Positions 1-64,000 of a DNA stretch of 64,000 bases are shown here, in pieces. The notes beneath the pieces are model-generated. The model made no database searches. It was given only the letters and a program-made list of their open reading frames with translations, and was not told the DNA's origin. The stretch lies in assembly GCA_022749755.1 (NCBI GenBank), contig CM040451.1, positions 5,408,871 to 5,472,870 of the forward strand, given 5' to 3'. The DNA comes from Azadirachta indica. Lineage: Eukaryota > Streptophyta > Magnoliopsida > Sapindales > Meliaceae. Both the position numbers and the translations under genes were made by a program. Numbering within the stretch: position 1 is the first letter of the stretch; every line of letters starts with the position of its first letter.

Positions 1-909
1 TAAATAAGAAAATTAAGAATTCAATAACAAATTAAATTGATAAAAATAAAAGATTTTCTAAACTAATTAAATTCTAAAATTATCCTACATCACTAAATCT
101 CTTAGAATCGAATCCAACTAAATATTAAGCCTACTTAATTCAATTAATCTGAAAATGGAATCCAACATTCAGGTTTCTACAATATTAAATCTAGACATTA
201 CAACAAATATTACATTTAATAACAATTTTACGGTAGCATTTTTTCCTAAAATACTATTAAATGTCTATCAATATAGGGCAATATTTTCTTAAAAATGTTA
301 CATTAAAATGCTTAACTAGTAACATTTTTTTATTGCATTTACTGGATTTTTTAAAAATATTTTGTATGATGTTAAATGTTGCAACACTACAAAAATGTTA
401 TAAATTAAGATAAATAACACTAAATAAAAAATACAAAAAATTAAATTTTAATTTATTCAATTTATTGTAGCAAATTCTCAAAAATACAACAATTAACTTT
501 TATTTAATATACTTCTTTTCATTTCATTTTATGTTTAACTAATAATATATATATTATAAAATGTTAAATAATACATAACACTCTAAAAATGTTACAAAAT
601 GAAATAAATTGAATAATATAAATAAAAGCTTCTAAGGCGTGAAACTCCAGTGGGAAAGCAGTTGAACATACCAAAATATTATAGGAATAGAAAAACTATT
701 TTTGGATAATAATAATAAATAGATCATTAATTTTTAAAAAAACAATAAGTGAATATAAACTCTGTAAAATTGTATAGTTTACTTTTGATGAATAATACTG
801 TATATGTAAACAGTATCGTAGCTATTAACAATGTCATATCGTATGTAAACACTAAAATATACTAAAAATGCAGCTAATACTTTTTAACTTTCTTTACTAA
901 TTAAGTTGG
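1..909. repeat. AT-rich gene-free stretch with repeated motifs
   Basis: No coding region is visible. The 10-mer AAAAATGTTA occurs at 291, 391 and 585, and a GTAGCATTTT motif lies near 232. Short repeats of this kind are common in the subterminal parts of plant DNA transposons such as CACTA elements. That is only a suggestion here, because no terminal inverted repeats or transposase are seen. Confidence 0.35.
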
Positions 910-1456
910 TGTTAGATGGAGAAAGTTTAAATTTAGTTAGTGGTTGATAGGCAGAGAAATTTATTAAGTAAATTGTGAAATGTGTGTGAAAAAAGAGAGG
1001 AGGAAACCACTATAAATACCTCCCCTCTCACCATTCTCTCTATCTCAAAATCATGTTTTAAGAGCTTATTTAAAGAGAGAAAGAGTTGTTTCTCTTTTTT
1101 AATGTTCTTCACTTAAAATTATTTTTCTTATTTCAAAAAAGAGTTTGAAATACTTCTATTTAAAAAATTATTCGCTCCTTATACTTAGAGAGAAAAAAAG
1201 TTGTAATCCTCACATTGAAAGAGTAAAATACTCATATATTTACTCGTGGTTTTTACTCAATTTTTTTTAAAAGTTTTTCATATAAAATATTTGTTTTGAT
1301 TTATTTTATTACTTTATTTTACTATAAACGGTTATACCTCCTATATTTTATTTTTATTTTAATTGATGGTTATACTTTCTGCATAACATTTATTTTTATT
1401 ATTTTCTCAATTTCACTTCATTTGCATATTCTGGTTCAACCCCTAATTTCTTAACA
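910..1456 (+). mobile_element. Possible degenerate Copia-type LTR
   Basis: The segment begins TGTTAGATGG and ends TTAACA. It holds a clear TATA box (CTATAAATA, about 1010-1019), then a CT-rich run, and then GTGGTTTTTACTC near 1247, which resembles the U5 part of plant Copia LTRs. A GGCTCC-containing tract just after the 3' end could be a decayed tRNA-Met primer-binding site. No target-site duplication and no second LTR are visible, so this could instead be an unrelated promoter. Confidence 0.38.
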
Positions 1457-2340
1457 AATTCTAAATAATTGTAACAAATAGGCTCCTAATAGAATATATA
1501 TTAAATTAAAATATTTTTAAGTTAAATATATATTTATAAAAATTAGTAAACTTTATTCATATTTACTTTTTACTAATTATTAATTATTATTTAACCTATT
1601 TTATCTATTCTTCTTAGAGTTAACAGATAAGGCAACCCACTTAACATTGATTTTGAAACTTTCGTTTTATCTTCCTCATTTCTTTTGCGTTCTTTTCTTT
1701 CCCTTTTTTATAGTAAAACAAAACTAATTAAAAAAAACTCTATATGGTAGTATTTTTCAAATGCTACCATATTAACCCTAAACTTTGATATCAGCTTTGT
1801 AATATCCTTAATTTTAAGAAATTTTGACAGAATTTCTTTTATAATATAATATATGCTAAATACGTAATCTTATAAGTTTTAAAATTTCATTTTAAACACT
1901 TCCAATAAAATTTAATACCAACTTTTTCATTTCATTATTTAATAAAATATAACCAGTTCCATGATTTCTAAAATTCAGGTACAAACATGAAAATTATATC
2001 AAAACTATATATTATAAACTCTTACACCTATAAATATATATAATTTCAAAAGTAGCAAAATCTTATACTGAAATATCCTTTCTTTTCTACTCATAAAATC
2101 TTCAGCATTGCCTAAACTTAAAAAGTAAAGATGAGTTAATGTCCATTAGATATTTATATATAAAGATAGTTTTAAAATTTATAATAAATAAATTTGAACA
2201 CATAAAACACTTCTTAATTTCCTAAAAAGAGTGTAGTAGAATATCAAGTCAAAATGTTAATTTTAAAATTCATATAAACAACATAAAACACATTAATTTT
2301 ATCATTTAAAAAAAAATTCCATTAATTTTGTTCATACGTA
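1457..2340. other. AT-rich spacer, no gene seen
   Basis: No coding potential is seen. The only notable structure is a perfect-looking hairpin at 1742-1772, listed separately. Confidence 0.6.
1742..1772. repeat. Short hairpin with GGTAG arms
   Basis: Two 14-base arms with one mismatch flank a 3-base loop. The arms carry GGTAGTATTT and AAATGCTACC. The same GTAGCATTT word occurs near 232, suggesting one transposon family. Confidence 0.6.
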
Positions 2341-2524
2341 TTTTACGGGAATTATTTCTGAGAACCGCTGTCCCAAAAATTGGCCATATGTACTTTAGGA
2401 GCGTTATTTTCAAGGATCATCACCCCATCAAAATGACCTTTAGGGGCATTATTTATAGAAAACATCGCTCCGACAAAAACATACTTAAGGGGTATTATTC
2501 CTAAGCACTGTTGGCCCAAACATT
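2341..2524. repeat. Four diverged tandem units of about 45-53 bp
   Basis: Units start near 2341, 2394, 2440 and 2484. Each carries a core like TTTAGGGGCATTATTT followed by a run with CC and CAAAA. Repeats of this type occur inside plant DNA transposons. No ORF is associated with them. Confidence 0.6.
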
Positions 2525-3755
2525 AGTGTCACATCACAACAATAATCATGGGCATCATATTTTCATTTATAAAATTATTTCACAACATTTCCATACAAAT
2601 TATCTATTTATAAAAATATAACACGTGTTAATATAATTTTCTCACTGTATTTGAAAATATAATATTCAAATAAAAATTATTATTTAAGTTCGATTCGAAA
2701 TATAATTAATTGGATCGACACATGATAATTTAGAAATTTCATAAATGTTAATTAAAAACTTTAAATGCAATAAAACACCTTACTTTTCAATTTTGAAACT
2801 AAATAAATATCTGCATGTTAAACGTATAATAATTCTATTGCTTTATCAATATCTATTTTTCTTTTGAATCATCTCCTAATATCAATTTGACAATAATAAT
2901 AAATAAAGATCTAATAATGATAAATAATGATCCAAACTTAATCATCTAAAAAGATGTGTATATATATATATACATATTTAAACATATATTCATACGCTAA
3001 CAATTTAAATTTCTACAACTAAATTATATAAAATAATTTACTAATTTTTAAAATTAAAATTAATCTTCTAAAATATAAATTCAAGCTGAACCTTCTTTCT
3101 TCCCCTTCTTTCTTTTCCTTTCTTTTCTCCCATTTCTTCTCCATTTCTTTCTTCTCTTCTCTCGGTTTCTGTCTTTGCCTTTCAATTTTTTTTTATTTGT
3201 AATAAGCAAAAGGTAAAGCTTAAAATACCTACTGCCTCCACCATTCTTTCACCCTCCACCATCAGGTCTGCTTTTATTGGGTCAACACATTGCTGTATCC
3301 CTTCTTTCCTTTTCATTCATTTTTTTTTTTGGAGACTAAGAAATTGAAGTGAACACATTTTGACTCCTAATTTCATTCAAACCCTTGAACTCTACATTTT
3401 TTATTTTTCACCCATAACAAAATCAATCTTTTCTTTGTAAAATATATATTTATACATTCATAATCAAACAATCTATTCCAAATAAATAATTTTATTTTCT
3501 AATTTCTATATATATACATTAATAAAAAATTTGAGTGTTACAAAAATTCTTGCAACGAACCATATTAACCAGAAACTAAACCAAATCGATTGAAATCAAA
3601 CCAAACTAATTTGCTTGATTTGATTTACGTTTTCAAGTTTATGGCCACCTTTCAATAGTGGAAGAAATAAAAAAAATGTTAATTTTACAATTAATCACTC
3701 AAATTTTTAATGTATGGTTTTTTTTAAAATACAATAAAATTATTAACCAAATTAC
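2525..3755. other. Gene-free stretch with a pyrimidine tract at 3090-3180
   Basis: Mostly AT-rich. About 90 bases near 3090-3180 are almost pure C/T, as in plant 5' leaders and promoters. No open frame or TATA box is convincingly linked to this tract, so I call no gene. Confidence 0.5.
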
Positions 3756-4318
3756 GGGTTCCATACCTCTAAATCAGAAGATTCTAATTTAGCAATCATT
3801 CAAACATTTTAATAAGCCTCCTTCGCTTGTCTTAAAGTTCAGAAGTTATTAAGAACGTTATATTCTAAAAAAATCAGCAAAAAAATGCTTATGTGCATAG
3901 CCATGAACAAGAAAATACGAAGATTGAAAATATTTATGTAACCTAGATTAAAATAAACAACATTCGTTTTAAAGTAGATACTTTTTAGTTCTCGTGAGTT
4001 CTAATTATATATTACAATAAAATCATTAGCTAAATAGGATGATGTATGCCTCTGAATCAAAGAATTATGAATCAAGGAGGTTTTAGGGTGTGTTTCGAGG
4101 AGTAGAGGGGAGTCAACTAAATTGTTTATGTATGCGGAAATATTTTGGTCATTTGTCTTTTCTTTTGTTCATGGCTATGTAAGTAAACACTATTATGTTG
4201 ATATTTTTAGAATATGATGTTCTCGATAATTTTTATTGTTGTGGCAGGCTGGGAAGGCTACCGAACTATTTGAATGGCTGCTAATCTAAAATCCTCTAAT
4301 TTAAATATATACAACCCT
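3756..4318. mobile_element. Small element with ~40-bp inverted ends
   Basis: The end near 3756-3795 (containing CCTCTAAATCAGAAGATTCTA) is imperfectly inverted at 4276-4318 (containing AAAATCCTCTAATTTA). The right end, with its preceding GGCAGGCTG-like splice-acceptor-looking segment, is related to 39394-39480. This is probably a non-autonomous or decayed DNA transposon. No target duplication was identified. Confidence 0.4.
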
Positions 4319-7300
4319 TAATTTGGATAATAATTTTACTGTAATTGTTAAAAAATGTGCATTACAAATTAATTATAGATTTGTATTGAGTACAATTCTT
4401 TTTTATATCCACTTCTTTAAAGATGGATAAACCTGAGAAATCGAACTAAACTTAATAGATCTAACAATTTAAAAGAATTATATAAATTTTGGTGAATTAT
4501 GTCTATAATTTTCTTACTGTACAATTTATAATTTTGAACTTTCATATTTTTTATGGATTATATTTTTATTGTTTGTTATTATTTTAATTTAAAAAAATTA
4601 TTGGATCTTAAAATAACTTTTAAAATATGTTTAAATTGTCTAAAAAACTAAGGTAACTTTTTTTTTTTTGTTTAAACTTTCAACATAACTGAAATTTGAA
4701 TCTGAATAATATGTTTATTTTTTATTTTAAACATATAAAAATAAATATGAAGTTGTTTTTTATGATAAAATAAAAAATTTAAAAATTGATATTTGAACAT
4801 ATATACTCTTTTAAATAATACTTATATCTATAATTTTGATTATATTAGTACAAAATAGATAAAAAGTTAATAAATTATATTAGTATGTAAATTATTTATT
4901 TTTTTGATATATAATTTTTTAAAAAATAATTTATAAAATTAATGTTATAAAGATCAATAAAAATAAAATGAAAGTAATGTCATATTATAGTATAGTTGTA
5001 ATTATATAAAGTTACAAATTTATTACAATAATCAAAGCATAAAATGGGTAGAATTAAGAAGACAAATAAAAGAGGCTCACAATAGAGAAAAACTATGTTA
5101 AAAATAGTTAATTAAGCTTTTAACTTTATTAGTAAATAAATTAATAAAATAGAAATATTTTTAAAAAATAAAATATTAAATTATTCAAACATTTGCTCAT
5201 TCAAATTTAAATAAAAATTTTTAACTTAATTATATTAAGATGTTTTTAACAAATATTTAGATATAAATTAAAAAACAAATAACTCTTACACATATGAATA
5301 ATTATATTCGAATTTCAATCAAAAAAATAAATATTCCTTAAATAAAAAATTTGATTTGAACAAGGGTGACCAAATTCTATCGTAACTAAACATACCAGTT
5401 CGATTCTAATTCGTACTCACTGTCAATTCGATTCGAACGCAATCTTGGAATCCCAAATAGTTCGGTTTGAATTTTAAATTTACAAAAAATTGAACTGACT
5501 CAAAAATACTCAACTGTACACTTATTATGTAGTCAAGTTATAGCTAATATAATAATTCTCTTTATTTTTAGAGATAATATCTAATTTTTTAATTTAAGTA
5601 GAAGAGAAAGTAAACTTTTGTTCGTATAAATTTGGAAGAGTAAAAATAATTTTAAGTAGTCAAAAGTTATTTTAAATGTTTGTTAAAATTCTTTTCTTAA
5701 TTACTTTTGGCAAAATCATCTCATATTATAGCAGATTTTGGAAAACAAAAAGAGTTGTTTTTCAAAATCAGATTTAAAAAAAGTTTTATTTGTAGATATA
5801 ATAACAAATATATCCATTTAAAATTACAAAAATTTAAAATTAACTTTAAAATAATTATTAAATTTCAACTTTAATTAGGAAATGAAATTATTGAAATTAA
5901 AATATTGTTTCTTTTATTGCTCATCACTTTTTATTTTTTGAAAATATAAAACTAAAAATTTTATATTTTTTACTATAAATTATTTTAGGTAACATATATA
6001 TACATATATATTTATATATAAACAACACTTATCTAAAATTAAATTTCATTCATCAGTAATTACTATAGACATTTTAGTAGTTAGGATTATTGTAACATTT
6101 TACCAATAAAATCCACCAAACGTCTAAAATTACTTTTAAAATTTACAGCACTTTTGAATATAAAATTTATTAAATATTAAATTAATTCTCTTAAAAAATT
6201 GATTAATTTTTACAGCACAATAGAAACAAATTTTAAAATCCGCAGAAATCCCGAAAATGACCCACTCTATAGTAGCATATATAACTACAAGTTATGAAAT
6301 GTGAAAAAGATTTACTTTGAAATAAGTTGCTATTTATTTTAAATTTGTGTATGCATAAATATATTGAACACTTATTTTTTATATATATATATATATACAT
6401 ATTTCATTTATGTCAAAATTTGGTTAGTCTTGCATAACTTTGAGATATATGTTTCAAATTTTCAATCCATTTTGCATCCCACAGATTGTCAACCGTGGCG
6501 ACTTTGTTTTTGTAGACTGTTGAACTTTTTCTTTTTGCAATAAATAGGTTAATATTTGATTGAAATTTTTTTTCTATTTTAAATATTATTTATAAAAATA
6601 AAGTCGAATAAAAACTTTTTTCCATCAAATTTTCAATCTTTCAACTCTATTTATGTTTCGTTTTGTAACAGAGTTCTCTCGCAATAGAAATTTTCAGTTT
6701 TATAGAGGATAGAGAAAAGAAGAGCTTGAAATGGCCTGACCGATGCTTGAGAACACAAAATAACTTATATATGCACTTGGGCAGTATAGGTTTTCTTTTT
6801 TTTTTTTTTAAATTTCTTGCCTACTCTTGAGCCCTGTTTATTTTTTTAATAGAAATTTGAATAAAATTATTCAGATATTTAAGAGGTATTTATTTTTTAA
6901 TTTATATATAAATATTTGTAAAAATATCTAAATATAATTAAATAAAAAAATTTAACTTAAATATGAAGAATTAAATGTTTGAATAAATTAAATATTTTAT
7001 TTATCAATAATGTTGTTAATTTATTACTTAACATTTGTATATGGAACAATTTAACATGTCAATTTCAAATTTTTAAGGATATATATGTCATCAAATCAAT
7101 TTCAGATTTTTTTTATTTTTATAAAAATAAACAAGTTAACTTTTTATTAAGATGTTTAAAGTGAAAAAAAAATAAATATATCAATTTGAATTGAATTTTA
7201 GTTGAATTTGGTTTTTAGTTATATTCAAACTTCAAAAATAAATAAATAAATAAATAATACCGTAGTATTAATTTCACAATCTTTACATGTAAAAAATATT

Positions 7301-8045
7301 GGCAACAAAAGAAAATTGGTTTTTTTTTTAAATGACCACATTTTATTCTAAAATTTAGTTTTGATTATCTTTTAAAACTTGTTAAAAAATGACCATCATT
7401 ATAAGTTTTGGATGAACATATCATCATAACCAACTTAATAAAAACATATTACAGTAATTTTTGAGTATGTTCTAACATAATGAACTCAAAAGTCATTTTC
7501 AAGTTTCATACATTTTACAACTAACTCAAAAGTAATTTTCTAATTTATTGTGTTTGAATTTGAAAATTACTTTAATACTCGAAAGTTACTATTTTATATT
7601 TTTATTAAAATTAGTCATGAAAGTATTTTTGTTAGAAATTTATGAGGCTATTCATTTTTTAATAAATTTTTTAATAATATTCAAAACTAAATTTGGGTAT
7701 AAATAGTAGCGATTTTGAGAAAATAAGGTATTATTACAAATAAAAATTAGTAATAATATAAAAAGCAAAGAAAGAAAATAAGGTAGGGGAGGGATGTAGG
7801 AACAATGGATATATGGAATTACGCAATAAAAGCAGGGAAGCAAAAGGGTGAATTGACCACGCGTGACGTCCGTGACTGATCACGTGATTTTCTATTCTAT
7901 GCGTATTTTTGGCAAGAAATTCTCACCATTCAATTTTAGCATGCATGCACGGATGCCATGTGTCTGTCCTTAATTAAAATTATCCCTAAGCATTAGCAAA
8001 ACTACAGTCGACAAAGCAGGATCTGGTTTGCTCAATTAAATTAAT
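4319..8045. other. Long AT-rich stretch, no gene seen
   Basis: No coding region, RNA gene or clear mobile element is recognisable. There are short AT microsatellites (for example 6379-6397) and many A/T homopolymers. Short open frames near 6979 and 7652 have the composition of random AT-rich DNA. Confidence 0.6.
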
Positions 8046-8784
8046 GAAAATTTTCACATACCTCAGCTTTGTAGAAATCACAAAGTAGATGAAAAGTTTA
8101 CAAAAGTTTACATAACTCCTCCCAATTACAGTGTGGTTTCGGCCTCTAAAGTTTTAACCATCAATCAGCCGTTAAAAACTGAATAATAGGTAAAATAATG
8201 TCAATTTTACTCTTATTTTTTAACTTTACCTGTATATATTTATATTTCTTAAAATTATTACGATATTTTTATTTTATAAATTCTTATAATTAAAAAATAT
8301 TTTTGAAATTGTTTGTTTAATTGATGATTATTGGTAATAAAAAAAGGTTTTGGTTTATAAATTAAAGCTTGAATAATTATTCATTTCAAATCAATAAGAT
8401 CTAATTTTAAAATATTTATTATATTAAATTTATCAAAATATTCAAATTCTATCATCAAATGTATTCAATAAATGACACAAAAACAAACCTTATTACACTT
8501 AAAAGAAATACGAAGTTAAAAATAAATATTTGAAGGTTTAAATGTTTAAAAAGTAAAATTAATAATTAATAATTTAAAAATATTAATAAATTAAGGAGTA
8601 AATGAATAATTTTTTAAAGTATAAACATCAAATTATATATAAAATATGAGCTTGAAATATAACATATTATAATACGGATAGACAAAATAGTCACTAACCA
8701 GGGAGGTTTTTGTAAACCTTTGTAAACATCTTATCCGTCCATAAATTTCACAAACTTTAGAAGATGTATGTGAAAATAACCTTA
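8046..8784. mobile_element. Fold-back/MITE-like element, ~740 bp
   Basis: The first ~90 bases (TTTTCACATACCTC, then AAAAGTTTACAAAAGTTTACA) reappear as an imperfect reverse complement at about 8700-8784. The centre is AT-rich and has no transposase. This fits a non-autonomous inverted-repeat transposon. Superfamily and target duplication are unresolved. Confidence 0.6.
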
Positions 8785-10650
8785 AAATTAACCAGATTAG
8801 TTATATTTTAATTACTTTTTAACTTTATCCATGAAGAATACATTACATTGGTCATTGACCACAATTCCACTTTTTCTAAAGACAAGTGCTTTATTTTAAA
8901 CTCGAAGATATTAATAAAAATAAAAATGAAAATGAGAAACAAAACAAAAAAAAAAAAAAGGCAATTTGGTCATCACTTTTATCAAAGGAGACAATGTGTT
9001 CTTTTCTCTTTTCTCTTTTCTCTATGACTAGACTATGCTATGGTGTTCTCAACGCTGAGGGCTTGCTTACCCTTCGATTCAACAGGTTGGACCTGTACTT
9101 AGATACATGGTGAATAATATATATACCCGGTTGAAGATACCAAGGCCTTGCCCTAGGGGTGTGAAACACACTCTCCCTCTACTCCACTACACTTTTAAGT
9201 AGGGTTTCACAAATTTTTATGTATAGATATCTCTCAAATTTAATTTTATGGGAAATAATGCACACTTTGTTTGAAGATATTTGATGTGTTTTTATAACTT
9301 CATATGAAAACTACCAATAAACATTTGATATACATAAATAAGTAGATTATAAAAGTTGTAATACTAAAAAAAGTTGACAAAAAATACTTTAGTTTTATGA
9401 GTGAGTTTATTTGTCCCCTAAAATTTGTTTTAAAGATTTGTGGAAAGCTAAAAAAATCATCATATAATCATCTAGAAATTAAAATAAAAACAAAAAAAGA
9501 GATGTTTGTGGTCGAACTCTATTATAGATTTTTGATCACATTCTCTATAAGCCCTCTTATCTCTTACTTTTCCAAGATCGGGTTATGGAAGAAGGAGAAG
9601 AAGAATTTGAGAAGAAGGTATCTGCAACCACTAGTTTTATTGTGAGAAAGCTAATGATATTCGTACCTATCACTCATTTTTTTTAATAAATAATAATATG
9701 GTTAAACTTCAAAAAAAATCATATGACTCTAAATCAAAAAATTAAAAAATTCACGAGCTATAGAATCTATAAAAAAATATAAGAGATATTTTCCTTTATC
9801 AAACATGATTATTTTTTAATTTTAATTAATTTTATTTTGGAATAAAAATATCTTGGTCATGAATATTTTTATGAGTGTATGAAAAAAGGTTAAGATATAT
9901 AATAAAAAAAATTTAACTAAAGGTTGTTTAGATATTTATAAGGCTATATAAAATAAATTTTAATTTTAAAATTCTTTTATATGGTGTGCGAGTAAAAAGG
10001 TGTTTAATTTAAAATATATTTTAAGGTGTAAAGTAGTAATTTTAAAATACTCATTCAAATCTCATTTATTGAAAAATATTCCTTAATTTATACTATTTAT
10101 ATATTTTTCTATTATAATTACTATAACACTCAACTAAACGTCATTCTCTCATGAGTTAAATATGTCAGATTATTTTTATTTTTATCAAAGTTTACAAATC
10201 AATCTAACATATATGAGTTTATGTAAATATTTTTAAAATTAATAGATTTAAAGTGTCCATTTAACTAAAATTTAAATTGCCAAATTTCCTTTTATTATTG
10301 ATATATGACATTGACATACTTTAAAATATTGAACTTTAATATAAATGCTATAAGATTAATAAATTTTAGTACATTAAAATTTATAATGTATGTAGAGAGT
10401 CTCTTAAATATCAATGACAATGGGCATATGGTTGAGTGATAGATACAAAAGTTTCTTCATTGATTAATTAATTATATTAATAAAGTGATATATACATAAA
10501 ACAAATCCCCAAAATCAAAAGTGAAAATATAATAAAGCTAGACAGAATGATGCTTTGATTTCGAAAAGCAAGTCATCTTCAATGTTCACCCACCACTTCT
10601 AGTCCAACATCTCCTAGGCAATTGAGAGAGAAATTAAGACACAAATTTTT
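8785..10650. other. No gene recognised
   Basis: A slightly GC-richer island lies at about 8990-9200. A 75-codon frame overlaps it (8886-9113), but it has no recognisable domain and begins in A-rich sequence. The rest is AT-rich with poly-A runs. I see no supported gene. Confidence 0.5.
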
Positions 10651-10656
10651 ATGTGT

Positions 10657-10658
<2 letters not shown>

Positions 10659-10687
<29 letters not shown>

Positions 10688-10716
10688 CTATATATCTATA
10701 TATCTATCTATATACA
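10659..10716. repeat. (TG)n followed by TATC/TA microsatellite
   Basis: About fifteen TG dinucleotides (10659-10688) run directly into CTATATAT/CTATCTATA repeats. This is a compound simple-sequence repeat. Confidence 0.9.
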
Positions 10717-10879
10717 TATGTCTTTATCTTGACTTAAACTCTCTTTTGAGAAAGTCTAATAGAATGATGATAAAGCAATATTGGAATAAATTCCTTTACA
10801 AATATCCTCTATGTATGTGAAACAAATCAAGTGTCAACACATTCTGTATTCAAATATTTATCAAAACCTTGTTGGAAGA

Positions 10880-12070
10880 TAGTCTAAAATTCTTTGAATT
10901 TTTGAAAATTATCTATTAAAATTTTTTTTATACCAATCTAAAATTCATAGACATTCTTAAATTAGTGAATTAGGTGCTCATCAAGCCTTTTAATTTTATT
11001 AGCATAGTGAAAAATTCTTAGACATTCATACTTTAAGTATCTATTAAAAATTTTCTTGTATTAATTTCATTATAATCTTTATTTTGATTAGTTTTGTTCT
11101 AGTAATATTAAAAATTTAAAATAATATTAAGTTTAAATATTTATCGAGACATTTGCTTATGTTAGTTCTTCTATGACACGATTGAAATACTTAAGAACTT
11201 TGCTTATACTAGTTATATATTATATCACAGCTCTAAATTGCTTAAGATTTATTTGGCAATGCTAATTAGTATTTTATAACAATTAATTAACATGTTTGGT
11301 AATTTTGATAAAAACATTTAAACTAAATTAGTATTTAAAGTGATTTTTGAATTAGCATATAGTAAAGTATTTTTATGAAAACATTCGTATTTTTTAATTG
11401 GCGCTTAAGCATGTCTCACCCCAACTTTATGAAAATATTTTGATTCCTATAATGTCCCAACTAAGTTTAAAAATTTCAAACAAGTCAAATGAAAACTTTG
11501 TGATTCCTAAAATGCCCCCAACTTAGATTGATAATTCCAATTCTTGTTCCATTTTGTTACATTTCTTTTATAATTGATTATTTTGTTGTATTTTTTGAAA
11601 TTATTAAATTTGCAATTATTATTATAAAAAATTTATTTACTTAATTTAGCAGTAAAAATATTATATAAGTACTTTTGATAACTTTTAATCAAACAATAAC
11701 TACCTTTCCAAAAATTATTAAAAAAACCTTAAAAATATAAGCAATAAGCACAATAACATTTTCTCTTTAATACTCTTAAACATTCCATTAGTGTTATAAG
11801 CTTTATTTTCACTAATTCTATTGTATTATGTCAAAATTCCCAAGTATTCTTAAATGAGGTGCTTATAAGGAACTTTATTTTATTATTCTATTGTATTAAG
11901 ATTTGAAACCGTTAGACCTTCCTTAAACAAGGTGTCTATTAGAAGCTTTTCTCCCATTAGTTTTATTATATGTAGGACGACTTGAAATTCCTTAATTTTG
12001 TCATAACTTTTTGTTTGAATTAATTTTATTACCGCATGACTTTACCTTTTAAACGTTTTAATGTCATATG
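10880..12070. repeat. Diverged ~70-85-bp tandem repeats with an insertion
   Basis: Units with the pattern AAAATTC..TAGACATTCTTAAA, ..AGGTGCT.ATTA.., TTTTATTAG..ATTGTATTA recur near 10890, 10965, 11150, 11180, 11765, 11837, 11900 and 11975. An unrelated AT-rich block (about 11245-11760) interrupts the series, as if a later element had inserted. There is no coding capacity. Confidence 0.45.
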
Positions 12071-12231
12071 TTTATTAAAACTTTTGTTTGAATAAATTCT
12101 CGTATGGTTTAAAATTATAGACTTGAAAAATATAATATTTAACTTCTTAATACAGAGTTATTCACACTTTAACTTACATGTTTTATACAAATTATCTTTT
12201 TAAAATAGACTTTTCAAATCCTCTCCCAATT

Positions 12232-12612
12232 ATATATTAGGGGATAATTTTACTCAAATTTGATACAAATTTATGAGTGGCATCATATTAAATCTAATTA
12301 AAACTCTTTATTTTCATCAATTTTTAATAAATTATAAATGTAATTTATAATTATCAATAATTATATGTTTTAGGTCCTTTATACTTTAGTAGGTTGGTTA
12401 CTACCTATACCCTCTAAATTAGGAATGTTAATTATAATTCTTGTCAATTATATAACACAGGCTAATTTTCTCTCAATAATTTATAAAGGTAAATTTTTGC
12501 TCAAATTTGATTTAAGTTTCTAGATCGTGTTAGATAAAATCTAATTAAAACTCTTTTATTTTCAACTGATTTCTAATAAATTGTAAATGTAATTTACAAT
12601 TATATGTTTTAT
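12232..12612. repeat. Two direct copies of a ~140-bp sequence
   Basis: Copy one (about 12232-12370) and copy two (about 12478-12612) share TACTCAAATTTGAT-, AAATCTAATTAAAACTCTTT- and TAAATGTAATTTA-type blocks in the same order and orientation. A weaker third relative may lie at 13265-13420. Confidence 0.55.
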
Positions 12613-12774
12613 TTGCAAATCTTTTTTTTTTTTTTCCTGTATTAGGGTTTTTCTATTGTTTTTGAAATTATGTGAAGGTTTTTGAAATGCATATAGAGTC
12701 ATTCCATTGAGAAACCAACAAAAAAAGGTAGCAAACAAAAGGATAAAAACACTAGAGAAAGCAGAAGAGGACAT
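12562..12774 (-). CDS. Hypothetical small secreted-type peptide (weak)
   Basis: This is a 70-codon open frame. Its first ~25 residues (MSSSAFSSVFILLFATFFCW...) look like a signal peptide or membrane segment. A basic stretch follows (KNNRKTLIQEKKKKD), and the end runs into AT-rich repeat sequence at 12478-12612. The CLE gene lies 1.4 kb away on the same strand. I recognise no family, the C-terminal part is probably not coding, and no TATA box is evident. Hydrophobic N-termini occur by chance in T-rich DNA, so it may be spurious. If real, only the first ~45 residues are likely to matter. Confidence 0.2.
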   Translation of the reverse strand: MSSSAFSSVFILLFATFFCWFLNGMTLYAFQKPSHNFKNNRKTLIQEKKKKDLQIKHIIVNYIYNLLEIS

Positions 12775-14190
12775 AGAGGAGCTAATAGTGATTCAGCTTT
12801 TAAAAGAAAAAAACAAAAGTACACAAATATGTATTTACCAAAAGGATCAATAAGGAAGAGCGATTGATTTGAAAACTAGCTAGCTAGCTAGGGCAGAAAG
12901 GACAGTGACTATGCATTGATTAATTGATTCATTCAGTAAGGCAATGCCTGTCTTTCTTTGGATGCTTTGGCAGGTCCTTATGTATGACTTTACACGAGAA
13001 ACAATGGAGTCTTGGGTCCTTCTCTTTTCCCTTTCATTATTACAATTCAGTCCTCCTTCTCGTCTTCAACGAAAGTCCCTCAATCCCACATACTTTTCTA
13101 CATCATTATGTCTCTTATTTTTTTTTATTTTTTAATTGCCTCCCTAATTAACCATTTTTGCCATTTTACCGACACTCAAACCCTTTCTTAATTGCCAATA
13201 ACCCTTTAATCGGGCCTATTTAGAGAGTTAGGGTTCAACTTCTCCCAACTCAAAGTTAATTTTCTCTAAAAAGATTGTATAAACAGATTCGTCTAGATTG
13301 AACAATAATTTTAAGACAATACTAAATTAAATTCAATCAAAATTTTTAAATTTTAATTAATTTTTAATACAATATCAATATATTTTACATATAATTTATA
13401 ATATTAAAAAATCATCGATTAATTATTCCAAAATAACCGTTTTTAAGTAATCAAGGAGATGAGCTACTAGAAGGTGCTTAAAACACCTTTCAAGTTGTGA
13501 ATTTTCTTTTTCTCATGTACATAAATTTTATTTTTTTTTCATAAATTCATTCATACAAATTGATATGGTAGATTAGTTAGATTATTTTCATATATAAGCT
13601 ATATAACTTTATGAGAATAAAAAAATAATTTATATAAAGTATGTAAGAATAATATAATTTTATTGTATCAATGATTTTCTTTTTCTTCTTTTTGATGTTG
13701 CATTTATGAATTGTAATTTTAATAATACATTTATCTAATCATCAAACTGATTGTCTTTGGGGTTGCGAGATTTGAATAATTTAGTGATTTGGAGGTCCTC
13801 TTAATCATATTTATGGAGTCCCAAATTATTAAATAAAAAAGAATTGATAATGAATTATAGAATTAGCCTGCGTTGAAGGACTGTGAGACAATAATTAGTA
13901 TACATCAAAAGAAAAGAAAAACAAATATCATTACTAGAATCTCATATACATTCTCCTCATGGTTGAATGATTGGTTGAAACCTACCTCAATTCTATATCT
14001 TTCGAATAATAATAATAATAATAATAATAACAATCGCTGTAGGAGAACAAATTCAGAGATTAATTAAGTATTTTTTTTTTAAAAAAAAAGATAAAAACTT
14101 ATAAATTATACATAAGCTAGCTGATAATCTGTATAGGAAGAAGAACAAAGCGCAAACCAGAAAGACGAACAAAACAATAAATGATCAGTT
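12775..14190. other. Spacer downstream of the CLE gene, no gene called
   Basis: There is a CTAGCTAGCTAG run near 12880. A moderately GC-richer block at 12915-13120 carries two overlapping short frames with no recognisable domain. An AAT microsatellite lies at 14005-14030. No supported gene is seen. Confidence 0.5.
14005..14030. repeat. (AAT)n microsatellite
   Basis: About eight AAT units lie in tandem. Confidence 0.9.
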
Positions 14191-14192
14191 AA

Positions 14193-14543
14193 TTACCTAT
14201 TTGAAATGGGATTTGGACCACTTGGTACTTCATGTGCAGTTTGATTGAAGATCTTGTCTTGACTTGCAGCAGCAGCCAATAATGGTGATCTTGTTCGAGT
14301 TGCTTCAAACCTTCCTCTCTTTGGACCTGCTGGTGGAGGAATGATTTGCATTTGAACATGATCTGTGTTACCGAAGTTTGGACTGCCCAAGCTGTGTTTT
14401 CTTGCAGCAAATTCCATGTTCTTTCTCTTCAAAGTCTTGCGAATAAACTCTTTATCAGCAGCAGCAGTTGTATGGAGTAATAGAAGAAGAAGAAAGAGGA
14501 GAGTCATAGTTGTGATATAGGGAGAAATAACATCACTAGCCAT
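14193..14543 (-). CDS. CLE41/44-like: CLE41/44-type TDIF peptide precursor
   Basis: Encodes the precursor of a secreted CLE signalling peptide. The last 13 residues are HEVPSGPNPISNR, whose first twelve are exactly TDIF. In Arabidopsis TDIF (CLE41/CLE44) is made in phloem, binds the receptor kinase TDR/PXY on procambial cells, promotes their division and blocks xylem differentiation. From the chosen Met (MASDV) the precursor is 116 aa. It has a leucine-rich signal sequence at about residues 13-30 (MTLLFLLLLLLHTTAAA), a basic variable region (RKTLKRKN; GPKRGRFEATRTR) and the CLE motif at 104-115. The frame is open nine codons further upstream, to 14570, and another Met lies at 14507; MASDV is preferred because it directly precedes the signal sequence. 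Single exon, as usual for CLE genes. A TTATAACA box near 14632-14639 is a weak TATA candidate. The extra C-terminal Arg would be removed on maturation. Confidence 0.93.
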   Translation of the reverse strand: MASDVISPYITTMTLLFLLLLLLHTTAAADKEFIRKTLKRKNMEFAARKHSLGSPNFGNTDHVQMQIIPPPAGPKRGRFEATRTRSPLLAAAASQDKIFNQTAHEVPSGPNPISNR

Positions 14544-14570
14544 GCAAAAACAAGTGTAAATCATATACAT

Positions 14571-15094
14571 AAATATGAAGTGATGATCAACAACTACATG
14601 TGTAGAAGAGTTGATTGTAGGGTTTTGTTTATGTTATAAGGATTATTCAAATGAGAGACAGAGAGAGAGACTAAAAGAGGAAAGCAAGAAGAGGTAGTGG
14701 GTAATACTTTAATTTATGCAATGTTTTTGAGGTGAAATGTGATGGACAGGTCCCTTTATTATCAGTACTGTCCTGTTGTTATGACGGTGAAAATACATAA
14801 AACATTATTACATCATTATGTAATTAATAAGAATTTGACTACTTTATAGTAAGACAACAAGTATTTTGTGCCTATATTTCACTAAATTATGTATGTTATT
14901 AGCTTGGGTAGGCCATATGACGACATCGGAAAATACCTCAACAATATGGCAGTTAAAAAATGTCGTCTATTGGCGTTTGTAATTAATTAAGATATATAAA
15001 AGTTGACCGAGATGATATGTCATTTCATGTAACCTTATTGATCGAGTGTTGTATTGTCGTTGCAATGATTATATATAATCTCCATATAATAGAC
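14571..15094. promoter_or_regulatory. Upstream region of the CLE gene
   Basis: This is the 5' flank of the minus-strand CLE gene. It holds a GA-rich run (about 14655-14675) that could lie in the 5' leader or act as a GAGA-type element, and a possible TATA variant near 14635. No other gene is seen. The extent of the promoter is inferred. Confidence 0.35.
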
Positions 15095-15215
15095 AGGTGT
15101 TCTTGGTGTCAAGTGAGTCACTGACCTTCATTGAAATGGTCGTAGGTTGATGGGCTTATTCTCTCTCTCTATTTGGCCGAAACTTCGCCTAATATTACTT
15201 TCATTTTTGCTCTCC
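15095..15215 (+). mobile_element. tRNA-derived SINE-like sequence
   Basis: A box-A-like segment (TGTCAAGTGAGT, near 15107) is followed about 30 bases later by a box-B-like segment (GGTCGTAGGTTGATGGG, 15138-15154). A CT-rich run and TTTGGCCGAAACTTCGCC come next. This order and spacing match the pol III promoter of plant SINEs. The B box is missing the usual TTCGA core, so this is a decayed copy at best. Confidence 0.42.
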
Positions 15216-17090
15216 AATATTTATAAGGAATTTTTCAAAATGACTTGTTTTTAATTTTTAAATTCACTTTTAATCACTATTTAAAATTGTATTAAAAAAT
15301 GACTGTTGCAATAAATTTTGGATAAAAAAATACTCTTATGATAAACTTTTCATTAACAATTTTTTATAAAATTGATAGTGCAATGAAACTTTTTTTTTAT
15401 TAGAAAGTACACTTAAATGAAAAAAAATATATTTTTATTAGAAAATTTACTTTCAAATAAGAAGAGAGTTTAAATTAGCCATTTTTAAATAATATTTTTA
15501 TGAGACTAATCATAAGGATAATTTTTGTTCAAAAAATATTGATTTAGTTATTTTCAACTCAATTTTAAATAGTAGTCTTTTGTAAATATTCATAATTAAA
15601 AATATTGATAATTAAAAATTTTTTAATCTTATAAAAGATTTTAGATCCATTTGTTTGAATCAACCATCAGTGTTGATGTAATTTGTAAACTATCTTATGA
15701 ACCTTGAAGATAGATTTTATTCTTTAAAATGTCAATGCTTCCTTAAAGGGAAGACTCTAAAACTCACCACATCCATAGTCCTTAATAATCTCATGTAATT
15801 TTTCTTGTAGCCATGCATTATAATTAATCTTACCATACAAAGAAAATGATTTTAATATTTTATTTTTGTTTTACATTAATGTATTATTCATAGAATCGTG
15901 TTGACTAAAATAATATATTAGAGAAATTTTTGACACAAATGTTAAACTAATTGAAAAGGTGAAATTTAAAACAAAATTCTTTATTTAACTTTCACCAATT
16001 ATAAAAGTAAGGGTCACACGGACCTAATTATTTTAATTTTAGTGCAATATCATGATGACACAACAAACATTATAGTGTAATATTGCAGTGCATTTATATT
16101 TATGAACAATATATCATGTGGACCGAGCTACGAAATAATTAATTACTTTACCCTTTAATTATATGTTAATAAAACATCTACAATAATTTTTATTCCTTTT
16201 ATATTAAGTTTGAATTGACAATTATAATCTTAAATCTGAAAAAAAAAAAAAACTACAAATTGAAAACCCTTAAATCCTTAAATTCAAACCAAAGCAACAA
16301 CCACCTTTTACCAACCTCCCCTCTTACGAGGAGTGGCAATTTTTAACATGAATCATTAACTCAATCCAAACATGATAGAAAGTTAGAATTTGTTTATTTC
16401 AATCAGCAAACTATATATGTAAATCAATAGATATAAAATTCAAATTAAAGAAATTCAATTCAATTTGATATTTATTTCACAATCAAATAATAAATTTGAA
16501 AATAAAAACAGATCTACAATTTTTAATATGCAGCCAATAATGGAAAGAAAAAAAAATAGTTAATTCCAAAAATAATAATAGAGCCAATAATGCAATTAAA
16601 AAGAGAGGAGAAAAAAAAAAAAAAAAAAAAACAAATCTTCAATTTGTAGTCTGCAATCAATAATGGAAAGAAAAAATAGAAGAGAAGAGATAAGAGATAA
16701 ATGATAGATCTTCCACTTGTACTGCAAGACGATCGTTTACTTGTTAAATTTCTATTTTGCCCTTGATAGTGTTAAGTTTAAAAGTAAGCTGCTAAAAAAT
16801 GGGTACTGAGTGATGACTTTTTAAATTTTAAAATTACATGTGAAAATTATCAATAAATGAGGGTAAAGTTGAAGATATGCCTTAATTAATTTATAATTAA
16901 TGAATTAATTTATTTTTGTATAGTATTATAATATTAAGACAGAAAAGAATTTATCAAAAACATACTTTTTATTTCATATTTCATTTTCTTATTTACTAAA
17001 CAAAATTTTTTTCTATTCAAGAAACATTAAACTCTAAAACTGATTTAACATATTTTCTCTAATTTATTGTCAATTGTATTAAAAATTGGA
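15216..17090. other. AT-rich spacer, no gene seen
   Basis: A loosely self-complementary block (about 15228-15590) may be an old fold-back element. A long poly-A run lies at 16612-16631. Two related A-rich pieces mention AGCCAATAATGGAAAG (near 16530 and 16650), forming a local duplication. No coding region is visible. Confidence 0.5.
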
Positions 17091-18130
17091 TCATAATTTA
17101 CTACTAAGTTTATTTATTTTTCTATTTATAATATAGTTTAATAAAAATGTTGAAGTTAATATATCAATAAAATTTGATATTTCATTCTAATAAAATTATT
17201 ATAAATTGTAATATTTATACAAATTATCTTAATTAAATTGATAATTGTTGTCAATTACTTTATTTTCATCAATTATTTTATGAAAAAATTTTAATATTTT
17301 TTCTTAAATTATTTTAATGATATGTAAAATGGTGATTTCACATATGAAAAATTAATTTATTATTATTGAAAAAATATAATAAATTTAATTTATGTTGTGA
17401 GATTTGATGAAAAATAAAAAAAATTGATAATATATTTTTTAATAATAATTAAAAAATTAATAACTAAAAAATCTAATTTTTGTTAAATACTTTAACTATG
17501 TATTCAAATAAAGAAGTTTAATTTTTTTAAAAATTTATATTAAGTTTAGTTCTATTAAACCATTGTAAAATTGTATCATTATATATGTTTTTAAATTATA
17601 AATTTAAAAACAAAATGAGTCACCCTACCACTCATTGTCTATTGCAGATGATAATGATTTTCACAAATATAAATTACTTGAATAATTGTTAATATTATTA
17701 ATTAGTAACATGAAATTGATTTTTAATAAGTTTTTTATTTTCATAGTTTTACTAATTAGTATTATTTTTGCGATAGTTTAGATTTTGATCACTAAATTCT
17801 TCATTTTGGAAAATTTATATGTAATATATATAAAATAATTTTAATTTTAAAATAATTTAGATTATAAAATTATTTTATATCAATATAATAACTTAAAATT
17901 ATTTTTAAATAATTGTTAAGATAAAATAATTGTTAGATTAATAATAATATAATAATAATAGTTACAATTTTTTTATTTGAATTGTCTTAAATTATAAAAT
18001 TATTTGATATTAATATAAAAATAATAATTATATATTCTTAGTTAAATATTGTTTATTTACATATTTTGATTGATAGATGCAAATGGTGCAGTGATAAGGT
18101 CATTGTTCATTTTTCTCGAAGTCCTAATGC
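17090..18130 (+). repeat. Dispersed ~1.1-kb AT-rich repeat, copy 1
   Basis: Similar over its length, in the same orientation, to 33830-34950. Shared blocks include AGATTTGATGAAAA, ATATATTTTTTAATAATAA, TTGTTAAATACTTTAA.TATGTA and GATGATTGTTAATATTA-like words. It ends just before a GCAGTG(A/T)AGTGATAA-like word that is also shared. Probably a transposable-element family with no visible ORF. Confidence 0.55.
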
Positions 18131-18890
18131 TCAAATCTTCAAAATTGTAAATGAGTCAGGAACACATGGGAATCTTGGCTCAAATCGAGCATGGGGTCAC
18201 CAACTTATGCCCCGGCTCATTGCCATCTCTACTAATATGTGTAATTATGAGAAAATTATATTTTATTTCTTATTTTACTTGAGTTTAGGGAGTAAAATGA
18301 TAATATTTTAACAAATCAAATTGATAGAAGTGAAGTTAAAGGATATTTTCTTATTTTTTGAAAACTCGACGATATTTAGCACACCTTAAAACTCACGGAA
18401 TATTTGTTATTTTGTAAAAGTTGTAAGGATATATTACAATACCCTCTTTTCAAAAATATATTTAACCAAAAAATATTCAATTTTATTATTCTCAATTATC
18501 ATACTAAACTTGCTTTCTTTAAAATTTAAAAATAATTTTTAAATTATATCAAATATATGTTTACATGTTAAAAAATATTAAAATACAATACAAATTTTTT
18601 TTTTATAAAATAGTTTCGAATCACAAACTAAACATCCTTATAATTGTTTGAAATTTCTTTATTTTATTTTAAAAATTTTACTTTATTTCTCTTTCATATA
18701 ATACAAAAATTGTTTATTAAATTACTTACACAATTTTTCTTAATAAATATTTCTGATAACCAAATAATCAATAAATGTAAAAATTTACTTGTAAAATATC
18801 TAATTCTAAAAGATTTATTCAAAAAACTATACTAATTTGACCTTTATTATTATTGAAACTATTGTATAAAAAAAATTTGGAAATTAAAAA
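18131..18890. other. No gene recognised
   Basis: A slightly GC-richer piece at 18070-18240 carries an 81-codon frame with no recognisable domain. It lies at the end of the dispersed repeat and is probably part of it. The rest is AT-rich. Confidence 0.5.
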
Positions 18891-18891
18891 G

Positions 18892-19515
18892 GGGTCATTA
18901 TTATTAAAGACCTTATTAAAAACAAACTAAAAAATCATAAGTTTTAAACATACATAACTCAAGTCTTTAAAGTTTTAAAATTATATAACTTAAATCCTTC
19001 TTATTTTCTTCATATTTCATTTAAGTCATTGAACACCTTTAACTGTTGTCATCAACAACCACCAACCGTCATAAACTATTATCTAATATTATCCGTTTGA
19101 ATTATTATAAATATCATTCAGCTTCTTGTTGAATGATCTACATAATGATACCATCATTGTTGTTGTTTGAATTACTATTTGCCATCAATATGAAATTCAA
19201 TTTTTTAGTGCTAAAAATTTAATTTAGATTTATGGTGAACAATTATTCAAACGATATTGACAATGGTGCTATTACATAAAGTATTCAATAAAGATTCTAA
19301 GAATATTTACAGTAATCTAAATGAATAACATTAAACGATAGTCAATGGTGATCGGTGGTTGTTGACAATGGTAATTAAAGGTGATCAAAGGCTTGAATAA
19401 AATAAGAAGAAATAAGGATTTAAGTTATATAATTTTAAAAGTTTAATGACTTAAGTTATGTATTTCCAAAACTTCTGATTTTTGAGTTCCTTTTTACAAA
19501 CAATAAGGACTCAAA
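18892..19515. mobile_element. Fold-back element 1 (~620 bp, ~200-bp arms)
   Basis: The left arm, about 18892-19090 (AAATTATATAACTTAAATCC... CATCAACAACCACC), is the imperfect reverse complement of about 19325-19515 (GGTGGTTGTTGACAATGG... GGATTTAAGTTATATAATTTT). The two arms and short centre would form a long stem. No coding capacity. It fits a MITE or fold-back transposon. Confidence 0.75.
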
Positions 19516-19555
19516 TAATAAAACTGCTTGAAAAAGGTAATTTTTTATTATTTTT

Positions 19556-20358
19556 GGAGAAAAGCAACTTATTGCCTTACGTTTCTAACCTGTACAAGAA
19601 ACCCTCTACCTTTTAAAGAAATGTGAAAATATCCTCTAACTTTAGTAGAACTAAAAGATACCTATGTGATAACTATTCTTATTTTGAATTAACTATTTTA
19701 TCCCTAAATTATTTGAAAACATATAAGATGACCATAACATCTTTATTTTTGTTTTATAATAACCAATATAATTTTATTTTAATATTTAAATTTGAAATTT
19801 ATGATAATATTTTAACCCTTAATTTTTTTTTTCAAATTGTTTTATAAATTTTTTATAATATTAGTTATAAGTAACTTTTTAAATAGAATATTTAATTAAA
19901 AAACTTTTATTTTATAAAATTTTTAACAAACTTTGACAGCAAATTTTAGACTATAAAAAATGTTATAATTAATGTTGTAAAAAAATTATATATAACTAAT
20001 ATTGTTAAAGCAATTGATAGCAAATTTGAATAGAAAAAAAAAATAACTAAAAGTCAAAATATTATAAATTTGAATAGAAAAAAAAATAATTAAAAGTCAA
20101 AATATTATTGTAACTTTCAAATCAAATATTAGAATAAGATTAAATTGATTATTACCAAATAAAAATAAAGACAATATACTCGTTTTATATGTCTTCTAAT
20201 AGTTGATGGATAAGATAACTAATTTAAAATGATAATAGTCATCTCAGAGATATCTTTCTATTTCTACTAAAGTTAGGGAATATCTTCACATTTGTTTTAA
20301 AGTTAGAAAGGTTTTTCACATATGTTAAAAACCTAAGAATAAGTTGTTTTTCTTAAAA
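19556..20358. mobile_element. Fold-back element 2 (~800 bp, ~200-bp arms)
   Basis: The left arm, about 19556-19770 (AGAAAAGCAACTTATTGCC, CTAACTTTAGTAGAA, ACATATAAGATGA), is the imperfect reverse complement of about 20150-20358. The centre includes a ~40-bp direct repeat (AAATTTGAATAGAAAAA... AAAAGTCAAAATATT) at about 20022 and 20065. It is a different family from element 1, which ends only about 40 bases earlier. Confidence 0.72.
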
Positions 20359-20377
20359 GGTATAGGGTAAAGTACAA

Positions 20378-20815
20378 TATCTCAATTAAAAAAATTTAAC
20401 AAAAATTAATATTCAAATATTTATAATTTCACAAGAAGAAATCTTAATATTAATACACTATTAAAATCCTTAATAGTGAAAAAGGGCAAAAATAGCACAA
20501 CAAACAAAGAAAAAGGGCCAGAATTAGATGTCGAGAGAAGAAAGAGGGAAGAAACTAGAAAGCGGTGGAATCATTGGGGCAAATATGTAATTTAACACTC
20601 TTTAATATTTGTAACTAATGATAAACTATGTCCTCATTTGTTGTTTTGCCAAAGTTCAGGGATGAGAATATTAATACTCCATTTGCAAATTAAAAAAGTT
20701 TAACAACAATTAATGTTCAAATATTTATAATTTCTCAAGAAGAAAACTCAATATTAATACACAATTAAAATCCTTAACAGTAAAAAGGGGCAAAAAAATA
20801 ACGCAAAAACAAACC
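20378..20815. repeat. Direct repeat pair (~125 bp) 3' of the peroxidase
   Basis: About 20378-20508 and 20686-20815 are near-identical in the same orientation. Both contain TTCAAATATTTATAATTTC, CAAGAAGAAA, TTAAAATCCTTAA and AAGGGGCAAAAA-like blocks. The period is about 308 bases. The 180 bases between them are unique. There is no ORF. These could be ends of a small element or a local duplication. Confidence 0.7.
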
Positions 20816-20860
20816 AAAAAAAAAAGTGGAAAATATTGAAGCTTGGAGAAACAAATTTAA

Positions 20861-21668
20861 TTAATACTTATAAGAATTGACAAAATTGCAATTTGTCCTG
20901 ATTTCTCCTTCATCTTTGCCTGCAAGGACTCCAACATTTCCAAGCTTTGTCATTGAGGCCCCAAATATATGTGCATAAAGGGAGGTTGGAATGCTAGCCA
21001 ATGCCTTAGCAATTGGTTTAGTTCTTGAATCAAAAATCAAGAGTTGATCTGTTGATAGCAAACCCATGTTGTTCACTAGATTTTTGTAGTACATGGTATC
21101 AAATTTCCATGGAGTTTCTTCATCTAATTCAACATACTCTGATTCCCATCTACATTTTCTTTGCAAGTAGTTCATGTATTCCTTCTTAATGGACCCATCT
21201 GGTTTTCCACTTCCTTTGTGATTGTATATTCTTTTCTGAACTTCTCTACATGATGTCCTCCCAATTGTGTGTGCCCCTGCCAAATAATTATACTTAATTA
21301 ATTTTAATTACTTTATTTTATATAATTAAAATAGGAAAAAAAACGACTTATAGATTCTTAGGATTTAGTCTATTAGACTAATTAGTTTTAATAATTTCAA
21401 AAATATCTATTAAAATCTTATTTTACTAACGATGATACTCATATTTAATAGTAATTAATTAAAAAAAAATTTTTAAGCTCCTAATTAAAATAAATAATAA
21501 TAATAATAATAATGTGTTATAGAATAATATTATTGTTATATATTTTAGATAAATATATTATATTTTATTAAAAAATATTCATTAAGATCCTATGCTATTA
21601 AAAAAATAACGATTATGCTCTATTTAATTGTAATTAGTTAATTAGTTTTGAACTTCAAACTAAAATAA

Positions 21669-21718
<50 letters not shown>

Positions 21719-23017
21719 GTATTATTTTATTAATGTGTTATAAAATAATATTATTATTTATTGTATTAATATATTTTTAGATAAATATATTTTATTTTGT
21801 CAAATTTTAAATGTTTAATAGTTGTTTTTGGTAAATAACTATTATTGTATAGGGATATAATTGTTATTTTTTAATAAATTAAAATTTTAATAAATATTTT
21901 TTATATCATCAAGATTAATTAGTCCAATAAATCAAATTTTAAGGATTTGAAAGTTGTTTATCCTTAAAATTATGTATAGGGGTTTTAATTTGAAATAGAG
22001 GTAACAAATGGATCTAAAATCATTTTCATATTTTAGGTATAAAAATTTACTAGAACAAGAACAAAACCACAAACAATTAACTAAAATATTTTAAAAGTAA
22101 AAAAATAATAATTTTAGAAAAATTTAAATTTAATAAATTAAATTGATTAATTTTTTAAAAAAAATTTTAAAAATATATAAAACAAAATTTACTCAACTAT
22201 GATTAAAAGATTTAAATAAATAAAATTACCTTGAAGAATAACTAAATCAGAGACATCCAATCCCATGGATTGGAAAAGCTCAAGCAGCGTGGTAATGTTT
22301 TCATGACCCCTTGGCACAATCGCGTCAGCTTCCTTGGCGATGGAAACTCTACCATCTTTCCTTCCGAACGGAACCGTCCAATAATTAGCACCGAGAATAA
22401 CGGTGGCGTCTCTTGCAGCCGCCGTCAGAATGTCTGCACAAGACACTGTTTTCGGACACTGCTTCTCTATCTCTGTCTTTATATCGTCAATCACTTCAAA
22501 CCCTCTCAATGTTTTGCTTACATCTGCTCTTCTCTCGCTTTCCTCGTAGTCTAGAAGAATCGAAGCATCACATCCCTACAAGGAAAAATTTAAAAATAAT
22601 TCAGTATAATTGTTAATTTCAAAATTATTTGACAGAAAAAATTGAAAATTTCCGTATAATTAATACAAAAAAGGAAAAAAAGGAAAGTATTATATATAAA
22701 TATAAATGAATTACCCTAACAGCGCAGTCGTGGAAGTGGAGCCTGAGGAGACTAGGAGCAATGGTGTAATCCTTGTCGACCCATTCTTTAACTTTCCTGT
22801 AGATGATTTTTTCAACATTTTTATTCGGACATCTCCGATGATAGTAAGAGGAGGAAGGCCACTCTTCTGAACCCAATATCTCATTCGTTATGTTGTCGTC
22901 CGCTGATGAATTCCGAGACAAATCTTGATCAAGAGGGTAAGCTAAGGAAGAGACTGAAATCAAGTGAACAATCAGAATGATGAAGATCAAGGATGATATT
23001 GAAGAATGGAAATTCAT
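20861..23017 (-). CDS. PRX7-like: Class III peroxidase, peroxidase 7-like (3 exons)
   Basis: A secreted haem peroxidase that uses H2O2 to oxidise phenolics in the cell wall. Exons are 23017-22715, 22575-22230 and 21276-20861, all with GT/AG introns. They join in frame to 354 aa plus stop. Residues 1-25 form a signal peptide (SSISSLIFIILIVHLISVSSLA). Catalytic residues are visible: distal Arg92 and His96 in LLRLHFHDC, and proximal His219 in LQGAHTIGRTSC. All eight structural cysteines are present, with GCDASILLD and the C-terminal LGNVGVLAGKDEGEIRTNC. The AVRGCDAS, SCADILTAAARDAT, PFGRKDGR and GHENIT stretches resemble Arabidopsis peroxidase 7 more than typical members. Intron 1 (after HFHDCAVR) and the intron before GAHTIG are at family positions; the middle intron common in this family is absent. 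Nothing disrupts the frame, so it looks functional. Substrate specificity cannot be read from sequence. Confidence 0.93.
21491..21719. repeat. Two (TAA)n microsatellites in peroxidase intron 2
   Basis: About 21491-21513 (seven to eight units) and 21670-21719 (about sixteen units) lie inside the 953-bp second intron. Flanking blocks (GTGTTATA.AATAATATTATT...) are duplicated too, so the intron contains a diverged internal duplication. Confidence 0.85.
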
Positions 23018-23085
23018 GGTTTACAATCAACAGATAGCTGTTGTTCAGATGAAAGAGAGACGATGGAGCTTTGCAAATTAGTTTC

Positions 23086-23097
23086 CATTTATATATA
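23086..23097 (-). promoter_or_regulatory. TATA box of the peroxidase gene
   Basis: On the minus strand TATATAAATGG lies about 70 bases upstream of the peroxidase ATG, at the end of an AT microsatellite (23089-23107). Spacing fits a short leader containing the CT-rich TCTCTCTTTCATC segment. Confidence 0.55.
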
Positions 23098-23419
23098 TAT
23101 ATATGTATATATAATTCATTTATGAAAATATATAATATAATATTAGACTCAGAAATACGTGAGACGCACAACACAAGTACAATCAAACATGAGTTGCTTG
23201 CATGTAGAGAGAGTTGACCGTAAATTAATCAAGTTATAATTTTGTAAGGATAAATAACATATACACCCCCAATGTTTGATAAAAATCAAAATTTTTATTT
23301 CTTGCTTAAAAAATAACGTTTATACACCCTCTTTTTGGGTTCTGTTACGAAATTGAATTGAAATTTATCAATTTAAATCTTATTGTTTGCGGAAATATAA
23401 TTTAGGATCTAATATTTTA

Positions 23420-23960
23420 AAATCTACGCCATTATAGAGGTCAAATTGCAAGCATGACCCGTCCCGAAACAAGATTATTACATACGATGACTAAGCTTTG
23501 CCAATTATTGGCAAAAAAAAAAAAAATTATTCAGTTTTCAAATCCTCTGTTGTAGTAAAAAAACACACTAGCACACTCCATATGCACTTTAGAGGTCTAA
23601 CACATGCAGTCCGTCTCGAAATAAAATCGTTTTATATAACAATTGAGCTTTTCACAATTAATAACAAAAAAATCATCCGCTTCTTGACTCCTCTAATTCT
23701 ATTTGGCCAAAATGATACAAACACAATCCACTTGCATTGGAAAGGCATGATATGTTACCTATCTTGAAATGAAATCATTTTATGTGACAATCGAGTATTT
23801 TGAAATTAGTGACAAAAAAATCGTCCGCTTCTCAACTCGTTTACTATGATCAAAAACGCTCTAACACACCTTACATACACTGGAGGGTACAAGCATGACC
23901 CATCTCAAAACAAAATTGTTTTACGTGACAATTGAGTATTTTATAATTATTTTATATTAG
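23420..23960 (+). repeat. ~147-bp tandem array, about 3.5 units
   Basis: Equivalent words (GTCCCGAAAC, GTCTCGAAAT, ATCTTGAAAT, ATCTCAAAAC) lie at about 23461, 23612, 23758 and 23902, giving periods of 151, 146 and 144. Each unit continues with a TTTTA..TGACAATTGAG-like stretch, an AATTA.TGACAAAAAAATC.TCCGCTTCT block and CACAC..CATATGCACT. The 89-codon frame inside is a by-product of the array. Confidence 0.8.
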
Positions 23961-24640
23961 GTTAAACAATTTGCAAAAAATTATCACTTAATTTTAATTA
24001 CTAATGTTTGGATCCATATTTAATTGCTCATATTTTTCAATCAAGTAAAAACTTCACAAAATCCAAGTACAACAATCATATATAGCTAAAATAAGTGGTG
24101 TATAATGTAAAAGATATAGAGCATATTGTAATTTCGTTAAGTCATTGATTGAGTTGGTCGAGCATGCTTTCCCCAAGAGAGCTCTGGAAATTAATGCTAT
24201 TTTTTAGTTCTGTAGTCAGTTATAGTATATATATGTCATAGTGGGAAGTGCGTGTATTCTTTAAACAGGGAGGATTAATTTTTTTGGTTGTATCCAACAT
24301 ATGCATTGTACAGATTAAAACCAAAAGTTGTGAAGGAGTTTCAGCCATTGAAGAAACACATGAAAACCTAATTTGACCTCAGAATCTTTACCAAGTAACA
24401 CAACTATCCAACCACAGAAAATCAAACTATATTTACATTCCAGAATCAACAATTACAGGAAGGAAATCATTGACTTGTCAATAAGACAACCAGCAAAGAA
24501 AACCTAATAATGACAAGAACTTTAAAACCGTAAACACAAAAAGAAATCATCATATTCAACCACCACCCCACCAACCCAGTAATCTTTATCAAATTACACA
24601 AGAAGAAAACATAAAATGCAAGAATTTTGATAATTATACT
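23961..24640. other. Spacer, no gene seen
   Basis: Mostly AT-rich. From about 24350 it enters the repeat-containing sequence associated with small gene A, including one copy of the ACCAAGTAACACAACTATC repeat near 24390. Confidence 0.5.
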
Positions 24641-24809
24641 TTAAAATGAAGAGAACCAATCCTCGGGAGTAGTCAGAGCATCAATCAACAGTGGAGTTGT
24701 AGGGGCACTCCATCTCAGTATTATGTTGCTGGGGATGCAGAGGCTGCAGACATGAAATCTTCCTCTTTGACAAGGAGGAGATACAGAATTCAAAGCTATG
24801 TAGAAAACT

Positions 24810-25090
24810 TCAGTAGATTTACAGTCTTTCGCTTTTGACTACTTGGGCCACTCTCCCTTTCTCGGGCCAAGGTCCCCTCAATGGGTTCTAAAACAAGGTT
24901 TTTTTTCCTTAATCAATCAAAAAGCCTATTGATTTGATTGAAGGGAACTAATAATACTATTCATTAGCTTAAAGTGTTCTGAGAGAATCTGTTATTTAGT
25001 CCATAAAAACCTCTGTAAAGCGAGGGGCAAAGCAAAGCTTCTACGACAGCTTCCTCTCATGTCGTACTCAGCCCTCTCCAGCGCCCATTC
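24810..25090. other. Compositionally foreign island, possible organelle DNA
   Basis: This block is clearly GC-richer than its surroundings, for example GGGCCACTCTCCC near 24843, AAAGCGAGGGGCAAAGC near 25016 and CCCTCTCCAGCGCCC near 25071. It interrupts the AT-rich 3' part of small gene A. Its style resembles plant mitochondrial DNA, but I cannot match it to any mitochondrial gene. It could also be a relic transposon. Confidence 0.25.
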
Positions 25091-25256
25091 GTTGCTTGTG
25101 GATATGCATGCCCTTACAAATTGAACTAACAATGGCATTTAAAAGAATAAAATTATCACCGGGAATTACATTTCTTTCTTTTCATAAATTTCTAACTAAA
25201 CACAAATTAAGAAAAGTAATTGCATGAAAGAATATCAATACCATTGGTGCATTATT

Positions 25257-26377
25257 TATTTATTTTTTAAAAAATCTGGCTAGGCAACCAGCACTATCAA
25301 ACATCCTATCTGTTCCTGCATTGGCACAGTGTTCTGCATAATCCAAAAGTTTTCTATCCAAGTAATTTCCCTGATACAATCTGCCATCTTTCTTTGCAAC
25401 TGCCATAGACACGTAACAATTTCAATCATAAAACTAAGATCACATTAAGAAACACAGAAAATAATGACTATAAGAAAACCTCATTTAACCCAAGAATTGT
25501 TACCAAGTGACACAACTATTAGACTACATTAAATCAAAGTATAACTACACTCCAAAATCCATAATCAACTACAGAATCACATAAAGAGTACATAAAATTA
25601 AGTATAATTAGACTCGAAAACCAGAATCAAGATTAGTAAGCCAGGGAGTTCAGAAAATCATTAGTCAATTAAGAAAACTACAACATAAAACAATGCAACA
25701 ACTTTTAAAGCCAAGAATACAAACAGAAACATAAATTAAAAGGAAGAATATTGAAAATTATACACTAAAAGGAAGAGAAGAAACAGATTAGAGCAACTCT
25801 AGGAAGAATCCAAAATCCAACTATAATTAAAACGTCAAAAACATCATTTTACCCAAGAATGTTTACCAAGAGACAAAACTATCTGACTACAGAAAATCAA
25901 AGTATAATTCCAATCCGAGATCAACCAGAACACATTAACTAGTCAATAAGACAACCAACAAGTTATAAATAATCTAACAATGAAATGAACTTTTAAACAA
26001 CGTAAATACAAACAGAAACCATCAAAACCAATCCAGTAATCTTTAATTACATAATAAAAAACACAAAATACAAGAATTTTGATAATTTATACACCAAAAA
26101 GAAGGGAACTAAACCTCAAGATTAGGGCTCTAGCACGAATCGGAAAACCTCTGCGCAGGAGACTGCATCGGACCCGACACTCCCCTCTTGGGTGGTCGTG
26201 GTGGCAAGGGGCGGAGTTTCATGGCACTCCATTAGGGTATTCCGCTGCTGGCGATGAGAGGGGTAGTTGCTTTGGTATGTTTTCCTGGGGCGGGTTGGGG
26301 TTCGTGGGCGGAGTGATTGAGAGAAAAAGAGCGTTGATTGTGGTGGAGATGGGAGATAAGGGAGACGAAGATTTCAT
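25257..26377 (-). pseudogene. Small gene A, broken paralogue of small gene B
   Basis: The 5' end is a GC-rich block with ATG at 26377 and a 54-codon frame to about 26213 (MKSSSPLSPISTTINALF..). A later exon-like segment at about 25257-25396 follows CTATGGCAG and reads ..RLYQGNYLDRKLLDYAEHCANAG. It aligns with the gene B exon (..ITDCIGELLGYMEDCANAQ) before stopping after a run of Lys. The C-terminal exon of gene B, with its CPCG/CSCG motif, is not found here. The region also carries an internal duplication: 24640-24740 resembles 26085-26260 (GGCACTCCAT..GTATT..TGCTGG.GATG). It is therefore a truncated paralogue. The original function is unknown; see gene B. Confidence 0.45.
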
Positions 26378-26379
26378 GG

Positions 26380-26560
26380 CTGCGATTTCTGAAATTAACT
26401 TGCAATTATTAATTGGATTAAGCGACTGGTTGTGGGTTAGGGGTTTTGGGAGGAAGAGAATGGGGTGGTTTAGGAATTTTATAGCTTCAACCCAACGGTA
26501 ACTAACAAGTTAGGATCCGTACCCGGATCCACCCCACTCGAATTAAACCTTAGATCAAAA
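26380..26560. promoter_or_regulatory. 5' flank of small gene A
   Basis: A GC-richer strip with GGGTTAGGGGTTTTGGG (telo-box-like on the minus strand) and a CCGTACCCGGATCC stretch. Related words (ACCCGGATCC) occur at the equivalent place in gene B near 33390, so the flanks are duplicated too. Confidence 0.35.
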
Positions 26561-28327
26561 TTTGAAGCCGGAAAGACAATTTCACATATTAATTAATTAT
26601 GGTTTGAATATTCACAATTCTATACTAAAGAGATTTTATGATTTAAATAATATTACCATAAATTATGAGTTTTGTGAAGCACACGAAACGGCTACATTGT
26701 TAATAACATTATCAAATTTGCAAGAAAAAATTTTCTTTTTATTAGAAATTATGTTTAGAATTCTATGAATATCATTATTTTTTAAATAATTTTTCTAAAA
26801 ACTCTTGTGCATATTACCTGTTAGTTTCACTATGCCTTAACGGATTTAATTTTTGAATAATTTTTACAGGGATGGCTAATTCCCTTTTTCGTAACAAAAT
26901 TCTCGACTAATAACAAGTTTTTTAAATTTAATTGGATTATTTTTAAAAATTTGAAATAGATTCACATGGTGTAACACAATATAGAAATAAATAAAAACAA
27001 TAATATAATAATTAATGGTATTGATATTATTTCATACAATTATTCTTACTAGTATATGTTTAATTGCTTAATAAAACTAAAATTGATGAAAAAGAGGAAG
27101 GCATTTCTTTCTGAAAATCGTTTGCTATGTTGAGTATCTGACCATAAAAAGAAAGAAAGAACACAAAACAACAAAGAAATAAATTAAACATGGGTTTAAG
27201 CAAATGCCCTTAACTTGAAAACTGTTCCAAAACTTGCCTTCTAACAGAGTTTGGAACAAATAGTAATTTCAAAATAATTTAAATTGCTTAAATAATTAAA
27301 TTATGTGAGAAATGAAGTGAAAACTCAAACCATGCATAAAATATAAAAGGTACATAAAATATATAAATTTTTGTTTGCTTGTTTGGTTTTGGGATTTGGA
27401 ATTTCCTTTCAATTTTCACCGAATGAATAACTGTTGCAGATGCTTGTGCTTACTGGCGGTAGTTCTTTTCTCGGTGTTTTTGTCTGCACTTCCTTAGGAC
27501 AATTCAGAAAATTCAAATACAGCTATGTAGATTTTTACCATTAAGCAAGCTCCCTGTGCTCATTAATACACTATAGAACTCAATAAGAAGGGGTAAAAGG
27601 TCGTGGCTTTCACCACAAAGGTGGAGCCTCTGGTGGGTTTCAAATTTATTTTTTGTACTAAATGTTCAAGAGTTGGTGTTTGTGAAGAGTTATTGCTGTA
27701 TGTGTGTCAAGTCCTCTGATTTCTTTGATTTTTGTTGTGTAAGGAACTGAAATTAAGTGTATGCCAAATGTTTCATAGAGTTCTTGTACCAGGTCTGGGT
27801 TCTGGTGGGTCTAAATTATTTATTAAGAAGCCACGAAATGTGCATGTGTATCAATTAAGGTGTCCTTTATAGTAATGCTGTGTTGATATGTACATTTTGA
27901 TCAGCCTTCTAAGTTGGTCAAAATTCAGGGGGATGTATGGCCATTGGAATGCAATGGTTATACTCCCTATTTCATTTGTTTGTTATGGATGGAAATATCT
28001 TGTATTTTTATCTTAATAGACTGGGGAACATGTTTTCAAAATGCTGAAAAACTTTCAAATTGACTATTTCAACTTTTCTCAACAAAAGATGAAGGAAAAT
28101 ATAAATAATTTCATTTTGTAGGACTTTTAGTTTGCACAAACAATCTTGGTTTAATAGGCTAACAGCACAAGCCAGCATACAACAATCTTGTGGCAGCAAG
28201 CAAGATTTAGTAATATTACAGCCTATACTAGTGTCAGTATTTTAGCAGTCACTCTCCAGCTCTTGCTGTGGAGCTGATGGCCAAGTTAAATTGGGGATAG
28301 GAAAGATTGATTTTGTACATGCGCACA
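26561..28327. other. Spacer 3' of MCM6 copy 1, no gene seen
   Basis: No open gene is recognised. A moderately GC-richer strip at 27400-27960 has no identifiable domain on either strand. It probably includes the old 3' untranslated region of MCM6 copy 1, ending at about 28230. Confidence 0.45.
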
Positions 28328-30623
28328 TCAATCAATAACATAATTTGGAGCCACAGCTATAATCCTGTCATCTCTAGATGGACGCCCTTCACCTTGAGCT
28401 ACTTCTGCTGGTGCCTTGTCTACCATCATCCACCACTATTAGATGACCTTCCCTTCTTATCAAACTCTGCATTGTATTGAGTTAATTACATTACCAATAT
28501 TGCCTTGAAATATATGATATTCTAAGTGGATCCTTTATTCAAGAGTATCAAGATAAGCTTTGTTGTACCTCAATAATGGCTTTTAGTTTGGAAACTTCCT
28601 TTTCTACTTCCTCCATAGAACTGCAGTACCATTTTATCAAATCCTTCTGCCTCATTCCAGCAAGCCCAGTTCCTGCAAGTGGAAAAAAATGCCTCAAATC
28701 AAGAACAGCCATTTAGAATCAGCATCTAGGATCCACCATCAAAGTGTGCTAAGATGTGCAAGTAAACACCTATTTTCGAAAACGAACATTCAGAGCCATG
28801 GAAACTAATCTCCAAAGACTATGTTTGAACAAATTCTATTCAAAGAAGAACATGAATCACAAATGGTTCAGGCGGCTTACCTTCTTGTATTACAGTTTCT
28901 TCATGCTGTCTAAGACACATGACCAGGGCTTGGGTGACTCTTTGAAAATATTCATCGCTTATAATAAGAGTTTTGCCCCGACGATTGGCAGAACTGGCTC
29001 CATTTTCTGCATGAGCATAATGCAAAGATTTTCCTTAACTATCAATTGTTATAGCAACATATTCTAATTTACTTTTGTGACTGAACTGTACCAGCATTCC
29101 CAGCATCTGGTTCAGAAGTCCTGTTGCTTGGTTGAGCTTGACCATCACCTTGATCATTGTCATCATGTCCATCATCACCACCATCACCATCATTATCACC
29201 ATCACCTTGAACTGTACCTGCTTTCCTAATGCTTATTGTGTCTGTTGTTCCATGGCTTCATGACTTGCAACCTTCACAATCATTTGCAAGTTGAATATCA
29301 GCATAACATGCCAAATTAGAATAGCCCCTCTGAATAGAAGAATATAAGAGCATTAACTGATCCCTGATGTCCATCCGATATAATTCATCAATGCAACTAA
29401 TGCCATTGTCAGCAAGCATCAGGGCACAGGCCTGGCAATAAACCACCCATATTTGTAACTAAACCTAAGCAGGCAAGAATAATATGCTCAGAGGTACATG
29501 GAAATTAAAGAACCAAAAAAATGCAAAGGGAAAGCACATATCAGAATACTGGGTACTCTTCTCTTAATGTCTTTTCCAAATTTCTGAATCTTTCAATCTT
29601 CATACAGGTCTCTTTTATTCTCTTCTTGATTATTATTTTCGTGAACTTTTGTGACCTCACAGAACTATAACAAAACTCATGCACTTTTTACATTAATTGT
29701 GAAAGTGCATACTATGCATGGTAAAGTAAAGAAAACCAGACCTCAAAATCTTTTGTACTTCTTTCAATTATTGTGAAGTGCATGACCAAAAAATTTGACC
29801 ACATATTTACTATTGTCATAATGAAGTCATTTTCAAGCTACTCAAGATCATATTCCACATATTTGAAGGATACATTTCATTCCATGCAGATGAATTAATA
29901 ATTGCACGGATCTAGAATAATGTAATTCTGAAATTATGGATCCGTTGATAACAGAAACAAACTTGGATAGACGCTTGAGTCACTTAAAAGTTGGAACTAG
30001 CTGGGAAAAAACAGATAAAATTTGGAAGCTGAAGTCAAAGAATTTAAGTTGTCAATAATCAGAAGTCAATTCCGCCTGGTGTCAACGGACATGCCATAAT
30101 GTAATCGCTACCACTTGATTGTATAAAATCTAAAAATTTTCTTAGCAAGCAACAAGCAACAGAGATGAATACTAACTCAATACAGAATTAGCCCGTTTCA
30201 AGTTCTTTGGCAACGTTTGCAATCAACCCAGCTGCAGAGGAGGACTTACCAGATGTGTAGAAAGATCTGGGAACAATACCAGAAGCATATCTGCAAGTGC
30301 ATAGAACATCTTTAGTACTTTCAAAACACTATCAACTAAGGGAATTGCTACCAAGAAACAGAAAACAAACAAACAAACAAAAAAATGACGTACTTGAGGA
30401 ACTGAGATTTGGCACAGCTGGGATCTCCTACTATACAAACAATGATGTCTCCTCTTAGGTTGATGCCTTCATCAGTAAGTTTGTGGACGCCACCCAAGAG
30501 CATTAACATGATTGCTCGCTCTATATCTTGATGACCAAAAGCAGTTGGGGCAATGCTATCAACTAGCCTATTGAAGAAATCAGGCGTATTTCTGATTCTT
30601 TGAATTTCATCTAGCATTTCTCT
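28328..30623 (-). pseudogene. MCM6: MCM6 pseudogene, copy 1 (C-terminal half)
   Basis: Remnant of the replicative helicase subunit MCM6. Exon-like blocks run in order: 30623-30394 ([18 protein letters not shown].., Walker A GDPSCAKS), 30290 to about 30185 ([18 protein letters not shown]), 29431 to about 29360 (ALMLADNGISCIDEL, Walker B region), about 29210-29085 (acidic linker), about 29005-28880 ([14 protein letters not shown]), about 28675-28570 (GMRQKDLIKWY) and about 28455-28328 (GHLIVVDDGRQ... to VAPNYVID). Defects: a TAA at 30190-30188 in ETGEFCIE; sequence after MDIRDQ no longer MCM-like; the arginine-finger and SSEARK exons missing; a 1-base frameshift in the last exon after VVDDGRQ. 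The N-terminal half is absent, apart from a doubtful piece near 30710-30760. The functional gene must be elsewhere. Confidence 0.88.
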
Positions 30624-31830
30624 CTGTCACTTGAAATATTTATGGTATGTAAATACATGACTGAAAGTCTAAACATTAGAAACCCCTGATCTTCAATGTA
30701 AGCATCCAATTACCGTCAAGCTCTGTTCTGCAAACTTAACCATGTTGATATCTCTAGGGTTACAGCTAAATAATCTTGATTGATAGGATGTGACACAATG
30801 CAGAGATAAGCATCAAAGCTCAGAATAGTCACTGCAACAATGAGTGAGTCAGAGGAACAATGCTAATGCTTCATTGGTATTGATATTCGTGATCCTTTGT
30901 TCACCTTTTGTTGATGCCTTCTTAAGCTAGTCATCGATTCTCACCTATTCTAATAGCATTTGTTATCAAAAATTAATAAGAAACTACAGCAAATATAACA
31001 AGGATGAAGTAATGGATCCCTATCTTGTGAGGAATTGTACATGTTTTGGTCTCTTGGACATGTAATGTTGGAGTGAGTATTCGGTCCTTCTACTAAACTT
31101 ACCTTGAAGTTTTTCTAATATTCATTAAAGACATTTAACTGATAAATTAATTGATCCTATTTTATTACTTTTTTTATAGAAAATTTTCAGCAGAACTTGT
31201 GAGAATTCAATCAAACCATTCGGACCTGTAATTCTATTTTTTAAACGTGCCAAGGCAACTCTGCTCTTCAGTGTCAACATCCAGTTGACATAAGCATCTT
31301 TTGAAGAAGAGAGCAGAAATATATGTAACGGGATTTCGTAGAGTGTGCATATTTTGACACCGTACAATCAGAAAGCCAGAAATCATCAATGCATTCTAAA
31401 ATCGTGTGCTACTCACTCTTAACAATTTCAAATCTGAACTTTTCAATGGCCTACATAAGTAGCTGGAATGTTATGCACAATCTTATTTATTTACACGTAA
31501 TGGCTAGGAAAAAAGTCTCAGAAATACAGAGAACAAGAAGCACAAGCACTGTCCTGAATCTAGACAAACCAAATTAACCCTAACCCAAATGCCTACTGTA
31601 CTATACTGAGCTACATTATGTACAAATTGCTTAAGAGGAATCTTATCAAATTGACCACACATGTATCCTTAGAAGGCATCACCAAAAAGTTAATGAAATA
31701 TATCCCTAAACATCACCAAAAAATCCAGTTGATGTGACCAAAGACAAGTCAATTGTACTTCAATACAGAAAATTGTAAGAGCTCCATTACTACTCATAAT
31801 CACCATTTTAGGACCGATTAACCAATGCTT
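30624..31830. other. Duplicated flank upstream of MCM6 copy 1
   Basis: Up to about 31301 this is nearly identical to 63323-64000. A minus-strand frame (31367-31125, with DAYVNWMLTLKSRVALARLKN) is open but belongs to no family I recognise, and only its downstream part is seen in the other copy before the window ends. The rest has no gene. Confidence 0.5.
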
Positions 31831-33230
31831 CTACACAATCTTGTAGTAGCAGATTCCTTCAAAGAAGAGAATTTGATAATCAGCACCACATGAACACTCC
31901 CAATTAATGTTCAAGGTCTCCCTTTTCATTGCCACAACCGCAGTTTGATGTGCAGCACCACAAGGACACTTCAAGTTAAGGTTCAAGGTCTCCCCTTTCT
32001 TCTCTACCACCACAATTTCATCATCCCCATTATCAGACTTTTCCTATAAACAAAGAATTACATGCAGCGAATAGGCATTCAATTTTCATTATTTTCATTC
32101 GCAGTTGACACACACTAACAAGGATGATCGCGTGAAAGAATATATATACCAAAGAAGCACTAGCATTGTTCATCTGATTCACTATATTGTTATCATCATA
32201 GTGACTATGCTGAGCTTTTTTGCTTATCTGTGCATTGGCACAGTCTTCCATATAGCCCAAAAGCTCTCCGATGCAATCCGTTATCTTTTTAAGACACTGC
32301 CATAGAACCATTACAAAATAATTTTAATCATAGAACCAAAATCAAATTCAAAAATGTTAAAACTGAAAACTGTGGAGGAGTTTTTGTCCATCGAAGAAAC
32401 GCAAAAAAAGAATGAAAGCATGAAAACCTCAATCTTTACCAAGTCATGTGACTGTATAAAATCAAAGTATAACCACACCAAAAACCAGATCAACTACCAA
32501 ATGACAACACGAAAACCTAATTTGACCCAAGAATCTTACAACTATCAGATGAATAAAACCAAAGTACTACAATCCAAAAGAAAACCAAGATCACAGTAAG
32601 CCAAGCCAGGGAATTCAGAAAATCTAGACAACCAGAACATATAAACCCAAGAATGACAAGAAAATTTAAACCTGTAAATATGAACCAACAAAGCTTTACT
32701 ATATTGGATGGCAAGAATGTTTACCCACAAGCTTCACCATATTTGATGGCAAGAATGTTTCCCATATTACAACAGCTGTACATAATTTTTCATGAGTTTT
32801 AATCTATATATGTTGTTTTCTATGAGCCGAGAAACTTTAGCTTATTAGATGGCAGGAATATTTACCAAGATAACATATATTGAACCCAAAAATCATAAAC
32901 AAGTAAGGCAGCCAGAATATAGAACAACAAACCCAGTTATCTTTCCCTAATCACAGAATCAGAGAGAAGCATAAAATCGACGGAAGAATCTTGGAAAGCC
33001 TGATTTGACTCAAGAATCTTTACCAGGTGAAATAAACATCAGACCACAGAAAATCAATGAGAAAAGTGTTTTAATAAGCATCAAATTGTGTAATCTTTAT
33101 CCAATTAGACAAAATCGCAGAACATAACATGCAAAAATTTCTATTGGAAGAGGAAGAGAAGAGAACTAAACTTCGGTGGTTGAAAACGTTTATTACTTAG
33201 AGAACTAAATCAATGAGAAGATGATTTCAT
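31831..33230 (-). CDS. Small gene B, plant protein with CPCG/CSCG C-terminus
   Basis: Two exons join cleanly: 32296-32150 (acceptor CTATGGCAG, donor GTATAT) and 32043-31831 (acceptor TTTATAG), together 119 codons plus stop. The first reads CLKKITDCIGELLGYMEDCANAQ..., a short helical stretch. The second has two repeats of an ETLN(L/I)N..C.CGA..Q pattern, with CPCGAAHQ and CSCGADYQILFFEGICYYKIV at the end. From memory, a small uncharacterised plant family ends in CPC.KGYQILL..NCYYKL, which fits; that is recall, not a search. The start is unclear: the conserved ATG at 33230 meets a stop after six codons, so upstream exons may be non-coding or lost. Paralogues at 25.3-26.4 kb and 60.6-60.9 kb look broken. 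This copy is the best candidate for a working gene. Confidence 0.45.
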
Positions 33231-33284
33231 GGCTGCAAATATTATTACTTAGATTAAGCTGAAACTGAATAGCCGTTTGGAAGC

Positions 33285-33292
33285 GCGGGAAA
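33285..33292 (-). promoter_or_regulatory. E2F-type site (TTTCCCGC)
   Basis: On the minus strand the sequence reads TTTCCCGCGC, a textbook plant E2F site, about 55 bases upstream of the conserved ATG at 33230. E2F sites mark S-phase genes, including MCM genes. It may thus be a relic of a cell-cycle promoter or may still control small gene B. No such site is evident at gene A. Confidence 0.5.
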
Positions 33293-33299
33293 CTAGAAT

Positions 33300-33829
33300 A
33301 GAGGGGTTAGGCCTTTTATGGCCTCGCTTCACCGTTAACTGCAATGCAACCAAGGTTGGATTGGGACCCACTCCAACATTATCTTGGATTCGGTAAACCC
33401 GGATCCGCGTTTCAGTCCGAAAATTCTATTTTATTTTTATTAAATTTTATTTTTTAATTTATTCCTCACGAACCTCTTGTTTATTTAGTAATATAAAAAT
33501 GAAGAACACTTATTTATTTATATAGCTGGCTTTCAATTGATAACTTGAACCTCTTCCAAATAAATGAATATGAGTAATATCATTTTCGATCACTGAGCTT
33601 GAGTGAAATAATAAATTAGGGTATGGTTCCGTTAATTCTAATAAGTTCATTCTTATAAATTGGGAATAACAATTTTTTCTACAGAGGTTTATCAGAATAA
33701 TTTTTTGAATTAATATAAAGATCAGAATATTTTTTTCCTGATTTTTCTCATTTTTCTTATTAAAATTTATATTTTATTTAATTAATAATATATGACTCTT
33801 TTATAAATTTGGAATAACAATTTGTTCTA
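33300..33829. other. Spacer, no gene seen
   Basis: The first ~120 bases are GC-richer promoter sequence (with ACCCGGATCCGCG near 33388). The rest is AT-rich with no coding potential. Confidence 0.5.
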
Positions 33830-34950
33830 ATATTTATATCGATTATCTGAATCAAATTAATGATTTTTTCCAATTACTTTTTTTTTTTATCAATTATTTT
33901 TTTAAAAAATCAAATATGTTTTCATTATATTATTTTGATGATATGTGATAATTTTACATATGAAAATTAATTTACAACTATTGAGAAGATATAAAAATTT
34001 TATTTTATATTAGATTTGATGAAAAGTTAAAAAATGATGATATATTTTTTAATAATAAATAAAAAAATGATAATTATAGGAGTTAATTATTGCTAAATAC
34101 TTTAAATATGTAATCAATTCAATAAATTCAATATTATAAAAGATTTATATTAAATTTGGTACTATTAAACTATTATAAAATTGCATTTTTATATATTTTT
34201 GTAAATCTTAAGTAAGTTGTTCCCACCTTTCTATTTTTTCTTCACAATCACTCATCATCTATTATAGATGAGAGTAGCTTTTTTAAATTTGAATTATTTA
34301 GATGATTGTTAATATTAGGTAAAAAAAATTATTTTTATAATTTTACTAAGTTTTGGTATTATTTGTGATATTTGAGATTTTTATCAATATAATATTTATG
34401 GTTGAGAATCTTAATTTTTTTATATATATAAAATCATTCAAACTTAATAATTATAATTACCTATATATAATTTATTTTATTGAATTATTGTTAAACAATA
34501 ATAGTTATGTATAAAAATTAAATAAAAAATTTTTGAAAAATTTTAAAATTAATTTTTTAAAGGAATAATTATATTTGTAATCAAATTTATTTTATTAAAA
34601 TTTAAAAATTTTAATATTAAAATATATTTATTGTCTCTTCAAATAATTATAAAGACAAATAATAGTAATAAATTTATTTGTAAATAATTGTTAAAGACAA
34701 AATTATTGCTAGAATAATAATAATAATTACTATTATTATTTTAATAATAATTAATACTAAATTTAAATTGTCTTATATTAAAAAATTATTATATTAATAT
34801 AAAATTTCAAAATAATGTTTTAAAAAAATATAAATTAAATATGTAGTGTTAGTTTTAATATTTTTGTTTAAATCATTTGACCAATGAACATAAGCAGTGT
34901 AGTGATAAATTATTGTTTATTTAGGTCTAATATTTGGGCTTTGAAAGTTG
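33830..34950 (+). repeat. Dispersed ~1.1-kb AT-rich repeat, copy 2
   Basis: Same family and orientation as 17090-18130: shared AGATTTGATGAAAA, GATATATTTTTTAATAATAA, TGCTAAATACTTTAAATATGTAA and CTCATCATCTATTATAGATGA-like words. No ORF. Probably a non-autonomous transposable element. Confidence 0.55.
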
Positions 34951-36352
34951 TAAAATTTTTATTTGTTTTTGAAGTTAATATCAGGATGGGGTATATGGCC
35001 CAGCCGTGGTCATTCATACTATAAATTACGATTTAAAATAAATGTCACAGATTTGCGACAATTTCCACTACTTTTTCTTTCCCCCTAGTATATGTTCCAA
35101 ATTTTAACAAGCTATTAAATAATGTAGAAGCGTGTATCATTTTACAACCCAAAGATGGTTTCTAGAAGACCTTAAACAAGGCATTTACAAGCTATCAAAC
35201 TGAACAACTTCTACAACCTATAGATGTTTTCTCTTCAAACGACTTTTACAATTGGAAAAATGGAAAAGCTTAAATGACTTTGTCTGTTTTCTTCTTTTTT
35301 GACTTAATTGATAAAATTGTATTACAAGAATTTGTAAATTTTCAGGTAGATTAAGGATTTTGGTTGTTGGTTTGTAAATTTTAGGATTAAAAACAATTTA
35401 TATAATATATATATATATATATACAGTCCACGAGGCACGAACGAGCATAATTTATAATCCCTAAACCCACCCCAAATTTGAAATGGGTTAGGATTTTAGG
35501 CCTCTAACCTGACCCTAGACTGGTTTTGACTCTAAAATTAAGCCCCATACTCGACCCTAACAAGTTAGAGCCTTATTGGTTCCAAGATTTTTGACATCCC
35601 TAATCATTAGGGACTTAAGTGTTAAATATTATCTATATATATTTTTATTTATTATTTTATCAAATATATAGGTGCCTATCAAATATTATAACTCATGATC
35701 TATTTAAAATTTTAAATTTGAGATTTACGCTTCAGAAAGCTCGAATCAAAGCTCGAGCTTAGCACAGGTTAAGTCTGGCTAGACTTAAATGTAAATAAGT
35801 TCTCGGTTGAGCCCACATTGAGCTTATTGGCCTTGCACTTAAATTTCCCCCTTTATATTCTTTTTGTCCTTTTATTAATCAAAACCTCTTCTTAAATTGT
35901 ACAAGCTTCTTTTAAAGCATACATTCAGTAGGTATTAATGAAAGTAGGAGCCTTTGATTGCATTAGTGCTTGCCCTTAACATGCCCTCTTCAAAATTAAA
36001 ACGTATGATAGAGGTGTCAAAAAGAAAAAGAGAGCAACCCCAAACATGGTCATATTAGGATTTCTACAAAGTAAGCTATTCTATTTGAATTTTCAAAAAA
36101 CCCTAGATCTAAAACATTACAACTGCCAGCTTCTACGATAGATTTTAGTGTTCTCGATGATCAATATCAAGTCAAAGCTCCATAAAGTTGAGTAGGTAAC
36201 AACTCTTCGACTCTTCTAGCAAGTAACAACTACCTTGCCTACTTTATACTATTTCATTAATCATTCTTTTTATTCCAATTACTTTCTTTTGTGGATACTC
36301 TATATATTTTTTAATATTATATATAAGTATGTTGGTCATTGAATTTGAATTT
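34951..36352. other. Transposon-like debris, no gene seen
   Basis: AT microsatellite at 35399-35422. A block at 35440-35600 has repeated CCCTAAACCCACCCC/GACCCTA words, and one at 35730-35840 has CTCGAATCAAAGCTCGAGCTT. Both styles are common in small plant DNA transposons, but ends could not be defined. No coding region. Confidence 0.45.
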
Positions 36353-36357
36353 AGTAT

Positions 36358-37828
36358 TGTTGTGGGAAAAATAAGACCAGACATGTGGTAAAATATGAAC
36401 CCACGAGAGCCAAGGTCAGCACCTTAAGGATGACCTATCTTGCGACTGTCTTACTACGAGGTGAGCAAGGAGTTTCACTTACGTGTAAACAAGGTGTAGA
36501 TTTTCTCAAGTCAAGCTCTCCACCAGCTATACACAAGGTAGTTTGTAAGATAAATACCACCTTGTTTAGGCCATGACCTTGGTTCGAGCAAGCAAGGTTA
36601 GATGAACGACCTTGGTACCCAAGTATACTAGAGATTGAGTTGACGCGACCTAGGTTTCCCTTATGTTGAGACTCGCATTCAAAAATATCATGCAGGGGAC
36701 TACAAGACAAGGAGCAGGCCATCTTTGAACGGGGCAGAAAATAAGAAATAGGCAAAATCTGCCTTTAGTAAAACCATGGTAGGCTTTAACAATGCCTAGG
36801 TGGGAATCAAGGACAGTTAAGCCAATGAGAGTTCGTCACTTAGTCAAAAGGGGATAATGTAATCTCTAGAGCTTGTATAAGAAGTACACATGGCAGTAGG
36901 CACCTATAAGACAAGATCTACCAATCTTAGCTCATCATATGTCATGCTCACATATCACTACCAAGAGGCAAAAAGAAGAGGACACATGGGATTGACAAGA
37001 TGAAAGTTAGGGTAATATATGCTAGACAATCAGGTTCAAGCTTTCCTTTTTATATATAAGCATATTTTTCTATATTTTAGGAGAGATTTTCATAAGATTA
37101 ACATTTTCCTAGGTTGAGAGAGCTTATCTTCCTAAGAGAGGATTTTTCTCTCTTTTCCTTGATTCACATTCATATATTAAGAATAGCTACCATTAGTGTG
37201 CATAGAGTCCTAAAATTTGTTACTTTTATCTTCACCATTCCAATGAAAAATCCATTCTCCCAAGAAAGCCTTCTTCTACATGCATTCTCCAAGAACATTC
37301 TCATACTCATTCTAACCTTTATTAATGCCCCTTAAAGTCTCTATGAACATCTCTCCCTGAGTGTTCCTTCAAAGGATGAAGAACTTTAGTCTTGATAAAC
37401 ATCTTTAGACCTCTTTCTCTTCTAAACATCTCTCATTTGATATATATAAGGGGAGTAAGACCCACGCCCTTCGAACTTACTCTCCGATAAAAGTTAACTT
37501 AAGCATTAGAGGCGGGTCACTAGAGAGGCGACCTCTGTTTGAACTTTTCTTCTGTCTTACAAGTTGTTTACGGAGTGGCTTGGCAGAATCTTAGGTTTAA
37601 GACTATTAAGAGACTATTCAGAGATTATAGAGGTTAAACAAAGCAATTGTAAAAGGAACAAACAATGTCTATTCACCATTTCAGAAGACTTCTAGCTAGC
37701 TTTTTCTCGGCCAAGCTTTAAACTATGTCATCTATCTCCCAAATATGAAGATTTGGTGTGACCCAGCTGACCACATCAGAAACCTATCTCTAGACCTGAT
37801 GCAGCTGAGTAAAATTCCTGCATCAACA
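36358..37828. mobile_element. Solo LTR (1471 bp) with AGTAT target duplication
   Basis: The element starts TGTTGTGGG and ends GCATCAACA, so TGTTG/CAACA form perfect 5-base inverted ends. It is flanked on both sides by the same five bases, AGTAT (36353-36357 and 37829-37833). A TATA-like TTTATATATAAGC lies at about 37050. Size and structure fit the LTR of a Ty3/Gypsy-type retrotransposon, although the family cannot be set without an internal region. No internal sequence or partner LTR is present, so the original element was lost by LTR-LTR recombination. The perfect duplication implies modest age. Short frames inside (for example 36435-36755 minus) are not genes. The strand of transcription is probably plus, by the TATA position. 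Confidence 0.93.
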
Positions 37829-37989
37829 AGTATATATATTTTGTTCAATGTACGTACAATTTAACTAATGATTTTGGATCAAAATATGAGATTCACTCTA
37901 TTATTTCAATTTTTTGTCTAGTGCAAGTGGAAAATGATTTTCTTCAGTTGATTGCTTGAATCCAACATCATATAATTATATTAGATGAG

Positions 37990-39480
37990 TTTTTTTTTTT
38001 TTGGCTAAAAACATAGCTAAATTTAGAGACTATAATCATTATATATCCAAGAAAAGATTAGAGGAAGTTGCACAACCAACATGCACATACATTGCTAAGG
38101 CAACAACAAAGACCAATTTCATTACTACCAAAAACTTTCCTAGTGGAGGAAAGGATAATGACCGATTTATAACTCTTATTTCAGAAATGGTGCCATAATT
38201 TTAGTTAAAAGTATTGATTTTAGTTGTTGCTTTGTTTTATTGAATTTCAAATTAACGGATTGATTTTAGTTGTTGACTTGTTTTATTGAATTTTTTTTGT
38301 TTTATTTGATGAAATTGGACACCTATTGTTATCTTTAATTTTGAAGGATTTTTTTCGTTATTGTCTTAGTCTAATAGATCTCTCAATCAGGATGTAATGA
38401 ATATATTTGGAAATTACTTGTTGTTTTTTTTTCTTTCTTTTTTTTTTGTTTCCTAATATATTTTTTTCAAAATAATAGAATAATTGAAATCAATTAGTTT
38501 GAATTGAATGGATTGATGCATGAAAGTGATAAATGGTTCACTCAAAATATATTTAAGGTCTATAAACTAAACTTATTTGCAATCTAATTTGATAGTCTAA
38601 CTGTAAAAAATTTAGTAAATGGGGTAAAATTGTTTATAAAAATTGATTAACAGGGTTGTTGTCATTCAAATATTCCTTAAAAATAGGATTATTTGGTTAT
38701 GTATTAATTGTTTCACGTGATTTAGAATTTTTTTAAAAATTTTGATTGATTTTACTTTGTTTTTGTCATTCTAGATCAACAAAAACCTAATGGCACCTAA
38801 GTTGCAAAGAATGCAAGGTGAAAATGAGCAATCACAAGATTATGATGTTGACAAATTACGTATATAATGTAGATTGTCATGTGCATTTAACTTTTGCTTA
38901 TATGTGTTTTTAATTAACCAAAATTTGGTTTTCCAATATTTCAAGGAGCAATTATCCGAATTAAACTATATGCTTGGAAAATGGAGATGGCTTGGGAAGA
39001 AAATGCAGAAATTTTCAAACAAATAGATAAGTTTTTGAAGAAGAATATATAAAGGAAAGGAAGAAGAAAATGTAGGGGATTTTTTTTTTCTTTCATGTTT
39101 TACGTTTCTATAGTATAAAATTTATATTAATCACAAGGCTAGCTATCTCTTTCTTTATGTGCTTAACTCTTGTCTTAAAGCACAAGGAAACAAAAAAAAA
39201 AAAAAACTCCAAGATAAGTTGAATAGCAAGCTACTAGAGAGAATTTTTATAGATAAAGATGACTTTAAATCATTTATAATAAGATAACTTGAAAGCTTTT
39301 AGATCATTGTTTTTTCTTAGTCATGCTTCTAAAAGTGAGCATCAATTTGTTGATATGTTTTTATAATATGACTTTCTTAATAATTTTTAATTTTTGTGAC
39401 AGGTTGCAGCCCGAAATGCTGCAATGGCTGCCGATTCATAATCCTCTAAATTAGAGGCATACAGCCTCCAATTTAACTAT
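37990..39480 (+). pseudogene. Unidentified gene remnant with exon-like pieces
   Basis: Exon-like segments are separated by intron-like T-rich DNA: 38001-38198 (RDYNHYISKKRLEEVAQPTCTYIAK..), about 38776-38860 (QQKPNGT.., with a stop in frame), about 38945-39050 (MAWEENAEIFKQIDKFLKKN then stop) and about 39405-39441 after a CAG (VAARNAAMAADS then stop). The last piece resembles 4243-4287 near the left of the window. I recognise no domain. It could be a captured host gene within a transposon or a decayed gene. Reading frames between pieces are not shown to join. Confidence 0.3.
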
Positions 39481-39889
39481 TGATTTTAGAGTGGTATATA
39501 TAATTAAAAATTATGAGAACTAAAAGAATCTAGTTATGAGGCTTTTCAAAGTGTTGAAAAGACGGTTGATTCAGAATCTTCTAACTCATATTGTAATTTT
39601 TTTTTCGTTTCTTTCTTTATTTAGTCCAATAATAGTTAGTAGAATAATTATCCTTAATTTTATAAATAGAATATTTAATTCTTAATCTTATATATAAGGA
39701 TTAGAGTGTGGATAGAATTTCCTCCTTATGAGGATAGACATCATCCGTATTGGGCATGACAATTCGAGCAGCGCTATATGCAAATCAATTAAAACTTCCG
39801 ATAGATTTCTAACATAATATTAGTAGTTTGTACTTGTAACATGTAATACTTTAAAAAAAAAATTACAAATAAAATATCAAATTTCGTAA

Positions 39890-40055
39890 TTTGAGTTCAA
39901 TAAAAAATCATTTTAAAGGTGAAGTCTCACACTCTTGGTGGGAGTATCCCATATATAGTGGGAAGAGCCTCGCATTCAATTGGGTTCGAACTCATAGCCT
40001 CCTTTAGGGTATATTTTCTGATCATCTAAGCTAAGCTTAGGTGCTGCATGCATAA
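39890..40055 (-). mobile_element. tRNA-derived SINE-like element
   Basis: On the minus strand a box-A-like TAGCTTAGATGATC (40033-40020) is followed about 25 bases later by a box-B-like GAGTTCGAACCCAA (39994-39981), with the conserved GTTCGA core. A CTCTTCCCACTATATATGGGATACTC tail region and A/T-rich 3' end follow. This is the standard layout of a plant SINE with an internal pol III promoter. The 5' end is near 40055. Target duplications were not resolved. Confidence 0.58.
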
Positions 40056-40059
40056 ATAT

Positions 40060-41476
40060 ATTGAACCTTAGCATTTATATATGCATAAATATATTCAACA
40101 CTTCAACATTGGCTATAATTTCGCTAAATTTATGTCAAATTTTGGTTACTCTTGCATAGCTATGAGATTAGTTTAGGTAGAACAAAATTAAGTAATCTTC
40201 TTTTTGCATAAATTTCATGTATTTATTGAAGTAATAAATTGCATATACTTATTAAAGTAATAATACAGATTTTTTCTTCACCCTAATTTTTGAAAAGGAA
40301 AATTCCTGATATCCTTGCAAATTTGAGCAAATGTCCCATTACCTATTACGGTTTGAAAATTATCCTATAAGATTTATCTGTTAAATGAAATAATGGTAAA
40401 TTTTATTCTTTAGAAGTTTTTACCATAATACCCTCGAACAATTAATTTAATTTCAATATTTTTATCTATTAATACTATTCTCTTTTATAATTTATAATAA
40501 TTAATATATTTTTTTATTCATAATAACATATAATTTAAAATGACCTAGAGGTAGGCCGGGTCACCTTAAAAAAAGTCTTTCGCTGAATATAAAGTGTTAA
40601 GGGGGGTGAGTGCGGTAGCTGAATCAAGTAATTAATATATTATTTTTATTAATAATAAAAAGTTTAGTATTAACACAATCTATTAAATTGTAAATTAACA
40701 AAGCAATCCATTAACTCTAATAAACAAATTAACATTATTTTCTTCATCAAGAAGCACAACCATAAGAAATACTTTTACTCAACCAAACAAAAAACTTAAA
40801 CCCCAAATCAAATTAAAATCTTAAACACAGTAAATCTTTCTTTTCTTTGGAAATACTCAACAAAATAAAAAACTCGAACCCAAAATAACTTGATGCTAAT
40901 GGGTGTTGGTGGAGTCGAATCAGGTGGGTGAAGGCGGGGGGGGAGATGGTCGGTGGTGGGTAGAGGCGCAGGAGATGGCGGCAATGAAAGCTTATGATGA
41001 TGGGATTAGTTGGGTTACATTTTTATTAGTTTATAGCAAATAAATTTGGTCTTTTTTATTTAAATTATTTTTCGTTTATGATTTAAAATATATTTTTTAA
41101 TTTTATTTGTAATGGTGGGGCACAGTCAACCTTGACTGTGGCGACTCATAGGAGAAAGTGTTGTGTAAGGGGTTTTAACACATATCTCTCTTGAGTTTTG
41201 GCCTTTTAACACCTACAGAGATTGTTTTACTTAATTAACACTTGCCTCCCCTAGGGACATCCATTGATGTTAGCCACTATTAATTTGAGGGGTATTATAA
41301 CCATTTCCCTTGTAAAGTTTTGATTTCAATTAGGAAGCTTTAGTTTATATATACTGACGACTGAAGTTAAAAAAAATTGATATAGATTGATAAATAATTT
41401 TTATTCTTACTTGAATTTTTTGCATAAGTAGCAGATAATGATCGAGGGAATGAATCTTTCTTTGACGTTAGCCTCC
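40060..41476. other. Transposon-like debris, no gene seen
   Basis: A GC-rich G-run block lies at 40905-40990 (GGCGGGGGGGGAGATGG). A short palindrome AGTCAACCTTGACT lies near 41126. A CTTGCCTCCCCTAGG strip near 41242 resembles CTTACCTCCCCTAAGG near 60475, so the two may be ends of one element family. No coding region. Confidence 0.4.
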
Positions 41477-41662
41477 TTATCTCGGTTCCTCCTTTGATTC
41501 TTCCTGGTTGGCCTCCATCTCTATTGTTGCTTCTTCAGATAACATTGCTTGTGGTTTCCCAAAAGCTATAATAGAGAAAATAATAAGACATATCAGCACA
41601 CAAAGAAAACAAAATTTCCCAAGTAAAAAGAGCTTAAAACCTTGAACAGAATGCCTTTGCAT
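41477..41662 (-). pseudogene. Two-exon fragment of an unknown gene
   Basis: An open frame spans what looks like a short intron: MQRHSVQ, donor-like AG|GTTTTAAG, a T-rich stretch, acceptor TTCTCTATTATAG, then FGKPQAMLSEEATIEMEANQEESKEEPR and a stop. The acidic tail is credible as a C-terminal exon. No family is recognised and no further exons are seen, so it may be a captured fragment. Confidence 0.25.
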
Positions 41663-42062
41663 AGATATTTTCTTATGTGTGTCTATGTGCTTGGTGTTAT
41701 ATATTATGTATGTTTATACTTCTACTCTCAGTTCTATCATGAATAGTCACTTTGGTTAATGCATATATTTTTTGGTTTGTAGGTCTCGTTCCAGGAGAAT
41801 TATTGAAAATATTAGTAGTCAGTTCAAGATCCAAATAGAACTAGGCTCTTACAAGTCTTTTATTTATTTCTTACACTTTTATTGCAAAATGATGGGATAT
41901 TGGCATGTTTTATCATGTGTGCATGATACATATATACGTATTACTGCAATTCCATTTCTAGAAAAAAAACACAAATTAGTGTTCTATTATCATCCTTGTT
42001 GCCTTCATATTTTACTAATTAAACACTTTTGGCTACTTTGTGATTGATATTTAAAAAATTTC

Positions 42063-42095
<33 letters not shown>

Positions 42096-42331
42096 ACATT
42101 TCTTACTGAACATTTTAAATTAAAGAGTGCTCAGTACATTGATCAAATACTAGAGGTGTACATAGCTTTACTTACATCCATAATCCTTTTGCTATTAGAA
42201 ACATTGTGAAATTATAGTATACTTTTCAATGAGTGATTACTAGGTATTATTTTTGTTATGGCCTAGATCTCATGGTTTACTACTACAAAATAATTAAAAG
42301 AGTACATTAAATAGAATGCAGTTTTCATCAC
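41663..42331. other. Spacer left of the MCM6/virus junction
   Basis: AT-rich, with a long (AT)n microsatellite at 42063-42096. The 91-codon plus-strand frame 41772-42047 has no recognised domain. Nothing else is supported. Confidence 0.45.
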
Positions 42332-42750
42332 CAGCCTCTCTGAATAGAAGAATATAAGAGCATTAACTGATCCCTGATGTCCATCCGATATAATTCATCA
42401 ATGCAACTAATGCCATTGTCAGCAAGCATCAGGGCACAGGCTTGGCAATAAACCACCCATATTTGTAACTAAACCTAAGCAGGCAAGAATAATATGCTCA
42501 AAGGTACATGGAAATTAAAGAACCAAAAAAATGCAAAGGGAAAGCACATATCAGAATACCGGGTGCTCTTCTCTTAATGTCTTTTTAAATTTCTGAATCT
42601 TTCAATCTTCATACAGGTCTCTTTTATTCTCTTCTTGATTATTATTTTCGTGAACTTTTATGACCTCACACAACTATAACAAACCTCATGCACTTTTTAC
42701 ATTAATTGTGAAAGTGCATACTATGAATGCTAAAGTAAAATAAAGAAAAC
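42332..42750 (-). pseudogene. MCM6: MCM6 pseudogene, fragment 3
   Basis: Near-identical to about 29318-29736, that is the Walker B exon (ALMLADNGISCIDEL..MDIRDQ on the minus strand) plus the following intronic sequence. It begins abruptly at about 42332 and ends at AAAGAAAACC (about 42750), where caulimovirid sequence starts without a gap. It differs from copy 1 at a few positions (for example a 3-base loss in CTTTT(CC)AAATTTC near 42585). This is a third, 420-bp MCM6-derived piece, marking the left host-virus junction. Confidence 0.8.
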
Positions 42751-42769
42751 CTTGCATTCCTTCTTAAAT

Positions 42770-44800
42770 TTAATTCTTTTAGACAACCTAGACCACCAAC
42801 TAGTTATTCAAATTTTCAGACCGCCAGATCATCATTTTCCATTCCTAACACCTCTAGAGTTCAAACTACTAAAATAGAAGATCTAAATACTCAAAGTTCC
42901 GTTCAATATACTACTCCAATAGCCGAACCAGTGCATAGGCCGGAATCTCCAACATTTTCTGATTTTCAAACTATTAACACAATAATTAATGAAAATTGGG
43001 AAATAGACAAAAAATTCCTTAGACAAGACTTTAGCTCACCATTAAACAAGGAAAAGAAAACGTGGTTTCTAGTCAATTTTAACTTAGAGTAACAAGCCAT
43101 TATTAGGACAGCTTGGTATGAAGACATTAATAGAATGAAGACAAATATTTCATTTTTCACGTGGTTTGAAATGTACTCCTTTAATAATAAAATAATGTAC
43201 TCATTTAGAAAATCGAATCTAGACATCCACACTAGCCATCTTAGAAAATGGGAAACAAAAAATCATGGCATTATTCAATCTGTATATCCACCCTTAGAAT
43301 CTCTCCAACTTAATATTTCAGCTAGTCGTATTCCAGCATCACCGTTCAAATTAGCTAATGATAGATCAAACACTGAACCTTCCACTTTAGGAGACATTAA
43401 AAAACTCTATGAACAGAATAATTACCAAAGTCAAATATTGCACACTATTTCTAAACAAGTTAGTCATATAGAAGATAAAATAGACCAAACTACCCCTTGT
43501 TCTAGTTTTCCTTCTAGTGTGACCTCACCTCTATTTAAACCTCAACCATTACCGTAAAAAAACAAAGAAATTACTCCTTTTCCCAAAATTGACCTTTTAG
43601 ATCAAATTAATAAAAAATTATCGAATTTACCAGGACCTTTCAACGTTAATATCATAAATGAAACTTTAGATAGTCAAATCCAGAGTCAAGATGAGGATAG
43701 TGAACCCTTAGAAATTAATAGGTTACAAAGAAAAACTAGACAACCCAATAACTGGAAAAATGCATTAACTAGAAATTATTATCCTAGACCTACTCCACTA
43801 GATATTCAATATGAAGAACGCGCTAAGTATATTACTACTCAATACACCGGTGAATCTATCTATGAATGGAACATAGATGGTAAATCCAAATATGAAATTA
43901 TGAATGTACTCCAAGAAATAGGAATGGCTGCAATAGCTTATAAAGCTGTAAAAGACACTGACCATCAAGCCGCTAGATTAATAGTAGCAGGATTTACAAG
44001 ATCCCTTAAGTATTGGTGGGATAATAGTCTTAGTACAACTACTCAACAAAGTATACTCAATCACGTAGAACAACTCATAATAGAAGATGATCAAGGATTT
44101 CAAGAGATCAAAGAAACTCAAAATGCTGTAGAAGTACTCATTCATATGATAGCTATGCATTTCATAGGCAATCCTCAGGAAGAACTTCAGAGTTCAAAAT
44201 TAGTGTTTACAAATCTTAGGTGTCCATCCTTAGGTGACTTTAGATAGTATAATGATGTTTTTGTTACACATATATTCCAACGACAGGACTGTAATGCCTC
44301 TTTTTGGAAAGAAAGATTTATTGCAAGATTACCCAAATTCTTTTAAAATAGAGTACTTAAAAAATTAGTAGAAATTACCGGAGGAAGTTCAATCCCTTGG
44401 GACACTATTACTTATGGTCAAGTTTTTGCATTTGTTAAGAAAGAAAGCTTAGCCTTATGTCAAGAACAAAAAGATAAGAAAAATAATGAGAAATATTAAT
44501 TTACACAAACCGTAGGAAACTTTTGTACTCAATATGGTTATGACAATCTCACAGCCCCATCCCGTAGGAAACCACATAAGCCCAAAACTATTACTTATCC
44601 TCCAAAACATAATAAAAAAGTCAAGTTTAATGAACCTTATTACAAAAAGAATAAAAAACGTAGTAAGCCCAAACATAGTAAAAAACCCATAGTTTGTTGG
44701 AAATGTAAGAAATCAGGCCATACGTCCACTAACTGTAGAACAAGAAATAGGATTAATGAAATATTCAAAAATGATGAGGATCTTAGACAAAAATTTAGTT
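42770..44800 (+). pseudogene. Coat-protein region of copy A, broken
   Basis: Open pieces at 43135-43557 and 43900-44247 encode the capsid domain; the latter includes AGFTRSLKYWWDNSL, matching the GFTG.L..WWDN motif of caulimovirid and related plant capsid proteins. The zinc knuckle CWKCKKSGHTSTNC (44695-44736) binds nucleic acid. Upstream is a Pro/Ser-rich linker. In-frame stops lie at 43090 (shared with copy B), 43555 and 44245, with further disruption near 44344. Confidence 0.85.
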
Positions 44801-45399
44801 AACTTCTCCTTAGCGAAAATTCTAATAGTCAATCAGATTCTTTTGAAGCTATTGAAGAAATAGATAATTTTAGTGACACAAGTAGTATTTAAGACTGTAG
44901 TTGTAGCGAAGGAATATGCCACTGTCAATCACTAAATATGATATCAAGTAGAAAACAGGATAAACAATTTCTTTTAGATATTATAGATAAAATAGAAGAT
45001 CCCGATGTCAAAAGAGAATACTTGCTTAAACTCAAAGATATCCTTACTCAAGAACAACACCTTAGTACTCCAGAATCATTTAGTCTAAATAAAATTTTTG
45101 ATAAATATTCTATTCAAAGTCTTTTTAAACAAGTTACTATAGGAGAATTACAATAAGAAATTAAATTACTAAAAAAAACAATTTAAGGAATTAGAACAAA
45201 AAGTCCAAGAGCAACAATTACAACAATTACAGAATAATATTAGAATAGAGTTAATAGAAAGCTCCACTAGAAAACAAAAAGAAATTATTCAACCCCACAA
45301 TTCTATAGAATTAGATTCCAATAATAACTCTGGTGACACGTTTATTCAACTTGTTAGTAAGATTAATTTTCAAAAATAATACATCCACATATCACTCCA

Positions 45400-47371
45400 T
45401 ATAGGAAACGGTTTCCACTTAGAAACCACAGCATTAGTTGACTCTGGTGCTCATCAAAATTGTATTAGAGAAGGAATAATACCAACACAATTTTATAAAA
45501 AAACTAGTAAAAAATTACATGGTGCAAATGGTTCAAGTCTTAACGTTAGGTATAAATTATCAAATGCAAGAATTTGTAATAATAATTATTGTTTTAAGAA
45601 TAATTTTACTTTAGTCAAAAATTTTAGCCAAAACATCATTTTAGGTACTCCATTTTTGACCTAGATATATCCCTTTACTGTAGATGACAAAGGAATTCAT
45701 ACTCACGTATTAGGCAAACAAATTACCTTTCATTTCTTGTCTTCTATTAGTCAAAAAGAGATCAATTTACTCTAAAAAAATTCTATTACCCGACAACTTA
45801 ATATTATATCCAACAAAATGAATCATATCCAATCCTTGCAGAAAGAAATCCAGTATGACAAAGTAAAAAAATAATTAGGGAATCCTACTATTCAAGCACA
45901 AGTTCAACAACTTCAATCATTTTTAGAAAAAAAAATATGCTCGGACCTACCCAATGCTTTTTGGGAAAGAAAAAAGCATATAGTCCAACTTCCATATGAA
46001 AAACATTTTAATGAAAAACAAATTCCTACAAAAACCCGTCCTATTCAAATGAATCATGAACTTTTAGAACATTGTAAAAAAGAAATTAATGACCTACTCA
46101 ATAAAGGATTTATTAGGAAATCTAAGTTTCCTTGGAGTTGTCCAGCTTTTTATGTTAACAAAAATTCCGAAATAGAAAGAGTAGTCCCTATAATAGTTAT
46201 TAATTACAAACCTTTAAATAAAGTCCTGCAATGAATTAGATATCTAATTCCTAATAAAAAAGATTTACTCAAAAGATTATACAATAGTGTAATATTTTCA
46301 AAATTCGATATGAAGAGTGGATTTTGGCAAGTCCAAATAGACGAAAAGGATAGGTACAAAACAACCTTTATGATACCTTTTGGCCATTATGAATGGAACG
46401 TAATGCCATTTGGACTCAAAAATGCCCCTTCGGAATTTCAAAATATTATGAATGACATATTCAACCCTTTCACACATTTTTCTATTGTGTACATTGATGA
46501 TGTCCTTATCTTTTCCAACTCAATAGAACAATATTTTAAACATTTAAATTTATTTTTACATGTGGTCAAAAAGAATGGTCTAGTAGTGTCGGCCACCAAA
46601 ATGAAATTATTCCAAACCAAAATTAGATTTTTAGGCCATGAAATATATAAAGGTACTATTCAACCTATTAATAGATCAATGGAATTTGCCTCGAAATTTC
46701 CAGATAAAATTAGGGAAAAAACTCAATTACAAAGATTTTTAGGATCACTTAATTATGTAGCAGACTTTTTCTCAAACCTTAAACAACTTTGTGAACCATT
46801 GTATCAAAAATTAAGAAAAAGTCCTCCTAATTGGACTAAAGAACATACTAGAGTAATTAAGCTTCTTAAACAAAAGGTTAAGGTTTTACCATGTTTGTCT
46901 ATTCCAGATCCTAGTACGACCCTTATAGTAGAAACCGATGCTTCAGACATAGGTTATAACGGAATACTCAAACAAAAAACTAATAGAAGTGATAAAAAAT
47001 TAATAGTTAGATTCCATTCAGGTGTTTGGATAGGAGCCCAAAGAAATTATTCAACAATTAAAAAGGAAATTTTATCAATTGTTTTATGTATTATGAAATT
47101 CCAATATGACTTATTCAATAAAAGCTTTTTATTACGTATTGACTGCAAATCTGCAAAAGAGGTTTTAGAAAAAGATGTTAAAAATTTGGTTTCTAAGCAA
47201 ATATTTGCAAGATGGCAGGCAATTTTGTCCAACTTTAATTTTCAAATTTCCTATATAAAGAGAGAATCTAATTCTTTACCAGACTATGTTACGAGAGAGT
47301 TTTTACAAGAAAAGATAGAGAGTGAAATTCAAACACAGAGTGAAAACCCAAAATGTCCAGCAAAAGTATGA
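45400..47371 (+). pseudogene. Protease-RT-RNase H region of copy A
   Basis: The protease has the ALVDSGA active-site motif (Asp codon 45440-45442). The RT starts in the frame 46049-46234, which ends in a TGA replacing a Trp codon, and continues in the same frame from 46310 to 47371 as the longest open piece in the virus (353 codons). That piece has YIDD at residues 61-64 (46490-46501) and RNase H residues: Asp210 in ETDAS, Glu in KKEILSIV, Asp in RIDCKSAKEV and Asp in LPDYVTR. The protease is separated from the RT by stops. These domains would reverse-transcribe the pregenomic RNA in the cytoplasm. The Met at 46310 lies inside the RT domain, so the open piece is not a natural protein. Confidence 0.92.
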
Positions 47372-48578
47372 AACCGTCCGATTATGCAATGACTACTTAA
47401 ATCTCTATCCCTAGTTACGGTAATATTCCAGTTGCATCAACAACAGGTATGATTTCTTCAACTCAAGAGTATCATTCTCTCTCCTATACTCAAGCTATTA
47501 AATCCAGGTCTTCTACCCAACCTGAGTCATCTACCCAGAAAAATATTTTGTCTTCTACACAAGTTCTTATTCAAAAATCCCAACATAAAACAAAATCCCA
47601 AGCACAGCATATCCAAGTTACCCCTATGATAAACCAATCCAATTAAAAGACTTTTATGCCCTTACCAATAGATTATTCCATCCTGATTTTCAATTTATTA
47701 CAGATACTCCTCTCAAAAATAGAAAATTTTACGAATTTATCCTAATAGATACAAAATCTGTAGAAATCAACTATCACCATAACCCAAAAGACTTTAACCA
47801 AATCGCCTACTTCACCTGTAAAATTAAGAAGATCCTATCACCTAGAGAATTTCCTACAACCTCGATATACTCAACTGTATCCTTTTCCGTACCATACAAA
47901 CCAGAAGGATGCAATTATATTGATTATCAAAAGGCATGGTTTAATATGTTTTTCCTTAGATCTTTTGACCATTCCTGATTTATTCAATTTGACCCAAATT
48001 GTGCAAACCTCACACCATCCTGGTTTCAAGAATGGTGGTTCTTTTTAGGACCCGAACCATTAATTTACCCACAACAAGTTATCCAAGAATCCTTTCCCTA
48101 GTTCAATAAAAATATCCCAAAAACTAATCAACCATTTTTTGTTGAACTCAATTTCCATATTAAATTCTCAATACCATGGATCCTTCCATGGAATTTTACA
48201 GTAGAATGATTTTATCCAGAATATAATCTATCTTTATTAAGAGAATTCAAAATCAAATGGTGGGACAAATATGACTTAAACAAAATCACTCCTTCAGCAC
48301 TTATTCAATGGCTAAAGTCAGAAAAGACGATTGTAAAAGCTGTCAAAGAAGTCTGTTCTCCGCCTCCAAAAAGGACTTCTACTCCTTCTGACAAGGCCAG
48401 CTCAAGCATCCTTTCGAAGAATAAAAGACAATACTATGCCAAAATGTTCGATGAAATAATCAAGAAAATGGAAGAAAAAGAAAATAATGACACCCAAGAA
48501 TCTTCAACAAGATTTACTCAACCACTGACAGATGACCCATATGGCGGGCCATTCTCTCAAGACCCATTTGATCTGTAA
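47353..48578 (+). pseudogene. ORF2 of copy A, unknown function, broken
   Basis: The ATG at 47353 overlaps the ORF1 stop (47369-47371) by 19 bases, a compact viral layout that suggests reinitiation or leaky scanning. The N-terminal part is Ser/Thr/Gln-rich (STQ repeats, 47449-47646). A later part has an aromatic-rich core (FQEWWFFLGPEP, about 48030-48050) and a charged tail (KKMEEKE) ending DPYGGPFSQDPFDL. There is a stop 15 codons after the ATG (47398-47400) and a 1-base loss near 47622, both shared with copy B, plus further stops. Florendoviruses often carry a downstream ORF of unknown role; I recognise no domain. Confidence 0.7.
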
Positions 48579-48599
48579 TTATTCAAATCCAGATAAAGG

Positions 48600-48830
48600 C
48601 ACATTTAGCACGTGGCCGACAGCAAGGACAATTATTCAAGAATATTCAAGGACAATTTTGCAAGACTTATTTATCATGTGACCGACATCAAGCATTCTCA
48701 AGGACAACTATTCAAGACAAAGACATGTGACCGACAATAAGAATCTTTCTTTTCTTTTAGTTAATTTTGTTGTATTCAATAATTGTATTATTCAATATTG
48801 TAAGAGTTTTTCAATTTTACCTATAAATTA
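48600..48830 (+). promoter_or_regulatory. Viral promoter region with three GTG[G/A]CCGACA repeats
   Basis: The pregenomic-RNA promoter is expected here, between ORF2 and the primer-binding site. Three repeats are visible: CACGTGGCCGACA (48609-48621), CATGTGACCGACA (48675-48687) and CATGTGACCGACA (48724-48736), interleaved with CAAGGACAATTATTCAAG-like copies. The first joins an ABRE-like ACGTGGC with a DRE/CRT core GCCGAC. The TATA box CTATAAATTAG is at 48821-48831, so transcription would start at about 48850-48860. This is the only complete copy of the region in the window. Confidence 0.7.
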
Positions 48831-48916
48831 GAAAATCGTTTCCTTACCCGAGGAGGCGAACAAAAGAGAGAAAACACTTAGTGCAAAACTCTCTTTTGTA
48901 ATATTCTCCCACGATC

Positions 48917-48922
48917 AATAAA
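48917..48922 (+). terminator. Viral polyadenylation signal AATAAA
   Basis: AATAAA follows the TATA box by about 95 bases. In pararetroviruses the signal lies just downstream of the transcription start and is used only after the RNA has gone round the genome. That fits this spacing. The same signal recurs in fragment D near 59710. Confidence 0.7.
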
Positions 48923-49135
48923 ATATTTCCATTTTCAAAAACTATTTGTTCTTATTTTGATCATACAATTTCCAATTTAATATTCCAATTCTTAAACATG
49001 TAATTTCAAATTTTATTTTCCAAAATTAATCCTTATTTCAAATCATCAACAATTTTCCAACTTATTATTTTCAAATTAATTCACAATCATTTTACTCATC
49101 AACTCTCTAGTCTCGATCTCTTCCTGAACTAATTT

Positions 49136-49149
49136 GGTATCAGAGCCAA
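49136..49149 (+). other. tRNA-Met primer-binding site
   Basis: TGGTATCAGAGCCA is complementary to the 3' end of plant initiator tRNA-Met. Caulimovirids use it to prime minus-strand DNA synthesis, and by convention it is position 1 of the genome. It marks the A/B boundary and is repeated in fragment D at about 59926-59939. Confidence 0.95.
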
Positions 49150-49404
49150 GTGTTTTCGAAATTGGTGAAGTTTTTAATAAAAACAATTGTTAGATAAATA
49201 GTTTAAAATACAGAACATCCTAAGTATAGAGAGGGAGCAATGTAAAGTTGTTTGTAGGTTTGGCAAGTCAGGTCGCGAGTGGCAGTAAGATCCTACGAGG
49301 AAGTGAGGTTATAAGTCCAGCGTTTGATCCGAAGGTGTTCCCCTAGCTCTCTTTGTATTTAATATTTATGTGTTTTAAATTATTTGTTTGCAATAGTTTT
49401 AATT

Positions 49405-50121
49405 ATGGCTTCTTCAATTAGAAAGTTATTTGGTTCTAAGTCTAAAGAACCCTCGAAGACCATTAGTTCTAAACAAATCATGAGTAAAATTAGTAATGTT
49501 AATGAATATTTATCTAAAAATAGGTTACCCACTATTCCACTCAATATTATTTATGATATAGGAAAATTTGATTTTAGGACTGCATTTTCCATTAAAGAAC
49601 ACGAAGAAATTTTATCGTTACAAAATGAATTCGAAAAAATTAGGTTACTCAATTCTACTGCACTTAATAAATATAAAGAATAAGGTTTTAATTATATCCA
49701 TTTTGAACTTATTCAAATAGCAATCAAGCCTCTAGCTAGAAAAGGATTAGATTCTCCAATTTTAGTACTCCTTAGAGATAAAATATTACTCAAGTTCCAA
49801 GATTCCCTTCTAAGCGTAGTTAAGACAAACCTCTGCAATGGAGCTATTTAATTCAATTGTGCCCCAAATTTCCAAGTTAGTTTGCATGATCCGACCATTT
49901 TAGATACTTTAATACTCAATATCCATATTTCAGAAATAAAATTCCAACCCCATAGGCAAGGATATATGTTACTTTATAGAATTTATTTTAAGCAAATTAC
50001 TTTCCAATTTAACCCTAGAGGCTTACTACAAAACAATAGAGGAGAAACATCCATTCTAAATATTCAAATAGAAGACGAAGAAATTCCAATAGATTCTTTT
50101 ACTCCAAAATTACTCAAATGA
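49405..50121 (+). pseudogene. Movement-protein region of copy B, broken
   Basis: The ATG at 49405 (MASSIRKLFGSKSK) opens ORF1. A 30K-type movement protein is expected here; the KPLARKGLDSPILVLLRDKILL segment, just after the first stop, resembles caulimovirid movement proteins, which guide virions or RNA through plasmodesmata. Three in-frame stops (49681, 49849, 50119) break it, all in the same frame that continues into the capsid region. This is the only movement-protein copy in the locus. Confidence 0.78.
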
Positions 50122-52260
50122 GATGAAATTAGTATTTCAGAAAACTGGAAAATAGATCAGCCACAAGTCCCTAGGAATTTAGCTCAAAAAGAAATTCCTC
50201 AAGTACTAGAAACCAACGACAGTAAAATCCTTCTTAGATTTAATTCTTTTAGACAACCTAAACCACCAACTAGTTATTCAGATTTTCAGGCCGCCAGATC
50301 ATCATTTTCCATTCCTAACACCTCTAGAGTTCAAACTACTAAAATCGAAGATTTAGATACTCAAAGTTCCGTTCAACATACTACTCCAATAGCCGAACCA
50401 GTGCATAGGCCGGAATCTCCAACATTTTCTGATTTTCAAACTATTAACACAATAATTAATAAAAATTGGGAAATAGACAAAAATTTCCTTAGACAAGACT
50501 TTAGCTCACCATTAAATAAGGAAAAGAAAACGTGGTTTTTAGCCAATTTTGACTTAGAGTAACAAGCCATTATTAGGACAGCTTGGTATGAAGACATGAA
50601 TAGGATGAAGACAAATATTCCATTTTTCACGTGGTTTGAAATGTACTCCTTTAATAATAAAATAATATACCCTTTTAGAAAATCAAATCTAGACGTCCAC
50701 ACTAGCCATCTTAGAAAATGAAAAACAAAAAATCATGGCATTATTCAATCCGTACATCCACCCTTAGAATCTCTCCAACTTAATATTTCAGGTAGTCGTA
50801 TTCCAGCATCACCGTTCAAATTAGCTGATGATAGATCAAACACTGAACCTTCCACTTTAGGAGACATTAGAAAATTCTATGAACAGAATAATTATCAAAG
50901 TCAAATATTGCACACTGTTTCTAAACAAGTTAGTTATGTAGAAGATAAAATAGACCAAACTACCCTTAGTTCTAGTTTTCCTTTTAGTGTGACCTCACCT
51001 CTATTCAAACCTCAACCATTACCGCAAAAAGACAAAGAGATTACTCCTTTTCCCAAAATTGACCTTTTAGATCAAATTAATAAAAAATTATCGACTTTAC
51101 CAGAACCTTCCAACGCTAATACCATAAATGAAACTTTAAATAGTCAAACTCAGAATCAAGATGAGGATAGTGAACCTTTAGAAATTAATAGGTTACAAAG
51201 AAAAACTAGACAACCCAATAATTGGAAAAATGCATTAACTAGAAATTATTATCCTACACTTACTCCACCAGATATTCAATACGAAGAACGCGCTAAGTAT
51301 GTTACTACTCAACACCCCGGTGAAGCTATCTATGAATGGAATATAGATGGTAGATCCGAATATGAAATTGTGAATGTACTCCAAGAAATAGGAATGGCTG
51401 CAATAGCTTATAAAGCTGTAAAAGACACTGACCATCAAGCCGCTAAATTAATAGTAGCAGGATTTACAAGATCCCTTAGGTATTGGTGGGATAATAGTCT
51501 TAATACAACTACTCAACAAAGTATACTCAATCACGTAGAACAACTCATAATAGAAGATGATCAAGGATTTCAAGAGATCAAAGAAACTCAAAATGCTGTA
51601 AAAGTACTCATTCATACGATAGCTATGCATTTCATAGGCAATCCTCAGGAAGAACTTCAGAGTTCAAAATTAGTGCTTATAAATCTTAGGTCTCTAACTT
51701 TAGGTGACTTTAGATGGTATAAAGATGCTTTTGTTACACATATATTCCAACGACAAGACTGTAATGCCCTTTTCGTGGAAAGAAAGATTTATTGCAGGAT
51801 TACCTAAATTCTTCTCAAATAGAGTACTCAAAAAATTAGTAGAAATTACCGGAGGAAGTTCAATCCCTTGAGACACTATTATTTATAGTCAACCTATTGC
51901 ATTCGTTAAGAAAGAAGGCTTAACCTTATGTCAAGAACAAAAAGATAAGAAAAATAGTGAGAAATATTCTTTTAAACAAACCGTAGGAAACTTTTGCGCT
52001 CAATATGATTATGACAATCTCACAGCCCCATCCCGTAGGAAACCACATAAGCCCAAAATTGTTACTTATCCTCCAAAACATAATAAAAAAGCCCAGTTTA
52101 ATGAACCTTATTACAAAAAAAATAAAAAACGTAATAAGCCCAAACATAGTAAAAAACCCATAGTTTGTTGGACATGTAAGAAATCAGGCCATACGTCCAC
52201 TAACTGTAGAACAAGAAATAGGATTAATGAAATATTCAAAGATGATGAGGATTTTAGACA
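50122..52260 (+). pseudogene. Capsid region of copy B, broken
   Basis: The open piece 50908-51807 (299 codons) carries a Pro-rich linker and the capsid domain with AGFTRSLRYWWDNSL. The zinc knuckle CWTCKKSGHTSTNC lies at 52166-52207 in a shifted frame after the frameshift near 51770. Stops at 50560 (also in copy A) and 50719 lie upstream. Arms of the palindrome start inside this region, at about 51496. Confidence 0.85.
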
Positions 52261-52859
52261 AAAATTTAGCCAACTTCTTCTTAACGAAAATTCTAATAGT
52301 CAATCAAATTCTTCTGAAGCTATTCAAGAAATAGATAATTCTAGTGACACAAGTAGTATTCAAGACTGTAGTTGTAGCGAAGGAATATGCCACTGTCAAT
52401 CACTAAATATGATGTTAAGTAGAAAATAGGATAAACAATTTTTTTTACATATTATAGATAAAATAGAAGATCCCGATGTCAAAAGAGAATACTTGCTTAA
52501 ACTCAAAGATATCCTTACTCAAGAACAACACCTTAGTACTCCAGAATCATTTAGTCTTAATAAAATTTTTGATAAATATCCTACTCAAAGTCTTTTTAAA
52601 CAAGTTATTACAGGAGAATTACAACAAGAAGTTAAATTACTTAAAAAACAACTTAAGGAATTAGAACAAAAAGTCCAAGAGCAACAATTACAATAATTAC
52701 AAAATAATATTAGAATAGAGTTATAGAGTTACTAGAAAGCTCCACTAGAAGACAAAAAGAAATTATTCAACCCTACAATTCTATAGAATTAGATTTCAAT
52801 AATAACCCTGATGACACGTTTATTCAACTTGTTAGCAAGATTAATTTTCACAAATGGTA

Positions 52860-54848
52860 CATCCACATATCACTCCATATAGGAAACAGTTTCTACTTAG
52901 AAACCACAGCATTAGTTGACTCCGGTGCTGATCAAAATTGTATTAGAGAAGGAATAATACCAACACAATTTTATGAAAAAACTAGTGAAAAATTACATGG
53001 TGCAAATGGTTCAAGTTTTAACGTTAGGTATAAATTATCAAATGCAAGAATTTGTAATAATAATTATTGTTTTAAAAATAATTTTACTTTAGTCAAAAAT
53101 TTTAGCCAAAACATCATTTTAGGTACTCCATTTTTGACCCAGATATACCCCTTTACTGTAGATGACAAAGGAATCCATACTCACGTGTTAGGCAAACAAT
53201 TTACCTTTTATTTCTTATCTCCTATTAATCAAAAAGAGATCAATTTACTCCAAGAAAATTCTATTAGCCGACAACTTAATATTATGTCCAACAAGAGAAA
53301 TCATATTTAATCCTTGAAGAAAGAAATCCAATATGACAAAGTAGAAAAACAATTAGGGAATCCTACTATTCAAGCATGAGTTCAACAACTTCAATCATTT
53401 TGAGAAAAAGAAATATGCTCAGACCTACCCAATACTTTTTGGGAAAGAAAAAAGCATATAGTCCAACTTCTATATGAAAAACACTTTAATGAAAAACAAA
53501 TTCCCACAAAAGCCTGTCCTATTCAAATGAATCATGAACTTTTAGAACATTGTAAAAAAGAAATTAATGACCTACTCAATAAAGGACTTATTAGGAAATT
53601 CAAGTCTCCTTGGAGTTGTCTAGCTTTTTATGTTAACAAAAATTCCGAAATAGAAAGAGAAGTCCCTAGATTAGTTATTAATTATAAACCTTTAAATAAA
53701 GTCCTGCAATGGATTAGATATCCAATTCCTAATAAAAAAGATTTACTCAAAAGATTATACAATAGTGTAATATTTTCAAAATGCAATATGAAGAGTGGAT
53801 TTTGACAAGTTCAAATAGATGAAAAGGATAGGTACAAAACAGCCTTTACGGTACCTTTTGGCCATTACGAGTGGAACGTAATGCCATTTGGACTCAATAA
53901 TGCCCCTTCGGAATTCCAAAATATTATAAATGACATATTCAACCCTTTCACACATTTTTCTATTGTGTACATTGATGATGTCCTTATCTTTTCCAACTCA
54001 ATAGAACAACATTTTAAACATTTAAATTTATTTTACATGTGGTCAAAAAGAATGGTCTAGTAGTGTCGGCTACCAAAATGAAATTATTCCAAATCAAGAT
54101 TAGATTTTTAGGCCATGAAATATATAAAGGTACTATTCAACCTATTAATAGATCAATCGAATCTACCTCGAAATATTCCGATGAAATTAGGAAAAAAACT
54201 CAATTACAAAGATTTTTAGAATCACTTAATTATGTAGCAGACTTTTTCCCAAACCTTAGACAACTTTGTAAACCATTGTATCAAAGATTAAGGAAAAGTC
54301 CTCCTAATTGGACTGAAGAACATACTAGAGTAATTAAGCTTCTTAAACAAAAGCTTAAAGTTTTACCATGTTTGTCTATTCCACATCCTAATACGACCCT
54401 TATAGTAGAAACCGATGCTTCAGACATAGGTTATGGCGGAATACTCAAATAAAAAACTAATAGAAGTGATAAAGAATTAATAGTTAGATTCCATTCAGGT
54501 GTTTGGATAGGAGCTCAAAGAAATTATTCAACAATTAAAAAGAAAATTTTATCAATTGTTTTATGTATTATGAAATTCCAATATGACTTATTCAATAAAA
54601 GCTTTTTATTACGTATTGACTGCAAATCTGCAAAAGAGGTTTTAGAAAAAGATGTTAAAAATTTGGTTTCTAAGCAAATATTTGCAAGATGGCAGACAAT
54701 TTTGTCCAACTTTAATTTTCAAATTTCCTATATAAAGAGAGAATCTAATTCTTTACCAGACTATGTTACGAGAGAGTTTTTACAAGAAAAGATAGAGAGT
54801 GAAATTCAAACACAGAGTGAAAACCCAAAATGTCCAGCAAAAGTATGA
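52860..54848 (+). pseudogene. Protease-RT-RNase H of copy B, broken
   Basis: The protease DSGAD motif is intact (Asp codon 52918-52920). The RT is split: the 53527-53805 frame ends at a TGA replacing Trp in GFWQ. YIDD is at 53968-53979. A 1-base loss near 54033 shifts the frame to 54039-54452, which holds the ETDAS RNase H Asp. A stop follows, and the last piece is 54570-54848. The RNase H glutamate is replaced by Lys (KKKILSIV) near 54540. A TGA near 53401 is shared with copy C. Confidence 0.88.
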
Positions 54849-55480
54849 AACCGTCCGATTATGCAATGACTACTTAAATCTCTATCCCTAGTTACGGTAA
54901 TATTCCAGTTGCATCAACAACAGGTATGATTTCTTCAACTCAAGAGTATCATTCTCTCTCCTATACTCAAGCTATTAAATCCGGGTCTTCTACCCAACCT
55001 GAGTCATCTACCCAGAAAAATATTTTGTCTTCTACACAAGTTCTTATTCAAAAATCCCAACATAAAACAAAATCCCAAGCACAGCATATCCAAGTTACCC
55101 TTATGATAAACCAATCCAATTAAAAGACTTTTATGCCCTTACCAATAGATTATTCCATCCTGATTTTCAATTTATTACAGATACTCCTCTCAAAAATAGA
55201 AAATTTTACGAATTTATCCTAATAGATACAAAATCTGTAGAAATCAACTATCACCATAACCCAAAAGACTTTAATCAAATCGCCTACTCCACCTGTAAAA
55301 TTAAGAAGATCCTATCACTTAGAGAATTTCCTGCAACCTCTATATACTCAACTGTATCCTTTTCTGTACCATACAAACCAGAATGATGCAATTATATTGA
55401 TTATCAAAAGGCATGGTTTAATATGTTTTTTTCTTAGATCTTTTGACCATTCCTGGTTTATTTAATTTGACCCAAATTAA
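54830..55480 (+). pseudogene. ORF2 of copy B, 5' part only
   Basis: Nearly identical to the start of ORF2 in copy A, including the early TAA and the 1-base loss. It is cut off at about 55480, after the YQKAWFNMFF region, where the inverted copy begins. Confidence 0.7.
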
Positions 55481-55632
55481 ATTGATAACTTGTTTATTTA
55501 ATACCCGAACCAGGGAAAGGATTCTTGGATAACTTATTGTGGGTAAATTGATGGTTCGCGTCCTAAAAAGAACCACCATTCTTGAAACCAGGATGGTGTG
55601 AGGTTTGTACGATTTGAGTCAAATTAGATAAA

Positions 55633-56064
55633 TCAGGAATGGTCAAAAGATATAAGGAAAAACATATTAAACCATGCCTTTTGATAATCAATATAATTGT
55701 ATCCTTCTGGTTTGTATGGTACGGAAAAGGATACAGTTGAGTATATGGAGGTTACAGGAAATTTTCTAGGTGATAGGATCTTCTTAATTTTGCAGGTGGA
55801 GTAGGCGATTTGGTTAAAGTCTTTTGGATTATGGTGATGGTTGATTTCTACAGATTTTGTATCTACTAGGATAAATTCGTAAAATCTTCTAATTTTGAGC
55901 GGGGTATCTGTAATAAATTGAAAATCATGGTGGAATAATCTATTGGTAAGGGCGCAAAGGTCTTTTAATTGGATTGGTTTATCATAAGGGGTAACTTGGA
56001 TATGCTGTGCTTGGGATTTTGTTTTATATTGGGATTTTTGAATAGGAACTTGTGTAGAAGACAA
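55633..56064 (-). pseudogene. ORF2 fragment of copy C
   Basis: A 143-codon open piece covering the STQ region and the following FYEFILVDTKSVEINHHH segment to the YQKAWFNMFF region. It lacks the 1-base loss seen in copies A and B, and the early stop of A and B is a Gln codon here. So in this stretch copy C is closer to the original frame. Confidence 0.7.
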
Positions 56065-56240
56065 AATATTTTTCTGGGTAGATGACTCAGGTTGGGTAGA
56101 AGACCCGGATTTAATAGATTGAGTATAGGAGAGAGGAGGATACTCTTAAGTTGAAGAAATCATATCTGTTGTTGATGTAACTGGAATATTACTATAACTA
56201 GGGATGGAGATTTGAGTAGTCATTGCATAATCGGACGGTT

Positions 56241-57563
56241 TCATACTTTTTCTGGACATTTTGGGTTTTCACTCTGTGTTTGAATTTCACTCTCTATTTT
56301 TCCTTGTAAGAACTCTCTCGTAAGATAGTCTGGTAAAGAATTGGATTTTCCCTTTATATAGGAAATTTGAAAATCAAAGTTGGACAAAATTGTCTGCCAT
56401 CTTCCAAATATTTGCTTGGAAACCAAATTTTTAACATCTTTTTCTAAGACCTCTTTTGTAGATTTACAGTCAATACGTAATAAAAAGCTTTTATTAAATA
56501 AGTTATCTTGGAATTTCATAATACATAAAACAATTGATAAAATTTCCTTTTTAATTGTTGAATAATTTCTCTAGGCTCCTATCCAAACACCTGAATGGAA
56601 TCTAACTATTAATTCTTTATCACTTCTATTAGTTTTTTGTTTGAGTATTTCGCCATAACCTATGTCTGAGGCATCGGTTTCTACTATAAGGGTCGCATTA
56701 GGATCTGGAGTAGACAAACATGGTAAAACCTTAACCTTTTGTTTAAAAAGCTTAATTATTCTAGTATGTTCTTCAGTCCAATTAGGAGGACTTTTCCTTA
56801 ATCTTTGATACAATGGTTCACAAAGTTGTCTAAGGTTTGGGAAAAAGTCTGCTACCTAATTAAGTGATCCTAAAAATCTTTGCAATTGAGTTTTTTTCCT
56901 AATTTCATCGGGAAATTTCGAGGTAGATTCGATTGATCTATTAATAGGTTGAATAGTACCTTTATATATTTCATGGCCTAAAAATCTAATCTTGATTTGG
57001 AATAATTTCATTTTGGTAGCCGACACTACTAGACCATTCTTTTTGATCACATGTAAAAATAAATTTAAATGTTTAAAATGTTGTTCTATTGAGTTGGAAA
57101 AGATAAGGACATTATCAATGTACACAATAGAAAAATGTGTGAAAGGGTTGAATATGTCATTCATAATATTTTGGAATTCCGAAGGGGCATTTTTGAGTCC
57201 AAATGGCATTACGTTCTATTTGTAATGGCCAAAAGGTATCGTAAAGTCTATTTTGTATCTATCTTTTTCATCTATTTGGACTTGCCAAAATCCACTGTTC
57301 ATATCGAATTTTGAAAATATTACACTATTGTATAATCTTTTGAGTAAATCTTTTTTATTAGGAATTGGATATCTAATCCATTGCAAGACTTTATGTAAAG
57401 GTTTATAATTAATAACTAATCTAGGGACTTCTCTTTCTATTTCGGAATTTTTGTTAACATAAAAAGCTAGACAACTCCAAAGAGACTTGAATTTCCTAAT
57501 AAGTCCTTTATTGAGTAGGTCATTAATTTCTTTTTTACAATGTTCTAAAAGTTCATGATTCAT
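56241..57563 (-). pseudogene. RT-RNase H region of copy C, broken
   Basis: Open pieces at 57563-57216 (RT N-terminal part), 57209-56856 (palm), 56813-56571 (ETDAS RNase H Asp) and 56519-56241. The catalytic motif YIDD is YIDN (57122-57111), so the active-site Asp is lost even where the frame is open. A stop lies near 57212, and others follow. Confidence 0.88.
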
Positions 57564-59591
57564 TTGAATAGGACAGGCTTTTGTAGGAATTTGTTTTTCA
57601 TTAAAGTGTTTTTCATATGGAAGTTGAACTATATGCTTTTTTCTTTCCCAAAAAGTATTGGGTAAGTCCGAGCATATTTCTTTTTCTCAAAATGATTGAA
57701 GTTGTTGAACTCGTGCTTGAATAATAGGATTCCCTAATTGTTTTTCTACTTTGTCATATTGGATTTCTTTCTGCAAGGATTGGATATGATTTCTCTTGTT
57801 GGATATAATATTAAGTTGTCGGGTAATAGAATTTTCTTGGAGTAAATTGATCTGTTTTTGATTAATAGGAGATAAGAAATGAAAGGTAATTTATTTGCCT
57901 AACATGTGAGTATGAATTCCTTTGTCATCTACAGTAAAAAGGTATATTTAAGTCAAAAATTGAGTACCTAAAATGATGTTTTGGCTAAAATTTTTGACTA
58001 AAGTAAAATTATTCTTAAAACAATAATTATTATTACAAATTCTTGTATTTGATAATTTATACCTAACGTTAAGACTTGAACCATTTGCACAATATAATTT
58101 TTCACTAGTTTTTTCATAAAATTGTGTTGGTATTATTCCTTTTCTAATACAATTTTGATCAGCACCGGAGTCAACTAATGCTGTGGTTTCTAAGTGGAAA
58201 CTGTTTCCTATATGGAGTGATATGTGGATGTACCATTTGTGAAAATTAATCTTGCTAACAAGTTGAATAAACGTGTCATCAGGGTTATTATTAGAATCTA
58301 ATTCTATAGAATTGTAGGGTTGAATAATTTCTTTTTGTTTTCCAGTGGAGCTTTCTAGTAACTCTATAACTCTATTCTAATATTATTCTGTAATTGTTGT
58401 AATTGTTGCTCTTGGACTTTTTGTTCTAATTCCTTAAGTTGTTTTTTAAGTAATTTAACTTCTTGTTATAATTCTCCTGTAGTAACTTGTTTAAAAAGAC
58501 TTTGAGTAGGATATTTATCGAAAATTTTATTAAGACTAAATGATTCTGGAGTACTAAGGTGTTGTTCTTGAGTAAGGATATCTTTGAGTTTAAGCAAGTA
58601 TTCTCTTTTGACATCGGGATCTTCTATTTTATCTATAATATCTAAAAAAAATTGTTTATCCTGTTTTCTACTTGACATCATATTTAGTGATTGACAGTGG
58701 CATATTCCTTCGCTACAACTACAGTCTTGAATACTACTTGTGTCACTAGAATTATCTATTTCTTGAATAGCTTCAGAAAAATCTGATTGACCATTAGAAT
58801 TTTCGCTAAGGAGAAGTTGGCTAAATTTTTGTCTAAGATCCTCATCATCTTTAAATATTTCATTAATCCTATTTCTTGTTCTACAGTTAGTGGACGTATG
58901 GCCTGGTTTCTTACATGTCCAACAAACTATGAGTTTTTTACTATGTTTAGGCTTACTACGTTTTTTATTCTTTTTGTAATAAGGTTCATTAAACTGGGCC
59001 TTTTTATTATGATTTGGAGGATAAGTAATAGTTTTGGGCTTATGTCATTTCCTACGGGATGGGGCTGTGAGATTGTCATAATCATATTGAACACAAAAGT
59101 TTCCTACGGTTTGTTTAAAAGAATATTTCTCACTATTTTTCTTATTTTTTTGTTCTTGACATAAGGTTAAGCCTTCTTTCTTAACGAATGCAAAAAGTTG
59201 ACCATAAGTAATAGTGTCCCAAGGAATTGAACTTCCTCTGGTAATTTCTACTAATTTTTTGAGTACTCTATTTGAGAAGAATTTGGGTAATCTTGCAATA
59301 AATCTTTCTTTCCAAAAAAAGGCGTTACAATCCTGTCGTTAGAATATGTGTAACAAAAACATCTTTATACCATCTAAAGTCACCTAAAGTTGAACACCTA
59401 AGATTTGTAAGCACTAATTTTGAACTCTGAAGTTCTTCCTGAGGATTGCTTATGAAATGCATAGCTATCGTACGAATGAGTACTTCTATAGCATTTTGAG
59501 TTTCTTTGATCTCTTGGAATCCTTGATCATCTTCTATTATGAATTGTTTTACGTGATTGAGTATACTTTGTTGAGTAGTTGTACTAAGACT
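57564..59591 (-). pseudogene. Protease and capsid region of copy C, broken
   Basis: Includes the protease DSGAD motif (about 58165 on the minus strand), an acidic region with YCHCQS-like Cys, the zinc knuckle CWTCKKPGHTSTNC (58924-58883) and capsid pieces (59606-59325 frame). The knuckle has Pro in place of Ser. The TGA in the segment before the RT (near 57688) is shared with copy B. Confidence 0.8.
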
Positions 59592-60028
59592 GTAAGAGTT
59601 ATTCAATTATAACTATAAATTAGAGAATCGTTTCCTCACTCAAGGAGGCAAACAAAAGAGAGAAAACACTTAGTGCAAAACTCCCTTTTGTAATATTCTC
59701 CCACGATCAATAAAATATTTCCATTTTCAAAAACTATTTATTTTTATTTTGATCATACAATTTCCAATTTAATATTCCAATTCTTAAACATGTAACTTCA
59801 AATTTTATTTTCCAAAATTAATCTTTATTTCAAATCATCAACAATTTTCCAACTTATTATTTTCAAATTAATTCACAATCATTTTACTCATCAATTCTCT
59901 AGTCCCGATCTCTTCTTAGGCTAATTTGGTATCAGAGCCAAGTGTTTTCGAAATTAGTGAAGTTTTAATAAAAACAATTGTTAGATAAATAGTTTAAAAT
60001 ACATAACATCCTAAATATAGAGAGAGAA
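59592..60028 (+). promoter_or_regulatory. Endogenous caulimovirid fragment D (core promoter, leader)
   Basis: Plus-strand piece equal to 48797-49230 of copy A: TATA box (CTATAAATTAG, about 59616-59626), AATAAA signal (about 59710), leader and primer-binding site TGGTATCAGAGCCA (about 59926-59939). It lacks the upstream GTG[G/A]CCGACA repeats. It ends near 60028 with a short repeat of its own leader (AAGTTTTAATAAAAACAATT). Any transcript would run rightwards, antisense to small gene B copy 3 and MCM6 copy 2. Confidence 0.8.
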
Positions 60029-60584
60029 GTTTTAATAAAAACAATTATTAATTGTTTATAATGATATAGGCTCTTTTAATTTTAAACTAAAAAAATTAAA
60101 AAAAGGGAAGATGGGAACCTTAAAATAAAAATGAAAATAAATTAAAAATGTATTAAATTTTACTTTTTTAATTGAAATTAAGTTATTTTCATAAAACTAA
60201 TTTATTTATCTAAAAAAATCAACTCAAAATTATTTAAAAATGATATTTATGTTATTATATTAACTAAATAAAAGTCAAAAGAATACTTTTATTATTCAAC
60301 TAATCAATATTGAGTCAATAATTAATTTTAACAGAAAAGTTAATAAAAGAGGTATGTTTGACAATTATTTTGGAATAGAAGTGTACATGTCACTTAGATA
60401 ATAAAATGGGGTTCATATGTCATTGAGCTAATATTTTATGGTAGTATATATATCTGAAAAGGGGTATTTACACTTACCTCCCCTAAGGTTTATAAAAATT
60501 CCAGTTTGATAAAAAGTTTGTGAAAAAGATATAAACTTCTATTATAAATAGTAAACTTCTCTTATTAGAATTTTCCTATAAAAC
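60029..60584. other. AT-rich spacer right of the virus
   Basis: No gene. A TTACCTCCCCTAAGG strip near 60475 resembles one near 41242. The sequence does not continue the MCM6 intron that flanks the left viral edge, so left and right flanks of the insertion do not match. Confidence 0.5.
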
Positions 60585-60920
60585 AAAGAGGAGAATTTGA
60601 TAACTAGCAGCACGAGAACACTTTACGGTAAGATTCCAAGTCTTCCCTTTCTTCTCTACCATCACAATTTCATCGTCCCCATTATTAGAATTTTCCTATA
60701 AAACAAAGAATTACATGGAGTAAATAGGCATCCAATTTGCAAACACACACTAACAAGGATAATCACTTGAAAGGATATATATACCAAAAAACTATTGGCG
60801 TTATTCTTGTCATCATTGTGACTACTCTGAGCTTTTTTGCTTATTTATGCGGTGGCACAAGCTTCTATGTAGCCCAAAAGCTCTTTGATGCAGTCCATTA
60901 TCATATTTAGACAGTGTCAT
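60585..60920 (-). pseudogene. Small gene B, copy 3, decayed
   Basis: Matches both exons of small gene B: about 60920-60790 (CIKELLGYIEA-like, with CCATAGAACCAT flank) and about 60706-60585 (NSNNGDDEIVMVEKKGK.W then KCSR..SYQIL). The CPCG Cys pair is altered to CSRA, and the final NCYYK-type end is replaced by a duplicated ATTTTCCTATAAAACAAAG piece near 60570. It is a decayed paralogue and sits beside MCM6 copy 2 just as gene B sits beside MCM6 copy 1, but on the opposite side. Confidence 0.65.
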
Positions 60921-61184
60921 AGAACCATTATCAAAGAATTTTAATAATAGAACTACAATCACATTAAAAAAAAAAAGGTTAAAATCAAAAATTGTGAATA
61001 TCTAAAATAATAATCATTTAGAAGACTAATTGTAAAAAATATTATATAATTGTTACAAAAATTTTAAAGCTATATCAGGTCATTATATAGTAGTAATAGA
61101 GTTAGAACGGTAAATTTATGTCTTCTAAATATATAAGAGAGTGCATTTGGAATAATTTTAGTATTGTCTTGCCTGATTACAGAT
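60921..61184. other. Spacer between gene B copy 3 and MCM6 copy 2
   Basis: Intron-like AT-rich DNA; nothing recognisable. Confidence 0.5.
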
Positions 61185-63322
61185 GTTTTCAATAGTCTTA
61201 CTGCGACACGAACATGACATGGATGTACCTGTGACAGAATTTTTACAATACATGTTGAAACTGCATGACAATGTAAACATGAAAACGGATAGATTGCTAA
61301 ATTAGTTGACCTGAGTTTCCAAATGCGATATGCAACTCTTCCCCCAGAGGTTGTATCAACCCCATAGTGGGCAACATAAGGGTCCACCAACAGCATCCTG
61401 GCTTCTGAGCTTATCTGAATTATTGCATCGATAGTCAACATAATTAAAGTGTGATAATATCAATCTTATTTCTCAAGTCAAAAGCCTCATCTTGATCATA
61501 GAAAGATTAAGCAACCAACCTTCGGTTTCAAAGTTTTAGCATATGCAATGCATGGCTTCAGTTGTGCAGTAGTGAATGCAGGAGCAAGTGCATCTTCATG
61601 CTTCTGATGAACTCCAACAATGTGCGGGCAACATGGTAATCTGCTTGATCATCTGGGTCATTGATCATTACATATAACAGATCAAACCTGGAAAGAATAG
61701 CTGGAGGAAGCGCAATGTTGCACTGGGGCAGAGAGACAAATCCAAAGTGATCAGTTGACAAAAATAGACAACTTAATTAATACCAAAACGGACTGGGGCA
61801 TCGGTTAGAAAGGTTTAGCATTAAAAACACTCTCACCTTAAGTGGTTTAGACTTATCAGAGCACCCACCTGTTGGTTTTAGCAGTTAGAGTTCATGTTCG
61901 GGCATTAGTTAGCTTGTATACCTGCTTTCCTAATGCTTATTGCGTCTGTTGTTCCATGGCTTCATGACTTGCAACCTTCACAATCATTTGCGAGTTGAAT
62001 ATCAGCATAACATGCCAAATTAGAATAGCCCCTCTGAATAGAAGAATATAAGAGCATTAACTGATCCCTCATGTCCATCTGATATAATTCGTCAATGCAA
62101 ATAATGCCATTGTCAGCAAGCATCAGGGCACAGGCCAGGCAATAAACCACCCATATTTGTAACTAAATCTAAGCAGGCAAGAATAATATCCTCAGAGGTA
62201 CATGGAAATTAAAGAACCAAAAAAATGCAAAGGGAAAGCACATATCAGAATACTGGGGGCTCTTCTCGTAATGTCTTTTCCAAATTTCTGAATCTTTCAA
62301 TCTTCATACAGGTCTCTTTTATTCTCTTCTTGATTATTATTTTCGTGAACTTTTGTGACCTTACACAACTATAACAAACCTCATGCATTTTTTACGTTAA
62401 TTGTGAAAGTGCATACTATGAATGGTAAAGAAAACCAGACCTCAAAATCTTTTGTACTTCTTTCAATTATTGAGAAGTGCATGAGCAAAAAATTTGACCA
62501 CATATTTACTATTGTCATAATGAAGTCATTTTCAAGCTACTCAAGATCATATTCCACATATTTGAAGGATACATTTCCTTCCCTGCAGATGAATTAATAA
62601 TTGCACGGATCCAGAATAACGTAATTCTGAAATTATGGATCCGTCTATAACAGAAACAAATTTGGATAGACGCTTGAGTCACTTAAAAGTTGGAACTAGC
62701 TGGGAAAAAACAGATAAAATTTGGAAGCTGAAGTCAAAGATTTTAAGTTGTCAATAATCAAAAGTCAATTCTGCCTGGTGTCAATGGACACGCCACAATG
62801 TAATCGCTACCACTTGATTGTATAAAATCTAAAAATTTTCTTAGCGAGCAACAAGCAACAGAGATGAATACTAACTCAATACAGAATTAGCCAGTTTCAA
62901 GTTCTTTGGCAACGGTTACAATCAACCCAGCTGCAGAGGAGGACTTACCAGATGTGTAGAAAGATCTGGGAACAATACCAGAAGCATATCTGCAAGTGCA
63001 TAGAACATCTTTAGTACTTTCAAAACACTATCAACTAAGGGAATTGCTACCAAGAAACAGAAAACAAACAAACAAACAAAAAAATGACGTACTTGAGGAA
63101 CTGAGATTTGGCACAGCTGGGATCTCCTACTATACAAACAATGATGTCTCCTCTTAGGTTGATGCCTTCATCAGTAAGTTTGTGGACGCCACCCAAGAGC
63201 ATTAACATGATTGCTCGCTCTATATCTTGATGACCAAAAGCAGTTGGGGCAATGCTATCAACTAGCCTATTGAAGAAATCAGGCGTATTTCTGATTCTTT
63301 GAATTTCATCTAGCATTTCTCT
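61185..63322 (-). pseudogene. MCM6: MCM6 pseudogene, copy 2 (core ATPase exons)
   Basis: Blocks in order: 63322-63093 (Walker A, GDPSCAKS), about 62989-62885 (SGIVPRS..SAAG), about 62135-62060 (ALMLADNGIICIDEL), 61722-61520 ([27 protein letters not shown] with the arginine finger SRFD, ending AYAKTLKPK), 61414 to about 61310 (SSEARMLLVDPYVA..RVAYR) and about 61240-61185 (VHPCHVRVAVRLLKTSVI). Defects: the same TAA (62889-62887) as copy 1; a 1-base loss near 61626 that shifts the frame after YHVA; a degraded RQLEALIRL segment; and no C-terminal exons, which are replaced by small gene B copy 3. From about 61917 to the window end it is nearly identical to copy 1. It retains precisely the exons that copy 1 lacks. 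Confidence 0.88.
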
Positions 63323-64000
63323 CTGTCACTTGAAATATTTATGGTATGTAAATACATGACTGAAAGTCTAAACATTAGAAACCCCTGATCTTCAATGTAA
63401 GCATCCAATTACCGTCAAGCTCTGTTCTGCAAACTTAACCATGTTGATATCTCTAGGGTTACAGCTAAATAATCTTGATTGATAGGATGTGACACAATGC
63501 AGAGATAAGCATCAAAGCTCAGAATAGTCACTGCAACAATGAGTGAGTCAGAGGAACAATGCTAATGCTTCATTGGTATTGATATTCGTGATCCTTTGTT
63601 CACCTTTTGTTGATGCCTTCTTAAGCTAGTCATCGATTCTCACCTATTCTAATAGCATTTGTTATCAAAAATTAATAAGAAACTACAGCAAATATAACAA
63701 GGATGAAGTAATGGATCCCTATCTTGTGAGGAATTGTACATGTTTTGGTCTCTTGGACATGTAATGTTGGAGTGAGTATTCGGTCCTTCTACTAAACTTA
63801 CCTTGAAGTTTTTCTAATATTAATTAAAGACATTTAACTGATAAATTAATTGATCCTATTTTATTACATTTTTTATAGAAAATTTTCAGCAGAACTTGTG
63901 AGAATTCAATCAAACCATTCGGACCTGTAATTCTATTTTTTAAACGTGCCAAGGCAACTCTGCTCTTCAGTGTCAACATCCAGTTGACATAAGCATCTTT
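61917..64000. repeat. Segmental duplication of 29215-31301
   Basis: About 2.1 kb matching 29215-31301 at a constant offset of about 32.70 kb, with few mismatches. The 89-codon and 71-codon frames in the two copies translate identically. The match starts sharply at CCTGCTTTCCTAATGC and continues to the window edge, so the full length is unknown. Confidence 0.92.

What the first reader, a model, noticed from the sequence alone, without database searches (positions are those of the whole stretch)
51496..59591. Giant viral palindrome: ~4-kb inverted copies with a ~130-bp loop
Copy B (51496-55480, plus) and copy C (59591-55611, minus) are inverted copies of the same capsid-to-ORF2 viral sequence, separated by only about 130 bases. 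A promoter-like region (TATA at 48821) lies upstream of B on the same strand. Any transcript through both arms would fold into ~4 kb of double-stranded RNA covering capsid, protease, RT and RNase H. Hairpin loci of this type feed Dicer-like enzymes and give abundant siRNAs. The locus could thus be a natural source of RNA silencing against related caulimovirids, a rarely documented role for an endogenous virus. The role is inference; the palindrome is visible.
Basis: partly seen in the sequence, partly recalled or inferred. Interest (0 to 1): 0.88.

Follow-up and report, generated by a model that had tools for sequence, protein, structure and literature searches.

The report
Viral hairpin between viral start/stop signals
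In what is most likely a plant chromosome, two 4-kb copies of the same broken virus sequence lie back to back between two copies of the virus's predicted RNA start-and-stop block, so RNA read through them would likely fold into a long hairpin that could feed the plant's gene silencing, a kind of locus already reported from tomato and soybean.

Summary
The palindrome is real as sequence. B (51496-55477, +) and C (59591-55612, -) are 95.2% identical inverted copies 134 bases apart, in a rearranged endogenous caulimovirid array (a direct tandem of about 1.7 units of 7.47 kb, plus the inverted copy). The arms differ throughout and the centre holds 28 bases without a viral match, so a fold-back assembly artefact is unlikely. 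The only other full copy of the centre found, on C5, ends at a 100-N gap and is probably a misplaced haplotig.

Promoter, B, loop, C and poly(A) signal thus lie in order on one strand over about 10.9 kb; a transcript would be a hairpin.

Divergence gives no sign that the arms are conserved, and no RNA could be examined. Hairpin caulimovirid loci giving 22-nt siRNAs are already published. Two capped genome searches show tail-to-tail pairs at nine other places, and viral ends cluster at the tRNA primer-binding site, which points to joining of replication DNA; this window's own centre is not at that site. New member of a known kind, with unusually complete anatomy.

The parts
42758..48104 (+). 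Copy A, first unit of the direct tandem; viral sequence continues from it into B
   Evidence: 95.0% to B (offset about 7,470), 94.0% to C; frames cut by stops
48799..49236 (+). Viral promoter block upstream of B: TATAAA 48822, AATAAA 48917, primer-binding-site word TGGTATCAGAGC 49135
   Evidence: repeated at 59591-60027 (94.5%)
50228..55478 (+). Copy B; its part 51496-55477 is the left arm of the palindrome
   Evidence: DUF7746 51319-51558, zinc knuckle 52163-52210 (18.1 bits, below cut-off 20.8), protease 52873-53145, RNase H 54462-54713
55479..55506 (.). 28 bases at the centre without viral match
   Evidence: longest exact match elsewhere in the window 14 bases
55507..59591 (-). Copy C, inverted; 55612-59591 is the right arm, 55507-55611 an unpaired extension absent from B
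   Evidence: 95.2% to B, 94.0% to A; RT match in C below Pfam cut-off (25.8 vs 29.6 bits)
59591..60027 (+). Second promoter block directly after the C arm: TATAAA 59614, AATAAA 59709, primer-site word 59927
42333..42752 (+). Host fragment touching the left viral border, a copy of the start of the flanking repeat
   Evidence: 96.0% to 29323-29743
29215..42328 (+). Host segment (holds an MCM exon) repeated downstream of the virus from 61919 on
   Evidence: 97.1% over the first 4 kb, 89-90% with gaps after that

Best explanation
The locus is a rearranged endogenous caulimovirid array in which a viral promoter block, a 4-kb arm, a short loop, the inverted arm and a second promoter/poly(A) block lie in that order on one strand, and it likely works as a natural hairpin-RNA gene: a Pol II transcript would start near 48850, run through B and C and end near 59730, and its double-stranded stem would be cut by Dicer-like enzymes into siRNAs against related viral copies. 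Shown by sequence: order, orientation, motif positions, pairing, broken frames, relative divergence. Inferred: transcription, skipping of the first and use of the second poly(A) signal (as in caulimovirid pregenomic RNA, recalled), dicing, trans-silencing. Origin, inferred: viral DNAs of one lineage were joined end to end by host break repair at integration, with the asymmetric centre made then or by a later deletion. It would work as a side effect of integration; nothing here shows that selection keeps it.
For: Arms pair with 3,791 Watson-Crick and 83 G-U pairs against 105 mismatches, longest perfect run 132 bp, 1,518 perfectly paired 21-nt windows. The centre folds far below shuffles. The same block with the same 95-base TATA-to-AATAAA spacing and the exact primer-site word stands on + at both ends; that exact word occurs nowhere else in the window. 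Exact 22-mers shared with the arms: 41% of copy A (740 of 1,784) and 3-25% in 22 other loci, over a 1.8-kb piece. Precedents in tomato and soybean (passages). B and C are sisters among 28 sequences, so they fit one founding event at this locus.
Against: No RNA or small-RNA data. TATAAA and AATAAA are common words in this AT-rich DNA (21 and 41 on + between 42 and 62 kb), so only the 94.5% block repeat gives the motifs weight. AATAAA also stands on + eight times in the B arm and five times in C, where transcripts could end early. Arm divergence is like that of A, no conservation. GC-to-AT changes exceed AT-to-GC ones in each copy (66/26, 46/15, 60/35), as in silenced DNA, though the CG/CHG/CHH split is not decisive.
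Confidence: 0.5

Rival explanations
1. Inert relic: the palindrome is only a scar of how viral DNA was joined and integrated; the locus is silenced, not transcribed through the centre, and gives at most the 24-nt siRNAs of any old copy.
For: Frames broken in A, B and C; arms diverge like A; GC-to-AT excess; tail-to-tail pairs recur elsewhere, as expected of an integration by-product.
Against: Promoter and poly(A) blocks keep their key words at both ends; long near-perfect inverted repeats of this family give siRNAs in tomato and soybean (passages).
Confidence: 0.42
2. The inverted arm arose after integration, by inverted duplication of B in the chromosome, not by joining of viral DNAs.
For: B and C share 10 derived changes against 3 (A+C) and 1 (A+B) of 1,801 sites, so B/C split after A, or came from one viral molecule.
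Against: C carries 105 viral bases that B lacks, so B would have had to lose them later; primer-site ends and tail-to-tail pairs at other loci fit joining at integration.
Confidence: 0.3
3. Assembly artefact: the palindrome does not exist in the plant.
For: The C5 twin of the locus breaks at a 100-N gap inside the C arm and continues as C6-like sequence, so the assembler had trouble here.
Against: Arms differ by about 5%; the centre has unique bases, not a repeat overlap; the window has no N; the centre also stands on the C5 contig.
Confidence: 0.04
4. A reservoir from which virus is released by recombination, as proposed for inverted banana streak virus copies.
For: Direct and inverted repeats of one viral unit are present.
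Against: Frames of all three copies are cut by stops and each copy has about 2% private change.
Confidence: 0.01

Closest known systems
Inverted-repeat endogenous caulimovirids ('TSAs') of tomato, Valli et al. 2023 (paper not held; known from passages of PMC10377300 and PMC12904150)
   Same: Rearranged endogenous caulimovirid in inverted-repeat form whose transcript would be a hairpin.
   Different: There 22-nt siRNAs and target cleavage are reported; here there are no RNA data. Here promoter and poly(A) blocks bracket the repeat; whether that holds in tomato I did not see.
Soybean inverted repeats from caulimovirid and TE sequence that feed DCL2 (reference 89 of PMC10377300, passage only)
   Same: Long inverted repeat with caulimovirid sequence.
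   Different: Soybean case has DCL2-dependent 22-nt small RNAs shown; host and virus differ.
Endogenous banana streak virus and petunia vein clearing virus loci (passages of PMC10377300)
   Same: [quoted passage not shown] head-to-tail tandem from promoter of one copy to poly(A) site of the next (petunia).
   Different: Those are recent and replication-competent; here all three copies have broken frames, and the promoter-to-poly(A) span holds an inverted copy.
Endogenous rice tungro bacilliform-like segments, Kunii et al. 2004 (PMC526188, passages)
   Same: Integration junctions concentrate in the intergenic region and at discontinuities of the viral DNA.
   Different: Here eight of nine loci read break at the primer-binding site to within about 10 bases; this window's palindrome centre does not.
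Endogenous florendoviruses, Geering et al. 2014 (PMC4241990, passages)
   Same: Caulimovirid without living virus in hand, flanked by (TA)n within 1 kb: an (AT)16 run at 42063-42095 lies 0.66 kb from the left border.
   Different: Genus not tested here.

Membership tests
Endogenous Caulimoviridae | RT with RNase H of caulimovirid type | tested here: met
   (RVT_1 111 bits, RNase H); best solved match 8r0s 'Enzymatic polyprotein', E 8e-84; best relatives named are plant-genome proteins, some 'Enzymatic polyprotein'
Endogenous Caulimoviridae | Retroviral-type aspartic protease | tested here: met
   RVP 37.4 bits (cut-off 20.7)
Endogenous Caulimoviridae | Zinc-knuckle capsid protein | tested here: inconclusive
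   zf-CCHC 18.1 bits, below cut-off 20.8; DUF7746 above cut-off
Endogenous Caulimoviridae | Movement protein | tested here: inconclusive
   two open pieces at 49363-49683 and 49852-50121 gave no Pfam match
Endogenous Caulimoviridae | tRNA-Met primer-binding site and circular genome of 7.1-9.8 kbp (size: abstract start of PMC7660458) | tested here: met
   TGGTATCAGAGC at 49135 and 59927; tandem unit 7,470 bases. That the word pairs with initiator tRNA-Met is recalled
Endogenous Caulimoviridae | No integrase | tested here: inconclusive
   none found in the viral open pieces scanned; not every frame was scanned
siRNA-producing inverted-repeat endogenous caulimovirid (tomato TSA type) | Caulimovirid copies in inverted-repeat form | tested here: met
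siRNA-producing inverted-repeat endogenous caulimovirid (tomato TSA type) | Transcription through the repeat | not testable with these tools
   only motifs and order: promoter block before B, poly(A) block after C
siRNA-producing inverted-repeat endogenous caulimovirid (tomato TSA type) | Abundant 22-nt siRNAs and cleavage of matching transcripts | not testable with these tools
   no small-RNA data held
Florendovirus | Place in an RT tree with named genera | not tested

The most novel reading that the evidence does not exclude
A complete natural hairpin-RNA gene made wholly of virus: the same promoter/poly(A)/primer-site block at both ends yields a terminally redundant, 'pregenomic' hairpin RNA of about 10.9 kb that silences its relatives in trans. 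It is one of about seven independent tail-to-tail viral inversions in this genome, made because reverse-transcription products are joined by their primer-site ends, so that integration chemistry itself writes heritable antiviral hairpins.
Probability: 0.2. Interest if true: 0.72.

Novelty: new member of a known kind. Interest (0 to 1): 0.42.

Why it matters
If transcribed, this locus gives a viral hairpin RNA with defined start and stop signals, so one can test whether inverted endogenous viruses act as heritable antiviral memory or are silent scars. The primer-site junctions at other loci suggest a general route, joining of replication DNA ends, by which such inversions arise without selection.

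Tried and rejected
Fold-back assembly artefact: disfavoured because the arms differ by about 5%. Homogenised arms: not seen; the near-identical tract is between the direct copies A and B (0.8% in alignment columns 3000-3500, against 6.2% for both A/C and B/C there), not between the palindrome arms. C5 copy as independent proof: not accepted, because it ends at a 100-N gap whose other side is near-identical to C6. Source of the 28 central bases: none found in the window. Primer-site origin of this window's own centre: not met, its ends lie at unit positions of about 5243 and 5347. Methylation by context: GC-to-AT transitions at CG 14 of 74 sites, CHG 14 of 113, CHH 144 of 1,043, pooled over three copies; too weak to decide. 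Host species: not identified, the matK family search did not complete. Genus of the virus: not tested.

Full report
Setting. The window is C12:5408871-5472870 of an unnamed 280.8-Mb genome in 21 contigs. A peroxidase and an MCM exon nearby, together with caulimovirid sequence whose named relatives are mostly plant-genome proteins (120 of 1,307 listed; a few carry bacterial or archaeal labels), make a plant most likely. The species was not identified.

What is there. Self-BLAST shows a viral array from 42758 to 60027. A (42758-48104) and B (50228-55478) are direct copies (95.0%), offset about 7,470, so A runs on into B as a tandem of about 1.7 units. C (55507-59591, minus) is inverted, 95.2% to B and 94.0% to A. 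The block 59591-60027 repeats 48799-49236 at 94.5% on +. Pfam finds DUF7746, protease, RT and RNase H; the zinc knuckle is below its cut-off. The best solved match of the RT/RNase H piece is 8r0s, 'Enzymatic polyprotein'. The frames of A, B and C are cut by stops.

The palindrome. The arms are 51496-55477 and 55612-59591: 3,791 Watson-Crick pairs, 83 G-U, 105 mismatches, longest perfect run 132 bp. The centre folds far better than 100 shuffles. It is asymmetric: C runs 105 bases beyond the end of B, and 28 bases without viral match lie between. That looks like non-homologous joining or a later central deletion (inference).

The transcription unit. TATAAA 48822, AATAAA 48917 and the primer-site word 49135 stand upstream of B; the same three stand at 59614, 59709 and 59927 after C, same strand, same 95-base spacing of the first two. 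The primer-site word occurs nowhere else in the window; TATAAA and AATAAA are common (21 and 41 on + between 42 and 62 kb). A has no such block before it: host sequence ends at 42752. In caulimovirids the poly(A) signal near the cap is skipped the first time and used the second (recalled). By that rule a transcript would run from about 48850 to about 59730 and hold both arms. AATAAA words inside the arms (eight in B, five in C, on +) could end it early. No RNA was seen.

Age and history. Of 1,801 gap-free sites of a 1.8-kb piece, polarised by nine other copies (25 variable sites ambiguous and dropped), A has 45 private changes, B 31 and C 31; B+C share 10, A+C 3, A+B 1. The tree has 28 sequences: A, B, C and 25 of 29 fetched loci (four dropped for covering under 1,200 bases; L013 is A itself, L012 and L014 are the C5 twins of B and A). 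In it A, B and C form one clade with B and C as sisters, and the inverted partners at C10 and at C12:6.31 Mb are each other's nearest relatives; it was midpoint-rooted and printed without support values. So each of these loci was probably founded by one viral lineage. At recalled plant rates of 0.7-1.3 x 10^-8 per site per year the B/C split would be 1.3-2.5 million years old, if the differences arose after integration. Over the full arms (3,971 sites) the private counts are A 114, B 73, C 114; B's lower count lies partly in a tract where A and B differ by 0.8% while A/C and B/C differ by 6.2% (columns 3000-3500), which suggests conversion between the direct copies. The palindrome arms are not kept more alike than A and B.

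Artefact? Fold-back artefacts give identical arms; these differ. The junction is unique sequence, and the window has no N. Among the 40 candidates scored, the full 491-bp centre stands at two places, here and at C5:18073597. The C5 copy matches window 11150-56691: five of six aligned stretches at 98.6-99.9%, one 1.4-kb stretch at 93.8% with gaps; C5 beyond 18118000 was not fetched. It stops at a 100-N gap inside the C arm, and across that gap C5 matches C6 at about 100% over 1.9 kb. I read C5 as misplaced alternative haplotypes; a recent duplication is not excluded. It is weak support.

How common? Neighbouring copies within 16 kb were classified from two searches, each capped at 40 scored candidates. 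Capsid-region query (41 matches, one half of a split copy dropped, 40 used): 6 tail-to-tail, 1 head-to-head, 2 direct. 3' query (38 places plus the reverse arm of this window and of its C5 twin, B itself left out, 40 used): 6, 2 and 1, of which two tail-to-tail pairs are this locus and C5. Apart from these two, tail-to-tail pairs lie at nine places: C10, C12:6.31 Mb, C9, C13, C8 (three) and C4 (two). The two C4 centres share one junction and are 91.8% alike, and the three C8 pairs have one spacing, so these are about six events, seven with this locus. Five of the nine were read: C10 and both C4 places are palindromes without spacer, C13 has a 2-kb spacer, and the C8 place is an inverted pair of 1.15-kb arms with a 2.9-kb spacer. 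With 3 head-to-head pairs, an excess of tail-to-tail is not proven. The C10 case is larger than this one: primer sites at 9253786 and about 9268768, centre near 9261290, hence two arms of about 7.5 kb; its interior was only sampled.

Where viral ends fall. Of 43 matches to 301 bp around the primer site (40 of 75 candidates scored), 19 have an end within 17 bases there; of 37 internal ends, 19 lie there (p 6e-14 if ends were uniform and independent, which duplicated loci are not). I read nine of those 19. Eight break at unit positions 6373-6388, the primer site being 6378: beyond the break five show no match to the unit, one only a 20-base match, two inverted viral sequence. The ninth (L070) is viral on both sides and merely diverged, so some of the unread ten may be too. 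The C10 centre sits on the primer site itself: one arm runs to 6392, the other starts at 6379; the C4 centres lie at 6368-6369 and 6335. Reverse transcription starts at this site, so these look like ends of replication DNA. Junctions at discontinuities of viral DNA are known from rice (PMC526188, passages). The centre in this window lies about 1 kb away from the site, so this origin is only partly supported here.

Literature. Passages seen: PMC10377300, PMC4241990, PMC9124383, PMC526188, PMC1899175, PMC12904150. Listings only. Valli et al. 2023 is not held. In those listings and passages I saw no caulimovirid palindrome bracketed by promoter and poly(A) blocks and none centred on the primer site; most subscription papers are not in that library.

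Verdict. Palindrome real as sequence; hairpin RNA likely but untested; antiviral role speculative; new member of a known kind.

Noticed in passing
C10:9253786-9268768 (L056, L065, L016, L017): A larger tail-to-tail viral palindrome, two arms of about 7.5 kb, centred on the tRNA primer-binding site.
   Followed up: partly
L065-L069, L071-L073: Viral DNA breaks at the primer-binding site at eight of nine loci read, as if linear replication DNA had been integrated.
   Followed up: partly
C4:15481051-15483751 and C4:17557551-17560201 (L057, L058): Two viral palindromes with the same centre, 91.8% alike over 2.7 kb, 2 Mb apart: one event later duplicated.
   Followed up: partly
C8:1256697, C8:1323237, C8:8827312: Three inverted viral pairs of one spacing (about 4.3 kb), so an inverted pair that was itself multiplied.
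   Followed up: no
C5:18072596-18072695 (L041 2596-2695): 100-N gap that joins C6-like to C12-like sequence; this part of C5 is probably a patch of misplaced haplotigs.
   Followed up: partly
A about 47000-47800, B about 54500-55280: Tract where the direct copies A and B are nearly identical while C is 6% away: likely gene conversion.
   Followed up: partly
29215-42328, 42333-42752, 61919 onward: Host repeats with an MCM exon flank the virus on both sides, and a 420-base copy of the repeat's start touches the left viral border; a third partial copy lies at 78-84 kb on the window scale.
   Followed up: partly
42063-42095: (AT)16 run 0.66 kb left of the viral border, as often seen beside endogenous caulimovirids (PMC4241990 passages).
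   Followed up: no
19558-20353, 18898-19521, 7342-7703, 21569-21903, 15276-15573: Imperfect palindromes of 300-800 bp (65-73% self-complementary) in the very AT-rich left part, perhaps fold-back elements.
   Followed up: no
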